A stretch of DNA of 64,000 nt from Rhodanobacter sp. C03. GTDB taxonomy: Bacteria; Pseudomonadota; Gammaproteobacteria; Xanthomonadales; Rhodanobacteraceae. How positions within the stretch are numbered: position 1 is the first letter of the stretch; the number at the start of each line of letters is the position of its first letter. This document shows positions 1-64,000 of this stretch, in pieces. Location of the stretch: assembly GCF_002001175.1 (NCBI RefSeq), contig NZ_MUNT01000001.1:248001-312000 (forward strand), given 5' to 3'. Made by a program: the position numbers and the translations under genes. The notes beneath the pieces were generated by a model, which did no database searches, was not told the origin of the DNA, and saw only the letters and a program-made list of their open reading frames with translations.

Positions 1-110
1 CCGCCCAGCACGATGACCAGGATCGCGGCGAGCCACGCCAGGAATTTCAGCCGGCGCAGCAGCATGCGTTTCCAGAGTGGAGTGGCAGTGACGTTGGTTG
101 ATGGCGGCAT
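1..110 (-). CDS. 5' end of an unidentified membrane-anchored protein (partial)
   Basis: Only the first 36 codons lie in the window; the gene runs off the left edge. The readable start is a polar stretch (MPPSTNVTATPLWKRM) followed by basic residues and a hydrophobic segment from about residue 22, as expected for an N-terminal membrane anchor with the N-terminus inside. It lies downstream of the M1 metallopeptidase on the same strand, separated by about 90 bp that contain a perfect palindrome. Too little is visible to name a family. Confidence 0.5.
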   Translation of the reverse strand, partial: MPPSTNVTATPLWKRMLLRRLKFLAWLAAILVIVLG

Positions 111-143
111 GATGGTTTCTTGAGGGGTCGTGACTGGCAATGC

Positions 144-190
144 GCTCTCCCGTGCGACCGAAGGGATTCCCTTCGGTCGCACGGGAGAGC
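144..190. repeat. 47-bp perfect palindrome (23-bp arms, 1-bp centre)
   Basis: The arms GCTCTCCCGTGCGACCGAAG and its complement run to the centre at base 167 without a mismatch. The palindrome begins 12 bp beyond the stop codon of the M1 peptidase gene. No T-run follows on either strand, so it is not a typical intrinsic terminator, though the RNA hairpin could still protect or process the mRNA end. Confidence 0.85.
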
Positions 191-202
191 TGGGAGTTGT
201 GA

Positions 203-2062
203 CTACTGCGCTTTCTTCGCCTTGGCGACGAGATCTTCCACCACCTGCTGGGTCAGCGGGTGGTAGCCGGCCTTGGCCTTGGCGTAGACCTGTTCGGCGT
301 AGGCCAGGCCACCTGGTGTTCCGACCAGGGCTTTGTACAACGGCACGGTCAGATACAGCCGGCCGATACGGATCATGTGCTCGGCCGCCGCCGGCCAGAC
401 GGCCTTGTCGCCGGCGGCGATCGCATGGCTGTACCAGCGCATGCCGATCTCGGCGTTCGGCGTACCGGTGAGATGCCAGGCGGTGTCGAGCTGCTGGATC
501 CTGGCCAGCGGGGTGACATCCGGCAGGCGGTCGAGGAAGTACATCCATTCCTGCGTGTTCCAGCCCTTCGCATCGAGCTTGTCGGCACTCAGCTGGTCAG
601 CGAGAAAGGCCGTGCGCTCGTGGTCGATGGCGTCGAAATGCGGCGAATCGGGTAGCGGCGCATCCTTCGGGATGCCGCTGCCGTAGACCCAGTCGTGCAC
701 CTCGGCCCAGCTCATCTTGCCGGGGTACTTCTCGATCAGGTTCGGCTTCATGTAGTCGAGCATCTGCTCGGTGGTGATGCTCTGGAACGCGAAGTGGTTG
801 AAGTAGCCCTTGAGGTAGTCGTCGAACGTGGCGCGGCCGAAACGCTGTTCCAGCGTGCGCAGGAACCACGAACCCTTGTCGTAGGCAACGTCGGACAGCG
901 AATCGTCGGCGTCGATGCCGCGCGGGTCCGGGGCCAGCTTCTGCGAATTGGCCGGCATTGCGCCGATCTCCTTCTGCAGCGCGCGGGCCGAGAGCAGTGC
1001 CTCCTCGTCGGCCAGGCCCTTGCCGTACAGCGCCTCGGTGATGCGGCCCTGCACGTAGGTGGTGACACCTTCGTTGAGCCAGATGTCGCGCCACGACGCG
1101 GCGGTGACCAGGTTGCCCGACCACGAATGTGCCAACTCATGCGCGACCAGCGAGACCAGGCTCTTGTCGCCGACCAGCACGGTCGGCGTGGCGAACGTCA
1201 TGTCCGGGTTTTCCATGCCGCCGTACGGGAACGATGGCGGCAGCACCAGGATGTCGTAGCGGCCCCAGCGGTACGGGCCGTACAGCTTCTCGGCGGTGGC
1301 GATCATCTGTTCGGTGTCCTCGAACTCGTGCGCCGCCTTGCTGACCACCGAAGGCTCGGCATACACGGCCGAGCGCGGGCCGGTTTCCTTCACCGCGATA
1401 TCGCCGGCGCCGATCGCCAGCAGGTAGGACGGGATCGGATGCGGCTGGTCGAACGAGTAGTCGCCATTCAACGGATGCTTCGCATCGTTGAGCGCGCTCA
1501 TCACCACGCGCACATCCTTCGGCGCGGTGACGTGGGCGGTGTAGGAGAAACGGATCGCCGGCGAATCCTGCAGCGGCACCCACGAGCGCGCATGGATCGA
1601 CTCGGACTGCGAGAACATGAAGGGCAGTTTCTTGTCCGCCGTCTGCGCTGGGGTCAGCCACTGCAGGCCGGAAGCGTCCGGTGATGTGGTGTAGACGATG
1701 CGCACCTGCGCCGGATGCGTCGGCGTGGCGATGGTGAGCTTCTCGCCGAGCTGCTTGTCGCGTGGTGCCAGCGCATATTTCAGCGGCGTGGTCTTGCCGT
1801 CGGCGCCGAGCGCTTCGATCTTCGCGATCTTCAGGTCACGCGTGTCCAGCACCAGCGACGTGGCCTGCGGGTTCTTCCAGTCCAGCTTCAGCGTGGCCCG
1901 GCCGTCGAGTTGCTTGTGCGGGAAGTCCAGCTTCAGGTCGAGGTCGAGATGGGTCACGACCACCTGGTCCGGCTGCGCATAGGAGTGCGGCTCGCTGGCA
2001 TGGGCGGCCAGCGGCAGCATCAGCGTGCCGAAGGCGAGGATGGGCAGAAGGCGCATGGGCAA
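203..2062 (-). CDS. Secreted M1-family zinc metallopeptidase (leukotriene A4 hydrolase/aminopeptidase type)
   Basis: The 619-residue product starts with a Sec signal peptide (cleavage probably after AHA, residue 22). The gluzincin signature is complete: the substrate-binding GGMEN at 281-285, HELAH at 308-312 supplying two zinc-ligand histidines and the catalytic Glu309, and Glu331 of the WLNEG motif as third ligand. Length and layout (N-terminal beta domain, catalytic domain, C-terminal helical domain) match bacterial LTA4H-like aminopeptidases rather than the longer PepN. The expected role is removal of N-terminal amino acids from peptides in the periplasm. Whether it also hydrolyses epoxides cannot be read from sequence. 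It is one of several extracytoplasmic peptidases in the first 11 kb. Confidence 0.9.
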   Translation of the reverse strand: MPMRLLPILAFGTLMLPLAAHASEPHSYAQPDQVVVTHLDLDLKLDFPHKQLDGRATLKLDWKNPQATSLVLDTRDLKIAKIEALGADGKTTPLKYALAPRDKQLGEKLTIATPTHPAQVRIVYTTSPDASGLQWLTPAQTADKKLPFMFSQSESIHARSWVPLQDSPAIRFSYTAHVTAPKDVRVVMSALNDAKHPLNGDYSFDQPHPIPSYLLAIGAGDIAVKETGPRSAVYAEPSVVSKAAHEFEDTEQMIATAEKLYGPYRWGRYDILVLPPSFPYGGMENPDMTFATPTVLVGDKSLVSLVAHELAHSWSGNLVTAASWRDIWLNEGVTTYVQGRITEALYGKGLADEEALLSARALQKEIGAMPANSQKLAPDPRGIDADDSLSDVAYDKGSWFLRTLEQRFGRATFDDYLKGYFNHFAFQSITTEQMLDYMKPNLIEKYPGKMSWAEVHDWVYGSGIPKDAPLPDSPHFDAIDHERTAFLADQLSADKLDAKGWNTQEWMYFLDRLPDVTPLARIQQLDTAWHLTGTPNAEIGMRWYSHAIAAGDKAVWPAAAEHMIRIGRLYLTVPLYKALVGTPGGLAYAEQVYAKAKAGYHPLTQQVVEDLVAKAKKAQ

Positions 2063-2130
2063 GTCTCGGGCCGTAAAACGCCGAGTATGCCATCGCCGCC
2101 GCCAGGGCCGCCTGTGGCGGAAGTTCGCCT

Positions 2131-2832
2131 TTACGGCAATTCATTCACCGAATGCGGGTCGATCGCATACGGGTGCATGCAGGCAAGGAACCCCGGCTGC
2201 GCCTCGATTCGCGCGATCCAGTCGCGGAAGTGCGGGTGGGCATCCAGCGACAGCCCGGCTTCCCCGGCAAGGCTGGCGTAGGCGAACAGCGCCATGTCGG
2301 CGATGGTGTAGTGGTCGCCGGCGATGAAGGGCCGGATCGCCAGCTCGCGTTCCAGAATGTCCAGCGTGCGTTGTGCGCCGGCGCGCTTGCCCGCGACCAG
2401 TTCGGGCGAACGGCGCGACAGCTTGCCGGTCATCGTCCAGTGGCGCAGCGCCCCGATCACCGACTCCACCCGCTCCTGTTCGAAATGCAGCCACTGCTGC
2501 ACCTTCGCGCGCTCGAACGGATCGCGCGGCAGGTACGGCGTGCCTTCGGCGAGATACGCGAGGATCGCATTCGATTCGGCGAGTACACGGCCGTCATCGA
2601 GCCGGATCGCCGGTACCGTGCCGGTCGGGCTGATCTGGCGGTAAGTGGCCGTCTGGCCCTCGCCTTCGAAGATGCTTACCGGCACCGTGCGGTACGGTCG
2701 GTCAAGCTGATTCAGCAGCAAACGCACCTTCCAGGCGTTCTGCGAGGGAAGGTAGTCGAACAGGGTCAGCACGGGTGGTGTTCCGAAGGAAGCGGGAAGC
2801 ACAGTCTTGGTGCACGCCGCGGTATCCGCCAT
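2131..2832 (-). CDS. Glutathione S-transferase family protein
   Basis: The 233-residue protein has a thioredoxin-fold N-terminal domain (from VLTLFDY near residue 21, with the cis-Pro region SPTGTVPAIRL and the ESNAILAYL glutathione-binding segment) followed by an all-helical C-terminal domain with the conserved TIADMALFAY motif. About 19 residues before the first strand are unusual; an in-frame GTG at the domain edge could be the real start. The substrate is unknown. Stop is 68 bp from the M1 peptidase start on the same strand. The divergent region 2833-3024 separates it from the plus-strand serine hydrolase. Confidence 0.85.
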   Translation of the reverse strand: MADTAACTKTVLPASFGTPPVLTLFDYLPSQNAWKVRLLLNQLDRPYRTVPVSIFEGEGQTATYRQISPTGTVPAIRLDDGRVLAESNAILAYLAEGTPYLPRDPFERAKVQQWLHFEQERVESVIGALRHWTMTGKLSRRSPELVAGKRAGAQRTLDILERELAIRPFIAGDHYTIADMALFAYASLAGEAGLSLDAHPHFRDWIARIEAQPGFLACMHPYAIDPHSVNELP

Positions 2833-3024
2833 CCGTTTCTTGCGCGCGTTATCGATACGCCGGATGGCGAACGACCTGCCTGGCGCAGCTTGTCGCCGGT
2901 GCCGATGAACGATTCGGTGATTTCCGTCTCAAACGAAATGATGCCCAGCGGCATGTCATTGACGAAAGTCCCACAGTCAACGTCACTACAATCCCCAGCT
3001 TGAAAGCCGCCCGGAGTTGCGCCG

Positions 3025-4989
3025 ATGAGACGCCTGTCATGCATGCTTGTGTCCGCGGCTTTTTCGCTGGTTGCGTCGCTCGGCGTGGCGCAGCAGATCC
3101 AGATCCATCCCTTGCCCGATCAAGCGCCGGCGATTCCGGTGCCGCTCGGCGCGCATGAGCTGACCGCGGCGGATGCGGAGGCCTGGCTCGATGGCCTGTT
3201 TCCCTACGGCTTGAAGAAGAACAACCTCGCCGGCGCGGTGGTCGTGGTGGTCAAGGATGGCCAGATCCTGCTGGCCAAGGGCTACGGTTATGCCGACGTG
3301 GCGGCGAAGAAGCCGGTCGATCCGGCGATCACGCTGTTCCGCCCCGGCTCGATTTCCAAGACCTTCACCTGGACCGCCGTGATGCAGCTGGTCGAGCAGC
3401 ACAAGCTCGATCTCGATCAGGACGTGAACAAGTACCTCGACTTCACCATCCCGCCGCGCGACGGCAAGCCGATCACGCTACGCGATCTGATGACGCATAC
3501 GCCGGGCTTGGAGGAAACCGCCAAGAACCTGTTTGCCGCCGATCCCGCATCGCTCATGAGCAACGAAGCCTGGTTGAAGGAGTGGATTCCCGCGCGCATC
3601 TATCCACCGGGTGAAGTCGCGGCTTACTCGAACTACGGGGCCGCGCTGGCCGGCTATATCGTGCAGCGCGTGTCGGGCCAGCCGTTCGACAGCTACATCG
3701 AGCAGCACATCCTCCAGCCACTCGGCATGCGGCATGCGACGTTCCGCCAGCCGTTGCCGGCACCGTTCAAGGCCGACATGGCCTTGAGTTACGCGCAGGC
3801 CAGCGCGTCACCACGACCGTTCGAGCTGATTCCAGCCGCGCCGGCCGGCGGCATGTCGGTCAGCGGCGAGGACATGGGCCGCTTCATGATCGCCCAGCTG
3901 CAGGATGGCCGTTATGCCGACGCGCAGATTCTGCGTCCGGAAACCGCGAAGCAGATGCACGACTTCACCCGCTATTCGGTACCCGGCCTGTTGCCGATCG
4001 CGCTCGGCTTCTATCACATGGATCGCAATGGCCAGGACATCATCGGCCACGGCGGCGACACCGAACTGTTCCACAGCGAACTGATGCTGTTCATGCGGCA
4101 GAACGTGGGCGTGTTTGTTTCCATCGACGGCGCTGGCGATGGCGGCCTGCGCCGGCAGTTGCTCGACGGTTTCGCCGATCGTTACTTCCCGGCGCCGCCG
4201 GGGGTAGCACAGCCGACGCTGGCCAGTGCGCGCGGGGACGGCGCCCTGCTGGTCGGGCGCTACCTCAGCAGCCGCGTCTCGGTTTCCAGTTTCCTGGCGA
4301 TGTCGAACCTGCTGTCGCAGTCGACGATCTCGATGAACCAGGATGGCACCCTCGTGACGCCCGCTTTCAAGAACCTGGCGGGTCAGCCACGGCACTGGCG
4401 TGAAGTGGCACCGATGATGTGGCGCGATGTCGACGGCGGTAGCCATCTCAGTGCCGTCATGCAGAACGGCAAGTTGCGCTGGCTTTCGATCGATGAAGGT
4501 GCGCCGGTGGTGGTGTTCATGCCGGTGCCGGGTTGGCAGTCGGCCGCGTGGAACCTGCCGCTGCTGGTTGCTGCCCTGCTGGTGTTCCTGCTGACCGCAT
4601 TGCTGTGGCCGGTGGCCGCCGTCGTGCGCTGGCGCTGCGGCAAGCCGTTCGCGCTACAGGGCACCGCGAAGCGCTGGTACCGGGGGAGCCGCGTGGCGGC
4701 GATCGCGCACCTGCTGTTCTTCGGCGGCTGGGCCTATGTAGTGGTGCAGATGAACGCCCATATCGCGAACATGAGCAATCGCTATGACGGCACGCTGCGC
4801 GTGATCCAGCTGATCGGCGTGCTGGCCATTCTCGGCACCGTCGCCGTGCTCGCAAATGCGCGTTGTGCCTGGCATGAGCCGGGCGGCTGGTGGCGCAAGT
4901 TGAACAGCACGGCACTCGTGCTCGCCTGCTGCGCCACCCTCTGGTTCGCCTTCAGCCTGCATCTGCTGAATCTGCATTTGAACTACTGA
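3025..4989 (+). CDS. Serine hydrolase of the class C beta-lactamase family with C-terminal membrane domain
   Basis: The 654-residue protein has a signal peptide (residues 1-22), then a penicillin-binding-protein-like catalytic domain: SISK at 109-112 (nucleophile Ser109, Lys112), YSN at 201-203, and HGG at 342-344 replacing the KTG box. From about residue 505 onward four hydrophobic segments suggest a membrane domain, so the enzyme is probably tethered with its active site in the periplasm. Such proteins hydrolyse peptides or esters, and beta-lactam hydrolysis cannot be inferred. GGAG sits 9 bases before the ATG, supporting this start. Confidence 0.85.
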   Translation: MRRLSCMLVSAAFSLVASLGVAQQIQIHPLPDQAPAIPVPLGAHELTAADAEAWLDGLFPYGLKKNNLAGAVVVVVKDGQILLAKGYGYADVAAKKPVDPAITLFRPGSISKTFTWTAVMQLVEQHKLDLDQDVNKYLDFTIPPRDGKPITLRDLMTHTPGLEETAKNLFAADPASLMSNEAWLKEWIPARIYPPGEVAAYSNYGAALAGYIVQRVSGQPFDSYIEQHILQPLGMRHATFRQPLPAPFKADMALSYAQASASPRPFELIPAAPAGGMSVSGEDMGRFMIAQLQDGRYADAQILRPETAKQMHDFTRYSVPGLLPIALGFYHMDRNGQDIIGHGGDTELFHSELMLFMRQNVGVFVSIDGAGDGGLRRQLLDGFADRYFPAPPGVAQPTLASARGDGALLVGRYLSSRVSVSSFLAMSNLLSQSTISMNQDGTLVTPAFKNLAGQPRHWREVAPMMWRDVDGGSHLSAVMQNGKLRWLSIDEGAPVVVFMPVPGWQSAAWNLPLLVAALLVFLLTALLWPVAAVVRWRCGKPFALQGTAKRWYRGSRVAAIAHLLFFGGWAYVVVQMNAHIANMSNRYDGTLRVIQLIGVLAILGTVAVLANARCAWHEPGGWWRKLNSTALVLACCATLWFAFSLHLLNLHLNY

Positions 4990-5045
4990 GGCGCATGCGC
5001 CGGATGTCGAGCCCGTTGCCGGTTTGCGTAACGTACGAAGTCGCG

Positions 5046-5996
5046 TCAGCCGTAGCGATCCGCCAGCTTGTCGGTGGCCTGCACCAGTTGATCGACGATC
5101 GCAGGCTCCGACGCGGCGTGGCCGGCCAGCACGATATGGAACTCGGCTTCCGGCCAGGCGTCATGCAGGTCGCAGGCGCTTTTCGCGGGACAGATGATGT
5201 CGTAGCGGCCGTGCACGATGGTGGCGGGGATGTGCCGGATCTTCACCACGTCGCGCAATAGCTGATCCGGTTCGAGCCAGCACAGGTTACGGAAGTAATG
5301 CGCCTCGATCCGCGCCAGGCTCAGCGCGACCGCGGGTGCGGCGAAGCTCGCCTCGGTCTCCGGGCTTTCTTCCAGCGTGATGCTGCCGCCTTCCCAAGCG
5401 CCCCATGCCTGCGCCGCGGCGAGCCGCACGGCTTCATCGTCCGAACTGAGCCGGCGCCAGTAGGCTTCCATCATCTCGCCGCGTTCTTCCGCTGGAATCG
5501 CCGCGGCGTAGCGCTGCCACTTCTCCGGCAGGATCCACGACACGCCGCCTTCCTCGTAGAACCAGCGGATCTCCGCCGGCCGGCACAGGAAGATGCCGCG
5601 CAGTACCAGGCCGAGCACGCGTTCTGGATGCGTCTGCGCATACGCCAGTCCCAGCGTGGAACCCCAGGAGCCGCCGAACACCACCCAGCGTTCGATGCCG
5701 AGCGCCTCGCGGATCGCCTCGATGTCGGCGACCACATGCCAGGTGGTGTTGTCGGTGAGGTCGGCGAACGGGGTGGAGCGACCGGCGCCGCGCTGGTCGA
5801 ACAGCACGATGCGGTAGCGCGCCGGATCGAAGAAGCGCCGATGATAGGTCGCCAGCCCCGCGCCGGGGCCACCATGCAGGAAGATCACCGGCAGGCCGGC
5901 GGGGTTGCCGCATTCCTCCACGTACAGCGTGTGGGTCGCATCGACCGCGAGGCGATGGGTCCGGTACGGCTCGATCTCGGGATACATCTCGCGCAT
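5046..5996 (-). CDS. pip: Proline iminopeptidase
   Basis: A 316-residue alpha/beta hydrolase (peptidase S33) with the family hallmarks: oxyanion motif HGGPGAG at 41-47, FDQRGAGRS, and the nucleophile elbow GGSWGS with Ser110. Near the C-terminus HGRYDIICP carries the acid and AGHAASEP the histidine. It has no signal peptide, so it is expected to release N-terminal proline from di- and tripeptides in the cytoplasm. An alternative start three codons downstream would give the N-terminus MYPEIEPYRTH. It lies 25 bp behind the phosphoesterase gene, at the end of a likely minus-strand transcription unit that includes two carboxypeptidases. Confidence 0.93.
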   Translation of the reverse strand: MREMYPEIEPYRTHRLAVDATHTLYVEECGNPAGLPVIFLHGGPGAGLATYHRRFFDPARYRIVLFDQRGAGRSTPFADLTDNTTWHVVADIEAIREALGIERWVVFGGSWGSTLGLAYAQTHPERVLGLVLRGIFLCRPAEIRWFYEEGGVSWILPEKWQRYAAAIPAEERGEMMEAYWRRLSSDDEAVRLAAAQAWGAWEGGSITLEESPETEASFAAPAVALSLARIEAHYFRNLCWLEPDQLLRDVVKIRHIPATIVHGRYDIICPAKSACDLHDAWPEAEFHIVLAGHAASEPAIVDQLVQATDKLADRYG

Positions 5997-6021
5997 GGCG
6001 GTAAGTCCGGTAAGGCGGTGG

Positions 6022-7719
6022 TCAGCTGATGTCGAATTGCAGCGCCGCGGTGAGGTCGCCCGGTGGCGGTCCGCCCGCGGCGATCATGGCCTGGTCGCGC
6101 ATGACGATGCCGGGCAGCTTCGCCAGCCCGAAGCGGCGGGTGAGGAAACGCTGGATCGAGCCGGTGTCGTAGATGGTGTGGTCGACGAAACCCTTCTTCG
6201 CGAACGGCGACACGAGCAGCGCGGGGATGCGCGAACCCGGTCCCCAGCGATCACCCTTCGGTGGCGCCACGTGATCCCACCAGCCCCCGTTCTCGTCGAC
6301 CGTGATCACTACCAGCATGTGCGGCCATTGCGGACTTTTCTGCAGCGCCTCGACGATGCGTGCGAGGTGGCGATCGCCGGCTTCCACACTGGAGTAGCCG
6401 GCATGCATGTTCAGGTCACCCTGCGGCTTGTAGAACGACACCGGTGGCAGCGTGCCGGCCTCGATCGCGGCGATGAAATGGTTGCCGTTGGCGCTCTCGC
6501 CGATGCCGGCATCGCGCAGGTGCTGCTGCCGCGCCGGCGTGCCCGGCGCGAAATTCTGGAAGTAGTTGAACGGCTGATGATGGATCTGGAAATTCGGACT
6601 TTCCGGAAACACGTGATGGTCGCCGTCACCATGTCCATCCAGCGCAAGCTGCCAGCCGCCGGCATACCAGGCCCAGTCGACCCCGGCGGCCGAGAGCGTA
6701 TCGCCGATGGTCAGGTGCACCTGCGGCGGCAGCGTGGTCGGGCTGTCGGCATCGGCCAGCTGCGGATTGTGCGCATCGTGGTTGAACGCGGGTGCGTAGG
6801 CCGGGCCGATCGTGTTCACTGCCCAGAAGTCGGGCGTCAGCGCATCGGGCGCGGCGAACTTCGCGCGGCCCTGCATCGCGCTGACTGGCGTATTGTCGGT
6901 CAGTACCGGGCGGATCCCGGTGGGATCGTCGCCTTCGACCTGGGCCAGCTGGAATTTCCCCGGGCGCTGTTCCGCGTCCGGGTAGAACGGCGGCTGTGCA
7001 GCGACCAGGTATTGATGGTTGAGGAACGAACCGCCGAAGGCGCCCATGAAGAAGTTGTCGCACAAGGTGTACTGCTGCGCGAGTTGCCACAGCCGCAGGT
7101 TGTCCGCGTTGTTCGCATAGTGGCCCATCACCATCGCGCCGGTATTGCCCCAGGCGACGAAACCATCGTTCCTGCCGCCATTGATCTGCAGCTGGTTTTC
7201 GTAGAAACGATGGACCAGGTCGCGCGTGACCACGCCTTGCGGCAGTGGCGCGCCGTCCGGCGTATGCAGGGCAAACGGCCGGTTCGGCAGGCCGGTGATC
7301 GCATCCTCGCCGATCTGGTAGTGCTGGCCATCGACGTTTTGTACATGGGGTGCCAGCCCGCCCCAGATCGGCGGCAAGGTGGTGAGCAGGCTGCCGTCGC
7401 GATCGCGCTGGCGGTATTCGGGCGAATCGAGGTCCTTCAGCGGCTGCGCCAGCCCGGGGAAGTGTGCGAACAGGTTGTTGAAGCTGCGGTTCTCCGCGTA
7501 CAGCACCACCACCTGCTGGATGTGCTGGCGCAGCAAGGTGTCGAGCGTGTTCGCACTCGTCTCGGATGCAGCTGGCCGGCTTTCATCGGGCGCCCGACAG
7601 CTGCCCAGGCTCAGTACCGCACCGGCCAGTGCGATGCCACCGAGCAGGCGCCGGCGTTCGGGATTGAGTGGGGCGTCGTCAGCCGCCACCGGCGGCTGGT
7701 CAGTGGGCTTGCGGGTCAT
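6022..7719 (-). CDS. Tat-exported lipoprotein phosphoesterase (acid phosphatase/phospholipase C family)
   Basis: The 565-residue protein belongs to the phosphoesterase family of the alkaline phosphatase superfamily. ENRSFNN near residue 75 is the usual metal-binding/nucleophile segment, and DENGGWWDHV with following HVAPP supplies the distal metal site. The N-terminus has an RRRLLGG twin-arginine motif (about 22-28) and a lipobox LGSC with Cys41, so export folded through Tat and lipid anchoring are predicted. The substrate (phosphomonoester or phospholipid) is not decided by sequence. It lies 31 bp downstream of the S10 peptidase pair and 25 bp upstream of pip on the same strand. Confidence 0.85.
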   Translation of the reverse strand: MTRKPTDQPPVAADDAPLNPERRRLLGGIALAGAVLSLGSCRAPDESRPAASETSANTLDTLLRQHIQQVVVLYAENRSFNNLFAHFPGLAQPLKDLDSPEYRQRDRDGSLLTTLPPIWGGLAPHVQNVDGQHYQIGEDAITGLPNRPFALHTPDGAPLPQGVVTRDLVHRFYENQLQINGGRNDGFVAWGNTGAMVMGHYANNADNLRLWQLAQQYTLCDNFFMGAFGGSFLNHQYLVAAQPPFYPDAEQRPGKFQLAQVEGDDPTGIRPVLTDNTPVSAMQGRAKFAAPDALTPDFWAVNTIGPAYAPAFNHDAHNPQLADADSPTTLPPQVHLTIGDTLSAAGVDWAWYAGGWQLALDGHGDGDHHVFPESPNFQIHHQPFNYFQNFAPGTPARQQHLRDAGIGESANGNHFIAAIEAGTLPPVSFYKPQGDLNMHAGYSSVEAGDRHLARIVEALQKSPQWPHMLVVITVDENGGWWDHVAPPKGDRWGPGSRIPALLVSPFAKKGFVDHTIYDTGSIQRFLTRRFGLAKLPGIVMRDQAMIAAGGPPPGDLTAALQFDIS

Positions 7720-7750
7720 CGGATCGGTCGATTGGGTTCAGCTTCCGATT

Positions 7751-9313
7751 CTAGGACTGTGGCGCCGTCTCGTCATAGAAGCGTGCCAGATCCGCCTTGA
7801 CCTGCTTCAGCGCATCCACGTCGAAATAGATCATGTGCCCGGACGGGTAGAAGCCGAATTCGATGTTCTTGCGGATCGCCGGGTCGAGGCCGAGATGGCC
7901 GAGATCGAACTCGGTGGCATAGAACGGCGTGGCGAGGTCGTAGTAGCCGTTGGCCGAGAACACTTTCAGGTGCGGATTGCGACGCATTGCGTCGGACAGA
8001 TCGGTGCCGACGTACGGTGCCTGGGTGAAGCCGTGACCACCCTTGCGCTTCCAGTCCCAGCCACTGTTGATCACGCCGTAGTTGTTCGGCAGGTACGCAT
8101 GGTCACCGGTGTACTTCAGCTCGCTCTCGGCGTACTGGTTGAACGCGGCCAGGTAGGCGCCGGTGGCGGCGTCGCTGGCAGCATCGCCGTCGGGCGTCTC
8201 GCCGGCGGCATCCGGATCGATGCCTTCGAAACGGCCATCCAGACGTCCGACCGTGCGGCGCTGGTCACGCAGCAGCTCCTTGCGGAAGCGGCTGGGATCG
8301 ATGCGCAGGTTGGCCTGCTTGATATAGGTCGGCGACAGGCCGATGTACTGGCTCAGCTGGTTGGCGATGCGGTCGGCCTCGGCCGGCTCGATCGCATCGC
8401 CCTTGGCCAGCGCCAGCGTGTAGTCGGTATCGGCGAAATGGCGCACGCCGGCGAGGAAGCTGGCGATGTCGGCCGGCTTGTTGGGAACCTTGTTGTGGTA
8501 CCAGGCGATCGCCGCCTCGGTTGGCAGGTTGACGATGAAGGCATGGTCGATGCCGGTGCTGGACCACACGTTGAAGTCGAGGATCGAGGACATCAGCACG
8601 ACGCCATTGAACTCCATGCCCTGCTCCTGGAGCAGCTTCACCAGCACCGCCGAGCGGGTGGTGCCGTAGCTCTCGCCGAACAGGAACTTCGGCGAATTCC
8701 AGCGATGGTTGTCGCCAATGTAGCGGGTGATGAACTTGGCGAACGCGTCGGCGTCCTGATCCACACCATAGAAATCCTTGCCCTTGGCCTCGCCGACCAG
8801 CTGCGAGTAGCCGGTGCCGGGCGCGTCGATGAAGACCAGATCGGTCTTGTCGAGCAGGCTGTAGTCGTTCGGCACGGTTTCATACGGCGGCGGCGGAATC
8901 GGCTGGTCGCCGCGGTTGGCCACGCGCACCGGGCCGAACGAGCCCATGTGCAGCCACATGCTCGACGAGCCGGGGCCGCCGTTGTACATGAAAGTCACCG
9001 GCCGCTTGCCCGGCTTGCCGTCATCCACGGTGTAGGCGACGTAGAACACGCTGACCGTGGGCTTGTCCTTGTCGTCCTTGATCAGCAAGGTGCCTGCGGT
9101 GGCCTTGTAGCTGACCGTGCGATTGCCGATGCGCACGCTGTGCTTGCTGACCACGGCATGTTCGGGCGGGATCGGCAGCTCATCCTTCTTGCTGTCCTTG
9201 TCGGTCTGCGCCGTCTTGGTCGCATCCTTCGGTGTCGTGTCGTCGGCATGGACGGGACTGCCGAGGGTCAGCAGCAGGGCGAGGACGAGTGGGGCGAATG
9301 AGGATCGACGCAT
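7751..9313 (-). CDS. Secreted S10-family serine carboxypeptidase-like protein (second of a tandem pair)
   Basis: A 520-residue protein with a signal peptide ending at VHA (residue 23), then a charged Lys/Asp-rich linker to about residue 47. The S10 fold is recognised by NGGPGSSSMW at 111-120 (oxyanion region), nucleophile elbow GESYGT with Ser215, Asp in GYYDLATPF and His in PSGHMIYF. It should act on peptide C-termini outside the cytoplasm. It begins 16 bp after its paralogue, and the two share most motifs across their full length, so this is a tandem gene duplication. Confidence 0.9.
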   Translation of the reverse strand: MRRSSFAPLVLALLLTLGSPVHADDTTPKDATKTAQTDKDSKKDELPIPPEHAVVSKHSVRIGNRTVSYKATAGTLLIKDDKDKPTVSVFYVAYTVDDGKPGKRPVTFMYNGGPGSSSMWLHMGSFGPVRVANRGDQPIPPPPYETVPNDYSLLDKTDLVFIDAPGTGYSQLVGEAKGKDFYGVDQDADAFAKFITRYIGDNHRWNSPKFLFGESYGTTRSAVLVKLLQEQGMEFNGVVLMSSILDFNVWSSTGIDHAFIVNLPTEAAIAWYHNKVPNKPADIASFLAGVRHFADTDYTLALAKGDAIEPAEADRIANQLSQYIGLSPTYIKQANLRIDPSRFRKELLRDQRRTVGRLDGRFEGIDPDAAGETPDGDAASDAATGAYLAAFNQYAESELKYTGDHAYLPNNYGVINSGWDWKRKGGHGFTQAPYVGTDLSDAMRRNPHLKVFSANGYYDLATPFYATEFDLGHLGLDPAIRKNIEFGFYPSGHMIYFDVDALKQVKADLARFYDETAPQS

Positions 9314-9329
9314 GGTGGATGGTTCCGTG

Positions 9330-10886
9330 TCAACGCTGCGGAGCGGCGTGGTCGTAGAAGGGCGCGAGGTCGGTCTTGAGCTGCTTCAGCGCGTCAGTGT
9401 TGAGATAGATCATGTGCCCCGAGGGGTAGTACAGGAACTGCAGGTTGCCGCGCAGCGACGGGTCGAGGTTCATGTGCGCGAGGTCGTACTCGGTGATGAA
9501 GAACGGTGTGGCGAAGTCGTAATAACCGTTGACCGAGAGCACCTTGAGGTTGGGGTTGGTGCGCATTGCATGGGCCAGGTCGCCGGCCACGTAGGCCAGT
9601 GGCAGCGGTCGATTCACGCCGGCGGCCTTGTGCTTCCAGTCCCAGCCCTTGCTGATCTCGCCATAGGTGGGCCGGTAGTCCAGGTCGGTGTGGTAGTTGA
9701 GCTGCTTGTCGACGTAATCGTGGAATGCGCCGACGAAAGCGCCGCTGATGCCGGTGTCGGAGGCATCGTAGTCCGGGGTTTCACCCGCGGCGTCGGGGTC
9801 GGTGCCGGTGAAACGGCTGTCGTATCGGCCCAGGGTGAGGCGCTGGTCACGCAACAGTTCCTTGCGGAAACGGCCAAGGTCAATGCGCAGGTTGGCTTCC
9901 TTGACGTATTGCACGGACAGGCCGGTATAGGCAGCGAGCTGCTGTGCCACGGCATCGACCTGGGCGGCTGGTAGATTTTGACCTTGTGCCAGGGCGGCAG
10001 CATACGGGCCCTGCGCCCAGGCACGCACCTGATCGAGGAAAGTCTTCAGATCGGCTGGCTTGTTCGGAATCTTGTTGTGGTACCACGCCGCCGCCGCATA
10101 GCTCGGCAGGTAGCCGACGTAGGTTTCGTCGTAACCCGGAATGCGAATGCCGTAGTTGAGGATTGACGACATCAGGATCACGCCGTTGAACGCCATGCCC
10201 TGGTCCTGCAGCGCATCGACCAGTGCGGCGGAGCGGGTGGTGCCATAGCTTTCGCCATACAGGAATTTCGGCGAGTTCCAGCGCTTGTTGAGGCTCACGT
10301 AGCGCTGGATCGCGCGGGAAAACGCGGAGATGTCCTGGTCCACGCCCCAGAAGTCCTTGCCAGTGGCCTTGCCGAGCGGGCGCGAGTAGCCGGTGCCGAC
10401 CGCATCGATGAAGACCAGGTCGGTCTTGTCGAGCAGGCTGTTGCTGTTCGGTACCAGATGATACGGCGGTGGTGCGGTGGCCTCGGGGCTGGCCGTCTCG
10501 ATCCGCATCGGTGCGAACGAGCCCATGTGCAGCCACATGCTGGAGGAGCCCGGGCCGCCGTTGTACAGGAAGGTCACCGGCCGCTTTTCCGGCTTGCCGG
10601 TGTCGATGGTGTAAGCCACGTAGAACACGCTGGCCTGCGGCTCGTTCTTGTCGTCGCGGATGATCAGCGTGCCTGCGGTGGCGGTGTATTTGATGCTGTG
10701 GCCGCCGATGCTGACGCTGTGCTGTGTGCGCGTGGCGTTTTCCGTATCCGGCGCCTTGGCGTCGTGGGCCTCATGGTGTTTGCCGGTGCTGGCCTTGGCT
10801 GCCGCGGGGGCTTCGTCGGCATGGCTGGGAGCCAGCGGCGCAAGCGCGAATGCGCTGGCCAGCATCAAGGAAATCAGATGGCGCAT
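9330..10886 (-). CDS. Secreted S10-family serine carboxypeptidase-like protein (first of a tandem pair)
   Basis: The start at 10886 gives 518 residues beginning with MRHLISLMLASAFALAPL, a clean signal peptide, and has AAGGG-like GGG about 8 bases upstream; the frame is open for 27 more codons but these would spoil the signal. Motifs match the downstream copy: NGGPGSSSMW, GESYGTTRSA for the nucleophile, GYYDFATPF for Asp and PSGHMIYL for His. After the signal peptide there is an Ala/Lys/His-rich linker. It is the promoter-proximal gene of a probable unit: S10, S10, phosphoesterase, pip. Confidence 0.9.
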   Translation of the reverse strand: MRHLISLMLASAFALAPLAPSHADEAPAAAKASTGKHHEAHDAKAPDTENATRTQHSVSIGGHSIKYTATAGTLIIRDDKNEPQASVFYVAYTIDTGKPEKRPVTFLYNGGPGSSSMWLHMGSFAPMRIETASPEATAPPPYHLVPNSNSLLDKTDLVFIDAVGTGYSRPLGKATGKDFWGVDQDISAFSRAIQRYVSLNKRWNSPKFLYGESYGTTRSAALVDALQDQGMAFNGVILMSSILNYGIRIPGYDETYVGYLPSYAAAAWYHNKIPNKPADLKTFLDQVRAWAQGPYAAALAQGQNLPAAQVDAVAQQLAAYTGLSVQYVKEANLRIDLGRFRKELLRDQRLTLGRYDSRFTGTDPDAAGETPDYDASDTGISGAFVGAFHDYVDKQLNYHTDLDYRPTYGEISKGWDWKHKAAGVNRPLPLAYVAGDLAHAMRTNPNLKVLSVNGYYDFATPFFITEYDLAHMNLDPSLRGNLQFLYYPSGHMIYLNTDALKQLKTDLAPFYDHAAPQR

Positions 10887-11028
10887 GGGAACCCTTTGTC
10901 GACACGAATCAGCACTGGAGTATGCGTGCCTGCCAGCGTCGGCGACCGTGACAAAAGTACTGGTCAAGACTTGGACGTCTAAATACGCTGGCGCATGTCT
11001 GGTCCAGGCATCGCTGCCAGTGCGGACG

Positions 11029-11523
11029 TCAGTCGCGCGACATGGCCCGCGCGGCGTTCCACATTGCGCGCGTCACTGGGCGGTTCTCGTGCGGCGTCTG
11101 CAGCACGATCAAGGTGGTGGTGCTGGTACTGGCGCCGGTCTTGAGCAGGCGGTCGAGCACCGATTCGAGATGGCTGATCGACATCGCCACCACATACAGC
11201 AGCGCAGAGTCCTCGCCGGCCAGGCGTCGGCATTCGAGCACCTCGGGGATATCCGCGACCAGGGCCCCGATACGGGCGCAGGTGATGCCGTCGCAACGCA
11301 ACCGTATCATCGCGCTGATCTCGTAGCCCAGCCGCTTCGGGTTGACGGCGGCGCGGTAGCCGCTGATCACCCCGGCTTCCTCCAGCCGCTTCACCCGCTC
11401 GGCTACCGCCGGCGCTGACAGGCGCACCTTGCGGCCCAGCTCGGCATAGCCCAGGCGCGCATCCAGCTGCAGCGCTTCGAGCAACTGCCAATCCTTGTTG
11501 TCCAGTTCAAGCTTTGTTTCCAT
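11029..11523 (-). CDS. Lrp/AsnC-family transcriptional regulator
   Basis: The preferred start at 11523 (METKLELDNKDW) gives 164 residues, the usual length; the frame is open for 26 extra codons. A winged helix-turn-helix occupies about residues 8-60 (DWQLLEALQLDARLGYAELG then LSAPAVAERVKRLEEAGVI), followed by an effector-binding RAM domain at about 70-150. These proteins bind DNA as multimers and usually sense an amino acid. It is divergent from the EamA transporter, the common arrangement in which an Lrp regulator controls an adjacent amino-acid exporter. Confidence 0.9.
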   Translation of the reverse strand: METKLELDNKDWQLLEALQLDARLGYAELGRKVRLSAPAVAERVKRLEEAGVISGYRAAVNPKRLGYEISAMIRLRCDGITCARIGALVADIPEVLECRRLAGEDSALLYVVAMSISHLESVLDRLLKTGASTSTTTLIVLQTPHENRPVTRAMWNAARAMSRD

Positions 11524-11663
11524 GACTTTCGATTCCAAGGCGGGATCACGTACTGTTTGATTCGATCGACGGCGAAACATCCCGAAGACGATTCGATGCA
11601 TTATTCCTCGGCGTCATCGCCAAGACTAGGATGCGCACTTCCCCGCCTCGGAATCCGTTCCCC
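11524..11663. promoter_or_regulatory. Divergent intergenic region between the Lrp regulator and the EamA exporter
   Basis: About 140 bp separate the two opposed starts and must contain both promoters and any Lrp operators. No convincing pair of -35/-10 boxes was found by eye. Lrp-type sites are degenerate, so this is an inference from gene layout only. Confidence 0.4.
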
Positions 11664-12584
11664 ATGGACACCTCTGAGCGCCTTGACGGGCGCGCCCTTT
11701 TCTACATCGGCATCGCGCTGCTGACCTGGTCGTCGGCATATGCGGCGATTGCCTATGCGTTGGCCTCGTTCACCCCAGGCGAGGTGGCGTTCGCGCGGCT
11801 GGCGATCGGCTCGCTGTGCTTCGCCGTGTTGTTGCTGGTGAAACGTGTACCGCTGCCGGCGCGGCGCGACTGGCCGCAACTGGCGCTGCTCGGCGTGATC
11901 GGGCTGACCGTGTATCACCTGTGCCTCAACTATGCGGAAACGCGCATCGCCAGCGGTACCGCGGCGATCCTGATCTCGCTGGTGCCTGCGGCCACGGCGG
12001 CGGTATCGGCGATCTGGCTGCATGAGCGCCTGTCCGCACGCACGCTGGTCGGGCTCGGCGTGGCGCTGGTCGGCGTGGTGATGGTGGTGCTGGCCAGCGG
12101 CAAGCAGGTGAAGTTCGAGCCGATGGCGGCGCTGGTGCTGCTCAGCGTGCTCGCCTCGGCGATCTATTTCGTGGGGCAGAAGCCGCTATTCACCCGCAAC
12201 AGCATGATCGGCGTCACCGCTTTCACGTTCTTCGCCGGCACCTTGGGCACGCTGCCGTCCGGCTGGCATCTGCCGCAGGCGCTGCTGACGGCGCCGGGAT
12301 CGCATATCGCCGCATTGCTGTGGCTGGGCATCGCGCCCAGCTTCGTCGGCTATCTCGCGTGGAATGCCGCGTTGCGTCGCGCTTCCGCCTCGCAGGTGTC
12401 CAGCTTCATCTACTTCTCGCCGCCGATCGCGGTACTGATTGGCTGGGTGTGGCTGGGTGAGCGGCTCACTGCGTTGACCCTCATCGGCGGCGTGATTACT
12501 GTCGTCGGAGTGGTGCTGGCGAACGCGCGGCGGCGGCCGGCACCGGCCGTGCCGGTGGTCCACGATACCTGCGAACAGAACTAG
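11664..12584 (+). CDS. EamA-family (DMT superfamily) metabolite exporter
   Basis: About 306 residues from the ATG at 11664, with ten hydrophobic segments in two internally similar halves of five helices, the EamA duplication. A start at 11631 would add 11 residues with no membrane character. Motifs such as NYAETRIASGTAAILISLVPA in the first half and the final helix GGVITVVGVVLANARR are typical. Members export amino acids or other small metabolites; the divergent Lrp-type regulator makes an amino acid a reasonable guess. A GST gene follows after 22 bp, probably co-transcribed. Confidence 0.87.
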   Translation: MDTSERLDGRALFYIGIALLTWSSAYAAIAYALASFTPGEVAFARLAIGSLCFAVLLLVKRVPLPARRDWPQLALLGVIGLTVYHLCLNYAETRIASGTAAILISLVPAATAAVSAIWLHERLSARTLVGLGVALVGVVMVVLASGKQVKFEPMAALVLLSVLASAIYFVGQKPLFTRNSMIGVTAFTFFAGTLGTLPSGWHLPQALLTAPGSHIAALLWLGIAPSFVGYLAWNAALRRASASQVSSFIYFSPPIAVLIGWVWLGERLTALTLIGGVITVVGVVLANARRRPAPAVPVVHDTCEQN

Positions 12585-12606
12585 GCCATCCAACAAGGAT
12601 CGTGGC

Positions 12607-13305
12607 ATGTACGAGCTGCATATCGCCAACAAGAACTACTCGTCCTGGTCGCTGCGGCCGTGGCTGCTGCTGAGCGAACTGGGCATTCCGTTCAAGGAGC
12701 GGCTGGAGTCATTCGCGCCCGGTACCGGATCGAGCTGGAGTGCCTTCCGCGCGTTCTCGCCAAACGGCAAGGTGCCCTGTCTGCACGACGGCGACACGGT
12801 GGTATGGGATTCGCTGGCGATCGCCGAGTATGTGGCCGAGCGTCATCCCTGCGTGTGGCCGGCCGATCCGAAGGCGCGTGCTTGGGCGCGCTGCGCGGCC
12901 GCCGAAATGCATTCGGGCTTCAGTGCCCTGCGCACTTATTGCGCGTTGAGCTGCGGTTTGCGCATCCGCCTGCCGAACGATCTGCCAGAGGCGTTGCGCA
13001 GCGATATCGCGCGTATCGACGAGCTGTGGAACGAGGGTCTTGCGCGTTTCGGCGGCCCGTTCCTGGCTGGCAACGCGTTCGGTGCCGTCGATGCGTTCTT
13101 CGCCCCGGTGGCCTTTCGCATCCAGACCTATGATCTGAAGCTGGGTGATGTGGCGACTGCGTACGCGCAACGCCTGCGCGAACTGCCTGGGATGCGTCGC
13201 TGGTATGCCGACGCGCTGCAGGAGCGCTGGCGCGATGCGGAGCACGAAGAGGAGGTAAAGCGGTTTGGCACCTTGCTGGCGGACTTGCGCGCGCCGGCAG
13301 GGTGA
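12607..13305 (+). CDS. Glutathione S-transferase family protein
   Basis: The 232-residue product begins with MYELHIANKNYSSWSLRPWL, the N-terminus of a bacterial GST subgroup in which a serine near residue 12-15 is the presumed glutathione-activating residue. The thioredoxin fold continues through NGKVPCLHDG and WDSLAIAEYVAE; the C-terminal helical domain contains GAVDAFFAPVAFRI. It is different from the GST at 2.1-2.8 kb. Start 22 bp after the EamA stop suggests one transcript. The substrate is unknown. Confidence 0.87.
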   Translation: MYELHIANKNYSSWSLRPWLLLSELGIPFKERLESFAPGTGSSWSAFRAFSPNGKVPCLHDGDTVVWDSLAIAEYVAERHPCVWPADPKARAWARCAAAEMHSGFSALRTYCALSCGLRIRLPNDLPEALRSDIARIDELWNEGLARFGGPFLAGNAFGAVDAFFAPVAFRIQTYDLKLGDVATAYAQRLRELPGMRRWYADALQERWRDAEHEEEVKRFGTLLADLRAPAG

Positions 13306-13312
13306 TGTCGTT

Positions 13313-13978
13313 TCAGGACTGCACAGACAGCGGTGTACCCTTGCTGGCGCGCCGCACCTGCCAGCGCCCCAGCGCGACCAGCAGCAGCGCAACCGCGACG
13401 AACACCAGCAGTACCACGCAGGCATCGACCAGCACGCGCAGATAGCCCAGCTGCGTGACGTCGAGGAACGGATACGGATACCAGTGATCCACCGCGCCAC
13501 GCACCAGCACGTAGGCGAAATAGGCGGCCGGATACAACTGCCAGTGAATGACCTGCGGCCAGCGCAGCGTCGCCTTCGGCACCGCCAGCCACCAGTACAG
13601 CAGGAACAGCACCGGCATCACCACATGCAAGGTGTTGTCGGCGACGATCTGCCAGCCTTGCGGTTGCCACAGCTGGCGCAGCATCAGGTTGTAGATCGCC
13701 GCGACGATGACGATGCTCATCGCGATCGCGGTGTGTACGTCAGGCCGGGTGAAGAAACGGCCGACTGCTCCGCGCGGCGCGCGCGCATCGGCGGTCAGCG
13801 CCAGCGCGGCCAGCACATTCGTCAAAATGGTGAAGTAGCCGACGTAAGCCCATATCCCGGCCAGTGCGCCTTGGCCGTTCGCGATCGTCAGCTGGATCGA
13901 CAGCAACAGTTGCAGCGCGAGCGCGAACCAGCCGAGCAGGGCAGCGGTGGCGGCAAACAGGCGATAACGGTTCGGCAT
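13313..13978 (-). CDS. Pr6Pr-type (FAR-17a/AIG1-like) integral membrane protein
   Basis: The 221-residue protein from ATG 13978 has about six transmembrane helices and the recognisable segments GYFTILTNVLAAL and PYPFLDVTQLGYLRVLVDA. These match the Pr6Pr family of bacterial proteins related to eukaryotic FAR-17a/AIG1 proteins, some of which hydrolyse lipid esters; function in bacteria is not established. A start at 13987 is equally possible. The longer open frame would reach into ubiE. Stop is 7 bp from the convergent GST stop. Confidence 0.75.
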   Translation of the reverse strand: MPNRYRLFAATAALLGWFALALQLLLSIQLTIANGQGALAGIWAYVGYFTILTNVLAALALTADARAPRGAVGRFFTRPDVHTAIAMSIVIVAAIYNLMLRQLWQPQGWQIVADNTLHVVMPVLFLLYWWLAVPKATLRWPQVIHWQLYPAAYFAYVLVRGAVDHWYPYPFLDVTQLGYLRVLVDACVVLLVFVAVALLLVALGRWQVRRASKGTPLSVQS

Positions 13979-14027
13979 GGACAACATCCGTCGATGTGGT
14001 CGGGCGGGTCGGTGCTGCGGATTCGTC

Positions 14028-14780
14028 TTACAGCTTGTACGCCCGATGGATGGCCACGATGCCGCCACTCAGGTTGCGCACTTCGACACGGCCGAAGCCG
14101 GCGCGTTCCATCATGCCTTTCAGGGTTTCCTGATCGGGATGCTTGCGGATCGATTCGGCCAAGTACTGGTAGCTGTCGGCGTCGCCGGCGAACAGTTGGC
14201 CGAGCTTGGGCAGGATCTTGAAAGAGTGGAAATCGTAGAGCTTGCTGAAAACTTCGCTCTGCACCTTGGAGAACTCCAGCACCAGCAGACGGCCGCCTGG
14301 CTTGAGCACGCGGCAGATGTCGGCCAGTGCCTTGTCCTTGTCGGTGACGTTGCGCAGGCCGAATGCCATGGTCACCGCATCGAACGAGTTGTCCGGGAAC
14401 GGCAGTGCTTCGGCGTTGAGCTGGGCCCAGCGCAGGCCGCTGACCAGGCCGCGATCGGTCATGCGATCACGGCCGACGCCAAGCATCGCCGCGTTGATGT
14501 CGCCCACTACCACTTCACCGGTGTCACCGACGACGGGTTTGAGCAGGGCGGCGATGTCACCGGTGCCGCCGGCCAGGTCCAGCACGCGATCGCCGCGGCG
14601 CACGCCGCTGATCGCTACGAAATGGCGTTTCCACAGCCGATGCACGCCGAACGACATCAGGTCGTTCATCAGGTCGTAGCTGCGCGCGACCGAGGTGAAT
14701 ACCTGGCCGACCAGCTTCTGCTTGTCGCCGACCGGCACATCGCGGTAGCCGAAATGGGTGGTTTTGGGCTGCTCGTTCAT
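14028..14780 (-). CDS. ubiE: Ubiquinone/menaquinone biosynthesis C-methyltransferase
   Basis: A 250-residue SAM-dependent methyltransferase with the family signature [21 protein letters not shown] at about 28-48, SAM-binding motif [10 protein letters not shown] at 68-75, and motif [12 protein letters not shown]. UbiE methylates the ring carbon of the demethylmenaquinol and 2-polyprenyl-6-methoxy-benzoquinol intermediates, a step of respiratory quinone synthesis at the inner membrane. Length equals that of E. coli UbiE. The Pr6Pr gene lies 49 bp downstream on the same strand. Confidence 0.95.
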
Positions 14781-14842
14781 GCGTGCAATGTTACAGGATC
14801 GACTACTCGCCGCGGTTTGCGATTCCCTGCGGCAACGGTTCT

Positions 14843-14910
14843 TGTGGGAGCGGCTTCAGCCGCGATGCTTCAGGCAGATCAACGGCATCGCGGCTGAAGC
14901 CGCTCCCACA
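14843..14910. repeat. REP-like palindrome, 25-bp perfect arms and 18-bp loop
   Basis: Arms at 14843-14867 and 14886-14910, TGTGGGAGCGGCTTCAGCCG followed by CGATG, match exactly when reversed. It lies between the amidohydrolase stop and the ubiE start (both minus-strand genes). Two more copies with the same core GGAGCG(G/A)CTTCAG are at 37.6 and 39.2 kb, so this is a dispersed family, as in other Xanthomonadales and Pseudomonas genomes. The transcribed hairpin may stabilise the mRNA end or attenuate transcription. Confidence 0.9.
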
Positions 14911-14922
14911 GGCTCGATTGCC

Positions 14923-16296
14923 TCAGGGCAGTGTGGGCTTGCCGGCTTCCTTGTAGATCACACCATCCTTCATCACGAAGCTGACGTGCTGCATGGCGGT
15001 GATGTCGTCCAGCGGATTGCCGGGAACCGCGATCACGTCGGCACCGCGGCCGACCGCGATCCGGCCCAGCTGGTCCTGCTTGTGCAGCAGTTCGGCGGCA
15101 TGCGTGGTGGCGGCCTGCAGCACGAACATCGGCGGCATGCCGGCCTGCACCATGTACGCGAACTCTTTCGCGTTCTCGCCGTGCGGATAGACGCCGGCAT
15201 CGGTGCCGAACGCGATCTTGACGCCGGCCTTGTAGGCCTTGCCGGCGGTGGCCTGGATGATCGGCCCGACCTGTTCCGCCTTGGCCGTGACCTGTGGCGG
15301 ATACCAGCCTTCTTTCGCTTTTTCCTCGGCGAACTTGCCGGCGATGATGGTCGGCACGTACCAGGTGCCGTGTTCCTTCATGAGTTTCATGTCGGCGTCG
15401 TCCATGAACGTACCGTGCTCGATCGAATCCACGCCGCCGATGATGGCGCGGCGGATCGCCTCGGCGCCGTGCGCGTGTGCCGCCACGGTGAAGCCGTAGT
15501 CGTGCGCCGCGGCAACCACGGCCTGGATCTCGGGTATCGTCATCTGCGCGTTGTCAGCGCTGCTGCTTTCGTCGAGCACGCCGCCGGAAGGCATGATCTT
15601 GATCAGGTCGGCGCCATCCTTGTAATGCTGGCGCACCGCTTTCCAGGCATCTTCGGGCGAATCGATGATGCCGTCCTTCGGGCCGGGATCGCCGGCGAGA
15701 TCCATGCGGAAGCCGTTGGTGGGGTCGGCGTGGCCACCGGTGGTGCCGATGAACTGGCCGGCGCTGAAGATATGCGGACCGGACACGGTGCCGGCATTGA
15801 TCGCGTTGCGCAGCGCGATGGATTCGTTGTGCTCGTCGCCGAGATTGCGCACCGAGGTGAAGCCGGCCAGCAGGGTGCGTCGCGCATAGACCGTGCTGAG
15901 GATCGCGTAGTCGGCGGGATTGAGGCGGAACTTGTCGCTATAAGTGGAGCGGCTGAACTGCATGGTCAGATGGACGTGGCTGTCGATCAGGCCGGGCAGG
16001 CAGGTGGCATCGGGCAGGTTGACGTACTGGAACGACACGCCGGCCGCGCGGGCGGCATCCAGATACGGCTTGGTGTCCACCGCGCCGGCATGCAGTTCCC
16101 TGATGCGGCCGCTGTCGACAATCACGCTGGTCTCGCCAAGCATCCTGCCAGCGGCGGTGTCGAGCAGGCGCGCGCAGTGCAGCACGCTGACGTCGTGATG
16201 GGCTGGCGCGTCGGCGGCGAGAGCGGCTGCCGGCAGCGACAGCAGGATGGCGGTGCAGGCCAGCGCACGGCGCGCAGTTGTTGAGCGTGCAGTCAT
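14923..16296 (-). CDS. Secreted metal-dependent amidohydrolase
   Basis: The 457-residue protein has a signal peptide (cleaved near ALAAD, residue 29) and the amidohydrolase TIM-barrel motifs: SHVHL with His107 and His109, a VAAHAHG histidine, SIEHGTF, and GTDAG with the metal-binding Asp. It is of the imidazolonepropionase-like/Xaa-Pro dipeptidase group, secreted members of which often hydrolyse N-acyl or proline-containing dipeptides. The exact substrate cannot be assigned. It follows plsB at 90 bp on the same strand but has no obvious functional link to it. Confidence 0.85.
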   Translation of the reverse strand: MTARSTTARRALACTAILLSLPAAALAADAPAHHDVSVLHCARLLDTAAGRMLGETSVIVDSGRIRELHAGAVDTKPYLDAARAAGVSFQYVNLPDATCLPGLIDSHVHLTMQFSRSTYSDKFRLNPADYAILSTVYARRTLLAGFTSVRNLGDEHNESIALRNAINAGTVSGPHIFSAGQFIGTTGGHADPTNGFRMDLAGDPGPKDGIIDSPEDAWKAVRQHYKDGADLIKIMPSGGVLDESSSADNAQMTIPEIQAVVAAAHDYGFTVAAHAHGAEAIRRAIIGGVDSIEHGTFMDDADMKLMKEHGTWYVPTIIAGKFAEEKAKEGWYPPQVTAKAEQVGPIIQATAGKAYKAGVKIAFGTDAGVYPHGENAKEFAYMVQAGMPPMFVLQAATTHAAELLHKQDQLGRIAVGRGADVIAVPGNPLDDITAMQHVSFVMKDGVIYKEAGKPTLP

Positions 16297-16386
16297 GGTC
16301 GGTGATTCCGGCAGGGTAGACGGCCATCTTAGGCGCGCACACCGACCAGCGTCACGTGACGTTCGGCACGGCGCTGCCGCGCCCGT

Positions 16387-19065
16387 CTATTCGTGTGGTG
16401 GTTTAGCGGTGTCGTCAGTTACGACTGGCGCATCGGCATGCGCGTGCAGATGATGCTCGGCATCGACGTGGCGCTGATGCAGTTCCACGCTGGAGGCGTC
16501 GTCGGTGGTCACAGGTGGATCCTGCGCAACGAGGGCCTCGGCAGCAACGGTCTCGTTCGGCGACGACGGTTCCTTCTCGTTGCCGCCGGGCGTGATCTTG
16601 AGGATCGAGTGGCGTACCTCGCGCGACAGAATCACCCTGGCGTCGCGCACGATGCCATCCAGTGCGCTGGCGTAGTCGAGCTTGCCGGCATCGTCGGTCC
16701 ACACGATGCGGCGTTCGCGCAGTTTCTGGATGAAGCCGCGGAACAGCGCCTTGTCGAAGAACTCCGGTGCCGACAGTTCGTTCAGCAGGCTCAGCCGCTG
16801 GGCAGTGAGTGCACAGGCGTTCTCGAGTTCGGCGCCGGTCATCGTATGCGGGCCGTTCTTGGCCAGCGCGGCGATCGTGATGTAGTAGCGCTCGAACGCC
16901 TGGATCAGGCTGCGCGCGATCACCTTGAGCTGGAACGCGCTGTCGTCCTGGCCGGGTGCACGTTCCAGTACGCGCCCATCGCCGGTGGATTCGAGCATTC
17001 CGCGGCGCACGAAGAAGTCGATCGTCGCCTGCAGTTGCGCACCGAAGCCGTCCTCGTCCCACGGCAGGAACAGCTCGTTCTGGATGAACGGGTAGATGAT
17101 CTTGCCCAGTCGCAGTACCGAGGCACGCGACATGCGCCGATTGTTGAGGAAGCAGCAGGCCACCCACGCGGCAGCGGCGGTGAGGTGCAGCACGTTGTTG
17201 CGGAAGTAGCTGAGCAGCACCGCCTGCTCGCCAGTGGCGGTGAGCACGTCGCCGAGCGGATGCTGCACGCGCTGGATCCAGCTCATCTGTTCGCCGTAGG
17301 CGATGATCCCGGCCGGGTTCATCGGGGTCAGCGTGACGCGATCGGAATACGGCAGTTCTTCCAGCAGGGCCTTGCTCAGTTCGAGCTGGGCGAGCAGGTC
17401 GCTTTCGGCCATCGCGTGCTTGGGTGTGGCGAGCAGGGCGAGCGCCAGCAGGTTGATCGGATTGACGTCGGCGGCGCGGTTGATGTTGATCTGGATCTGT
17501 TCGGCGAGCTGGTTGACCACGCCGTTGAGCCAGTCCGGCTTGGCATCCGGGTCGGCACTGGTCGCGCGCCAGTCGGCGCTGGCGGCATCCAGCAGCGGGG
17601 TCAGCTCGATCGGCTCGCCGAAGTTCAGCGCCACATGGCCATAGCGCTGGCGCAGCACCTTCAGCCCGCGCAGCAGGCCGAGCAGGGACTCCTTCTCCTT
17701 CGGCTTGCCGCTGAGTTCGCCGATGTAGCTCTTGCCCTCCATCAGCTTCTCGTAGCCGATGTACACCGGCTGGAACAGCACGGGTCGACGTGGCGCACGC
17801 AGGAACGCGCGCACGGTCATCGACAGCAGGCCACCGCGCGGCGCCAGCAGGCGACCGGTGCGCGAACGGGTGCCCTCGGTGAAGTATTCGATCGGCACGC
17901 CGCGGTCGATCAGCTGCGCCATGTATTCCTTGAACACCACCGAATACAGCGGATTGCCGGTGAAGCTTCGGCGCATGAAGAACGCGCCGCCACGGCGCAG
18001 GATCGGCCCGATCCCCGGCAGGTTGAGGTTCACGCCGGCGGCGATATGCGGCACCACCACGCCGGATACATGCAGCTGATAGCTCATCAGCAGGTAGTCG
18101 GCGTGGCTGCGATGGCTGGGCACGTAAACCACTTCGTAGCCGGGCGCGACCGCGCGAACCTTGTCGAAGTGGTGCATGGCGATGCCGTCGTACAGCTTGT
18201 TCCAGAAATTCGACAGCAGGAACGACACCGAACGCACCACCGGGTGCGAATAGTCGGCGGCAATTTCCATCATCAGCTTGTGCGCCTTGCGCCAGGCCTT
18301 GGCGTGGCTGATCTTTTCCTTGGCAGCGCTGGCGGCGATCGCGGCACGCACCGGTTCGGCATTCAGCACGGCATCGACCACGGTGCGCCGATGCGACAGA
18401 TCCGGCCCGATCACCGCGGCACGGATGCGATGGAAGTGGGTGCGCAATACCCGCGCGATCTTGCGCGTGAAACGTTCCGGCGCGAGCTCGCCGGATTCGG
18501 CCAGCACGCTGCGCAGCGACACCGGCGCGGAAAAGTGCACCACGGTGTCGCGCCCGTTCAGCAGCACGGCGAGCAGCCGGCGGAAGCGGCCAACCATTAC
18601 CCAGTTTTCCGAGAACAGCACGCGGAACCAGCCGGTATCACGGCTCGGCGCACGACCGACATAGATCGATACCGGCACCAGCTGGATGTCGCGATCCGGC
18701 ATGCCTTCCAGCGAGCGCACCAGCTGCCGCAGCGGTTCGTTCGGCGCGCGCTTGCGGTTGCGGCCGAAGATCCAGCCGTCGCGCCGGGCCAGCGCAAACA
18801 CCGAGCGCCGCCGACGGGTGCCGGCCAGCGCCTGCATCGGGTTGGGCAGGCCGGCCTCGCGGCAGGCGCGTTGCAGGATCAGCGCGTCGGAGAAACCGTC
18901 ACGCTCGATCACATAGCAGACCGGCACGCCGGCCTGCAGCAAGGCGGCCGGTTCGGCCGGATCGCGACGGATGCGCAGCCACGGCTGCAACAGTTGTCCG
19001 GCCAGGTTGAACCACCAGGGAGCGCGCTGGCGAACGGTGGAATCCGCGGTGTAGATATTCTGCAT
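16387..19065 (-). CDS. plsB: Glycerol-3-phosphate 1-O-acyltransferase with His-rich C-terminal extension
   Basis: An 892-residue inner-membrane enzyme that transfers an acyl group from acyl-CoA or acyl-ACP to glycerol 3-phosphate, the first step of phospholipid synthesis. The HX4D catalytic motif is His318-Asp323 in PSHRSHADY; the GAFFMRRSFTGN and FTEGTRSRTGR blocks bind glycerol 3-phosphate. E. coli PlsB is about 807 residues; most of the excess here is a C-terminal tail of about 70 residues rich in Glu, Asp and His (HQRHVDAEHHLHAHADA). The ATG at 19065 agrees with the family N-terminus. Confidence 0.95.
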   Translation of the reverse strand: MQNIYTADSTVRQRAPWWFNLAGQLLQPWLRIRRDPAEPAALLQAGVPVCYVIERDGFSDALILQRACREAGLPNPMQALAGTRRRRSVFALARRDGWIFGRNRKRAPNEPLRQLVRSLEGMPDRDIQLVPVSIYVGRAPSRDTGWFRVLFSENWVMVGRFRRLLAVLLNGRDTVVHFSAPVSLRSVLAESGELAPERFTRKIARVLRTHFHRIRAAVIGPDLSHRRTVVDAVLNAEPVRAAIAASAAKEKISHAKAWRKAHKLMMEIAADYSHPVVRSVSFLLSNFWNKLYDGIAMHHFDKVRAVAPGYEVVYVPSHRSHADYLLMSYQLHVSGVVVPHIAAGVNLNLPGIGPILRRGGAFFMRRSFTGNPLYSVVFKEYMAQLIDRGVPIEYFTEGTRSRTGRLLAPRGGLLSMTVRAFLRAPRRPVLFQPVYIGYEKLMEGKSYIGELSGKPKEKESLLGLLRGLKVLRQRYGHVALNFGEPIELTPLLDAASADWRATSADPDAKPDWLNGVVNQLAEQIQININRAADVNPINLLALALLATPKHAMAESDLLAQLELSKALLEELPYSDRVTLTPMNPAGIIAYGEQMSWIQRVQHPLGDVLTATGEQAVLLSYFRNNVLHLTAAAAWVACCFLNNRRMSRASVLRLGKIIYPFIQNELFLPWDEDGFGAQLQATIDFFVRRGMLESTGDGRVLERAPGQDDSAFQLKVIARSLIQAFERYYITIAALAKNGPHTMTGAELENACALTAQRLSLLNELSAPEFFDKALFRGFIQKLRERRIVWTDDAGKLDYASALDGIVRDARVILSREVRHSILKITPGGNEKEPSSPNETVAAEALVAQDPPVTTDDASSVELHQRHVDAEHHLHAHADAPVVTDDTAKPPHE

Positions 19066-19090
19066 CCGTCTATCCTAACGGCTGCGTTGT

Positions 19091-20020
19091 TCAGTCTTTC
19101 GTTGGCGCGGTGCCGGCGGCGGCCGGGGCGCTGCTGCTGGCCGGGGGCTGAATCAGTTGCTGATGCGACTGGCGTACGTGGTTCAGCATGTCCTCGCTGT
19201 ACCAGCGGCCGTCCTGCTGCACCAGGGTCGATTCGGTCGACAGCGGTTTGCCGAGCAGGGTGTAGTCGATCTTCACCACCGCGTGGCCGTTGCTGCTGGA
19301 TACCGGGGTGAATTTGACCGAGTTCAGCGTGTCGTCCACCGACAGGCCGTAGGTCGCCAGCACCTGTTTGGCGCCGCCGAGGCCGGTCGCGTACTTCGCC
19401 ATCGCGGTATCGAAATCCATCGCGCGCAGTTGGTCCGGGCTCTTCAGGTCCAGCTTGCGTACGGTGGTCACCGCCACGCCGATCGCCTGTTTCGCCTTGG
19501 CCTGGTCGAACCACGGAGCCTGTTGCGCCCATGGGGCGAGCACGTCGAGCACGTTGCTGGTCTGGGTCTTCTGTGCGTCGGTGAGGTTCTTGTTCTGCGC
19601 CACGGTGTTCTTCACCAGTGCTTCGCCGACGCTGATCAGCACCGGCAGCTGGTCCTTGTACTGCTGTTCCATCGTGGCCAGCTTGGGCTGCAGCTCGCTG
19701 TACAGCTTGTTCTCGGCGTCAGGCGCGGTGAACTGCTGCATCGTCTGGCTGAACTTCGCGCGATCCTCGGCGGTGATCGGCTCCGCGTCCTGTGCGTGAC
19801 GGCTCCAGTCGGCACGCAGGTTGGCATAGTCCGCTGGCGGCAGCGCGTGCTTCCACAAGCCATTGAGATCGTTTGCCTTGAGCAGGTCGATCGTGCCCTG
19901 CAGGGCGGCCTGCGGCGTGCTGCCACCCGGCTGCGAGGCGTCGTCCTTGCCGTGGCACGCGCTCAGCAGCAGTGCGGCGGACAGGGGCAGCAGGGCATAA
20001 CGAAGGGCGGGCAGACGCAT
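19091..20020 (-). CDS. Uncharacterised lipoprotein
   Basis: From ATG 20020 the product has 309 residues and a lipoprotein signal peptide, MRLPALRYALLPLSAALL with Cys22 after LSA. The open frame extends 44 codons further but that part is not signal-like. The mature protein is largely helical, with an Ala/Pro-rich C-terminal tail and a region near residue 255 (VVKIDYTLLGKPLSTES, then WYSEDML) that resembles domains reading turnover of small periplasmic or outer membrane lipoproteins. I do not recognise a named family. It lies 25 bp upstream of plsB on the same strand. Confidence 0.75.
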   Translation of the reverse strand: MRLPALRYALLPLSAALLLSACHGKDDASQPGGSTPQAALQGTIDLLKANDLNGLWKHALPPADYANLRADWSRHAQDAEPITAEDRAKFSQTMQQFTAPDAENKLYSELQPKLATMEQQYKDQLPVLISVGEALVKNTVAQNKNLTDAQKTQTSNVLDVLAPWAQQAPWFDQAKAKQAIGVAVTTVRKLDLKSPDQLRAMDFDTAMAKYATGLGGAKQVLATYGLSVDDTLNSVKFTPVSSSNGHAVVKIDYTLLGKPLSTESTLVQQDGRWYSEDMLNHVRQSHQQLIQPPASSSAPAAAGTAPTKD

Positions 20021-20151
20021 GGAAGGTTCTCGCGGCAGGGACAACGGACAGGGATGCGCCCAAGTGGCGCGGTGAACGGGCAGGGTAAGGGTCGCGGTGG
20101 CACCGAAACAAGGGCCGGGCGCAGGATTTCGCGCCGGAAGATGCTGCGCCA

Positions 20152-20252
20152 CAAAAAGAAAACCCCGCGGGCGCGTAGCCTCACGGGGAAATCCGGCAGA
20201 GCCGGAAGGGAAATGGCCTCGTCTGCAAAATGTTGGTCAGCAGGTGTCGGCA
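20152..20252 (-). ncRNA. Candidate small RNA with own promoter and intrinsic terminator
   Basis: Downstream of the e(P4)-type phosphatase gene, on its strand, lies a promoter-like pair followed about 60 nt later by a small hairpin (CCGGC, loop TCT, GCCGG; 20193-20205) and then a GC-rich hairpin with a T-rich tail TTTTCTTTTT (20152-20188). The predicted transcript is about 100 nt, starting near 20252. It contains no credible reading frame. It could instead be only the 3' end of the phosphatase mRNA, but the AT-rich promoter-like block argues for independent transcription. Confidence 0.5.
20163..20188 (-). terminator. Intrinsic terminator for the candidate small RNA and upstream phosphatase gene
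   Basis: On the minus strand CCCCGTGAGG...CCGCGGGG forms a hairpin followed directly by TTTTCTTTTT (20152-20162). It ends transcription before the downstream lipoprotein gene. Confidence 0.75.
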
Positions 20253-20258
20253 ACACAA

Positions 20259-20287
20259 ATATTACTTGTTTGTTAAAGTTAAGGCAA
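20259..20287 (-). promoter_or_regulatory. Candidate sigma70-type promoter of the small RNA
   Basis: Read on the minus strand: TTGCCT (20287-20282), 17-bp spacer, TAATAT (20264-20259). The whole block 20255-20340 is strikingly AT-rich for this genome. Transcription would start near 20252. Confidence 0.5.
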
Positions 20288-20341
20288 TACTTTTGTTTAT
20301 TCTTGTATTACATTGATTGGTAAGCAAATTTACAAAATTCG

Positions 20342-21238
20342 TTACTGGTAGCGCAGGGCGTCGATCTTCTGTTGCCGGCGCTGCTCGCGCGGGGCGCTCC
20401 AGTCGTTGTTGAACAGCGCCGGCTCCCACGAACCATAGGTGGGGTTCGGCAACACGAACCAGCGCGTGCCGATCCACGGCAGGTAGTCGGCCATGACTTT
20501 GCGGCGACCGGCGTCGGAATTGTCGAGCACATCGACGAAATCGCCGATCTGGTCGCCGAACTGCATCAGCACGCGGTACTGCCGGGCGACCAGCTGGCGG
20601 CGGCAACCCTTCTCGGTGCCGGCCTGCTCGCAGCCCTCGAGCACCGTGCCCAGGCCGAGAAACGCCTCGGGGCCGTTCACCGGCAGACCTACCTTGCGCA
20701 GGTTGGCGATGGTGGCCTGATCCAGATCCTTGGCACGGTTGGAGAGATAGATCACCGCGATACCGTGCTTCGCCGCGAACTGGGTGAACTCGACTGCGCC
20801 GGGCATCGCGCGGGCCTGCTGCTCCTTGCACCACGCCGCCCAGTCGGCCTCGTTGAATTCGCCGCCGCTCTTCACCACGCGCGCCTGATACGGCGAGTTG
20901 TCCAGCACGGTTTCGTCAATATCCAGCACCACGGCGGGTTTCAGGCCCTTGAGCGGCGTCGTGCGATCCGCCTTGTCCAGTGCATCCCACTGCGGGTCGT
21001 GCAGCGCGGCCAGCAGGCGCGACTCGGCGTCGCGATAGGTCTGCAGGTAGATCAGGTCGTGTTCGATCGCGGTCTGGGTCCATGCCACCGCATTCAGGTT
21101 GTCATCGGCGGCGACGCCGGTGACGACAGCCGTTGCGGCCGGTGGTGCCGGTGCCGTGGCAGCGGGATGCGGCGGCACACTGGCACAACCGGCGAGCAGG
21201 GCGAACACGGCCAGAGCCGGGGACAGACGAACAGACAT
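20342..21238 (-). CDS. Lipoprotein acid phosphatase / 5'-nucleotidase of the e(P4) HAD family
   Basis: From ATG 21238 the product has 298 residues. It has a lipobox LLAGC (Cys18), a Pro/Ala linker, then a HAD domain with the DDDD-type motif DIDET at 106-110 (nucleophile Asp106, acid Asp108), a second motif YLSNRAK, and a late acidic motif DNSDAGRRKVMAD. Family members are outer-membrane-anchored phosphatases that dephosphorylate nucleotides such as NMN so that the nucleoside can be taken up. Nine extra upstream codons are open but precede the signal. Confidence 0.9.
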   Translation of the reverse strand: MSVRLSPALAVFALLAGCASVPPHPAATAPAPPAATAVVTGVAADDNLNAVAWTQTAIEHDLIYLQTYRDAESRLLAALHDPQWDALDKADRTTPLKGLKPAVVLDIDETVLDNSPYQARVVKSGGEFNEADWAAWCKEQQARAMPGAVEFTQFAAKHGIAVIYLSNRAKDLDQATIANLRKVGLPVNGPEAFLGLGTVLEGCEQAGTEKGCRRQLVARQYRVLMQFGDQIGDFVDVLDNSDAGRRKVMADYLPWIGTRWFVLPNPTYGSWEPALFNNDWSAPREQRRQQKIDALRYQ

Positions 21239-21365
21239 GCGGGAATCCTTGAACATGAAGACCATGACGATGCCCGGAGTTTACGACAGCCGCGTGTCCA
21301 GGCTGGCAGCCATCGCGACCTGCTGACAGACTGACCGTCCCGACGCCCTCACGGTTGCGATCCGC

Positions 21366-22397
21366 ATGAACTCCCCTACGCCCGCGCCGCGCGAGTCTTC
21401 TCCGCTGATCCGTTACGTGAGCTGCGTGCTGGCCGCGGTGGCGCTGTTGTCGATCATCGAGCTGCATCTGCTGTCGGCGTTGCTGGCCGGTCTGCTGGTC
21501 TACGAACTGGTGCAGGCGGTAACGCCGTTGCTGGGCCAGCGCATCTCCGGCGATCGGGCGAGGGTGCTGGTGGTCGCGGCCCTGGGAGCGATCGTGGTGG
21601 GTTTGCTGATCCTGCTGATCCTCGGTGCGATCAGCTTCTTCCGCAGCGAGATCGGCAACCCCGAGCTGCTCTGGCAGCAGCAACTGATGCCGCTGGTGGA
21701 GAAAGCCCGCCAGCAATTGCCGGCCGTGGTGGTCGATCACCTGCCGGACAGCGTCGATGACCTGCGGGTGGGCGCGGTCGAGCTGGCCCGCAAGCATGCG
21801 GCGACCCTGCAGCTGGCCGGCAAGGGCGCGGTGCGAGTGTTCGTGCACATCATCATCGGGCTGGTGCTGGGCGCGATCATCGCGCTCAGCCGTGCCCGTC
21901 CTGCGCATCAGGTCGGGCCGCTCGCCGCGGCGATGGGCCTGCGCTGCCAGCGGCTGGCCGAGGCGTTCCACAACATCGTGTTCGCGCAGATCAAGATCTC
22001 GCTGATCAATACCCTGTTCACCGCGATCTTCCTGCTCGGCGCACTGCCGCTGCTGGGCATCCACGTGCCGCTGGCTAAGACACTGGTGGTGCTGACCTTC
22101 ATCGTCGGACTGCTGCCGGTGGTCGGCAACCTGCTGTCCAACACCGCCGTCACCGTCGCCGCGCTGTCGGTGTCGCTCGGGGTTGGTGTCGCCGCGCTCG
22201 GCTTCCTGGTGCTGATCCACAAGCTGGAATACTTCCTCAACGCGCGCATCGTCGGTACCCAGATCCACGCCCGCGCGTGGGAATTGCTGATTGCGATGCT
22301 GGTGATGGAGGCCGCCTTCGGCCTGCCGGGCGTGATCGCCGCGCCGATCTATTACGCCTATCTGAAGAGCGAGCTGGAAGCGGAAAAGCTGATCTGA
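21366..22397 (+). CDS. AI-2E family transporter (PerM/TqsA type)
   Basis: A 343-residue membrane protein with a pair of N-terminal helices, a soluble segment at about 95-160, and a C-terminal group of helices containing NTLFTAIFLLGALPLLGI and the family motif FIVGLLPVVGNLLSNT, then PGVIAAPIYYAYLKSEL at the end. The family includes TqsA, an exporter of AI-2, and others linked to ion or metabolite efflux; the substrate here is unknown. It is divergent from the e(P4) phosphatase (about 127 bp between starts). Confidence 0.87.
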   Translation: MNSPTPAPRESSPLIRYVSCVLAAVALLSIIELHLLSALLAGLLVYELVQAVTPLLGQRISGDRARVLVVAALGAIVVGLLILLILGAISFFRSEIGNPELLWQQQLMPLVEKARQQLPAVVVDHLPDSVDDLRVGAVELARKHAATLQLAGKGAVRVFVHIIIGLVLGAIIALSRARPAHQVGPLAAAMGLRCQRLAEAFHNIVFAQIKISLINTLFTAIFLLGALPLLGIHVPLAKTLVVLTFIVGLLPVVGNLLSNTAVTVAALSVSLGVGVAALGFLVLIHKLEYFLNARIVGTQIHARAWELLIAMLVMEAAFGLPGVIAAPIYYAYLKSELEAEKLI

Positions 22398-22426
22398 TGC
22401 CCGCGTAGTCCCCGATACTTCCCAAA

Positions 22427-22505
22427 CGCAAGATCCAACGTGATGAAAAATCATGCGCATTGTGTGAAGAAATTGTTGCAAGTTCTTTCGACGACGTGCT
22501 AAAAC
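22427..22505 (+). promoter_or_regulatory. Promoter region of the first TonB-dependent receptor gene
   Basis: TTGCAA (22476-22481), 18-bp spacer and TAAAAC (22500-22505). The second receptor gene has TTGCGC, 18 bp, TAGAAC at the matching place. A further shared block CGCAAGAT lies upstream (22427-22434; 27523-27530). Conservation between the copies supports functional importance; the regulator is unknown. Confidence 0.55.
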
Positions 22506-22641
22506 TTGCCGGTCATGAATCGACCAACCGGCACGGAGAACGCTGGTTTGCGCATCCCGGATGCCGGTTCGTGCCGATAGCCCGCCCACTGACGGACGGG
22601 GTTGCCCGCTAGCTAAAAACTCTGAGGGGAGTTCTGAACAC
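22506..22641 (+). promoter_or_regulatory. Conserved structured 5' leader of the first TonB-dependent receptor mRNA
   Basis: About 135 nt between the predicted start of transcription and the ATG, strongly similar to the leader of the second receptor. Three foldable parts are seen in both: ACCGGCA (22527-22533) with TGCCGGT (22562-22568); a CCCG...CGGG hairpin near 22580-22603; and AACTC-TGAGGG-GAGTT just before the start, which holds the GAGGGGAG ribosome binding site in its loop. A 21-codon open frame (MNRPTG...) starts at 22515. The role may be translational control. Confidence 0.5.
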
Positions 22642-25473
22642 ATGATCAAGTCGAAAATTACCGTTGCCATCGTGGCTGCATTGGCGCTTGGCTATACCTC
22701 CGCCTATGCGCAGTCAGCCCAGACGGATACGTCCCAGCAAAGCACTGAGCAGGCGCCTGACAGCACCAAGGCCAAGAAGCTCGAAGCGGTCACCGTGACT
22801 GGCTCGCTGATCCCGTCGTCGCAGATCGAGACGGCCACGCCGGTCATCACGATTACCGCGCAGGACATGAAGGTCCGTGGTTTTACTACCGTGGCCGAAG
22901 CGCTGCAGCAGTCATCATTCGCCACCGGCAGTGTGCAGGGCGCGCAGACCTCGGCGTCGTTCACCCAGGGCGCGCAGACGCTGAGCATGTTCGGCCTGCC
23001 GGTCGGTTTCGTGAAGTACTTGATCGACGGTCGCCCGATGGGCAACTTCCCCGGCCTGTACAACGGCAGCGATGCGTTCAACAACCTCAGCGGCATCCCG
23101 ATGGACATGGTCGATCACATCGACATCCTGCCGGGTGGCCAGTCGTCGCTATATGGTTCTGACGCCATTGCTGGCGTGATCAACATCGTGCTGAAAAAGC
23201 ACATCGACGCCCCGGCGATCGACGTGCGTTACGGCTGGCACAAGGACGGCGGCGGTGCCGACCGTCGCATCAGCTTGGCCGACAGCTTCAGCGCCGGCAA
23301 ATTCAACGCGCTGGTGGGTGTGCAGTTCGAGAAGACACAGCCGATCTGGGGCTTCGATCGCGACCTGACCAAGCAGTATTTCACCCAGGGTACCAGTGTC
23401 CCGGTGGCTTCACGTGATTACCTGGTCAACAGCGGCACCGGTGCCGGCTACCTGTTCGAGGATCCGAACAACTGCTCCAATGTCACCGGCCAGTTCGGGG
23501 GCACCGAAGCCAAGCAGCACCGCAAGAACTCCGGTGACTACTGCGGATCGTTCTATAGCCCGGGCTACAAGACGGTCACTAACGACGACAAGACGGTCAA
23601 CCTCTACACCCACACCACGTTCGACGTCAGCGACAACCTGCAGCTGTACGGCGACCTGCTGTACAACTACGAGGAGACGAAGACTTCGGTGGGCTCCAGC
23701 TACACCTGGTGGGGCACCTCGGTCGACTACGGCTACATCTACGACGAGAACCTTGACGACTTCGTGAACCTGCAGCGCGCGTTCTCGCCGGAGGATGTCG
23801 GCGGCTACAGGAACATCATGAACAAGCAGACCGAGAACTCGTACATGCTGACTCTCGGTGGCAAGGGTACGTTCGGCCAGTCGAACTGGGACTACGACGT
23901 CGGCTTCACGCACTCGGATGACAAGTTGTTGGCGCATGATTTCCAGCGCTTCGATGGCGCCATCGATGCCTACTTCCGTTCGCATGTGCTCGGGCCGCAG
24001 CATGGCCTGGATCCCTATTACGGCGCGTACGCAGCCTTCTCCCCGAACTACAATGCGTTCTACCAGCCGATGTCGCCGTCGGATTTCCGCAGCTTTACCG
24101 GTTACACGGATACCCGTTCCAAGACTTGGGACAACATGCTGCGCGGTCAGGTGACCAACGCGTCGCTGTTCTCGATGCCGGCAGGTGACGCAGGTATCGC
24201 GGTGGTGGTCGAAGGCGGCAACCAGGGCTGGTCCTACGTACCCGATCCGCGTCTGCTCGACGGCGAGATCTGGGGCACCACCGACGTGCAGGGTGCGGGT
24301 CATCGCTCACGCTTTGCGACCACGGCCGAGCTGAAGGTTCCGCTGCTGAGCCAGCTGACCCTGGATGTGTCCGGCCGTTACGACGACTACAAGGTCGCGG
24401 GCCAGAACGTCAACCACGGCACCTACAACCTCGGCCTCGAGTATCGTCCGTTCGAATCCCTGTTGCTGCGCGGCCGCTATGGCAGCGCGTTCAAGGTGCC
24501 GACCCTGGCCGATGAATTCCAGGGCCTGAGTGGCTACTACAGCCAGGTGACCGACTATGCCAACTGCGGCCGCCTGGGTTACAGCGGTCCGAACGTCGCC
24601 GATTGTCCGACCAAGTACAGCGACGTGCAGTTCTTCGGCCAGCAGTCGGGCAGCACGAGCCTGAAGCCGATCACCGCGAAAGTATGGAGCTACGGTTTCG
24701 TCTGGGCGCCCATGTCGAAAATGTCGGTCAGCGTGGACTATCTGCACTGGGACATCAAAAACGAAGTGAACCAGCAGAGTGCGGACGGCCTGTCGGCCAC
24801 CGAGTACCTGTGCGATGTCGGCACGATCGCGATGAGCTCGCAGACCTGTCAGGCGGCGTTTGACCAGATCACTCGCGGTACCGCGCTCACCCCGGGCCTG
24901 CTTGGTCCGATCCTGGAAATCTATACGCCGAAGGTCAACGTATCCAACGAGCAGGTCAATGCCATCACGGCCAACTTCGGCTACTTGCAGGACATTGGCG
25001 CGATGGGCCGACTGTCCTTCAATGCGTCCTACAGCGACATGCTGAAGCACTCCTACCAGGACTACCCGAGCGATCCGGCGATCGACCTGCTGCGTCATCC
25101 GAACTGGAGTACCGACTTCAAGAGCAAGGTCAACGCCTCGATCACCTGGAGCCTGGACGAGTGGAGCGCCACGCTGTACGCCAACCGTTACGGTCGTACG
25201 CCCAACTACCTGGCCACGGTGTACGACGACTACACCCATACGGGCACTGGCAAGCTTCCGGCGTGGACCCTGTATAACGTCAGCGTGACCTACAACCCGC
25301 TCAAGAACCTCGGCTTGTCGTTCCTGGTCAACAACGTGTTCAACAAAATGCCGCCGCTGGATCGCAGCTATCCGGGTACCGCGGGCACGCCGTACAACAC
25401 TTCCAACTACAACGTGTACGGTCGCGCCATGTACATCGAGGCAAACTACAAGTTCGGTGCCGGCGCGAAGTAA
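22642..25473 (+). CDS. TonB-dependent outer membrane receptor (copy 1)
   Basis: From ATG 22642 (preceded by GAGGGGAG) the product has 943 residues. Signal peptide ends at AYA (residue 23); a Gln/Ser/Thr-rich linker leads to a TonB-box-like EAVTVTG at 48-54. The plug domain follows with ITAQDMKVRGFTTVAEAL, DGRPMGNFPG and GGQSSLYGSDAIAGVINIVL at 165-184, then a beta-barrel of about 720 residues ending YIEANYKFGAGAK. It imports an unknown ligand across the outer membrane using TonB-ExbBD energy. It faces a TPR-sulfotransferase gene across a shared terminator region, and a paralogous pair follows. Confidence 0.93.
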   Translation: MIKSKITVAIVAALALGYTSAYAQSAQTDTSQQSTEQAPDSTKAKKLEAVTVTGSLIPSSQIETATPVITITAQDMKVRGFTTVAEALQQSSFATGSVQGAQTSASFTQGAQTLSMFGLPVGFVKYLIDGRPMGNFPGLYNGSDAFNNLSGIPMDMVDHIDILPGGQSSLYGSDAIAGVINIVLKKHIDAPAIDVRYGWHKDGGGADRRISLADSFSAGKFNALVGVQFEKTQPIWGFDRDLTKQYFTQGTSVPVASRDYLVNSGTGAGYLFEDPNNCSNVTGQFGGTEAKQHRKNSGDYCGSFYSPGYKTVTNDDKTVNLYTHTTFDVSDNLQLYGDLLYNYEETKTSVGSSYTWWGTSVDYGYIYDENLDDFVNLQRAFSPEDVGGYRNIMNKQTENSYMLTLGGKGTFGQSNWDYDVGFTHSDDKLLAHDFQRFDGAIDAYFRSHVLGPQHGLDPYYGAYAAFSPNYNAFYQPMSPSDFRSFTGYTDTRSKTWDNMLRGQVTNASLFSMPAGDAGIAVVVEGGNQGWSYVPDPRLLDGEIWGTTDVQGAGHRSRFATTAELKVPLLSQLTLDVSGRYDDYKVAGQNVNHGTYNLGLEYRPFESLLLRGRYGSAFKVPTLADEFQGLSGYYSQVTDYANCGRLGYSGPNVADCPTKYSDVQFFGQQSGSTSLKPITAKVWSYGFVWAPMSKMSVSVDYLHWDIKNEVNQQSADGLSATEYLCDVGTIAMSSQTCQAAFDQITRGTALTPGLLGPILEIYTPKVNVSNEQVNAITANFGYLQDIGAMGRLSFNASYSDMLKHSYQDYPSDPAIDLLRHPNWSTDFKSKVNASITWSLDEWSATLYANRYGRTPNYLATVYDDYTHTGTGKLPAWTLYNVSVTYNPLKNLGLSFLVNNVFNKMPPLDRSYPGTAGTPYNTSNYNVYGRAMYIEANYKFGAGAK

Positions 25474-25500
25474 GCGTCTTCACTGCACTCGTGTCATCGA

Positions 25501-25530
25501 CGGCCCCGCTTCGGCGGGGCCGTTTTTTTT
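25501..25530 (+). terminator. Intrinsic terminator of receptor copy 1
   Basis: Nine-base stem CGGCCCCGC/GCGGGGCCG with TTCG loop, followed by eight T. The same stem ends receptor copy 2. Confidence 0.95.
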
Positions 25531-25592
25531 ACAGCGCCTCGAATGGTTTTTCCCGAGGGCCGCGACAGTGCGCAGAATATCGGCAGGCCGAA

Positions 25593-27170
25593 TTACTGAG
25601 CCAGCTTGATGCCGGCTTCGTCCAGTAGCGCCTGCAGCGCACGCAGTTGCGGCTCGTATTTCTTCCAGCGCTTGAGCGCGCTGCGGTAGACCGGTGCGCG
25701 CACCTGTACGGCACTCGCCGTATTGACCGGTGCCGGATTGTTTTCGAAACTCAGGCAGGCATCGTTCCAGCTCAGCCCGCAGAATTCCAGCAATCGCCGC
25801 GAGCTCGCTTCCTGCGATTCCACCAGGGTCTCGTAATCCATTTCCAGGATGCGCCCCGGGAATACGCACTGCCAGTGCGCCATCAGGCGATCGAATAAAA
25901 CGTAATACCTGCCGGTATCAAGCAGGTCGAACGAATAGCCGTAATAAGGCGAAAGTGCTCCAAACAACTGTCGGAAATTGCTGAGGCAGGTATCCATAGG
26001 ATCACGCCGCAGACAGATGATCTTCGCGTTGGGCAGTGCGTGGGCAATGAAGCCCGCATACAGGAAATTGTGCGGCAGCTTGTCGATGAAATGCGGTTTG
26101 TTCCCGGTAGCGGGGCGCGTGCTGGAAAGATAGGTCTCTCCCACTTCCTTCCAGTCGACATGACTTGCGCGGGCAATCGTCTCGGGGTCGAGCAGCAACG
26201 CGGACGGGCTGCGCGTTGCATACTTGAGCGCCATGCCGAAATTTTGCAGCTCGCCGGCGGAATACACGTCTGGATGGCTGGTGATGATGCGCTCAAGCAG
26301 CGTGGTGCCAGTGCGCGGCATGCCGATCACGAAGATGGGTTCTTCGGTGGGGCAGCCAGATGTCGTCACCTCTGGATCGGGAAAGGCCGCTGTCAGCGCG
26401 TCAAACAGGACTTCATCTGACTGGATGGAATAACCACGCGTATGCCGCCCGGCCGATTTGCCGCGCACGTAATGACCGAATGCTGCGGGATAGTCCGCAA
26501 TGTCCTCGTATTCCTTCGCCAGCGCCATGTTGAGGTAGGTCTGCGCATCGGAGTTGTCGGCCAGTTGCGACAAGACCGACTGCAGCCGCTCGATATGATT
26601 GCTGGTCGGCGTTTGTCGTCGCAGTTGCGCGAGAGTCAAGTGCGCCTTCCAGTAGCCGGGAGCCAGCCCGATGCATGCCTCGAGCTCATGTTCGGCGGCG
26701 TCGATATCTCCCGCTGCGACCAAGGCGGTTGCCAGGTTGAACCGGTAGGGAGGATGACTGGGCATGAGTGCTACAGCGCCGCGAAAGGCCATCGCCGCCT
26801 GCTCATGCGCGTTTGCTTGCGTGTAGATCACGCCGAGGGTGTCCAGTGTGATCGGGTCATCAGGCGACAACGCCATGGCGCGATCGGCGGTGAGCCGTGC
26901 ATCGCGCATCAAGCGGACGAGAGCCAGTGCCTTCGCGTACTGCGTCGCATAGTCGGCGCGGCGGGGTTCAAGCTGCATGGCCTGGTGCAGGCAATCCAGC
27001 GCCTTTGGCATCTGCTGCAACTCCAGGTGGGCAATGCCAGCGATGTAGTTCACGCCTGGATGGTGTGGTGCGAGCGGCAGCAGTTGCTCCGCCAGTTGCA
27101 GCGCCTGCGTCCATGCGCGCCGATTGAACGCCGCGGTGAGCTGGGCAAAAAGTTCGGCGGGATCGGTCAT
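25593..27170 (-). CDS. TPR-repeat sulfotransferase (copy 1)
   Basis: A 525-residue cytoplasmic protein. Residues 1-230 are tetratricopeptide-type helical repeats (about 34-residue spacing, with conserved LAPHHPGVNYIAGIAHLE, LSPDDPITLDTLGVIY, MPSHPPYRFNLATAL). Residues 278-480 form a sulfotransferase domain related to tyrosylprotein sulfotransferases: PAPS 5'-phosphosulfate loop GMPRTGTTLLERI at 283-295, presumed catalytic Glu307 in SAGELQN, and 3'-phosphate motif CLRRDPMDTCLSNFRQLF at 386-403. It should transfer sulfate from PAPS to a peptide or small molecule; the acceptor is unknown. No signal peptide. It converges on receptor copy 1. Confidence 0.9.
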   Translation of the reverse strand: MTDPAELFAQLTAAFNRRAWTQALQLAEQLLPLAPHHPGVNYIAGIAHLELQQMPKALDCLHQAMQLEPRRADYATQYAKALALVRLMRDARLTADRAMALSPDDPITLDTLGVIYTQANAHEQAAMAFRGAVALMPSHPPYRFNLATALVAAGDIDAAEHELEACIGLAPGYWKAHLTLAQLRRQTPTSNHIERLQSVLSQLADNSDAQTYLNMALAKEYEDIADYPAAFGHYVRGKSAGRHTRGYSIQSDEVLFDALTAAFPDPEVTTSGCPTEEPIFVIGMPRTGTTLLERIITSHPDVYSAGELQNFGMALKYATRSPSALLLDPETIARASHVDWKEVGETYLSSTRPATGNKPHFIDKLPHNFLYAGFIAHALPNAKIICLRRDPMDTCLSNFRQLFGALSPYYGYSFDLLDTGRYYVLFDRLMAHWQCVFPGRILEMDYETLVESQEASSRRLLEFCGLSWNDACLSFENNPAPVNTASAVQVRAPVYRSALKRWKKYEPQLRALQALLDEAGIKLAQ

Positions 27171-27511
27171 GGAATTCCAGCTGGGATGTGGAAGTTGGAA
27201 ATTACGAAAATGTGGCAGTTCATCACGATGAACTTGCGGTCACGAACAGGGTGAGGAAGTTGCACATCGCCCACGGACCGTGGCCGATTGTAACGTGGCG
27301 GCATCCCTCGCTTCGGCTCACGCCATCTAACCCGGCCACGCGGTGGCCAGCCTGCTCTTCGCCATGCTTGACTCGGCGGGCCCCGCGCCTGGTAACGGTT
27401 GGTCGGGAGGCGACTCGCCATGTGCTTCGCCATGGCGTTTCGTTTCGCTGGCCGCGGCCGAAACTGGGCTCTTGAGAAAGCTGTCGAGTCGGCTGCTGTC
27501 GAATCGCTGTT
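27171..27511. other. Intergenic stretch upstream of the duplicated receptor, no gene seen
   Basis: About 340 bp between the start of sulfotransferase copy 1 (minus strand) and the regulatory region of receptor copy 2. Short open frames occur on both strands but without ribosome binding sites or recognisable products. The promoter of sulfotransferase copy 1 must lie at the left end; no clear boxes were found. Confidence 0.5.
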
Positions 27512-27605
27512 TCTTGCGTAATCGCAAGATTACGACGCACTATCATACGTTTTGATTTGATGTGTGAATATTTTGTTGCGCACACTTTCGTGGGCATGTT
27601 AGAAC
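27512..27605 (+). promoter_or_regulatory. Promoter and upstream inverted repeat of the second TonB-dependent receptor gene
   Basis: TTGCGC (27576-27581), 18-bp spacer, TAGAAC (27600-27605), the same geometry as for copy 1. Upstream, TCTTGCG-TAAT-CGCAAGA (27512-27529) is a perfect 7-bp inverted repeat with 4-bp centre; copy 1 retains its right half (CGCAAGAT). This could be an operator. Confidence 0.55.
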
Positions 27606-27752
27606 GCTAACGCGCCATGAATCGACCGACCGGCAGGGAGTGTGCTGGTTTGTGTGTTCCGTATTTCGAATGCCGGTTCGCGCCGATTACCCGTCCACTG
27701 AATGACGGGTTCAAACACATTGCTGAAAAACTCTGAGGGGAGTTCCGAACAC
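27606..27752 (+). promoter_or_regulatory. Conserved structured 5' leader of the second TonB-dependent receptor mRNA
   Basis: Matches the leader of copy 1: ACCGGCA and TGCCGGT arms are identical, the CCCGTC...GACGGG hairpin is stronger than in copy 1, and the AACTC-TGAGGG-GAGTT hairpin around the ribosome binding site is unchanged. A 39-codon frame (MNRPTG...) runs from 27617 to the stop at 27734-27736, overlapping the last hairpin. Because the frames differ in length between copies, conserved RNA structure is the likelier constraint. Confidence 0.5.
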
Positions 27753-30644
27753 ATGATCAAGTCGAAAATTGCCGTTGCCATCGTGGCAGCCCTGGCGCTT
27801 GGCTATACCACCGCGTACGCGCAGGATGCTCAGCCGAGTACATCGTCACAGCAGGATCAGAGCTCCGATCAGGCGCCCAGCACCAAGAACGCCAAGAAGC
27901 TGCAGGCGGTCACCGTGACCGGTTCGCTGATTCCGCAGACGCAGATCGAGACGGCCACGCCGATCATCACGATCACTGCGCAGGACATGAAGGCCCGGGG
28001 CTTCGCCACCATTGCCGATGCACTGCAGCAGTCGTCGTTTGCGACAGGTAGCGTGGAGGGTTCGCAGTTCACCAATTCGTTCACGCCAGGCGCACAGACC
28101 CTGAGTCTGTTCGGCTTGCCGGTCGGCTTTGTGAAGTACCTGATCGACGGTCGGCCGATGGGCAATTTCCCCGGCCTGTACAACGGTAGCGACACGTTCA
28201 ACAACTTGAGCGGCATCCCGATTGACATGGTCGACCATATCGACATCCTGCCGGGTGGCCAGTCCTCGCTGTACGGTTCGGACGCGATCGCCGGCGTGAT
28301 CAACATCGTGCTGAAGAAGCACATCGATGCACCTGTCATTGATGTGCGCTACGGCTGGCATTCGGATGGTGGCGGTGCCGATCGCCGGATCAGCCTGGCC
28401 GACAGTTTCAGTGCCGGCAAATTCAATTCACTGGTAGGTTTTCAGTTCGAATCGACACAGCCGATCTGGACCCGTGACCGCAGCCTGACCAAGCAGTTCT
28501 ATACCGAGGGAACCACGCCGCCGACGGCCTCGCGCGATTACCTGTTCACCAGTGCCGGTGGTGCGCTTTCGGGTTACCAGTTCCTGGATCCGGACAACTG
28601 CGCCAATGTCTCCAGCCAGTGGAACGGCACGCTGACCAAGCAGCATCGCAATGGCAGTGGCGACTACTGCGGCTCACAGTACACCCCGGGTTACGGAACG
28701 GTCACCACGGACAACAAGACGGCCAACATTTATACGCACAATACGTTCGACGTGAACGACAATCTGCAGTTGTACGGCGATCTGCTCTACAACTACCAGG
28801 AGCAGAAGTACACGAACGGTGCCGGTACGACATTTTGGGGTAGCAACGTGGTGGCAGCTGCCTCCGGTGGTGGCTATTACTGGGATCCGGGCCTGCAAAG
28901 CCTCATGCTCGCCCAGCATGTGTTTTCGCCGGAGGAAGTCGGCGGCTACTCGAATATCATGAACAAGAGTACCGAAAACTCCTACATGCTGACCTTCGGC
29001 GGAAAGGGTACTTTCGGCCAGTCAAACTGGGATTACGATCTCGGCTTCACGCATTCCGACGATAAATTGCTTGACCACGATTTCCAGCGCTTCACTATTC
29101 CGATGGAAACGTATTTCGCGAACCATGTGCTGGGGCCGCAGCTGGGTACGTATTACGGCTATCCCGTCTTCAAGCCGAATTACGCCGGACTTTACCAGCC
29201 GGTATCGCAGTCGGACTTCAAGGGCTTCACGGGCTATACCGACAGTCGTTCCAAGACCTGGGACAACATGTTGCGCCTGCAGCTTACCGATGCCTCGTTG
29301 TTCACCTTGCCCGGTGGCGACGCCGGCGTTGCGGCCGTGCTCGAGGGTGGCAACCAGGGTTGGAACGACTCGCCTGACCCGCGTCTGCTGGAGACAGTGG
29401 ACTGGAACGGCAATCAGGTTCCGTATGTCTGGGGTACCAGCGCCACGCCGGGTGCAGGCCATCGTTCGCGTTACGCGGCCACCGCCGAGATGAAGTTTCC
29501 GTTGCTGAGCCAGTTGACCCTGGATGCTTCAACCCGCTACGACAGCTACAACGTCTCGGGTCAAAATGTCAGTCATCCGACCTACAACCTGGGCATCGAG
29601 TATCGTCCGTTCGAATCCTTGTTGATACGCGGTAAGTACGGTACCGCGTTCAAGGTGCCCACCTTGTCTGACGAGTTCCAGCTGCCGAGCGGTTTCTACG
29701 ACAGCGTCACGGATTTTCTCAATTGCGGTCGACTGGGTTTCAGCGGCAGCACGCTCGCCAACTGCCCCAGCCTGTACAACAGCGTGCAGTATCACGGGGT
29801 GACCTATGGCAACCCGGCGCTGAAGCCGATCACGGCGAAGGTGTGGAGTTACGGCTTTGTCTGGGCACCGATCGAGCGGATGTCGGTCAGCGTGGATTAC
29901 CTGCACTGGGATATCAACAACGAAGTTGCCTCGGTCAGTGCAACCCAGCTCTCCAATACGGAGTATCTGTGCGATATCAAGACGATTGATCCCAATTCGG
30001 CGACTTGTTCGCAGGCATTCAATTTCATTACCCGCGGTCCAGGCACGACATCATCGACTGGCATCCCGCTGCTGGGTGGTATCACCCAGATCGTGACGCC
30101 CAAGCTCAATGTCGCCAACGAGCAGGTCAATGCGATCACGGCAAACTTCAGCTATGTCCAGGACATCGGCTACCTGGGCCAGTTGTCGCTTGCCCTGTCC
30201 TATTCCGATGAGCTGAAGCACACGTATCAGGATTACCCAACCGATCCATCGGTCAACTATCTGACCAATCCCAACTACAGTACCGACTTCAAGACGAAGG
30301 CGAATGGTTCGCTGACCTGGAGCAAGGACAAGTGGACGGCCACCTGGTATGTCAACCGTTATGGCAGCACGCCGAACTATCTGGCCACTGTGGCCAATAA
30401 CTACACCAGCAAGGGAACCGGCAAGCTGGCGCCCTGGGTTCTGTCCAACCTCAGCGTGACCTTCAATCCGATCAAGAGCCTCGGCTTGTCGTTCCTGGTC
30501 GATAACGTGTTCAACAAGATGCCGCCGGTGGATCACAGCTATCCCGGTACCACCGGTACGCCGTACAACGTATTCAACTACAACATCTACGGTCGTGCCA
30601 TGTACGTCGAGGCGAACTACAAGTTCGGCACGAGCGGCGAATAA
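27753..30644 (+). CDS. TonB-dependent outer membrane receptor (copy 2)
   Basis: From ATG 27753 the product has 963 residues. It is a close paralogue of copy 1: same signal peptide (MIKSKIAVAIVAALALGYTT), similar Gln/Ser linker, QAVTVTG TonB-box region, identical plug segment GGQSSLYGSDAIAGVINIVL, and similar barrel ending YVEANYKFGTSGE. The differences concentrate in stretches that should be extracellular loops (for example near residues 270-300, 360-375 and 590-610), suggesting a related but distinct ligand. It has its own leader and terminator and faces sulfotransferase copy 2. Confidence 0.93.
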   Translation: MIKSKIAVAIVAALALGYTTAYAQDAQPSTSSQQDQSSDQAPSTKNAKKLQAVTVTGSLIPQTQIETATPIITITAQDMKARGFATIADALQQSSFATGSVEGSQFTNSFTPGAQTLSLFGLPVGFVKYLIDGRPMGNFPGLYNGSDTFNNLSGIPIDMVDHIDILPGGQSSLYGSDAIAGVINIVLKKHIDAPVIDVRYGWHSDGGGADRRISLADSFSAGKFNSLVGFQFESTQPIWTRDRSLTKQFYTEGTTPPTASRDYLFTSAGGALSGYQFLDPDNCANVSSQWNGTLTKQHRNGSGDYCGSQYTPGYGTVTTDNKTANIYTHNTFDVNDNLQLYGDLLYNYQEQKYTNGAGTTFWGSNVVAAASGGGYYWDPGLQSLMLAQHVFSPEEVGGYSNIMNKSTENSYMLTFGGKGTFGQSNWDYDLGFTHSDDKLLDHDFQRFTIPMETYFANHVLGPQLGTYYGYPVFKPNYAGLYQPVSQSDFKGFTGYTDSRSKTWDNMLRLQLTDASLFTLPGGDAGVAAVLEGGNQGWNDSPDPRLLETVDWNGNQVPYVWGTSATPGAGHRSRYAATAEMKFPLLSQLTLDASTRYDSYNVSGQNVSHPTYNLGIEYRPFESLLIRGKYGTAFKVPTLSDEFQLPSGFYDSVTDFLNCGRLGFSGSTLANCPSLYNSVQYHGVTYGNPALKPITAKVWSYGFVWAPIERMSVSVDYLHWDINNEVASVSATQLSNTEYLCDIKTIDPNSATCSQAFNFITRGPGTTSSTGIPLLGGITQIVTPKLNVANEQVNAITANFSYVQDIGYLGQLSLALSYSDELKHTYQDYPTDPSVNYLTNPNYSTDFKTKANGSLTWSKDKWTATWYVNRYGSTPNYLATVANNYTSKGTGKLAPWVLSNLSVTFNPIKSLGLSFLVDNVFNKMPPVDHSYPGTTGTPYNVFNYNIYGRAMYVEANYKFGTSGE

Positions 30645-30671
30645 GCGCCACAGCTGAATCGCCTGATCCAA

Positions 30672-30702
30672 CGGCCCCGCTTCGGCGGGGCCGTTTCATT
30701 TT
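30672..30702 (+). terminator. Intrinsic terminator of receptor copy 2
   Basis: Stem CGGCCCCGC/GCGGGGCCG with TTCG loop, identical to the terminator of copy 1, followed by TTTCATTTT. Confidence 0.9.
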
Positions 30703-30781
30703 GTGGCTCATCAGTATGACTGGGCGGCAGCTGATGCTCGCGTCTCCGGTTCAGCGCGAGAGACGCAACCGGCGGCCATCA

Positions 30782-32362
30782 TCAAGAGATCGAGATGCCG
30801 GCTTCGTTCAACAGATCCCGCAGCTCGTTCAATTGCGGACCGTATTTCTTCCAGCGCTTGAGTGCGCTGCGGTAGATCGGTGCACGTACCTGTACGGCGC
30901 TGGCGGTGGCGACTGGCGTCGGGTTTGCCTCGAAGTGCATGCAGGCATCGTTCCAGGGCAGGCCGCAAAATTCCAGCAACTGCCTTGAGCTGGCTTCCTG
31001 CGAGTCCACCAGGGTCTCGTAAGCCACTTCGAGAATGCGTCCCGGCAACACTCGCTGCCAGTGCGCCATCAGGCGATCGAACAGGACGTAATATCTGCCC
31101 GTGTCGAGCAGGTCGAACGAATAGTCGAAGTATGCTGATTTGGGAGCGAACAACTGACGGAAATTGCTGAGACAGGTATCCATCGGATCACGTCGCAGAC
31201 AAATGATCTTCGCGTTGGGGAGCGCCTGGGCAATGAAGCCTGCATACAGGAAATTGTGCGGCAGCTTGTCGATGAAGTGCGGCGTGTGGCTGGTGGCCGG
31301 ACGGGTGCTGGCAAGGTAGGTCTCGCCAAGCAGTTTCCAGTCGACCTTGCGCGCACCGACGACCGTACCCGAATCGATCAGCGGCGGCGTCTGGCTGCCG
31401 GACAGGAACTTCAGCGACATGCCGAAATTCAGCAGTTCTCCCGCGGAGTACACGTCGGGATGGCTGGAGATGATCCGCTCCACCAGCGTGGTACCGGTGC
31501 GCGGCATGCCGATGATGAAGATCGGCTCGCCGGATGGGTGGCCAATCGTCGGATCAGTCCGTGGTTCCGGGAAACTCTCCGCAATGGCCGCAAACAGTGC
31601 CTCGTCCCGCTGGATTGAATAGTCGCGGTCGGCACCGCCGGCCGACTTGCCGTGAACGAGATGGGTGAACGCCTTCGGGTAGTCGGCGAGATCCTCGCAT
31701 TCCTTGGCGAGTGCCATGTTGATGCAGACCTGCGCTGTGGTATCGGTGGCGGCAATTTGCGGCAGCAGCGATTCCAGCCGTTCCACATGATGGCTGGCCG
31801 GTGTCTGCCGGCGCAGTTGCGCGAGTGTCAGATGCGCCCGCCAATACTTGGGGTCGAGTGTCAGGCAGGCCTCGATCTCGACCTCGGCGTCGTCGAGGTC
31901 GCCGGCGGCGACCAGCGAGGTGGCCAGGTTGTATCGGTAGGATGCGTCAGTCGGGGCAAGCGATGCGGCCTGGCGGAATACCGCGATCGCCGATCCGTAT
32001 TCACCGATCTGGGTATAGACCACACCCAGCGTGTCCAGCGTGATCGGATCGCCTGGCGACAAGGCCATCGCCCGGTCTGCGACAACCCTGGCATCGCGGT
32101 TCCTGCGCGCGGCGCAGAGTGCCTTGGCGTACTGCACGGCGAAGTCAGCCCGGGTGGGCTCCAGTATCCCCGCCCGGCGCAGGTACTCCAGCGCCTGTGG
32201 CAATTGCTCTAATTGCATATATGCAATGCCGGCGATGTAATTCACACCCGGATGACGTGGCGCGAGTGGCAGCAGGCGATCAGCCAGCTGCTGTGCCTGC
32301 GGCCATGCGCGCTGATTGAACGCGGTAGTGAGCTGGGCAAAGAGTTCGGCCGGGTCAGTCAT
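30782..32362 (-). CDS. TPR-repeat sulfotransferase (copy 2)
   Basis: A 526-residue paralogue of copy 1 with the same architecture: N-terminal TPR-like repeats (residues 1-230) and a PAPS-dependent sulfotransferase domain with GMPRTGTTLVERI, SAGELLN (presumed catalytic Glu) and CLRRDPMDTCLSNFRQLF. The start is supported by AGGA seven bases upstream and alignment with the other two copies (MTDPAELFAQL). It converges on receptor copy 2. A 12-bp tandem duplication (TGAGAATTGAGA twice, 32380-32403) lies just upstream. Confidence 0.9.
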   Translation of the reverse strand: MTDPAELFAQLTTAFNQRAWPQAQQLADRLLPLAPRHPGVNYIAGIAYMQLEQLPQALEYLRRAGILEPTRADFAVQYAKALCAARRNRDARVVADRAMALSPGDPITLDTLGVVYTQIGEYGSAIAVFRQAASLAPTDASYRYNLATSLVAAGDLDDAEVEIEACLTLDPKYWRAHLTLAQLRRQTPASHHVERLESLLPQIAATDTTAQVCINMALAKECEDLADYPKAFTHLVHGKSAGGADRDYSIQRDEALFAAIAESFPEPRTDPTIGHPSGEPIFIIGMPRTGTTLVERIISSHPDVYSAGELLNFGMSLKFLSGSQTPPLIDSGTVVGARKVDWKLLGETYLASTRPATSHTPHFIDKLPHNFLYAGFIAQALPNAKIICLRRDPMDTCLSNFRQLFAPKSAYFDYSFDLLDTGRYYVLFDRLMAHWQRVLPGRILEVAYETLVDSQEASSRQLLEFCGLPWNDACMHFEANPTPVATASAVQVRAPIYRSALKRWKKYGPQLNELRDLLNEAGISIS

Positions 32363-32379
32363 GGAATCCTGATTCGCGC

Positions 32380-32403
32380 TGAGAATTGAGATGAGAATTG
32401 AGA
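32380..32403. repeat. Tandem duplication of a 12-bp unit upstream of sulfotransferase copy 2
   Basis: TGAGAATTGAGA occurs twice head to tail, 18 bp upstream of the start codon on the minus strand. It would lie in the leader or promoter and may vary in copy number. Confidence 0.8.
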
Positions 32404-32505
32404 ATAGTGTGATTGCATTTCACGGAAGGCATCGTTTGAACGCGCGAATGCCATGCTTGAGACATCGTTGCAGCGAGCATGCATGCGGATCAACAGGCCC
32501 TCGCG

Positions 32506-34083
32506 TTATGCGCTGAATTTTATGCCTGCATCACTCAATAACATACGCAACTCGGCCAATTCCGCTTCGTATTTCTTCCAGCGACGGATGGCGGATCGGT
32601 ACAGCGGTGTGCGTACTTGCGTCGCACTGAACGTGGCTACGGGTGCCGGATTGTTCTCGAACTGCAGGCAGGCGTCATGCCAGGGCAGCCCGCAAAATTC
32701 GAGTAATTGTCGTGTACTGGCTTCCTGTGTATCCACCAGTGTTTCGTATTCCAGTTCAAGGATGCGTCCGGGAAATACGCGCTGCCAGTGTGCCATCAAG
32801 TGGTCGAACAGGACGAAATACTTGCCGGTGTCGAGCAGATCGTACGAGTAATCGAAAGAAGTGGAGGTCTGTTCGAACAGTTGGCGGAAATTGCTGAGGC
32901 AAGTGTCCATCGGATCGCGACGCAGGCAGATGATCCTGGCGTTGGGCAACGCGCGTGCGATGAAACCCGCGTACAGGAAATTGTGCGGCAGCTTGTCGAT
33001 GAAACGCGGCTTGTATGCAGTGGCGGGTCGTGTGCTCGAAAGGTAGTCGGCGCCGAGCCGTTTCCAGTCGAACGTTCGCGCTCGTGTGATGATTTCAGGA
33101 TCGAACAGCACCGGCGTCTGGCTGCCCGAGACGCGCTGGAGTGCCGTCGCGAAGTTCTGCAGTTCGCCCGCAGCGTAGACATCCGGATGACTGGAAAGGA
33201 TGCGTTCCACCAGCGTGGTACCCGAACGCGGCATGCCCACCACGAAGATGGGTTCCTCGGTGGGATCACCCAGCGACTCGGGTTGCGGTTCCGGAAAGGC
33301 GCGCGTCAGTTTCTCGAACATGACTTGATCTCGCTGAATCGAATAGCGGCGACCTCCGCGTGCTGCTGACTTGCCGCGCACGAGGCACTCGAACGCCTTG
33401 GGGTAGCTGGCCAGATCCTCGTATTCCTTGGCCAGCGCCATGTTCAGATAGGTCATGGCGGCGACATCGCCTGGATACTGCAGCAATAACGACTGCAACC
33501 GTTCCACATGATTTCTGGCCGGTGTCTGCCGTCCTAGCTGTGCCAGCGACAGATGCGGATTCCAGTACTTCGGCGCCAGTTTGATGCACGCCTCGAATTC
33601 CAGCTCGGCAGCGTCAAGGTCACCGATGGCTACCAGGGCAGTGGCCAGATTGAAACGACATGAAGCCTGTGTCGGCGAGCGTGCTACGGCGGCGCGGAAT
33701 GCTGCGACGGCTCGCTCATGCGCCCGTGCCTGGGTATAGATCACGCCAAGGGTATCCAGCGTCATCGGGTCATCGGGCGACAAGGCCAGCGCAAGATCGG
33801 CAGCAAGTACCGCTTCGCCTGGCAGGCCGGCTGCAGAAAGTGCCTTTGCATACAGCGTCGCAAAGTCAGCTCGCGTGGGATCCAGCTCGGCAGCCCTGCG
33901 CAGATATGTCACGGCCTGAGCCAGCTGTTGCAACTCCAGGCTGACCACGCCGGCGATGCTGTAGACCCCGGCATGGTTCGGTGCGAACGGCAGCAGCTGT
34001 GTCGCCAGTGCCTGTGCTTCCGGCCAGTTGCCGCGGTTGAAGGTTGCCACGAGCTGCGCGTAGAGCTGGGCCGGATCAGCCAT
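32506..34083 (-). CDS. TPR-repeat sulfotransferase (copy 3)
   Basis: The 525-residue third paralogue (MADPAQLYAQLVATFN) has the TPR half and the sulfotransferase half with GMPRSGTTLVERI, AAGELQN and CLRRDPMDTCLSNFRQLF; all presumed cofactor and catalytic residues are kept. Unlike copies 1 and 2 it has no receptor gene facing it, so it is either a spare from duplication or acts with a different partner. About 140 bp separate it from copy 2, so it could drive copy 2 as well. It follows rep (minus strand) by 83 bp without apparent functional link. Confidence 0.88.
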   Translation of the reverse strand: MADPAQLYAQLVATFNRGNWPEAQALATQLLPFAPNHAGVYSIAGVVSLELQQLAQAVTYLRRAAELDPTRADFATLYAKALSAAGLPGEAVLAADLALALSPDDPMTLDTLGVIYTQARAHERAVAAFRAAVARSPTQASCRFNLATALVAIGDLDAAELEFEACIKLAPKYWNPHLSLAQLGRQTPARNHVERLQSLLLQYPGDVAAMTYLNMALAKEYEDLASYPKAFECLVRGKSAARGGRRYSIQRDQVMFEKLTRAFPEPQPESLGDPTEEPIFVVGMPRSGTTLVERILSSHPDVYAAGELQNFATALQRVSGSQTPVLFDPEIITRARTFDWKRLGADYLSSTRPATAYKPRFIDKLPHNFLYAGFIARALPNARIICLRRDPMDTCLSNFRQLFEQTSTSFDYSYDLLDTGKYFVLFDHLMAHWQRVFPGRILELEYETLVDTQEASTRQLLEFCGLPWHDACLQFENNPAPVATFSATQVRTPLYRSAIRRWKKYEAELAELRMLLSDAGIKFSA

Positions 34084-34166
34084 GGTCGTTCCCGGACGTA
34101 AAGAAAGTCAGCGCGGTGACTGCTGCGGGTATCGTAGGAAAGTCTGCGCGCTTCTGCATGCGATCA

Positions 34167-36164
34167 CTAGCCGGACGCCAGCATCGCGGCGATCTTCGCC
34201 ATATGCGATTCGGCGGTTTCGCGCACGGCTTCCTTGTCTGCCTCCGGATCCTTGCCCTGCCAGTGCAGGTCGGCCTGCGGCAGCTCGTGCAGGAAGCGAC
34301 TGGGCTGGTTGTTGTGGACATCGCCGTAGCGTTTGGTCTTGGCCGACCACGACAGCGTGAGCAGCTCTTTAGCGCGGGTGATGCCGACATACATCAGGCG
34401 GCGTTCCTCGTCGATACGACCCTCGTCGATCGCGCCTTCATGCGGCAGCGTGCCGTCCTCGCAGCCGACGATGAAGACGAAGCGGAACTCCAGGCCCTTG
34501 GCGGAGTGCAGGGTCATCATGCGCACCGCGTTGCCGGGTTCGTCGCGGTCGGCGTGGCTGAGCAGGGCGAGTTGCGAGGCGAGATCGCCGGCGCTGTTGC
34601 CGCCGGACGTATTCGAATTTCTCTGCATCGCGCGGAACCAGTCGGCGAGTTCCTTCAGGTTGCCCAGCTTGCGTTCGCGCACGCTGGCGTCGGGCGTGCC
34701 GGCGGCGATCTGCGCGGCGTAGCCGGTGCGCTTGAGGATCAGCTCGACCAGATCGGCGGCGCTCTCGTGCAACGAGGCGCTGCGCAGTTCGTCGAGCAGG
34801 CTTGCGAACGAGGCCAGCGCGGCGGCCGGGCGCGGGGTGAGCTGGCGCAGCACGCTGTCGCTGCGGGTGGCATCGAGCAGCGAGCTGTGCCGGCTCTGCG
34901 CAAGCTGGCCGAGCTTCTCCAATGTGGTCGAACCGATCTCGCGCTTGGGCACGTTGACCACGCGCAGGAACGCGGCGTCGTCGCTGGGGTTGGTCAGCAG
35001 GCGCAGATAGCACAGCAGGTCCTTCACCTCGGCGCGGTCGAGGAAGCTCAAGGCGCCGGTGAGGTGGTACGGAATCCGTGCCAGCCGCAGCGCTTTCTCC
35101 AGCACGCGTGCCTGGAAGTTGCCGCGATACAGGATCGCGATATCGTGCCAGCGCGCCTTGTGCTTTTCCGCCAGGGTGGTGGCGATCGCGGCGACGCGCT
35201 CGGCCTCGTGCTCGGCTTCCTTGCATTCGAGTACGCGGATCGGCGCGCCTTCCGGATGCTCGCTCCACAGCTTCTTTTCGTGCAGATGCGGGTTGTTCGC
35301 GATCAACTGGTTCGCCGCGCGCAGGATGCGTTTGCCGCAGCGGTAGTTCTGCTCCAGCTTGATCACGCGCAGGCTCGGCCAGTCGCGGCCGAGCTGGTCG
35401 ATGTTCTCCGGATTCGCGCCGCGCCAGGCGTAGATGCTCTGGTCATCGTCGCCGACACAGGTGATGCCGCCGCGCTCGCCGGTGAGTGCTTTCAGCAGGC
35501 GGTATTGCGCGTCATTGGTGTCCTGGTATTCGTCCACCAGCAGGTAGCGGAACCGCTCGCGCCAGGCATCGCGGCATTCGCTGTCGGCTTCGAGGATACG
35601 CAGCGGCAGCCGGATCAGGTCGTCGAAGTCGACCGCATTGAAGGCGGCGAGGCGCTGCTGGTACATGTCGTAGATCGTCGCCGCTTCCAGCTCGCGCGGG
35701 CTGCGTGCGGCGGCCAGTGCTTCCTCCGGCGAGAGGCCGCCGTTCTTGGCGCGGCTGAGCAGGTTGCGGATGCCGAACAGCACGTCCGGCTTCACGCCTT
35801 TCGGCGCCAGCTCCTTGACGATGCCGTTGCTGTCATCGGCATCCAGCACCGAGAAGCCGCGGCGCAGGCCGGCGCGCGCATGTTCGATTTGCAGGAATTT
35901 CAGTCCCAGCGCATGGAAGGTGCACACGGTGAGCGCCGCGGCATCCTCCGTGCTGACCAACTGGGCCACGCGCTCGCGCATCTCGCGCGCAGCCTTGTTG
36001 GTGAACGTGATCGCGGCGATCTTCGACGGCGCCAGTTTCCGGCGCGCAATCAGGTACGCGATCTTCTGGGTGATAACGCTGGTCTTGCCGGAGCCGGCGC
36101 CGGCCAGCACCAGCAACGGGCTGTCGCAATGTTCGACGGCGGCCAATTGTTGCGGATTGAGCAT
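34167..36164 (-). CDS. rep: ATP-dependent DNA helicase Rep
   Basis: From ATG 36164 the product has 665 residues (E. coli Rep has 673) and starts MLNPQQLAAVEHC like the family. Superfamily 1A motifs: Walker A AGAGSGKT at 21-28, VDEYQDTN, GDDDQSIYAWRGA, LEQNYR, and TMHSAKGLEF. Rep is a 3'-5' helicase that helps replication forks past protein roadblocks. Similarity in the middle of the protein (KLEQNYRCGKRILRAANQLIANNPHLHEK) is to Rep rather than UvrD. The frame is open 16 codons upstream but without family similarity. Confidence 0.95.
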   Translation of the reverse strand: MLNPQQLAAVEHCDSPLLVLAGAGSGKTSVITQKIAYLIARRKLAPSKIAAITFTNKAAREMRERVAQLVSTEDAAALTVCTFHALGLKFLQIEHARAGLRRGFSVLDADDSNGIVKELAPKGVKPDVLFGIRNLLSRAKNGGLSPEEALAAARSPRELEAATIYDMYQQRLAAFNAVDFDDLIRLPLRILEADSECRDAWRERFRYLLVDEYQDTNDAQYRLLKALTGERGGITCVGDDDQSIYAWRGANPENIDQLGRDWPSLRVIKLEQNYRCGKRILRAANQLIANNPHLHEKKLWSEHPEGAPIRVLECKEAEHEAERVAAIATTLAEKHKARWHDIAILYRGNFQARVLEKALRLARIPYHLTGALSFLDRAEVKDLLCYLRLLTNPSDDAAFLRVVNVPKREIGSTTLEKLGQLAQSRHSSLLDATRSDSVLRQLTPRPAAALASFASLLDELRSASLHESAADLVELILKRTGYAAQIAAGTPDASVRERKLGNLKELADWFRAMQRNSNTSGGNSAGDLASQLALLSHADRDEPGNAVRMMTLHSAKGLEFRFVFIVGCEDGTLPHEGAIDEGRIDEERRLMYVGITRAKELLTLSWSAKTKRYGDVHNNQPSRFLHELPQADLHWQGKDPEADKEAVRETAESHMAKIAAMLASG

Positions 36165-36289
36165 GGATCGAGGCGATACGTGAGGCGGCGCACGATGGTA
36201 ACAGAGCCCCACTGGCTGGCCGCCCGGTCTGCGCCATAATCGGCCGCTGGAGGTCGCTGTCGGGGTGACGGCGCCGGGCGGAGGGATGC

Positions 36290-37621
36290 ATGGCGGATCA
36301 GACGGTCGAACAGTGTGATGTGGTGGTGATCGGCGGCGGCCCGGGTGGCAGCACGGCGGCGGCGCTGCTGGCGCGCCGTGGTTACAAGGTGATCGCGCTG
36401 GAGAAGGCGCACCATCCGCGCTTTCATATCGGCGAATCGCTGCTGCCGATGAACCTGCCGGTATTCGAGCGGCTCGGCGTGCTGGACAAGGTGCGTGCGT
36501 TGGGCGTGTTCAAGCCCGGCGCGGACTTCGAGGCGGACAACGCGCGCGGCTACAACACCTACGCGTTTGCCCGCGCGATCGGACAGAGTCCGCCGCACGC
36601 GTACCAGGTTTGGCGGCAGGATTTCGACCAGATGCTGTACCAGCACGCGCGCGAATGCGGTGCCGATGCGCGTGAAGGGCACGAGGTGGTGCGGGTCGAA
36701 CAACGCGGCCCACGCGAGACCTGGCTTGACGTGAAGGCCGACGATGGCCGCAGCTACGGCATCGAGGCGCGCTACGTGGTCGATGCCAGTGGCCGCGATG
36801 CGTTGCTGTCGACCAAGCACAAGCTCCACCGCAAGAACGAGCAGCACCAGAGCGCGGCGATCTTCGGCCACTTCCGCGGTGCCGAATACCGGCCCGGCGA
36901 AGACGCCGGCAACATCAGCATCTACAGCTTCGAACACGGCTGGATGTGGATGATCCCGCTGCCGGACCGGGTGATGAGCGTGGGCGCGGTATGCCGGCCG
37001 GACTATCTCAAGCAGCGCAAGGGTCGCACGGTAGAATTCCTGCTCGACACATTGAAGCTGAGTCCGGCGTTGTGGCAGCGCGTCGAGCATGCCGAGTTGA
37101 TCGGCAACGAGATACGCGTCACCGGCAACTACTCCTACGACTCGACCCGGATGGGCGGCCCGGGCTGGGTGCTGGTCGGCGATGCGTTCGCCTTCCTCGA
37201 TCCGGTGTTCTCCTCCGGCGTGTACCTGGCGATGAGCGGGGCGGAGCAGGCGGTCGAGATGGTTGATCAGTCACTGCGCGAGCCGAAGCGCGAGCCGGCT
37301 TTGCTGCGCAAGCTGGAGAAACGCCAGCGTGCCGGCATGGCGCGCTTCTCGTTCTTCATCTACCGCTTCAACGGACCGGTGATGCAGCAGATGTTCCGCC
37401 AGCCACGCAATACCTGGCAGCTGGAGCAGGGCGTGATCTCGATGCTTGCCGGCGACCTGTTCGATACGCCGAAGGTGCTGTGGCGGCTGCAGCTGTTCAA
37501 GCTGGTCTATGCGCTCTGCGGCCTGCGCGACTGGCGGCGCTGGCGTGCCGAGCACAAGTACCGGCTGGCGCAGGCACGGGCACAGTTCACCGGCGGCAAT
37601 ACGCCGCTGGACAAGGCCTGA
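36290..37621 (+). CDS. Flavin-dependent halogenase-like oxidoreductase
   Basis: A 443-residue protein with an N-terminal FAD-binding motif GGGPGG at 15-20, the ADP-ribose end GDAFAFLDPVFSSGVYLAM, and GWMWMIP at 217-223, matching the WxWxIP motif of flavin-dependent halogenases. FKPGADF at 74-80 provides a Lys at the place of the halogenase active-site lysine. Relatives include halogenases of pyrrole or phenol groups and geranylgeranyl-reductase-like enzymes. The motifs suggest halogenation but the substrate and activity are unproven. No carrier protein or biosynthetic cluster is adjacent. Confidence 0.75.
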   Translation: MADQTVEQCDVVVIGGGPGGSTAAALLARRGYKVIALEKAHHPRFHIGESLLPMNLPVFERLGVLDKVRALGVFKPGADFEADNARGYNTYAFARAIGQSPPHAYQVWRQDFDQMLYQHARECGADAREGHEVVRVEQRGPRETWLDVKADDGRSYGIEARYVVDASGRDALLSTKHKLHRKNEQHQSAAIFGHFRGAEYRPGEDAGNISIYSFEHGWMWMIPLPDRVMSVGAVCRPDYLKQRKGRTVEFLLDTLKLSPALWQRVEHAELIGNEIRVTGNYSYDSTRMGGPGWVLVGDAFAFLDPVFSSGVYLAMSGAEQAVEMVDQSLREPKREPALLRKLEKRQRAGMARFSFFIYRFNGPVMQQMFRQPRNTWQLEQGVISMLAGDLFDTPKVLWRLQLFKLVYALCGLRDWRRWRAEHKYRLAQARAQFTGGNTPLDKA

Positions 37622-37637
37622 GCCCAGAAATTGTCGT

Positions 37638-37695
37638 TGTAGGAGCGGCTTCAGCCGCGACCAGCCACCATGTCGCGGCTGAAGCCGCTCCTACA
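37638..37695. repeat. REP-like palindrome, 23-bp perfect arms and 12-bp loop
   Basis: Arms 37638-37660 and 37673-37695 with core TAGGAGCGGCTTCAGCCGCG, the same family as at 14.8 and 39.2 kb. It lies between the halogenase-like gene and tdk. Confidence 0.9.
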
Positions 37696-37740
37696 GGACG
37701 CTCGCGCTACCATGCACGGTAACGACCCGATTGCACGCCC

Positions 37741-38373
37741 ATGGCCAAACTCTATTTCTATTACTCGGCAATGAATGCCGGCAAGACCACCACGCTGTTG
37801 CAGAGCGCGTACAACTATCACGAGCGCGGCATGCGCACGCTGATCCTCACCCCGGCGCTGGACAACCGCTATGGTGACGGCGTGGTCGCTTCGCGGATCG
37901 GCCTGAAGGCGAACGCGCGGCGTTTCGGTGGCGACGAGAATTTGCTGGCGCTGGTCAAGGCAGACATCGCCGCTCACGGCGCGCTGCATTGCGTATTCGT
38001 CGACGAGGCGCAGTTCATGACGAAGTCGCAGGTGTGGCAGGTCAGCGATGTGGTCGACCAGCTCAATATTCCGGTGCTGGCGTTTGGCCTGCGCACCGAC
38101 TTCCGTGGCGAATTGTTCGAGGGCAGTCGCTACCTGCTCGCCTGGGCCGACAACCTGGAAGAGATCAAGACGATCTGTCATACCGGACGCAAGGCCACCA
38201 TGGTGGTGCGGGTGGACGAACATGGTCGTGCGGTGACCGAGGGGCCGCAGGTTGAGATCGGCGGCAACGACCGCTATGTCTCGGTAAGTCGCGCCGAGTT
38301 CAAGAAGATCAGCGAAGGTAGTGGCCGCATCGAACTGCAGCAGTCGGTGCTACCACTTGGCGAGAGCCGCTGA
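37741..38373 (+). CDS. tdk: Thymidine kinase (class II)
   Basis: A 210-residue TK1-type kinase that phosphorylates thymidine in the salvage of dTMP. P-loop [10 protein letters not shown] at 9-18, Walker B VDEAQF near 90, and the lasso region [17 protein letters not shown] are present. E. coli Tdk binds zinc through two Cys pairs or Cys/His in the C-terminal lasso domain; here only one Cys is left in TICHTGRKA and the last pair is replaced by SVSRAEF, so the zinc site appears lost. A 255-residue unknown gene follows after 24 bp, likely co-transcribed. Confidence 0.92.
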
Positions 38374-38397
38374 GCGGCGCCCATCACAAGGATTCCC

Positions 38398-39165
38398 ATG
38401 AACAACCCGATCACCATCCCCGCCTGGCAACGCCCGCACTGGCAGGCCAGCGACGAGGAAGTCCTGCTGCAGTTCTACGTGTTCGGGAAGTTCGAGGCGG
38501 TGCGCGTGCCGTCCATTGATTACGGCAGCCAGGGCCTGCCGTCGGGCATCGAGTCGACCAACCACTACCACAGCGCCTTGCGCCAGTGGGAAGGCTATCC
38601 GTTGAAAGGTGCGATGGGCCGCATGTTCAAGGAAGATGCACCGCAGGCCTATCAGCGTGCGCTCGACGCGCCCGAAGTACTGATCGTGCGTGGCAAGTTC
38701 AAGGACAGCGCGGACACCGGCTATCTGCGTGACACCCTGGGCGTGCTGGCCGGCCTGCTCGACATCGGCGGCGTGGCGATCCTCGATCCGCAGACTCTGA
38801 GTTTGCTGGATGCTGATGCCTGGCGCCGGCATTACCTGATCCGCGACGGTGCGCCGATCCGCAACCATCTGTTGATCCTGCGCGACAACGATGGCAAGCC
38901 GGATCATTCATGGATCCACACCCGCGGCATGCGCAAGTTCGGTCGCCCCGACATCAGCATCCGTCAGGTTCCCGACCGCGTGCTCGACCGCGCCGGCCTG
39001 TTGTGCGAACGGCTGGTCGAACTGGAGGCGCTCGGTGCGCACTTCAGCGAGGGTCAGAAGCTGGAGATCGAGGGCATCCAGGGTGGCGTCGTGGTGCATC
39101 TCGGCGGCGGCCTGGAAGATCCCGACTTCAACAATACCTATGCCGAGTTCCAGTGGCCGGAGTGA
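38398..39165 (+). CDS. Protein of unknown function (255 residues)
   Basis: No family recognised. The product is soluble, without a signal peptide or membrane helix. The N-terminus reads MNNPITIPAWQRPHWQ, and the sequence contains a possible alpha/beta pattern with GVLAGLLDIGGVAILDPQ in the middle and a GGVVVHLGGGLEDPDFNNTYAEFQ segment near the end. Strong codon bias and clean start after AAGGA support a real gene. Its position 24 bp after tdk suggests a shared transcript but not a shared function. Confidence 0.8.
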   Translation: MNNPITIPAWQRPHWQASDEEVLLQFYVFGKFEAVRVPSIDYGSQGLPSGIESTNHYHSALRQWEGYPLKGAMGRMFKEDAPQAYQRALDAPEVLIVRGKFKDSADTGYLRDTLGVLAGLLDIGGVAILDPQTLSLLDADAWRRHYLIRDGAPIRNHLLILRDNDGKPDHSWIHTRGMRKFGRPDISIRQVPDRVLDRAGLLCERLVELEALGAHFSEGQKLEIEGIQGGVVVHLGGGLEDPDFNNTYAEFQWPE

Positions 39166-39176
39166 TCCACAATCCC

Positions 39177-39249
39177 TGTAGGAGCGACTTCAGTCGCGAT
39201 GCTCTTGAGCATGAAAACATGAAGCATCGCGACTGAAGTCGCTCCTACA
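39177..39249. repeat. REP-like palindrome, 27-bp perfect arms and 19-bp loop
   Basis: Arms 39177-39203 and 39223-39249 with core TAGGAGCGACTTCAGTCGCG. Paired G-to-A and C-to-T changes relative to the other two copies keep the stem intact. It lies between the convergent genes of the 255-residue protein and mutM, where it could end both transcripts. Confidence 0.9.
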
Positions 39250-39260
39250 AATTTGGCGAT

Positions 39261-40088
39261 TCAGCGCTGGCAATGCGGACACCAGAATGTCGAACGCTGT
39301 CCCAAGACGACCTGCCTGATCGGCGTGCCGCAAACGCGACACGCTTCGCCGGCGCGACCATACACATTGAGTTCGCGGAAGAAGTAACCCGGCGCGCCGT
39401 CGGGACTGAGAAAGTCGCGCAAGGTGGTGCCGCCGCGTTCGATCGCCCAGGCGAGGATACGTTTCACCTCCATGGCGAGTCGCGCATAGCGCGCCCGCGA
39501 GACAGCGCCTGCGGCGCGGCGCGGGTCGATGCCGGCGGCGAACAGCGCCTCGCTGGCGTAGATGTTGCCCACGCCCACGACGACCGCGTTGTCCATCAGG
39601 AACAGCTTCACCGCCGCGGTGCGCCCGCGTGACAGCTGCCACAGCAGGTCGCCGTCGAACGCATCGGTGAGCGGTTCCGGCCCGAGCTTCGCCAGCAGTT
39701 CGTGGGTCTCGCCGGGTGCTTGCCACAGCAGGCAGCCGAAGCGGCGCGGGTCGGTGAAACGCAGAATCCGTGGTGCCTGCGCCGGCGTGCGTTCCAGTGC
39801 GATGTCGACATGATCATGCTTGCCGACCGGTGCATCCGGCGGCAACACGCGCAGCACACCGGACATGCCCAGATGCAGCAACGCACTGCCGACTTCGGTG
39901 TGCAACAACAGATACTTCGCACGACGTTCCACCGCCTCGATGCGCTGTCCCGGCAGCAGCTCGCTGATCTCCGGCGGAATCGGCCAGCGCAGGTCGGCCC
40001 GACGCAAGGTGACGCCAAGTACGCGCCGACCGATCAGGTACGGTGCGATGCCGCGGCGGGTGGTTTCGACTTCGGGCAGTTCGGGCAA
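39261..40088 (-). CDS. mutM: Formamidopyrimidine-DNA glycosylase
   Basis: A 275-residue base-excision-repair enzyme removing 8-oxoguanine and ring-opened purines. It starts [14 protein letters not shown] with the catalytic Pro2 and Glu3, has the conserved [19 protein letters not shown] helix-two-turn-helix region, and ends in the zinc finger CRVCGTPI...FWCPHCQR. Length is typical. It starts 15 bp after the DUF4340-like gene and is the last gene of the ABC operon upstream. Confidence 0.96.
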
Positions 40089-40103
40089 GGTCGGTTCCGC
40101 CGT

Positions 40104-40598
40104 TCAGTGCAGCTCGGTGGTCTGCAGGGCCGGCGATCGCGGCATGTAGCGCGTCGATACCAGCGCCACCCGCTGGCCGACGCGCACATAGTGCTGCGGT
40201 CCGGTGACCGACGACTCGCCGAATTCCAGCGCCTGCCCGTCCAGTTCCAGCACCGCTTGCGGTGGTGTCAGGCCGATCTTTGCGGGCTCGAAATCGCTGG
40301 CGGGACGCCAGCTCAGGACGTGCGCCGCGGCGGTGGCGGCCAGCTCATTAAGACGGCCATCGATCGCGCGGGCCGGCGTGCCGTCGGTGCGCCACCAGTG
40401 GCCGTCGCGTTTTTCGTAATGCATCGTCGGCGTACCGCGCAGGGTCAATGCAATGCGGCTGATGCTGGCCGGATCCAGGGTGGTCAAGCTGCCGGTATCG
40501 CTCTGCGCATCGTGTCGCAGCTGCCAGCCGACCAGCACCAGCAGGGCCGCGACGATCAGCAGCAGGATCAGGCGTTGGCGGGTGGCGCGTCTCATCAC
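40104..40598 (-). CDS. Small membrane-anchored protein with DUF4340-like region
   Basis: A 164-residue protein with one N-terminal transmembrane segment (about residues 8-25) and an extracytoplasmic part resembling DUF4340 (ISRIALTLRGTPTMHYEKRDGHWW..., repeated short beta units). Such proteins are found next to Gld-like ABC transporters. The start is GTG at 40598 (or ATG at 40595), directly after the stop of the GldG-like gene, so translation is coupled. Its role is unknown. Confidence 0.75.
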   Translation of the reverse strand: MMRRATRQRLILLLIVAALLVLVGWQLRHDAQSDTGSLTTLDPASISRIALTLRGTPTMHYEKRDGHWWRTDGTPARAIDGRLNELAATAAAHVLSWRPASDFEPAKIGLTPPQAVLELDGQALEFGESSVTGPQHYVRVGQRVALVSTRYMPRSPALQTTELH

Positions 40599-41954
40599 TC
40601 AGCGTCGCCGCCGGCGCCACACGACCAGGCCACCGCTCAGCAGCAGCAGCACGGGCAGCGCGAGCAGGAAGCCGAAGCTGATCGTGTTCAATTCGGTCTG
40701 TGAAATCTGCAGCAGACGATCCGGTGCGCCGCGTGGCGGCAGGTCGACCAGTTTGTCGTCGCCGAGCAACCAGTCGAAGATGCGCTCGCCGAGCGCGCGA
40801 TTGCCGCCGTTGCCGAGGAAGGTGTTGGACAGGAAATCGCCATCGCCGATTACCACCGCGCGCTGCTCGCTCTTGTCCGGGCTGGGCGACAGCCGGCTCA
40901 ATGCGAAGCCGAAATCCAGCGGGCCCTTCAGTTCGCCAGCGGCAGCGTCGTAGTGAATGGTCGAGCTGCCGTCGTTGCTGATCGGTTTGAACTCGGTCCA
41001 GCTCTGCGCGCTGGAGCGCAGGAAAGGCACCACCGCCCAGTCGGTCTGACTTACCTGGGCCAGCGCCGAGACCTGCGGAAACAGCGTGGTGAGCGTGAAG
41101 CCGCGGGTGATCGCCTGGATCGGATAGTCGCCCAGTGCAATCAGGCGTGGGTCCTGCAGTCCGAGCGCGCTGCCGTTGCCATCCACCAGCACGCCGGGCA
41201 ATACGTGTACGCCGAGCGCATCGGCCAGCGGCTTGGTACCCAGGTCATCGTTACCCGGTTCGTTGAGCCACAGCAGGTTGCCGCCATTGCCGACGTAATC
41301 GGTCAGCGCCTTGACAGCGCCGGGCGTCAGCGCCGCCGTGGGGCTGGCCAGCACGACCAGGTCGGTGTGCTGCGGCACGCCGCTGACCTGGGCGAAGTTC
41401 AGTGGTACCGCGCGCATGCCGCGCTGTTCCAGCTGCAAGATGAACGTGCCGAGGTCGGCATTGCCCTTGCCATCTGCGCGGCGCTCGCCGTCGCCGGTGA
41501 CAAACGCCACGATGCGCTCGCCGCCACGCGCAAGGCGTTCCAGCGCATTGGTCATGCTGCGCTCGGACAGTTCGTCGAGCCGCTGTTCGCGGTCCCGGTA
41601 ATGCACGATCAGCGCGCCGTCGACGGTGATGCCCAGCTCGCGCATCTTCGCCGGATCTTGCTGGGGATCGACGAAGCGCAGGCTGAGGTCCGGTTTCAAC
41701 CGGGTATAGCGTTGCACGAAGCCGGCCACGGTCTGGCGCAGGCTGCCCTGCGGGTTGGCGTAGCTGACGATCTCGACCGGCCCGCTGAGCTTGTCCAGCA
41801 CCGCGCTGGTCTCTGGCGAGAGGCTGGCGCGGCCGCTGGCCGTCCAGTCAGCGATGTGATCATGGCGAACGGAGAGATAGCCGATGGCACCGGCGCCAAG
41901 CAGCAGGACCAGCGCGAACAGCCAGCCGTCCAGACGTCTGAACAGGGTGCCCAT
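40599..41954 (-). CDS. GldG-family auxiliary component of an ABC transporter
   Basis: A 451-residue protein with an N-terminal membrane anchor (about 11-29), an extracytoplasmic region of the ABC-type auxiliary (GldG) family (LSPETSAVLDKLSGPVEIVSY, ERIVAFVTGDGERR, VVLASPTAALTPGAVKALTDYVGNGGNLLWL), and a C-terminal helix followed by WRRRRR. Its ATG overlaps the permease stop in TGATG. In Bacteroidetes GldAFG is needed for gliding; in proteobacteria the same set is common but without gliding, and its substrate is unknown. Confidence 0.85.
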   Translation of the reverse strand: MGTLFRRLDGWLFALVLLLGAGAIGYLSVRHDHIADWTASGRASLSPETSAVLDKLSGPVEIVSYANPQGSLRQTVAGFVQRYTRLKPDLSLRFVDPQQDPAKMRELGITVDGALIVHYRDREQRLDELSERSMTNALERLARGGERIVAFVTGDGERRADGKGNADLGTFILQLEQRGMRAVPLNFAQVSGVPQHTDLVVLASPTAALTPGAVKALTDYVGNGGNLLWLNEPGNDDLGTKPLADALGVHVLPGVLVDGNGSALGLQDPRLIALGDYPIQAITRGFTLTTLFPQVSALAQVSQTDWAVVPFLRSSAQSWTEFKPISNDGSSTIHYDAAAGELKGPLDFGFALSRLSPSPDKSEQRAVVIGDGDFLSNTFLGNGGNRALGERIFDWLLGDDKLVDLPPRGAPDRLLQISQTELNTISFGFLLALPVLLLLSGGLVVWRRRRR

Positions 41955-42739
41955 CAGTTGCGCTCCCGCTCAGTGGCCAGTCGGCGTATCGCGAGCGCAA
42001 GCGCCAGCACGATCAGCAGCACGAACCACAGCAGGTCGGAACTGGCGACCAATCCACGCAGCAGCGTTTCCAGGTGTGTGCTCATCGCCAGCCAGTTGAT
42101 CACGCCGTTGTCGACCCCGGCGATTTGCGCACCGAGGTTCACGATCCACAGCGCCAGCACCAGCATCATGCTGGCGGCGGCAGCGATCGCCGGATGCGAG
42201 GCGAAGGCCGAGCAGGCGACCCCCACGGCGGCCAACGCCGCCAGCATCAAGGCCATGCCGAGTGCCGCCGCAGCCAGCTTGCCCCAATCCAGATGGATGG
42301 CGTGGGTCAGACTGAGCGGCATCGCCAGGGTGAGTGCCAGCCATAGCAGCAACCACACCAGCACGGCCAGGTACTTGCCCAGCACGATGCGCGAGGCGGG
42401 CAGGCCGCTGGCGAACAGCAATGGCAGCGTGCCGTTGCTGCGTTCGCCGGCGATCGCCGACATCGTCAGCAGAGGCACGATGATCAGAGCCAGTTCGGCC
42501 AGCCCGAATGGCAGGAAGCCGCCGGTCAGCATGCTGCTGAGCAAGGGCACGCCGACCAGGTCGGTGTAACCGGGGCCGGCGGGCAGGGCGGCCAGCTTGA
42601 TCTGGCCGGCCAGGAAGCTGCCGAGCAGCAGCACAAAACGCCAGGCCAGCTCGGCCAGCGTCAGTGCGCCCAACACCCACGCCAGCGGACGCACGAACAG
42701 GCGGCGCAGTTCCAGCCGCGTCACGGCGAGTATCGTCAT
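41954..42739 (-). CDS. ABC-2 type permease (GldF-like)
   Basis: A 261-residue protein with six predicted transmembrane helices and the ABC-2 permease pattern: a first helix after VTRLELRRLFVRPLAWVLGAL, then ERSNGTLPLLFASGLPASRIVLGKYLAVLVWLLLW, which is characteristic of the family. It forms the channel with the adjacent ATPase. Its start overlaps the ATPase stop (ATGA) and its stop overlaps the next start. Confidence 0.88.
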   Translation of the reverse strand: MTILAVTRLELRRLFVRPLAWVLGALTLAELAWRFVLLLGSFLAGQIKLAALPAGPGYTDLVGVPLLSSMLTGGFLPFGLAELALIIVPLLTMSAIAGERSNGTLPLLFASGLPASRIVLGKYLAVLVWLLLWLALTLAMPLSLTHAIHLDWGKLAAAALGMALMLAALAAVGVACSAFASHPAIAAAASMMLVLALWIVNLGAQIAGVDNGVINWLAMSTHLETLLRGLVASSDLLWFVLLIVLALALAIRRLATERERN

Positions 42740-43494
42740 GCGGCTTGCGCCTTGCGCTCGTTCATCGCGATCTCGAAGAAGGTTCGTTCCAGTGCGGCGT
42801 GATCGTCGCTGCGTACCGGACCGTCGTGGCGCAGCGTGCCTTCGTGCAGGATCGCCACGCGATCGCAGACGGCGGTCACTTCGGCGAGCAGATGGGTGGA
42901 AAGGATCACGCTGGTACCGGCGGCCGCCTGTTCGCGGATCAGCGTGCGCAGCGCGGCGACCTGGACCGGATCGAGCGCGTTACCCGGCTCGTCCAGCACC
43001 AGCAGGGCCGGTCGATGCAGCAATGCGCAGGCCAGGCCCAGGCGCTGGCGCTGGCCCTGAGACAATACGCCGGCGAGACGTCGAACCAGCGGTTGCAGTT
43101 CCAACCGCTCGATGATTGCCGCGCGTGCCTGCTTCAACGCCGCACCGCGCATGCCGCGCAGCTGGCCGTGCGCGTCCAGATGTTCGCCTACCGTCAGTTC
43201 CGGCCACAGCGGGGCACGTTCTGGCAGCCAGCCGATCAATCGGCGCGCCAGTTCGGGCTGCTCCAGGAAATCCGCGCCGTTCAGCTGGATGCTGCCGCGG
43301 TCCGGCCGGAGTGCTCCGGCAATCATCGACAAGGTGGTCGATTTGCCGGCGCCATTGACGCCGAGCAGGCCCAGCACCTGGCCGCGGGACAGTGACAGAC
43401 TCAGGTTCTGCACGGCAGGGCGGCCGGCGCGGCGGCGGCTGAGCTGGTCCAGTCGCAGCATGGGCGCTGCAGATACGTCGGTTGGCAAGGTCAT
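42736..43494 (-). CDS. ABC transporter ATP-binding protein (GldA-like)
   Basis: From ATG 43494 the product has 252 residues, with Walker A GVNGAGKST, signature LSQGQRQRLGLA (Q in place of the second G) and Walker B LLVLDEP followed by GNALDP. It energises the ABC-2 permease. The open frame extends 12 codons upstream through a TTG, and the ATG is preferred although its ribosome binding site is weak. First gene of the operon ATPase, permease, GldG-like, DUF4340-like, mutM. Confidence 0.9.
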   Translation of the reverse strand: MTLPTDVSAAPMLRLDQLSRRRAGRPAVQNLSLSLSRGQVLGLLGVNGAGKSTTLSMIAGALRPDRGSIQLNGADFLEQPELARRLIGWLPERAPLWPELTVGEHLDAHGQLRGMRGAALKQARAAIIERLELQPLVRRLAGVLSQGQRQRLGLACALLHRPALLVLDEPGNALDPVQVAALRTLIREQAAAGTSVILSTHLLAEVTAVCDRVAILHEGTLRHDGPVRSDDHAALERTFFEIAMNERKAQAA

Positions 43495-43670
43495 TGCCTG
43501 ATTGTCACGGCGCCCCCACTGTTTAGACAACAGGCGATTGCCAGCCGTGCGAACTAACGACGTATTAGCGTCTCCCCCTTGACGGCCTGTTACAATTGTG
43601 GGCTAAGCCATGCTGGCGGGTATGGAAACCCCTCGATTAGACTGACTCCGTCCCCTACCCGGTGCTTTCC

Positions 43671-44864
43671 ATGCTCGATGCAGTGCTCAATTTCCTGAAC
43701 AACGGTCTCACCGGCGCAAGCTGGGGGCAGATGCTGATCTACATACTGATCGTGACCCAGCTCACCATCTTCACGGTGACGCTGTACCTGCATCGTAGCC
43801 AGACCCATCGCGGTGTGGATTTCCACCCGGTGCTGGCGCATTTCTTCCGCTTCTGGGGCTGGCTGACCACCGGCATGGTCACCCGTGAATGGGTGGCGGT
43901 GCATCGCAAGCATCACGCCAAGGTCGAGACCGAGGAAGATCCGCACAGCCCGATGATCTACGGCATCAAGAAGGTGTTCTGGGACGGCGTCTCGCTGTAT
44001 CGCGATGCCTGCGAGTCGAAGCAGGACATGGAGCAGTACGGCCGCGGTACCCCGGATGACTGGGTCGAGCGCAATGTCTATGGTGCGCACCCGTACTGGG
44101 GCCCGACCCTGATGCTGCTGATCAGCTTGGCGCTGTTCGGCGTGATCGGCGCCGCGATCTGGGCCCTGCAGATGGTGTGGATCCCGTTCTGGGCCGCCGG
44201 CTTCGTCAACGGTATCGGCCACTGGGCCGGCTACCGCAACTTCGAGAGTGCCGACACCGCGCGCAACCTGATCCCGTGGGGCTTCTGGATCGGCGGCGAA
44301 GAGCTGCACAACAATCACCATGCCTTCCCTAGCTCGGCCAAGTTCGCGCTGCGCAAGTGGGAGTTCGACATCGGCTGGGCAGCGATCTGCATGTTCCGTG
44401 CGGTCGGCTTGGCCAAGGTGCTGCGCGTGGCACCGTCGCTCGATGTGCGCCCGAACGTGCGCCTGCCGGACGCCGACACGCTGAAAGCGGTGCTGACCCA
44501 CCGCTTCCAGGCGATGACCGACTACTACCGTGGTGTGATCATGCCGACCCTCAGCGACGAGGCGCAGAACGCTGGCGAAAGCCTGAAGTCGATGCCGCGT
44601 CGCATCCGCCTGGCCATGGCTGACGGTGGCCGCTGGCTGGACAGCGAAGGACGCGATCGCATGCAGGCCGTGCTGGCCAAGCGTCCGACGCTGACGGTCG
44701 TGGTCGAGTTCCGCAATCGCCTCGCGGCGCTGATGGAGCAGCGCGGTGCCGAGCAGGCGCTGAAGGGGTTGCAGCAGTGGATCCATGAGGCCGAGGAAAG
44801 CGGTATCCGTGCGTTGCAGGAGTTTGCACAGCGGCTCAAGGGCTACGCGGTCGCGACTGCCTGA
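43671..44864 (+). CDS. Fatty acid (acyl-CoA/acyl-lipid) desaturase
   Basis: From ATG 43671 the product has 397 residues; a GTG three codons upstream is also in frame. It has four transmembrane helices and the three histidine boxes of membrane di-iron desaturases: HRSQTH at 41-46, HRKHH at 78-82, and HNNHH at 213-217. It should insert a cis double bond in membrane fatty acids, with a probable role in fluidity control. The C-terminal 130 residues are soluble and helical and exceed the catalytic core. An intrinsic terminator follows. Confidence 0.92.
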   Translation: MLDAVLNFLNNGLTGASWGQMLIYILIVTQLTIFTVTLYLHRSQTHRGVDFHPVLAHFFRFWGWLTTGMVTREWVAVHRKHHAKVETEEDPHSPMIYGIKKVFWDGVSLYRDACESKQDMEQYGRGTPDDWVERNVYGAHPYWGPTLMLLISLALFGVIGAAIWALQMVWIPFWAAGFVNGIGHWAGYRNFESADTARNLIPWGFWIGGEELHNNHHAFPSSAKFALRKWEFDIGWAAICMFRAVGLAKVLRVAPSLDVRPNVRLPDADTLKAVLTHRFQAMTDYYRGVIMPTLSDEAQNAGESLKSMPRRIRLAMADGGRWLDSEGRDRMQAVLAKRPTLTVVVEFRNRLAALMEQRGAEQALKGLQQWIHEAEESGIRALQEFAQRLKGYAVATA

Positions 44865-44884
44865 TTCATCCGGAACAACGGTTC

Positions 44885-44919
44885 AACAAAACCCGCCTTC
44901 GTGGCGGGTTTTGTTTTTT
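44885..44919 (+). terminator. Intrinsic terminator of the desaturase gene
   Basis: Thirteen-base stem AACAAAACCCGCC/GGCGGGTTTTGTT, loop TTCGT, then a T-run. The stem is A/T-rich on both ends, so it might work in both directions. Confidence 0.9.
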
Positions 44920-44964
44920 GGCCGGTGAGAGTGTGTGGCCAGAGACCTCCAAATACCTTCCAAT

Positions 44965-44993
44965 GTCGTCATTCCGGCGAAGGCCGGAATCGC
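44965..44993 (+). repeat. VIPAKAGI-type intergenic repeat, copy 1
   Basis: GTCATTCCGGCGAAGGCCGG followed by AATCGC is the common dispersed palindromic repeat that gives spurious peptides with VIPAKAGI when translated. An inverted second copy lies at 45175-45202. Confidence 0.75.
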
Positions 44994-45098
44994 TTTTCAA
45001 CATCGAGGCTGGTCATCGCTTTTCGGTAGCGGAATAGATGACGATCTGGCCTTTCGCATCAACCATGCAGATCCCGGTTCGAGTAACCATTCGGGCAA

Positions 45099-45129
45099 AA
45101 GAAAACCCGCCACGAGGGCGGGTTTTCTT
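45099..45129 (-). terminator. Intrinsic terminator of rpmB-rpmG
   Basis: On the minus strand AAGAAAACCCGCC/GGCGGGTTTTCTT forms a 13-base stem with loop CTCGT; TTTTCTTTTG follows. It lies about 110 bp beyond the rpmG stop. Confidence 0.85.
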
Positions 45130-45174
45130 GGCGGCATCAGTGTCGCTGTTGCGGATGCGTGAGCAAGAGCAGAA

Positions 45175-45202
45175 GCGATCCCTGCCTGCGCAGGGATGAC
45201 CA
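45175..45202 (-). repeat. VIPAQAGI-type intergenic repeat, copy 2 (inverted)
   Basis: On the minus strand GTCATCCCTGCGCAGGCAGG followed by GATCGC, the same dispersed class as copy 1 and opposite in orientation. The pair flanks the rpmG terminator. Confidence 0.75.
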
Positions 45203-45238
45203 AATGGCTAGCCACGCGCTGCGCGCGTGGGCCATTTG
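45201..45238. repeat. Long hairpin next to the rpmG stop codon
   Basis: CAAATGGC (45201-45208), TAG bulge, CCACGCGC (45212-45219), loop TGC, GCGCGTGG and GCCATTTG give a 16-bp stem. It begins 1 bp past the rpmG stop on the minus strand. No T-run is adjacent. Confidence 0.8.
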
Positions 45239-45239
45239 C

Positions 45240-45407
45240 TCACTTGATCTTGCCTTCCTTGTAGATCACGTGCTTGCGCACGACCGGATCGTACTTCTTG
45301 AACTCGAACTTTTCCGGCGTGTTCTTCTTGTTCTTCTGCGTGGTGTAGAAGTGGCCGGTGCCGGCCGAGGAGATCAGGCGGATCTTGTCTTGGGTCTTGT
45401 TAGCCAT
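45240..45407 (-). CDS. rpmG: 50S ribosomal protein L33
   Basis: A 55-residue product, [20 protein letters not shown] and so on to [19 protein letters not shown], matches Gram-negative L33 over its full length. It is of the cysteine-free type, so zinc-independent. It begins 11 bp after rpmB, the usual order. Confidence 0.97.
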
Positions 45408-45418
45408 GATTTAAATCC

Positions 45419-45655
45419 TCAGACCTTGTCGCCGCGGGCGCGCATCTCGGCAATCACGGCTTCGATGCCATTCTTGTCGATCGTGCGCAAGGCGTTGTTG
45501 GACACACGCAGTTTGATCCAGCGATTCTCGCTGGCAACCCAGAAGCGACGCTCATGCAGGTTCGGCAACCAGCGGCGACGGGTACGGTTGTTGGCGTGCG
45601 AGACGTTGTTGCCGCTCTGCACACCCTTACCGGTGACTTGACATACACGGGCCAT
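45419..45655 (-). CDS. rpmB: 50S ribosomal protein L28
   Basis: The 78-residue product starts [20 protein letters not shown] and contains the family segment [19 protein letters not shown] strong GGAGGT ribosome binding site stands 6 bases before the ATG. First gene of rpmB-rpmG. Confidence 0.98.
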
Positions 45656-45972
45656 GACGACCTCCGTTGAATGACTTCAGAAGCCGGGGCTTTGAAAGTC
45701 GGTTTAGCACCCGTTAGCCAGGGTGACATCGGCCCAGCGGCGCTGTGCGCCACGCGATGCTGGAGGTTGTTGCCACGCATGATCGTGAGGTCCGTACCGC
45801 GTGGCGGACTGCCCGGAAACACCGGGTCGATCGAGGCGAGCCGCGTATTCTCGCAGAAAAACAAGGCTGTGCGCAATCTTTACGGGCTCGCCGGATGCCG
45901 ACCGGCGTGCGTCGCGGGGGGATGTATGGAACAATCGGTCTCTTTTGACAGACCGAACTTGAGGGATTCCCG
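45656..45972. promoter_or_regulatory. Intergenic region between rpmB and secB (divergent)
   Basis: About 317 bp without a credible gene. It holds the ribosome binding sites of rpmB (minus) and secB (plus, GAGGG before the ATG) and must hold both promoters, but no clear pair of boxes was found by eye. Confidence 0.5.
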
Positions 45973-46476
45973 ATGGCAGAAGTAGGCACCAACGACCTGG
46001 TCAACGGTCAGGACAACCAGCCGCAGCTGGTGCTGCAGAAGATCTATGTGAAGGATATTTCCTTCGAGGCGCCGAGTGCGCCGCAGATCTTCCAGGAAAT
46101 CAACGAGCACGAACAGCCGCAGGTGCAGCTCAACCTGTCCCAGAAGGCCACCGACCTGGGCAACAGCCTGTACGAAGTGGTGCTCAGCCTCACCCTGACC
46201 TGCACGGTCGGCCAGCGCACCGCGTACCTGGCCGAAGTGGAGCAGGCCGGCCTGTTTGGCATCTCCGGCTTCAACGAGATGGATCACGCGGGAATCATTG
46301 GCAGCTACTGCCCGAACCTGCTGTTTCCGTATGCGCGCCAGGTGATTTCCTCGCTGGTGATCGAAGGCGGTTTCCCGCCGTTCCTGCTGCAGCCGATCAA
46401 CTTCGACGCGCTGTTCGCCGAACAGCAGCGCCGCTCGATGGGTGGCGAGCAGGCCCCGGCCACGCTCAACAGCTGA
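45973..46476 (+). CDS. secB: Protein-export chaperone SecB
   Basis: A 167-residue cytosolic chaperone that keeps precursors unfolded and delivers them to SecA. Family segments [43 protein letters not shown] and the C-terminal [36 protein letters not shown] are all present. gpsA follows 10 bp after the stop, the conserved secB-gpsA pairing of gammaproteobacteria. Confidence 0.97.
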
Positions 46477-46486
46477 GCGACCCGAC

Positions 46487-47512
46487 ATGGCTGAACGTCC
46501 GACTCTGGCCGTCCTCGGTGCCGGCTCCTGGGGTACCGCACTGGCGTCCCTGACAGCGCGCAACGGAGTACCGACCTGGCTGTGGGGGCGCGACCGGCAG
46601 GCGCTGGCGGCGATGGCGGCGAGCCGTTGCAACCAGCGCTACCTGCCGGACGTCGAACTGCCGCCCGAGCTGAATTACGAGAGTGACCTGGCCACCGCCG
46701 TGCGCGGAGCCGGGATCGTGCTGATCGTGGTGCCCAGCCATGCATTCGCCTCGATGCTGACCGAGCTGGCGCCGCTGCTCGACGCGGATACGGCGATCGC
46801 GTGGGCGACCAAGGGTTTCGAGCCGGGCACCGGACGCTTCCTGCACGAGCTGGTCGCGGCACAGCTGCCCGGTCGTGCCGCGGCGGTGGTCACCGGGCCA
46901 TCGTTCGCGCGCGAGGTGGCCGCCGGCCTGCCCAGCGCGGTCACCGTGCATTCGGAAGACGATGCGTTTGCACAACAGCTGGCTGGCCTGCTGCATGCGC
47001 CGAACCTGCGCGCGTATTCCGGCAGCGACATGCTTGGTGCCGAACTCGGCGGCGCAATGAAGAACGTACTGGCGGTCGCCACCGGCATCGCCGACGGCAT
47101 GCAGCTGGGCCTGAATGCGCGCGCCGGCCTGATCACCCGCGGCATGAACGAGATGCTGCGCCTCGGCGTGGCGCTCGGCGCCCGGCCGGAGACCCTGATC
47201 GGCCTGTCCGGTCTGGGCGATCTGGTGCTGACCTGCACCGGCGACCTGTCGCGCAACCGCCGGCTCGGCCTCGCGCTGGGACAAGGTGTGGCGATCGACG
47301 AGGCGGTGCGTCGGATCGGCCAGGTGGTGGAGAGCATCCTCACTGCCGACGAAGTGGCGCGTCTGGCCGACAAGCACGGGCTGGACCTGCCGATCAGTGC
47401 CGGCGTGCGTGCCGTGCTGCACGGCGAGGTCACGCCGGTCGACGGGCTCAAGACGCTGATGGCGCGCGAGCAGAAACCGGAATATCCGCGCGACCTGTTC
47501 GGTACCGCCTGA
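46487..47512 (+). CDS. gpsA: NAD(P)-dependent glycerol-3-phosphate dehydrogenase
   Basis: From ATG 46487 the product has 341 residues. N-terminal dinucleotide motif [24 protein letters not shown], the catalytic-lysine helix [13 protein letters not shown], and [14 protein letters not shown] are the family hallmarks. It makes sn-glycerol 3-phosphate from dihydroxyacetone phosphate, the substrate of PlsB (16.4-19.1 kb in this window). The open frame extends 15 codons upstream into secB; family length favours the later start. Confidence 0.97.
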
Positions 47513-47619
47513 GCCTTACGGTGAGCGAGAGCACGGGCTGATAAATCGGCCGCTCTGATGGCGCCGCACGGAGCCCCGGCACTGCTAAGCTCAACGTTTT
47601 GGTTGTCGCCACGGATCGC

Positions 47620-50600
47620 ATGCGCATGCAGCAGCCGGACGAGAAACAGCACGACGCCACATCGCCCGCCGGCGATGACGAGGCCTTGCCGCAGGCATGG
47701 CGGCGGATGCTGGCCGCGCCGAAACCGGCCACGGTCGAAGATCGCGGCATACTCGGTTTCTTTCTGGACGTGGTGCCGGAGGATGGCGCCGCGTTTGCCC
47801 GGCTGGATGTGGCGCCGGTCCTGCTGAGCACGGCCGAGCACGGCCGCTACACGCGACCGGTGCCGATGGACAGCCGCCACCTGGCGCAATCGACCTTGCC
47901 GCCACACGAGCAGCGGCTCGCCGCGACCATGCTCGGCTTGCCGCAGAACGTGCGCAAGAGTCGCAGCTATGCGCGACTCGCCGGCCACGTCGGCGACACC
48001 TTGCTCGCCGAGATCCTCGACACCGCGCCGTGTTTCCTCGGCGGTCTGGCCGGATTGCGCCTGTCACGCGGCAAGTCGCATCAGCTCAACTGGCACTGGC
48101 AGATGGAACCGGACGGCAGCCAGCGTCTGTTGCCGCTGCTGCCGCACAGCCAGCGCCTGCTGCGCATCGATGCCTTGTGGTATCTCGACGCCGAGCGCGC
48201 CACGCTGGGCCTGTTCGATGCCGCAGCCGAGGAAACCCACTGGCTGGAATTGCCACCGCTCAAGCACGAGCACGGTCGTCGCCTGCGCAATCGCCTGCCG
48301 GGCAGCCGGCTGGCGACGCGGGTGCCGCTGCCGCAGGTGTTCGGCGAGCTGCGCCGCTCGCAGCTGGCGCCGAAGCCGGTGCTGATCCTGCATGCCTTGA
48401 CCCGGCACGCGCGACTGGCCGCCGGCACGCCGCCGCTGGGTTATGCGCGACTGGCGTTCGACTACGCTGGCGAGCGCCTGCCCGGTCGCGGCGGCGAACC
48501 GCTGGTGCGCCGCGTGCGCAACGGCCAGCTGGTCGAGATCACCCGCCGTCGCGCCGAAGAACTGTCCGCGATGGAACAGCTCGAGCGTGCCGGCCTGACT
48601 CCCGGCGTGGATACCGAGGGGCTGCCGTGGGACGTGGCCGACACCTTGCCCGATGATGCGTGGCTGTTCCCCGGCACCGGCTACGCCGGTGCGCTGGAGG
48701 TCAACACGCCGGCGCGCTGGCTCGCCTTGCGGCCGAAGCTCGAAGCGGAAAACTTCCAGGTGGAATATGCACCGAGCTTTCCGTTCGAGGTACTGGAAGG
48801 TCCGGTGCGCTGGTATGGCCACGCGGTGGAGGATGCCGACGATCATTCCTTCGATCTGGAAATCGGCATCGAGCTGGACGGCCAGCGGCACAACCTGTTG
48901 CCCGCGGTGGCGCAGGCGCTGGCCGAGCATCAGTTGAACCTGAGGCCGGCGCCGAACGAACCGGAAGACGCCGTGTGGTATGCGCCGGTCGATACGCGCC
49001 GCCGCGTGCCGGTGCGCCTGAAAGAGTTGCGCGGACTGCTGGCACCGCTGGCCGAGTATCTGGAGAAACCGCGCAAGCAGCTGCATCTGCCGCGGGTGCA
49101 GGCGGGCCGGCTGGAGGAGCTGGTGGCGGCGATGCCCGGCAGCGGCACGCTGGAAGCATCCGAATCCTTGCGCGGCTTTGCCGCTCGTCTGCGTGATGCG
49201 GCGGATCGCGCCAGCGACGTGGTGCCGGAAGGACTCACGGTGGAGTTGCGGCCTTATCAGCGCGAGGGTCTGCGCTGGTTGAATGCGCTGGCCGAGGCCG
49301 GCGTCGGCGGCGTGCTGGCCGACGACATGGGCCTGGGCAAGACGCTGCAGCTGATCACCCATCTGCTCTCGCTGAAACAACACGGCGCACTGACTCAGCC
49401 GGCACTGATCGTAGTGCCGACCAGCCTGATCCCGAACTGGCAATCGGAGATCGCCCGTTTCGCGCCGGACCTGCACGTGCTGACCCTGCACGGCCCGCAA
49501 CGCGCCGAGGAATTCATCCAGCTCGGTGCGCAGGACATCGTGTTGACCAGCTACGCGCTGCTGCCGCGCGACGTGATCACCCTGCGCAAGCAACCGTTCG
49601 CGCTGATCGTGCTGGACGAGGCGCAGCAGGTGAAGAATCCGCGCACGCAGGCACGTCGCGCGCTGCTCAGCCTGCGCACGCCGCGCTATGTCTGCCTCAC
49701 CGGTACGCCGCTGGAAAATCATCTGGGCGAACTGTGGTCGCAGATCGATCTGGCAGTCCCCGGGCTGCTTGGCGACGAGGGCGCGTTCCGTCGCTTCTAT
49801 CGCGTGCCGATCGAGAAGCAGCACGACGAGGAATGCCAGCAACGACTCAACCTGCGCCTCGCGCCGTTCATCCTGCGCCGGACCAAGGCGCAGGTTGCCA
49901 GAGAATTGCCGCCGAAGACCGAGATCACCCGCCGCGTGGTGCTGGAAGGTCGCCAGCGCGAACTGTACGAAGGCCTGCGCCTGTCGCTGGCGGAGGAACT
50001 GCGCGAGGTGATCGCCCAGCGCGGCATCGCGCACTCCGGCATCGTGGTGCTCGATGCGCTGCTCAAGCTGCGCCAGGTCTGCTGCGATCCGCGCCTGGTG
50101 AAACTGGAAGTCGCGCGCGGCGTGCACGAGTCGGCGAAATTCGAACTGCTGATGGACATGCTGCCGGCGCTGCTCGACGAGGGCCGCAAGGTGCTGCTGT
50201 TCTCGCAGTTCACCGGCATGCTGAAACTGATCGCCGCCGAACTCGATCGCAAGCGTATCCGCTACGTCACCCTCACCGGCGACACGCGTGACCGCGCCGA
50301 GCCGGTGCAGCGTTTCCAGAACGGCGAGGTGCCACTGTTCCTGCTGTCGCTGAAAGCCGGCGGCGTCGGCCTCAACCTCACCGCCGCTGACACCGTGATC
50401 CATTACGACCCGTGGTGGAATCCCGCTGCCGAAGCGCAGGCTAGTGATCGCGCGCATCGCATCGGCCAGGACAAGCCGGTGTTCGTGTTCCGCCTGATTA
50501 CGTCAGGTACGGTGGAGGAACGCATCGAGGAACTGAAGGCGCGCAAGGCCGAACTGGCCGCCGCGGTGCTGGAAGGTGGTGGCAGCCGCGAAAAGCTCAG

Positions 50601-50643
50601 CTTCGACCAGGTCGATCTGGATGCGTTGCTGGCGCCGGCATGA
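47620..50643 (+). CDS. SNF2-family (SWI/SNF) ATP-dependent helicase
   Basis: From ATG 47620 the product has 1007 residues. The N-terminal half (to about 550) has no strong motif in view; the SNF2 ATPase core follows: Walker A DDMGLGKTLQ, DEAQ box VLDEAQQVKNP, LTGTPLENHLGELWSQ, LFSQFTGML, then SLKAGGVGLNLTAADTVIHYDPWWNPA and QASDRAHRIGQ. These motor proteins translocate on double-stranded DNA; bacterial members of this type often resemble RapA-like or HepA-like remodellers, but the biological target here is unknown. ATG 47626 is an alternative start. Confidence 0.88.
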   Translation: MRMQQPDEKQHDATSPAGDDEALPQAWRRMLAAPKPATVEDRGILGFFLDVVPEDGAAFARLDVAPVLLSTAEHGRYTRPVPMDSRHLAQSTLPPHEQRLAATMLGLPQNVRKSRSYARLAGHVGDTLLAEILDTAPCFLGGLAGLRLSRGKSHQLNWHWQMEPDGSQRLLPLLPHSQRLLRIDALWYLDAERATLGLFDAAAEETHWLELPPLKHEHGRRLRNRLPGSRLATRVPLPQVFGELRRSQLAPKPVLILHALTRHARLAAGTPPLGYARLAFDYAGERLPGRGGEPLVRRVRNGQLVEITRRRAEELSAMEQLERAGLTPGVDTEGLPWDVADTLPDDAWLFPGTGYAGALEVNTPARWLALRPKLEAENFQVEYAPSFPFEVLEGPVRWYGHAVEDADDHSFDLEIGIELDGQRHNLLPAVAQALAEHQLNLRPAPNEPEDAVWYAPVDTRRRVPVRLKELRGLLAPLAEYLEKPRKQLHLPRVQAGRLEELVAAMPGSGTLEASESLRGFAARLRDAADRASDVVPEGLTVELRPYQREGLRWLNALAEAGVGGVLADDMGLGKTLQLITHLLSLKQHGALTQPALIVVPTSLIPNWQSEIARFAPDLHVLTLHGPQRAEEFIQLGAQDIVLTSYALLPRDVITLRKQPFALIVLDEAQQVKNPRTQARRALLSLRTPRYVCLTGTPLENHLGELWSQIDLAVPGLLGDEGAFRRFYRVPIEKQHDEECQQRLNLRLAPFILRRTKAQVARELPPKTEITRRVVLEGRQRELYEGLRLSLAEELREVIAQRGIAHSGIVVLDALLKLRQVCCDPRLVKLEVARGVHESAKFELLMDMLPALLDEGRKVLLFSQFTGMLKLIAAELDRKRIRYVTLTGDTRDRAEPVQRFQNGEVPLFLLSLKAGGVGLNLTAADTVIHYDPWWNPAAEAQASDRAHRIGQDKPVFVFRLITSGTVEERIEELKARKAELAAAVLEGGGSREKLSFDQVDLDALLAPA

Positions 50644-50682
50644 TCCGGGAAAGTACGGCGCGTTGTCGGTGCCGAAAGATAC

Positions 50683-50732
50683 TTGCCAAAGCAGCTTTCA
50701 AGCCGTAAAACTCCAACGATAGGGTTTTACGG
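50683..50732 (+). promoter_or_regulatory. Promoter with overlapping palindromic operator for the ABC export operon
   Basis: TTGCCA (50683-50688), 17-bp spacer, TAAAAC (50706-50711). The -10 box lies inside the left arm of a perfect 9-bp inverted repeat, CCGTAAAAC (50703-50711) and GTTTTACGG (50724-50732), whose arms are 21 bp apart centre to centre, two helical turns. This suggests repression by a dimeric regulator not encoded nearby. Confidence 0.6.
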
Positions 50733-50745
50733 GGGCGCCAACGCG

Positions 50746-51420
50746 ATGGTGTGCATGGAAGCGGTGACCCGCCATTACCGGGTGGGTGGGCAAACGATTG
50801 CCGCGCTGGACGGAGTCAGCTTCGAGGTGCCGCAAGGCCAGTTCATGGCCATCGTCGGGCCGTCCGGGTCCGGCAAGTCGACCCTGCTCAACATGCTCGG
50901 TTGCCTCGATCGCCCCGACAGCGGGCGTTACCTGCTCGATGGCGTCGATGTCTCCACCTTCGACGACGAACGCGCCAGCGATTTCCGCAATCGGCGCATC
51001 GGCTTCGTGTTCCAGTCGTTCCATCTGCTGCCGCGCCTTAGCGTGCTGGAGAATACCTTGCTGCCGCGGCGCTTCCTGCGCGGCTCCGACGAGGGGCTGG
51101 AGCAGCGCGCGCACGAATTGCTGCAGCGTATGGGCCTGCAGCGACACCTGGCGCATCGTCCCGGCCAGCTCTCCGGCGGCCAGATGCAGCGCGTGGCGAT
51201 CGCCCGCGCGCTGCTGATGAAGCCGGCCCTGCTGCTGGCCGATGAACCCACCGGCAATCTCGACTCGAAGAGCGCCGCCGACGTGCTGGCACTGATCGCC
51301 GAAGTGCATGCCGGCGGCCAGACTGTGGTGCTGGTCACCCACGATGCCGACGTTGCCGCGCGGGCGCAGCGCCAGATCAGCCTGCGCGATGGGAGGATCG
51401 AACATGATTCGGCGGCTTGA
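50746..51420 (+). CDS. ABC transporter ATP-binding protein (LolD/MacB-type)
   Basis: From ATG 50746 the product has 224 residues: Walker A GPSGSGKS at 38-45, Q-loop FVFQSFHLLPRLSVLENTLLP, signature QLSGGQMQRVAIARAL, Walker B LLLADEPTGNLDSKS. This is the ATPase group that drives MacB- or Lol-like mechanotransmission exporters. An ATG three codons in (50755) is also possible. It overlaps the adaptor gene by 17 bp. Confidence 0.92.
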   Translation: MVCMEAVTRHYRVGGQTIAALDGVSFEVPQGQFMAIVGPSGSGKSTLLNMLGCLDRPDSGRYLLDGVDVSTFDDERASDFRNRRIGFVFQSFHLLPRLSVLENTLLPRRFLRGSDEGLEQRAHELLQRMGLQRHLAHRPGQLSGGQMQRVAIARALLMKPALLLADEPTGNLDSKSAADVLALIAEVHAGGQTVVLVTHDADVAARAQRQISLRDGRIEHDSAA

Positions 51421-53311
51421 GGCGCTCACCGCGCTGTTGCTGATACTGGCGCCGCTGCCGGCGCTGGCGACGGTGTTCGGTGGCGAGGTGCAGGTGGCCG
51501 ATGCGCAAGACATCTTCACGCCGCCGTCGATGAGTTCGCCAGTGGTGCTGCGCTACTACGTGGCCGACGGTGCACGGGTGCACAAGGGCGACGATCTGTT
51601 GCGCATCGATGCCGGTCCGGCCGAGACCGAGCTGCGCACGCTGCAGGCACAGCTCGAGCAAACGACCGCGAAGAGTGCGAAGGAAATCGCCGATCTCGAA
51701 CTCAAGCAGGCCGATGCCGAACTCGCACTGGCCGATGCGCAGGCCGAGCATGATACCGCCGCAGTGGACGCGGTGATTCCGAAGTCGCTGATCTCCGCGC
51801 TCGATTACGACCGACACCAGGGTGAGATGCAGCGCACCGAGCGCGCGCTGGCCTTGAAGAAGCAGGAGGTCGCGCAGGCGATCGCCGCCGTCGCACGGCG
51901 ACGCCAGGATGGCGCGCTGGAATTGCGCAAGCAGAGTCTGTCGCTGAGTTTCAGCCAGGATCAGGTGGCGAGCGCCGTGGTGCGTGCGGAGCGCGATGGC
52001 ACGGTGATCCACGGTTTCGACACGGTGTTCAGTACGGGTGGTCGCTACGAGGAGGGTTCCACCAGCTTCCCCGGCACCAGCGTGGGCGAAGTGGTGGGTA
52101 GCGGCGATGGTTACAACGTACGCGGTTGGGTGCTGGAGCCTGATCGAGTGGGCTTGCAGGTCGGCCAGCCGGTACGGCTGCATTTCGACGCGCTGCCGGG
52201 CAGCGATCTGCAGGGCAGCATCCGCGCGATAGCGGGCGCCTCCACCAACAAGAATGCCTGGGGTGATGGTCGTTATTTCGAAGTCGAGATCGCGCTGCCG
52301 GCGAAGCTGCCGCTGTCGCTGCGGCCGGGCATGAGCGTGCGGATCGACAGCGATCTCACCGATGCCGGTGACCTCGGCGGGCCGCCCATGGTCAGTCATG
52401 ACGAAGCCTTGCACGTGGATGGCGAGATCTATGCCCAGCGCAGTGTGGCGATCTCGCCGCCGGCGGTGGATGGTCTGTGGCAGATGACCGTGACCCAGAT
52501 GGCCGGTGACGGTGACGTCGTGAAGAAGGGCGACATGCTGGTGGTGTTCGACGCTGGCGACGTGGTCAAGAACCTGACTACCAAGCAGGGCCAGCTGGGC
52601 GAGAAGCTGCGTACGCAGGAGCAGCTCAGGCTGGACCTGGCCGATCGCGCGCGCGAGGCCGAACTGGCCACCGCGCAGGCGCGGGCCGAGATGGAAAAGG
52701 CGCAACGCAAGGCCGACCAGCCGAAGGAATACATCGCACGAGTGGACTATCAGAAGCTGGTGATCGCGCGGGTCAAGGCCGAGCACAGGATGGCACTGAC
52801 CGCGCAGCGTGAGCGGGTGGCCGCCGAGGAGCGTGCCGCCGAACAGCGCATGGCCGATGCCGATGCCAGCCTGCTCGACGGCGAGGTGAAGAAGTTGAAG
52901 GCATCGCTTGCCTCGCTGACCGTGACGGCGCCACGCGACGGCATCGTGCTGCACCAGGACAACTGGAGCGGTGGCAAGGTCGATGTGGGTTCACAGATCT
53001 GGCGTGGTCAGTCGGTGGCGCAGATGCCGGACCTGTCGACACTGGCTGTGCGTGCCGCGTTGCCCGAACGTGACCTCGGTCGGGTCAGCCCGGGTCAGCC
53101 GGTGCGCGTGGTGATCGCCGGTGGCGGCGACCGCAGCATGAGCGGCCGCATCGCCGAGGTAGGCGGCACCGTGCACAGCAAATCGCGGGTCGAGGCGGTG
53201 CCGGTGGTGGATCTGGTCGTGCGACTGGATCAGGATCCGGGCCTACTCAAGCTCAAGCCCGGGCAGGCGGTGCAGGTGGAAATTCCCGCCACACCGGGAG
53301 CTTCCCGATGA
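51404..53311 (+). CDS. Secreted double-module periplasmic adaptor (two HlyD-like units in one chain)
   Basis: The start at 51404 follows GGGAGGA and gives 635 residues with a signal peptide ending at ALA (22). Two complete adaptor modules are visible: lipoyl half YVADGARVHKGDDLLRID (52-69), helical hairpin about 72-190, second lipoyl half around RAERDGTVI (195-203), beta-barrel to about 315; then TQMAGDGDVVKKGDMLVVFD (364-383), a long helical hairpin 388-500, TAPRDGIVL (508-516), and a beta-barrel to the end. Normal adaptors have one module. It links the ABC permease to the periplasm or outer membrane. Stop overlaps the next start (ATGA). Confidence 0.82.
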   Translation: MIRRLEALTALLLILAPLPALATVFGGEVQVADAQDIFTPPSMSSPVVLRYYVADGARVHKGDDLLRIDAGPAETELRTLQAQLEQTTAKSAKEIADLELKQADAELALADAQAEHDTAAVDAVIPKSLISALDYDRHQGEMQRTERALALKKQEVAQAIAAVARRRQDGALELRKQSLSLSFSQDQVASAVVRAERDGTVIHGFDTVFSTGGRYEEGSTSFPGTSVGEVVGSGDGYNVRGWVLEPDRVGLQVGQPVRLHFDALPGSDLQGSIRAIAGASTNKNAWGDGRYFEVEIALPAKLPLSLRPGMSVRIDSDLTDAGDLGGPPMVSHDEALHVDGEIYAQRSVAISPPAVDGLWQMTVTQMAGDGDVVKKGDMLVVFDAGDVVKNLTTKQGQLGEKLRTQEQLRLDLADRAREAELATAQARAEMEKAQRKADQPKEYIARVDYQKLVIARVKAEHRMALTAQRERVAAEERAAEQRMADADASLLDGEVKKLKASLASLTVTAPRDGIVLHQDNWSGGKVDVGSQIWRGQSVAQMPDLSTLAVRAALPERDLGRVSPGQPVRVVIAGGGDRSMSGRIAEVGGTVHSKSRVEAVPVVDLVVRLDQDPGLLKLKPGQAVQVEIPATPGASR

Positions 53312-54513
53312 GTCGCCGCGGGTGGTTGCCACTGCTGTTGCCGCTGCTTGGCGGTTGCGGCCATGCCGCTGCGGATCGCACGGTGCTGGAGCGGGCCCAG
53401 GCGCGGCCGCTGGAATTCAGCGTGCAGGCCGAGGGCGAATTGCGCTCGACCAAGCCGATGCTGCTGCTGGTACCCGGTGCGCAGTGGACGACACGCCAGC
53501 TCAACTGGATGTTGCCCGATGGCAGCATGGTGGCGAAGGGCGAACTGGTCGCGCGTTTCTCGGCTGAGCAGAGCAAGCAGGATCTGGCGCAGGCGCGGAT
53601 CGACCTGGAGCGCAACCTGCTGGCGCGCGCGACCAAGCAGGCCGAACTGGACGACAAGAGTGGCCAGCTCGGGGTCGACCTGACCCAGGTGGCCGTGCAG
53701 CATGCGATCGCCGAACGCTACGCGAACGCCCCGCTGGAAGCGATGGCGCGCAACGACATCCTCGATGCGGTGCAGGACGTGCATTACCTCGACGTGCGTC
53801 AACGTATCCTGCAGTGGCGCGAGAATGCATCCGCCTCGCGCGGCAACGCCGAACTGGCCGTACTCGACGCACAGCGCAGCAGCTTCGACACGGTGGCGAA
53901 ACAGAAGCAGGATGACTTGGAAGCGTTGGAGCTGCGCGCCCCGCATGCCGGCGTTTTGATGCTCGAAAAAAACTGGTCGGACCAGCTGCCACATGTGGGC
54001 GGCAGCCTGTATGGCGGCAACAGCTTCGCCAGCCTGCCCGACCTGGATGCGCTTGAAGTGCAGCTGATGGTGCCGCAGATCGAGGCGCAGGGCGTCCAGG
54101 TCGGCGATACGGTGGAACTGCATCGCTGGGGCATGCCGAGCCAGCACGTGACGTCCAGGCTCAGCTGGGTCGCCACCGCGGCGCAGCCGCGCAGCAGCGA
54201 GAACCCGGTGAAGTATCTGGCGATGAAGGTGACCGTGCCGGCCGAGGTGGCGCGCCGCTATGGCTGGGTACCCGGCCAGCGTTTCGTCGGCAAGATCGTC
54301 CTGTTGCATGTGGAGCAGGGTTTCAGCGTGCCGAACATGGCGCTGAGCCATGACGGCGCTGAATCGAGTGTGCAGGTGCTCGACGGCAGCACGGTGCAGA
54401 CGCGCAAGCTGAAGCTCGGCGTGCGCGGCGCGACTCGCACCCAGGTGCTCGATGGGTTGCAGCCAGGCGACCGCGTGCTGCTGGGTGCGACTACCGCCAA
54501 GGAGGCGAAATGA
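53308..54513 (+). CDS. Lipoprotein periplasmic adaptor (HlyD/MFP family)
   Basis: A 401-residue protein with lipoprotein signal MSRRGWLPLLLPLLGGC (Cys17 after LGG) and one HlyD-type module: NWMLPDGSMVAKGELVARF, a helical hairpin between about 85 and 210, ELRAPHAGVLML, and a beta-barrel from about 240. It is the third adaptor module of this operon. ATGA overlaps join it to the genes on both sides. An outer membrane TolC partner is not in the window. Confidence 0.85.
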   Translation: MSRRGWLPLLLPLLGGCGHAAADRTVLERAQARPLEFSVQAEGELRSTKPMLLLVPGAQWTTRQLNWMLPDGSMVAKGELVARFSAEQSKQDLAQARIDLERNLLARATKQAELDDKSGQLGVDLTQVAVQHAIAERYANAPLEAMARNDILDAVQDVHYLDVRQRILQWRENASASRGNAELAVLDAQRSSFDTVAKQKQDDLEALELRAPHAGVLMLEKNWSDQLPHVGGSLYGGNSFASLPDLDALEVQLMVPQIEAQGVQVGDTVELHRWGMPSQHVTSRLSWVATAAQPRSSENPVKYLAMKVTVPAEVARRYGWVPGQRFVGKIVLLHVEQGFSVPNMALSHDGAESSVQVLDGSTVQTRKLKLGVRGATRTQVLDGLQPGDRVLLGATTAKEAK

Positions 54514-55742
54514 TTTCCGCACGCTGGCGCGAGGCGATCGAGGAACTCTCGCGGCGCAAGCTGCGCACCCTGCTGACCCTGCTCGGCATGATCTTCGGCG
54601 TCGGTGCGATTGTCGCGATGCAGGGCGTCGGCGAGGGCAGCCGGCGCGAGGCGCTGAAGCTGGTCGACAGCCTCGGCCTGCACAACCTGATCGTCGAGGC
54701 GAAGAGCCAGGACGGCGATGCGCTGAAGGAAACCCGTGCGCGCAGCCTCGGCCTCACCGTGGCCGATGCGCGCGCCGCGCTGGACGTGGTGCCGTCGGCC
54801 GAGCACTACGCGGCCGAGAAGCGGGTCAAGCGCTGGGGCGTATTCAGCGACAGCGGACATGCCGATGCGGAAGTCAGCGGCATCAGCCCGGACTATTTCC
54901 AGCTGGCCTCGCTGCAGGTGGCCGAAGGCCGCGCACTGAATGCGGACGATGACGCCAGCCTCGCCGCGGTCGCCGTGCTCGGTCACCAGGTTGCGCACGA
55001 CCTGTTCCCCGACGGCAAGCCACTGGGTCGGCTGCTCAAGGTCAACCAAGTCTGGCTGCGCGTGGTCGGCGTGCTGGCCGATCGCGACCTGGGCCAGGAC
55101 AAGTTCGAGGGCGTTGCGCTGGGTGCCGACAGCAACCGCATCTTCGTGCCACTGGCCAGCGCGCGGGCGCGCCTCCGCTTCCAGCCGATGGAGGACGAAG
55201 TCGATCGCTTCATGCTGCGGCTGCAGGATCCCGAGGGCCTCGCTACCGGTGCCCGCGTACTCACCGAGCTGCTCAATCAGCGCCATGCCGGCGCCAGCGA
55301 TTATCAACTGATCGTGCCGCAGCAGCTGTATCAGCAGAACCAGAAGACCCAGCGCATCTTCAGCGTGGTGATGGGTTCGATCGCCGGCGTCAGCCTGCTG
55401 GTCGGCGGCATCGGCATCATGAACATCATGCTGGCGAACGTGCTGGAACGACGCCGCGAGATCGGCTTGCTGCGCGCGATCGGAGCGCGGCGGCAGGACA
55501 TCGTGGCGCGCTTCCTGCGCGAGGCGCTGGTGATCTGCGCCTCGGGCGCGCTGATCGGGCTGCTGTTCGGCGCGTTGCTGGCCTACGCGATCGCCGCGTT
55601 TGCCGGCTGGCAGGTGGCGTGGGCGCCGATCGGCGTGATCGCCTCGGTGCTGGCCTGCATGCTGATCGGTCTGGCCTTCAGCATCTACCCGGCACGTCAG
55701 GCGGCTGCGCTGGACCCGATTGCGGCCATTCGCGACGAATAA
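54510..55742 (+). CDS. MacB/FtsX-type ABC transporter permease
   Basis: A 410-residue protein: first transmembrane helix at about 21-42 (TLLTLLGMIFGVGAIVAM), a large extracytoplasmic domain to about 285, then three helices, with VGGIGIMNIMLANVLERRREIGLLRAIGARRQDI, the family signature, and a C-terminal IYPARQAAALDPIAAIRDE. It pairs with the ATPase three genes upstream and the two adaptor genes between them to form a tripartite exporter. Transport of peptides, antibiotics or lipids is possible; the substrate is unknown. Confidence 0.92.
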   Translation: MISARWREAIEELSRRKLRTLLTLLGMIFGVGAIVAMQGVGEGSRREALKLVDSLGLHNLIVEAKSQDGDALKETRARSLGLTVADARAALDVVPSAEHYAAEKRVKRWGVFSDSGHADAEVSGISPDYFQLASLQVAEGRALNADDDASLAAVAVLGHQVAHDLFPDGKPLGRLLKVNQVWLRVVGVLADRDLGQDKFEGVALGADSNRIFVPLASARARLRFQPMEDEVDRFMLRLQDPEGLATGARVLTELLNQRHAGASDYQLIVPQQLYQQNQKTQRIFSVVMGSIAGVSLLVGGIGIMNIMLANVLERRREIGLLRAIGARRQDIVARFLREALVICASGALIGLLFGALLAYAIAAFAGWQVAWAPIGVIASVLACMLIGLAFSIYPARQAAALDPIAAIRDE

Positions 55743-55755
55743 TCCGTACACGGCT

Positions 55756-55786
55756 GACACGCATGCAGGGATGCCTGCTGCGTGTC
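55756..55786. repeat. Hairpin between convergent genes
   Basis: GACACGCA-T-GCAGG, loop GATG, CCTGC-TGCGTGTC forms a 13-bp stem with one bulged T between the MacB-like permease stop and the glk stop. It lacks a T-run but could block transcription from both sides. Confidence 0.7.
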
Positions 55787-55826
55787 ATTCGGCGCGCCGA
55801 GAAAGTTCAGCGTCGAGGCCGTGGCT

Positions 55827-56837
55827 TCACTTCCGCCGCAACAGCGAGCCACCCGAGTCCACCACCGCCAGTGCGGCGGCGCCGATCAGGCCGGGTTCGG
55901 GATTCATGATCGCCTGCGTCGGCACCTGTTCCATCATGACGCGGAAACGACCCTTCGCCTCGAAGCGCTCGCGGAAACCGCCGCGCTCCATCCACGGCAG
56001 CAGGATCGGTACCAGTCCGCCGGTGAGATACGCGCCATCCCACGCGCCCAGCGTCATCACCAGATCGCCGGCGACACTGCCGAAGATGCCGGTGAAGGTT
56101 TCCACGACCTGCACGCACAGTGAGTCGCTATTCGCATTGGCGCGTGCGCTGATGTCCTCGGGCTTCAGCGTCTCGGGCGTCTGTCCGGCGATCTCGCAGA
56201 GCACGGTATACAGGTTCACCAGGCCGTTACCGCTGATCAGCCGCTCGTTGGAAACCCGGCCGTAGCGCTGGTTGAGGCGCGTGAGGATTTCGATGTCCTC
56301 AGGCGTATGCGCCGCGAAGCCGGCATGACCGCCTTCGGTCTGCAGCACGCTGCACTTGCCCTGGCGCAGCAGCAGGCCGCCGACGCCGAGTCCGGTGCCC
56401 GGGCCGACGATCACGAAGGTCTGTTCGTCCTGCGCACCCAGCTGCGGCAACGGCAGCTTGCCGACGGGCACCAGGTCACTCGGCTGCAGCAGCATCACCG
56501 CCATGCTTTGCGCCGCAAAATCGTTGACCAGTCGTACCGATTGCAGACCCAGTTCGGCCTGCAGCTTGTGTGCCGAGATGGCCCATGGATTGTTGGTGAT
56601 CTGCACCGTCTCGCCATCGTAGATGCGGCCGGCGGCGGCGATCAGCGCATGCTGCGCGCGCAGCCCGCTGTCGGTGAAGTACTGGCGGATCGCGTCGGCC
56701 AGTGAAGCGAAATCACTGACCTGGTAACGCCGCACGTTGTCCATCTGGAACGGCATGCTCGCGGCCGGATCCGAAACGGCGAAACGCACGTTGGTTCCGC
56801 CGAGATCGGCGAGCAGGGTCGGGGCCGGAACGTGCAT
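55827..56837 (-). CDS. glk: Glucokinase
   Basis: From ATG 56837 (GGAG eight bases upstream) the product has 336 residues and begins MHVPAPTLLADLGGTNVRFA, the ATP-binding phosphate-1 motif of the E. coli-type glucokinase. FVIVGPGTGLGVGGLL, TEGGHAGFAAHTPEDIEIL and the late GAWDGAYLTGGLVPILLP are all typical. It phosphorylates glucose to glucose 6-phosphate. The open frame extends 31 codons further but lacks similarity. The S53 peptidase is 114 bp upstream on the same strand. Confidence 0.95.
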   Translation of the reverse strand: MHVPAPTLLADLGGTNVRFAVSDPAASMPFQMDNVRRYQVSDFASLADAIRQYFTDSGLRAQHALIAAAGRIYDGETVQITNNPWAISAHKLQAELGLQSVRLVNDFAAQSMAVMLLQPSDLVPVGKLPLPQLGAQDEQTFVIVGPGTGLGVGGLLLRQGKCSVLQTEGGHAGFAAHTPEDIEILTRLNQRYGRVSNERLISGNGLVNLYTVLCEIAGQTPETLKPEDISARANANSDSLCVQVVETFTGIFGSVAGDLVMTLGAWDGAYLTGGLVPILLPWMERGGFRERFEAKGRFRVMMEQVPTQAIMNPEPGLIGAAALAVVDSGGSLLRRK

Positions 56838-56951
56838 CGGAACTCCATCGGGTGACGCGGAAACGGCAAGCGTGCCGTGAATACTGACCATCGTCCAGCA
56901 TCCCGGCGAATCCGGGAAGCTGGCTGGCACGGTTCGATGGTCTGGCCAGAA

Positions 56952-59780
<2,829 letters not shown>

Positions 59781-59854
59781 GTAAAGCCTGTAATTGGCAG
59801 ATTCACAGGCTGTGGTTCGGCCGCTTGTACCGAGTAGCGTCTCTTGGCGGAGCG

Positions 59855-60832
59855 ATGCAGAAAGTGACTCAACGAATGCATTTCACCTGGCTGAAGACCG
59901 TCGCCATGGTGGCTTCAATTGCACTCTTTGGCGCCGAAGTGGCGGCGAGCCCGTCTGTTGACGGATCTTCGATCCGCTTCGTTACTTCCGATGCAGACGG
60001 CGCAGATTATGGCCCGGCATTTTCTCCCGACGGCAGTCGAATCATCTTCGAAAGACATCCTTTGGGGCCGGGGAGATGGGAAGCGTATGTCGTAGAAGTC
60101 TCCGGTGGAGACATTCGGCCCATATCAAAAAATGCGGCTCCTGTCGAAGAGACCCGCTTACGCTGGTCGTCTACGACCAACGAAATCGCTTTTACCGGTC
60201 TCGCAGCAGACAAGTCTGCTTCGACCTGGCTGATGAATGCCGATGGCACGCACATCCGTGCTGCCTACCCGTCCTCGAAGCCGCAATTCTTTTATCCATC
60301 GTGGTACCCGAGCGGCACGCAAATCGCCGAGCTCGACGGTAGCAACAACACGATCCGCAAGATCGACCTTGCCACGGGAAAGTCGCAGGTGTTGACGCAG
60401 CAGCACCTGCTTTTGGCTGGGATGTCGTCAGTGTCTCCCGATGGGAAGTGGATCGCGCTTGCAGCGCAGCCAAATCGAGGGCAGCTGTACGATCAAACCA
60501 AGAACACGATTTGGCTGATCTCATCGACAGGAGACGCCCATCCACTAGAGCAAGCCCCGCTGGAGGGGCGAGCTCCTTCCTGGTCACCGGACGGAACCCG
60601 GATCGCCTTTGAGAGCAATCGGTCCAGCTTCTCCCCAGGTTTCTATGCTGTCTTTGTAGCCGCCAAGGATGGTCGAAGCATCCGGCAACTTACGCCATAC
60701 GCTCTCAACGCCCAACACCCCGTTTGGTCTCCGGATGGTAGGTTGATTGCGTTCTCGGCCAGACAACCCAAGGCTGGCGGAAAGTATGGCCCTGGCATCG
60801 CGGTGATCGCGGTACCATCCCACTTGCCTTGA
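59855..60832 (+). CDS. Secreted TolB-like beta-propeller protein
   Basis: From ATG 59855 the product has 325 residues with a signal peptide (ASIALFGAEVAAS). It contains several PD40/WD40-like repeats of the TolB type: GPAFSPDGSRIIFER, SSVSPDGKWIALAA, PSWSPDGTRIAFESN, HPVWSPDGRLIAFSARQ. It would fold as a six- or seven-bladed propeller in the periplasm. There is no tol-pal context, so it is not TolB itself. Its G+C content looks lower than that of neighbours, suggesting recent acquisition. An alternative start is at 59876. Confidence 0.78.
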   Translation: MQKVTQRMHFTWLKTVAMVASIALFGAEVAASPSVDGSSIRFVTSDADGADYGPAFSPDGSRIIFERHPLGPGRWEAYVVEVSGGDIRPISKNAAPVEETRLRWSSTTNEIAFTGLAADKSASTWLMNADGTHIRAAYPSSKPQFFYPSWYPSGTQIAELDGSNNTIRKIDLATGKSQVLTQQHLLLAGMSSVSPDGKWIALAAQPNRGQLYDQTKNTIWLISSTGDAHPLEQAPLEGRAPSWSPDGTRIAFESNRSSFSPGFYAVFVAAKDGRSIRQLTPYALNAQHPVWSPDGRLIAFSARQPKAGGKYGPGIAVIAVPSHLP

Positions 60833-61032
60833 TCGCAGTTTCCTGAGCAGTGAGCGAGAGTCACGTGTATTGCGCGATCCCGTTGCCTAACGACCAGTTC
60901 TCTTTCGCCACCTCGCCCTCCGAAGGAGGGTGAAAGCTCTGCTTCTTGGTTGTCAGTTGCTGGCGGGCCAGACGACCCGACCGTAGCGACGCGATACCAT
61001 GTGCAATCCAGGTTGTATCGAGTCCGCCATCC
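60833..61032. other. Intergenic region before pyrC
   Basis: 200 bp without a gene. It has a small hairpin CCCTCC-GAA-GGAGGG (60916-60930). No T-run follows; it is at most a weak terminator for the propeller gene or part of the pyrC leader. Confidence 0.4.
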
Positions 61033-62085
61033 ATGACACCCACGCGTCTTGAAATCACCCGCCCTGATGACTGGCATCTGCACCTTCGTGATGGCGATGC
61101 ACTGGCTTCGGTGATCGCCCACACCGCGCAGCGATTCGCGCGCGCCATCGTGATGCCGAACCTGAAGCCGCCGGTGACCACGGTCGCCCAGGCTGAAGAC
61201 TATCGCCGCCGGATACTCGCGAGTTTGCCGGCGGGCATGCGCTTCCAGCCGTTGATGACGCTGTACCTCACCGAGAACACCCCGATCGAGGAAATCGTGC
61301 GTGCCAAGGCGAGCGACAGCGTTTTCGCGGTGAAGTACTACCCGGCAGGAGCCACCACCAATTCCGATTCCGGCGTACGCGAGCTGTCGCGGGTGTATCC
61401 CGTGATCGAAGCGATGGAGCGGCACGACCTGCCCTTGCTGCTGCATGGCGAGGTCACCGATCCGGACATCGACATCTTCGATCGCGAACGCGTTTTTATC
61501 GAGCGCCATCTGCTGCCGCTGCAGGCCAGGTTCCCGGCCTTGCGCATGGTGCTTGAGCACATCACCACCCGTGATGCGGTTGAGTTCATCCGTGGCGCCC
61601 CGGCCAACGTGGCAGCCACGATTACCGCGCATCATCTGCTGCTCAACCGAAATGCGCTGTTCGAAGGCGGTATCCGCCCGCACAATTACTGCGCGCCGAT
61701 CCTCAAGCGCGAGACGCATCGCGCCGCCCTGTTGCAGGCAGCTACCAGCGTCGATCCGCATTTCTTCCTCGGCACGGACAGTGCGCCGCATTCGCGCGAA
61801 GCGAAGGAAACGGACTGCGGGTGCGCGGGACTCTATACGGCCCATGCGGCGCTGGAACTGTATGCCGAGGCATTCGAGCAGGCCGGTCGGCTGGATCGGC
61901 TCGAAGCGTTTGCCAGCTTCCATGGCCCGGACTTCTACCGTCTGCCGCGCAACGAGGATCGCATCGCGCTCGAGCGCTCGTCATGGATCGTGCCGGACGA
62001 ATATCCGCTGGCCGGATCGACCTGCAAGCCGATGCGGGCCGGCGAGTCGGTCGCGTGGTCGGTGGTGGAGACGGTTTCTGCTTGA
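61033..62085 (+). CDS. pyrC: Dihydroorotase
   Basis: From ATG 61033 the product has 350 residues, equal to class II dihydroorotases such as E. coli PyrC (348). Metal ligands are visible: His15 and His17 in WHLHLRDG, the carboxylated lysine in [14 protein letters not shown], His in LLLHGEVTD and VLEHITT, and Asp in LGTDSAPH. It closes carbamoyl aspartate to dihydroorotate in pyrimidine synthesis. It is convergent with the lytic transglycosylase gene. Confidence 0.96.
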
Positions 62086-62141
62086 TCGGCTGACACAGAA
62101 CCTTCCTGCGCAGCGCATCTTTCCGTTTGCGGGATGATTGA

Positions 62142-63392
62142 TCAGTGCGCTGCGCTTGGCTGCGCGCGTAGCGCCGCCAACATTTTCTGTCCCGCGCGCC
62201 CATCGACCGGCATGCCCAGCCGGCCCTGTTCGGTGCGGATCGCGACGCGGGTCTTGGTACCGATCAGGCCGTCGGGCGCGCCGATGTCGTAGCCACGGGC
62301 TTGCAGCAGGGTTTGCAGTTCGCGGTTTTCGGCGCGGGACAGGCCGGGGTCGTCGGTGGGCCACGGCGTGACGAAGCCGATGTGATCGTTGTCGTTGCCG
62401 ACCAGGGTGGACAACTGCGCGATCGCCAGCGCGTAGTTTTCGCTGGCGTTGTAGCTGTAGATGGTGTCGAAGTTCTTGCCGGTCAGGAACGCCGGGCCCT
62501 GTGTTCCGGTGGGCAGCAGCAGACCGGTGTCGGGCAGATTCGGCGGCAGCGGTTTGCCGTTGGCTTGCTTGATGCCCTGCGCGATCCAGTACGCGACGTC
62601 GTGCTTGCTCTTGCGGGCGGAGCTGCCCGCGTAACCGGCCGGCAGTTTTACCTCCAGCCCCCACGGCTCGCCCGTGCGGTAACCCGCCTGATGCAGGAAG
62701 TTGGCGGTGGAGGCCAGCGCATCGGGCACGCTGCCGACCACGTCGCGGTGGCCGTCGCCATCGAAATCGACGGCAGTGTGCAGGAAGGTGCTGGGCATGA
62801 ACTGGGTCTGCCCGAACGCGCCGGCCCATGAACCGTTGAGCTTGTCCGGTGCGATGTCGCCGTTCTGCAGGATCTGCAGCGCCGCGGCGAACTCGCCGCG
62901 GAAATACGCCTGCCGCCGCCCGAAGCACGACAGCGTGCCCAGCGACTGCACCAGCGGCCGGCCGCCGGTGATCTTGCCGAAGTTGCTCTCCACGCCCCAT
63001 ACGCCGACCACGATCGCCGGATCGACGCCGTAGCGGCTCTGGATCTGGCGCAACACGGGCAGCCATTGCTGGTAGGCGGCGCGGCCATCGGCCACGCGCT
63101 CCTGGTCCACCAGCATCGCGATGTAATCCCACGCAGGCAGGGTGAATTCAGGCTGCTTGTCGAGCAGCGGCAGGATGCTGCCGTCCGGTGCGAGGTTCGT
63201 TGTGTACTGCTTCCATGTGCCATCGCTGATGCGTGCGAAGTTGTCGCCGTGCCGCAGTCCGGCCAAGCACTGGCTGAACTCGGTCTGGCTGAGTGCCGGT
63301 GGGGTCGTGTCCTGCGCCTGCACGACCGATGTCAGGCATGGCGCGATCAACAGGCAAGCAAGCGTCAAGGTGAGGCGGTATGCGTTGGGCAT
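62142..63392 (-). CDS. Secreted MltB-type lytic murein transglycosylase
   Basis: From ATG 63392 (AAGGA upstream) the product has 416 residues: signal peptide ending at VQA (26), an SLT_2-type transglycosylase domain with catalytic Glu135 in GVWGVESNFG and GAFGQTQFMPSTFL, then a C-terminal peptidoglycan-binding domain (LQTLLQARGYDIGAPDGLIGTKTRVAI). No lipobox, so it is soluble in the periplasm. It cleaves the MurNAc-GlcNAc bond forming 1,6-anhydroMurNAc. Related to MltB/SltB rather than MltA or Slt70. Confidence 0.92.
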   Translation of the reverse strand: MPNAYRLTLTLACLLIAPCLTSVVQAQDTTPPALSQTEFSQCLAGLRHGDNFARISDGTWKQYTTNLAPDGSILPLLDKQPEFTLPAWDYIAMLVDQERVADGRAAYQQWLPVLRQIQSRYGVDPAIVVGVWGVESNFGKITGGRPLVQSLGTLSCFGRRQAYFRGEFAAALQILQNGDIAPDKLNGSWAGAFGQTQFMPSTFLHTAVDFDGDGHRDVVGSVPDALASTANFLHQAGYRTGEPWGLEVKLPAGYAGSSARKSKHDVAYWIAQGIKQANGKPLPPNLPDTGLLLPTGTQGPAFLTGKNFDTIYSYNASENYALAIAQLSTLVGNDNDHIGFVTPWPTDDPGLSRAENRELQTLLQARGYDIGAPDGLIGTKTRVAIRTEQGRLGMPVDGRAGQKMLAALRAQPSAAH

Positions 63393-63466
63393 CGGGCATC
63401 CTTGTACAGCTGACGGTAGTGCAAGCAACGATCATAGCGGCTTGCACTGGGTAGCTTGAATGCTCG

Positions 63467-64000
63467 TCAGTACGCGAACTCGCGGAACACCGGATCGACG
63501 CTGCCGTTCCAGGCGCCGTGGAACAGTTCCAGCTTGCGTTCGGCCGGGGTCTGGTTGGCCTGCACGATCTCGATCATCGGTTCCAGGAAGATGCTCTCGT
63601 CGGCGCCGTTCTTGTTGAGGCGGGCGCGACGCTTGAGGCCGTGGCCGGCGATCTTCAGTGCTTCTTCGGCGAGGTCGCGCACGGTGCCGTTGCGGAACGG
63701 CAGCTTCAGCGCATGCTTCGGCACGCCATCGCGCAGCGCGTGGCGCTCCTCGCGGCTGAAGTCCTTGACCAGATCCCATGCCGCATCCAGCGCTTCGTCG
63801 TCATACAGCAGGCCGACCCAGAACGCGGGCAGCGCGCACAGCCTGTTCCACGGGCCGCCGTCGGCACCGCGCATTTCCAGGTACTGCTTGAGGCGAACCT
63901 CGGGGAATGCGGTGGTGAGATGGTCGGCGAAGTCCTTCATGTTCGCCTTGGCGCCTGGCAGCATCGGCAGTTCGCCGGCCATGAACTTCTTGAAATCCTG
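63467..64000 (-). CDS. gshA: Glutamate-cysteine ligase, C-terminal part (runs off the window)
   Basis: The open frame continues past base 64000 without a start; 177 codons are visible. The sequence PEVRLKQYLEMRGADGGPWNRLCALPAFWVGLLYD is characteristic of the plant-type/EgtA-like glutamate-cysteine ligases found in Xanthomonas and alphaproteobacteria; E-M-R-G-A-D belongs to the nucleotide/metal region. The enzyme makes gamma-glutamylcysteine, the first step of glutathione synthesis, and so supplies substrate to the two GST proteins of the window. Confidence 0.92.
   Translation of the reverse strand, partial: QDFKKFMAGELPMLPGAKANMKDFADHLTTAFPEVRLKQYLEMRGADGGPWNRLCALPAFWVGLLYDDEALDAAWDLVKDFSREERHALRDGVPKHALKLPFRNGTVRDLAEEALKIAGHGLKRRARLNKNGADESIFLEPMIEIVQANQTPAERKLELFHGAWNGSVDPVFREFAY

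What the first reader, a model, noticed from the sequence alone, without database searches (positions are those of the whole stretch)
22427..34083. Duplicated module of TonB-dependent receptor and TPR-sulfotransferase, plus a third sulfotransferase
Two large receptors (943 and 963 residues) each face a convergent cytoplasmic TPR-sulfotransferase (525 and 526 residues), and a third sulfotransferase follows. The sulfotransferases keep PAPS loops and a presumed catalytic Glu as in tyrosylprotein sulfotransferases, while TPR repeats usually bind peptides. Seen: order, orientation, motifs, duplication. Inferred: the enzyme sulfates a peptide, or a small molecule, that the matching receptor imports or senses. 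Divergence in probable outer loops of the receptors fits ligand change after duplication. No sulfated peptide or siderophore gene is in the window.
Basis: partly seen in the sequence, partly recalled or inferred. Interest (0 to 1): 0.8.

Follow-up and report, generated by a model that had tools for sequence, protein, structure and literature searches.

The report
Outer-membrane receptors paired with sulfotransferases
Two outer-membrane receptors sit beside three enzymes that look built to attach sulfate to proteins, and related receptors in other bacteria sit beside the same or similar protein-modifying enzymes, which suggests that such receptors, or what they bind, are chemically decorated.

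Summary
Confirmed: two TonB-dependent receptors (72% identical), each tail-to-tail with a 525/526-aa TPR-sulfotransferase, plus a third of the same kind. The modelled enzyme is a TPR superhelix (1-245) joined to a domain closest to protein-tyrosine sulfotransferases (Z 21). The site is a cargo hotspot: in 25 same-genus genomes it holds receptor plus sulfotransferase in 5, sulfotransferase alone in 5, something else in 8, nothing in 7. So pairing is real but neither fixed nor one-to-one; the 'duplicated matched module' is only partly right. The wider pattern is stronger. TPR-sulfotransferase clusters lie near such receptors about ten times more often than expected at random. A second TPR enzyme, an Asp/Asn beta-hydroxylase, joins them: 22 of 27 genus loci with it hold receptor and sulfotransferase too (many are orthologues at a few sites), eight as compact three-gene runs. 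Elsewhere, relatives sit beside 2OG-oxygenases or SAM-methyltransferases. Best reading: TPR-guided cytoplasmic enzymes modify a polypeptide before export, most likely the receptor itself. A sulfated ligand is the main rival; no tyrosine signature in the receptors favours either. No substrate is shown. Nothing on it was found in the open-licence library searched.

The parts
22561..25473 (+). TonB-dependent receptor 1 (970 aa; protein probably starts at the Met at 22642)
   Evidence: PF07715 + PF00593; alignment A1
22618..22633 (+). Conserved 16-base hairpin AACTCTGAGGGGAGTT that holds the probable Shine-Dalgarno of receptor 1
   Evidence: two copies in the genome
25593..27170 (-). TPR-sulfotransferase S1 (525 aa), convergent with receptor 1
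   Evidence: PF13469 + TPR
27171..27701 (+). 531-base gap with the upstream region and leader of receptor 2; no small ORF shared with other loci
27702..30644 (+). TonB-dependent receptor 2 (980 aa; protein probably starts at the Met at 27753)
   Evidence: PF07715 + PF00593; AF2 model pLDDT 74, BtuB/Cir-like fold
27729..27744 (+). Second copy of the Shine-Dalgarno hairpin
30782..32362 (-). TPR-sulfotransferase S2 (526 aa), convergent with receptor 2
   Evidence: PF13469 + TPR; AF2 model pLDDT 88, residues 275-526 TPST-like, 1-245 TPR
32506..34083 (-). TPR-sulfotransferase S3 (525 aa), co-directional with S2
   Evidence: PF13469 + TPR
21366..22397 (+). Left edge of the hotspot: AI-2E-family permease-like gene, matched in all 25 genus genomes searched
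   Evidence: weak PF01594, under its cut-off
34167..36212 (-). Right edge of the hotspot: Rep/UvrD-like helicase gene (named by reading its sequence), matched in all 25 genus genomes searched

Best explanation
A receptor cassette with TPR-guided sulfotransferases. Step 1 (strong inference): each enzyme is cytoplasmic, binds PAPS, and uses its TPR superhelix to hold an unfolded polypeptide while the TPST-like domain transfers sulfate to a side chain, probably tyrosine. Step 2 (inferred, uncertain): the polypeptide is most likely the receptor encoded beside it, or a related one, caught in the cytoplasm before Sec export, so that the barrel reaches the outer membrane with sulfated residues, plausibly in its loops. 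Step 3 (speculative): sulfation changes what the receptor binds, or hides it from phages or bacteriocins that use it. Beside related receptors the same kind of place is taken, alone or together, by TPR-Asp/Asn-beta-hydroxylases, 2OG-oxygenases (one shown to be a TPR fusion) and SAM-methyltransferases, so sulfation would be one of several modifications.
For: Fold: S2 residues 275-526 match seven TPST entries with Z 20.6-21.3 (best: rmsd 2.5-2.7, 235-238 residues), above the two other sulfotransferases listed (17.9, 17.8); by sequence the catalytic part matches TPSTs at 3e-14 to 1e-9, every other entry listed at 0.003 or worse. TPR part: OGT-like superhelix. No signal-peptide-like stretch in S1-S3. 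APS kinase for PAPS in the genome. Linkage: 16 of 98 sulfotransferase clusters near such receptors, 1.7 expected. Triad: of 27 genus loci with the TPR-hydroxylase, 24 hold a receptor, 24 a sulfotransferase, 22 both; on narrower lists 19 of 28 hydroxylase genes lie near a receptor or sulfotransferase, 1.2 expected. In all 8 of those loci that hold one receptor and a single sulfotransferase the three genes are co-directional, gaps 301 bases or less, one apparent overlap. Of 79 loci chosen by receptor similarity alone, 14 carry a sulfotransferase (7), 2OG-oxygenase (5) or SAM-methyltransferase (3) within 5 kb.
Against: Open sulfotransferase genes remain at the same site without a receptor in G004, G013, G017, G020; five pairs that involve them give omega 0.14-0.48. 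No receptor-enzyme co-evolution beyond shared ancestry. Tyrosine content and acidic tyrosines of predicted outer loops do not differ between receptors with and without a neighbouring sulfotransferase; the loop tyrosine most frequent in linked receptors (receptor 2 position 845, 10 of 11 against 1 of 8) can be explained by relatedness. Up to six sulfotransferase hits accompany one receptor. 7 of 17 sulfotransferases in this genome have no receptor within 6.2 kb. 65 of 79 receptor loci have none of the enzymes sought within 5 kb. The chance expectations assume random positions and independent genomes, yet many loci are orthologues at a few sites. The second-loop Ser is Gly in 4 of 17 aligned sequences. 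Fold does not fix the acceptor.
Confidence: 0.36

Rival explanations
1. One reading: the sulfotransferase modifies a ligand (peptide, siderophore-like or other small molecule) made by the cell, which the receptor then imports or senses, as proposed for sulfated methanobactins.
For: The receptors' relatives look like peptide importers: receptors 30-35% identical lie beside S51 / asparaginase-type peptidases (L012, L104), and the same hotspot in other genomes holds receptors with gamma-glutamyltranspeptidase and glutamate symporter, or with an S9 peptidase. Some methanobactin operons hold both a sulfotransferase and a TonB-dependent transporter (PMC3621798, passages).
Against: No convincing precursor gene in the gaps; no exporter or assembly-line gene noticed beside the cassette when the window's genes were read by eye; eight triads are bare three-gene runs. 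MbnS is given as PF00685 and not as a TPR fusion in the passages seen.
Confidence: 0.25
2. The TPR-sulfotransferases modify other substrates (surface polysaccharide, lipid, or various exported proteins) and share neighbourhoods with receptors because both are surface-related cargo carried to the same hotspots.
For: Solo copies elsewhere in the genome (L001, L002), one pair in a place shared with G016 (L091); sulfotransferase-only occupancy of this site; the site also takes a Zorya defence system and other receptor cassettes.
Against: The triad with the TPR-hydroxylase recurs at more than one site and in other families of the order, above the random expectation; a hotspot at one site does not explain that.
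Confidence: 0.24
3. Nutrient handling: the receptor imports environmental peptides or conjugates and the enzyme sulfates an imported product, for trapping or detoxification, in the cytoplasm.
For: Peptide-handling cassettes at the same site.
Against: Inference only: a TPR domain and a TPST-like fold are unusual for small acceptors, PAPS is a costly donor for catabolism, and the paired hydroxylase belongs to a family known for protein substrates (recalled).
Confidence: 0.08

Closest known systems
Eukaryotic protein-tyrosine sulfotransferases TPST1/TPST2
   Same: Catalytic fold, PAPS loops and a Glu after the first loop; closest solved structures by sequence and fold
   Different: TPST is a Golgi membrane enzyme without TPR (recalled); here a soluble bacterial TPR fusion, 20-24% identical in the fold alignment; acceptor unknown
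O-GlcNAc transferase (OGT)
   Same: TPR superhelix fused to a transferase that modifies proteins; TPR part matches OGT
   Different: Different catalytic domain and chemistry
RaxX-RaxST-RaxAB of Xanthomonas
   Same: Bacterial tyrosine sulfation of a gene-encoded peptide (PMC6637879, passages)
   Different: RaxST was modelled on TPST2 and the word TPR does not occur in that paper's main text; it has a precursor gene and a type I exporter
Methanobactin operons (MbnS + MbnT)
   Same: Sulfotransferase and TonB-dependent transporter in one operon in some species (PMC3621798, passages)
   Different: MbnS is PF00685, presumed to act on a threonine of the small precursor MbnA; no precursor found here
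Human ASPH (Asp/Asn beta-hydroxylase)
   Same: TPR plus PF05118 oxygenase, as in the companion enzyme of related loci; recalled to act on protein domains
   Different: Absent from the window's own module
aah-aidA and hmw1C-hmw1A type pairs (recalled, no tool result)
   Same: A cytoplasmic modifying enzyme encoded beside the exported surface protein that it modifies
   Different: Those are sugar transferases on adhesins

Membership tests
TonB-dependent receptor | Plug domain plus 22-strand barrel | tested here: met
   PF07715 and PF00593 over cut-off; AF2 model with 22 barrel strands by my reading of its secondary structure, BtuB Z 37.5 and Cir Z 37.1
Sulfotransfer_3 (PF13469) PAPS-dependent sulfotransferase | Whole-domain match over cut-off, two PAPS loops | tested here: met
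   E 8e-51, 3e-50, 5.4e-53; G-M-P-R-x-G-T-T and R-R-x-P-x-D-T-C-L-x-N-F-R invariant in 17 sequences; the x before N-F-R is Ser in the window's three, Gly in 4 of 17
Protein-tyrosine sulfotransferase | TPST fold as closest solved sulfotransferase fold | tested here: met
   Z 20.6-21.3 v 17.9 for the best other sulfotransferase listed
Protein-tyrosine sulfotransferase | Transfers sulfate to tyrosine of proteins | not testable with these tools
   no assay
Protein-tyrosine sulfotransferase | Acidic-tyrosine acceptor sites in the proposed substrate | tested here: inconclusive
   0-4 acidic loop tyrosines per receptor, no clear difference between 11 linked and 9 unlinked receptors
RiPP-type sulfated peptide system (methanobactin, RaxX) | Small precursor gene beside the sulfotransferase | tested here: not met
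   no same-strand ORF shared by more than two loci in one frame; a precursor elsewhere in the genome is not excluded
RiPP-type sulfated peptide system (methanobactin, RaxX) | MbnB/MbnC or dedicated peptide exporter | not tested
   window genes only read by eye
Receptor + TPR-sulfotransferase + TPR-beta-hydroxylase triad of this genus | TPR-PF05118 gene close by | tested here: not met
   the genome's one hit is at C11:380990, outside the window
Paired module inherited as a unit | Receptor and neighbouring enzyme trees agree; always together | tested here: not met

The most novel reading that the evidence does not exclude
A bacterial outer-membrane receptor modification code: TonB-dependent receptors of several proteobacterial lineages are decorated in the cytoplasm, before export, by enzymes encoded beside them, several of them TPR-guided (tyrosine sulfation, Asp/Asn beta-hydroxylation, 2OG-dependent oxidation, methylation), which sets ligand choice or hides the receptor from phages and bacteriocins.
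Probability: 0.25. Interest if true: 0.9.

Novelty: new variant of a known kind. Interest (0 to 1): 0.68.

Why it matters
I know of very few bacterial cases of tyrosine sulfation (RaxX; recalled, and passages of PMC6637879). A family of TPR-fused, TPST-like enzymes that travel with outer-membrane receptors, often together with TPR-fused protein hydroxylases, would open a class of post-translational modification on receptors that decide what nutrients, antibiotics and phages get in. The claim is directly testable by mass spectrometry on outer-membrane fractions.

Tried and rejected
Matched-pair co-evolution: adjacent pairs gave r 0.81 (9 pairs) and 0.55 (7 pairs, the two outlying ones dropped), but swapping S1 and S2 in the window gave 0.73, so one-to-one matching was dropped.

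Tyrosine signature of linked receptors: four Tyr/Ser/Thr columns passed the filter; by eye all can be explained by relatedness, not tested formally. Loop tyrosine content is alike with and without a neighbouring enzyme.

Small precursor gene: gap ORFs of 18 loci were compared; one locus (L095) gave no gap to search and some gave one. Similar pairs lie mostly over the conserved DNA upstream of receptors, in differing frames, between two loci each; none was shared by more than two loci in one frame. In eight triads the recurrent small ORFs run antisense over the receptor's 3' end; one same-strand 15-residue similarity joins L184 and L185, which look like close relatives.

RNA elements: three Rfam matches (E 0.12-0.44), all below gathering scores, at or after the receptors' 3' ends.

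Loop divergence as proof of ligand change: real, but equally seen against an unlinked paralogue.

Literature: terms for TPR-sulfotransferase gave 0 papers; sulfotransferase with TonB-dependent gave 22, seen as a listing; receptor/hydroxylase/halogenase/sulfotransferase terms 38, 15 listed; stricter triad terms one gene-list paper (PMC10040529, passages); TPR and 2-oxoglutarate terms 4, none on this by title and abstract; tyrosine-sulfation terms 14 and 73 (15 of the 73 listed), listings. The library holds open-licence PMC papers only, so absence is weak.

Full report
What is there. The window holds receptor 1 (22561-25473 +), S1 (25593-27170 -), receptor 2 (27702-30644 +), S2 (30782-32362 -) and S3 (32506-34083 -). 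Pfam calls both receptors Plug + barrel and all three enzymes Sulfotransfer_3 with TPR repeats. Receptors are 72% identical, S1/S2 71%, S2/S3 66%. The window lies in an unnamed 3.86-Mb genome; the closest named records found are Rhodanobacter sp. 67-28 at 66-69% for the receptor.

The enzyme. AlphaFold2 with 11 sequences gives S2 at pLDDT 87.8, pTM 0.80. Residues 1-245 are a TPR superhelix (OGT, MamA, LGN among the matches) and 275-526 match seven TPST entries with Z 20.6-21.3 (the best at 2.5-2.7 A over 235-238 residues), against 17.9 and 17.8 for the two other sulfotransferases listed. By sequence the catalytic part finds tick TPST at 3e-14 and human TPSTs near 1e-9; the next entry is at 0.003. 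The first PAPS loop and the Glu after it are invariant in 17 aligned sequences; in the second loop a Ser that is usual in sulfotransferases (PMC6637879, passage) is present in S1-S3 but Gly in 4 of the 17. The N-termini show no hydrophobic export signal (best 15-residue mean 0.59-1.19, against 2.06 for receptor 2). An APS kinase gene is present for PAPS. The tyrosine acceptor is inferred from the fold, not shown.

The receptor. The model (pLDDT 74) is BtuB/Cir-like (Z 37.5 and 37.1). Plug, strands and predicted outer loops of the two receptors are 88, 79 and 60% identical; the same gradient separates receptor 2 from an unlinked paralogue. Relatives at 30-35% stand beside peptidases of family S51, once fused to an asparaginase-type domain (L012, L104), which suggests peptide-like ligands for the wider family; this is inference.

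The site. The flanking genes (an AI-2E-permease-like gene and a helicase gene) were found in all 25 same-genus genomes searched. Between them: receptor(s) plus TPR-sulfotransferase(s) in 5 (G000, G003, G007, G012, G018); a sulfotransferase alone in 5 (G004; G013, G017, G020, and G016 where it is interrupted by a stop); under 170 bases in 7 (G002, G010, G011, G014, G015, G023, G024; G017 also has a second, empty copy on another contig); other cargo in 8: receptor + gamma-glutamyltranspeptidase + DUF1611 + glutamate symporter (G009, G019, G021, G022), receptor + S9 peptidase (G005, G006), a Zorya system (G008), small genes (G001). The family names were tested on one or two examples, the rest by reading. 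It is a hotspot, and receptor and enzyme can part. In G007 one of the two receptors is of another type (27% to receptor 2).

Pairing. In trees of 20 receptors and 29 enzymes the copies are old: receptor 1 pairs with one from G018 (86%), S3 with enzymes of G003 and G007, S2 with enzymes of G018, G004 and Rhodanobacter 67-28. Adjacent pairs correlate, but a deliberate mismatch correlates better. Outside the genus, Coralloluteibacterium has the same convergent pair (L098, receptor 47% identical), Pseudoxanthomonas wuyuanensis has the enzyme about 4 kb away (L100), and five other receptors at 46-54% (L094, L096, L097, L099, L101) have none in the fetched stretch. Pairs that involve solo enzymes give omega 0.14-0.48 (seven of the eleven pairs computed); the TPR part changes at least as fast as the catalytic part in all eleven.

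The wider pattern. In 25 genomes 120 TPR-sulfotransferase hits form 98 clusters; 16 lie within 12 kb of one of 60 receptor-2-like receptors, 1.7 expected (coordinates typed; the receptor list is narrow, and expectation assumes random positions). One cluster in this genome also holds a TPR-fused Asp/Asn beta-hydroxylase (PF05118). That enzyme has 28 hits in the genus. On the narrow lists 19 of 28 lie near a receptor or sulfotransferase, 1.2 expected. With my own profiles run on all ORFs of 27 loci (two hits share one), 24 hold a receptor, 24 a TPR-sulfotransferase, 22 both. Of the five without both, one stretch (L199) ends before a receptor that one search lists, two are cut by contig ends (L189; L190, which has a receptor fragment), and two are distant homologues (L205, L206; 32-33%). 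These are not 27 independent events: by their flanking genes many are orthologues at two recurrent sites. All eight loci with one receptor and a single sulfotransferase are co-directional with gaps up to 301 bases. Of nine loci in other families of the order, three hold all three genes (L087, L207, L214), two receptor + hydroxylase, one hydroxylase + sulfotransferase, three neither. Of the 79 loci fetched by receptor similarity alone (best 80 kept of 576), 14 have a sulfotransferase (7), 2OG-Fe(II) oxygenase (5) or SAM-methyltransferase (3) within 5 kb; 65 have none. In the one Shewanella oxygenase scanned it is a TPR fusion, and in a Kangiellaceae MAG sulfotransferase, oxygenase and, further off, methyltransferase share the receptor's locus.

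Interpretation. Several unrelated chemistries, several on TPR scaffolds, take a similar place beside one receptor superfamily, with no convincing precursor gene between them. The simplest common substrate is the receptor. Against it stand sulfotransferases left without a receptor at the hotspot, the lack of a tyrosine signature, up to six enzyme hits per receptor, and the many receptors with no such neighbour. A ligand made elsewhere in the genome is not excluded, and the peptide-handling cassettes at the same site keep it alive. I put 0.36 on receptor modification, 0.25 on a ligand, 0.24 on other substrates with shared hotspots.

Novelty. The parts are known families. I found no paper on TPR-sulfotransferases or on their tie to receptors in the open-licence library. 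RaxST and methanobactin are the nearest described cases (PMC6637879 and PMC3621798, passages only).

Noticed in passing
window 22618-22633 and 27729-27744: A perfect 16-base hairpin motif (AACTCTGAGGGGAGTT) wraps the probable Shine-Dalgarno of both receptors, is shared by several relatives, and with its flank NNGAA has no third match in the genome within 3 mismatches; it recalls G-rich ribosome sites targeted by Xanthomonas sRNA sX13 (recalled).
   Followed up: partly
window 22398-34166 and the same site in 24 genomes: Chromosomal hotspot between a permease-like gene and a helicase gene with exchangeable cargo: receptors with peptidases, receptors with sulfotransferases, a Zorya type I system (L178), or nothing.
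   Followed up: yes
L122 12680, L130 12601, L164 15369, L207 13967, L213 4716, L087 4655, L170 11352, L086 17164: A SAM-methyltransferase family of about 315 aa sits next to or near receptors of this kind in SAR92, Shewanella, Massilia and others.
   Followed up: partly
L135 3913, L145 12697, L153 12700: In Shewanella a 2OG-Fe(II) oxygenase-like gene of about 600 aa (TPR fusion shown by Pfam for L145 only) follows the receptor; by reading, a TonB2-type energising operon comes next in L145 and L153.
   Followed up: partly
L009 7684-9522: Single protein fusing an Asp/Asn beta-hydroxylase domain to a Sulfotransfer_3 domain, in the window's own genome.
   Followed up: no
window 36290-37621: FAD-dependent protein of the Trp_halogenase family (PF04820 over cut-off; the NCBIfam models shown only below their cut-offs), the next gene after the helicase; its family also lies near the site in L074, L075 and L081.
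   Followed up: no
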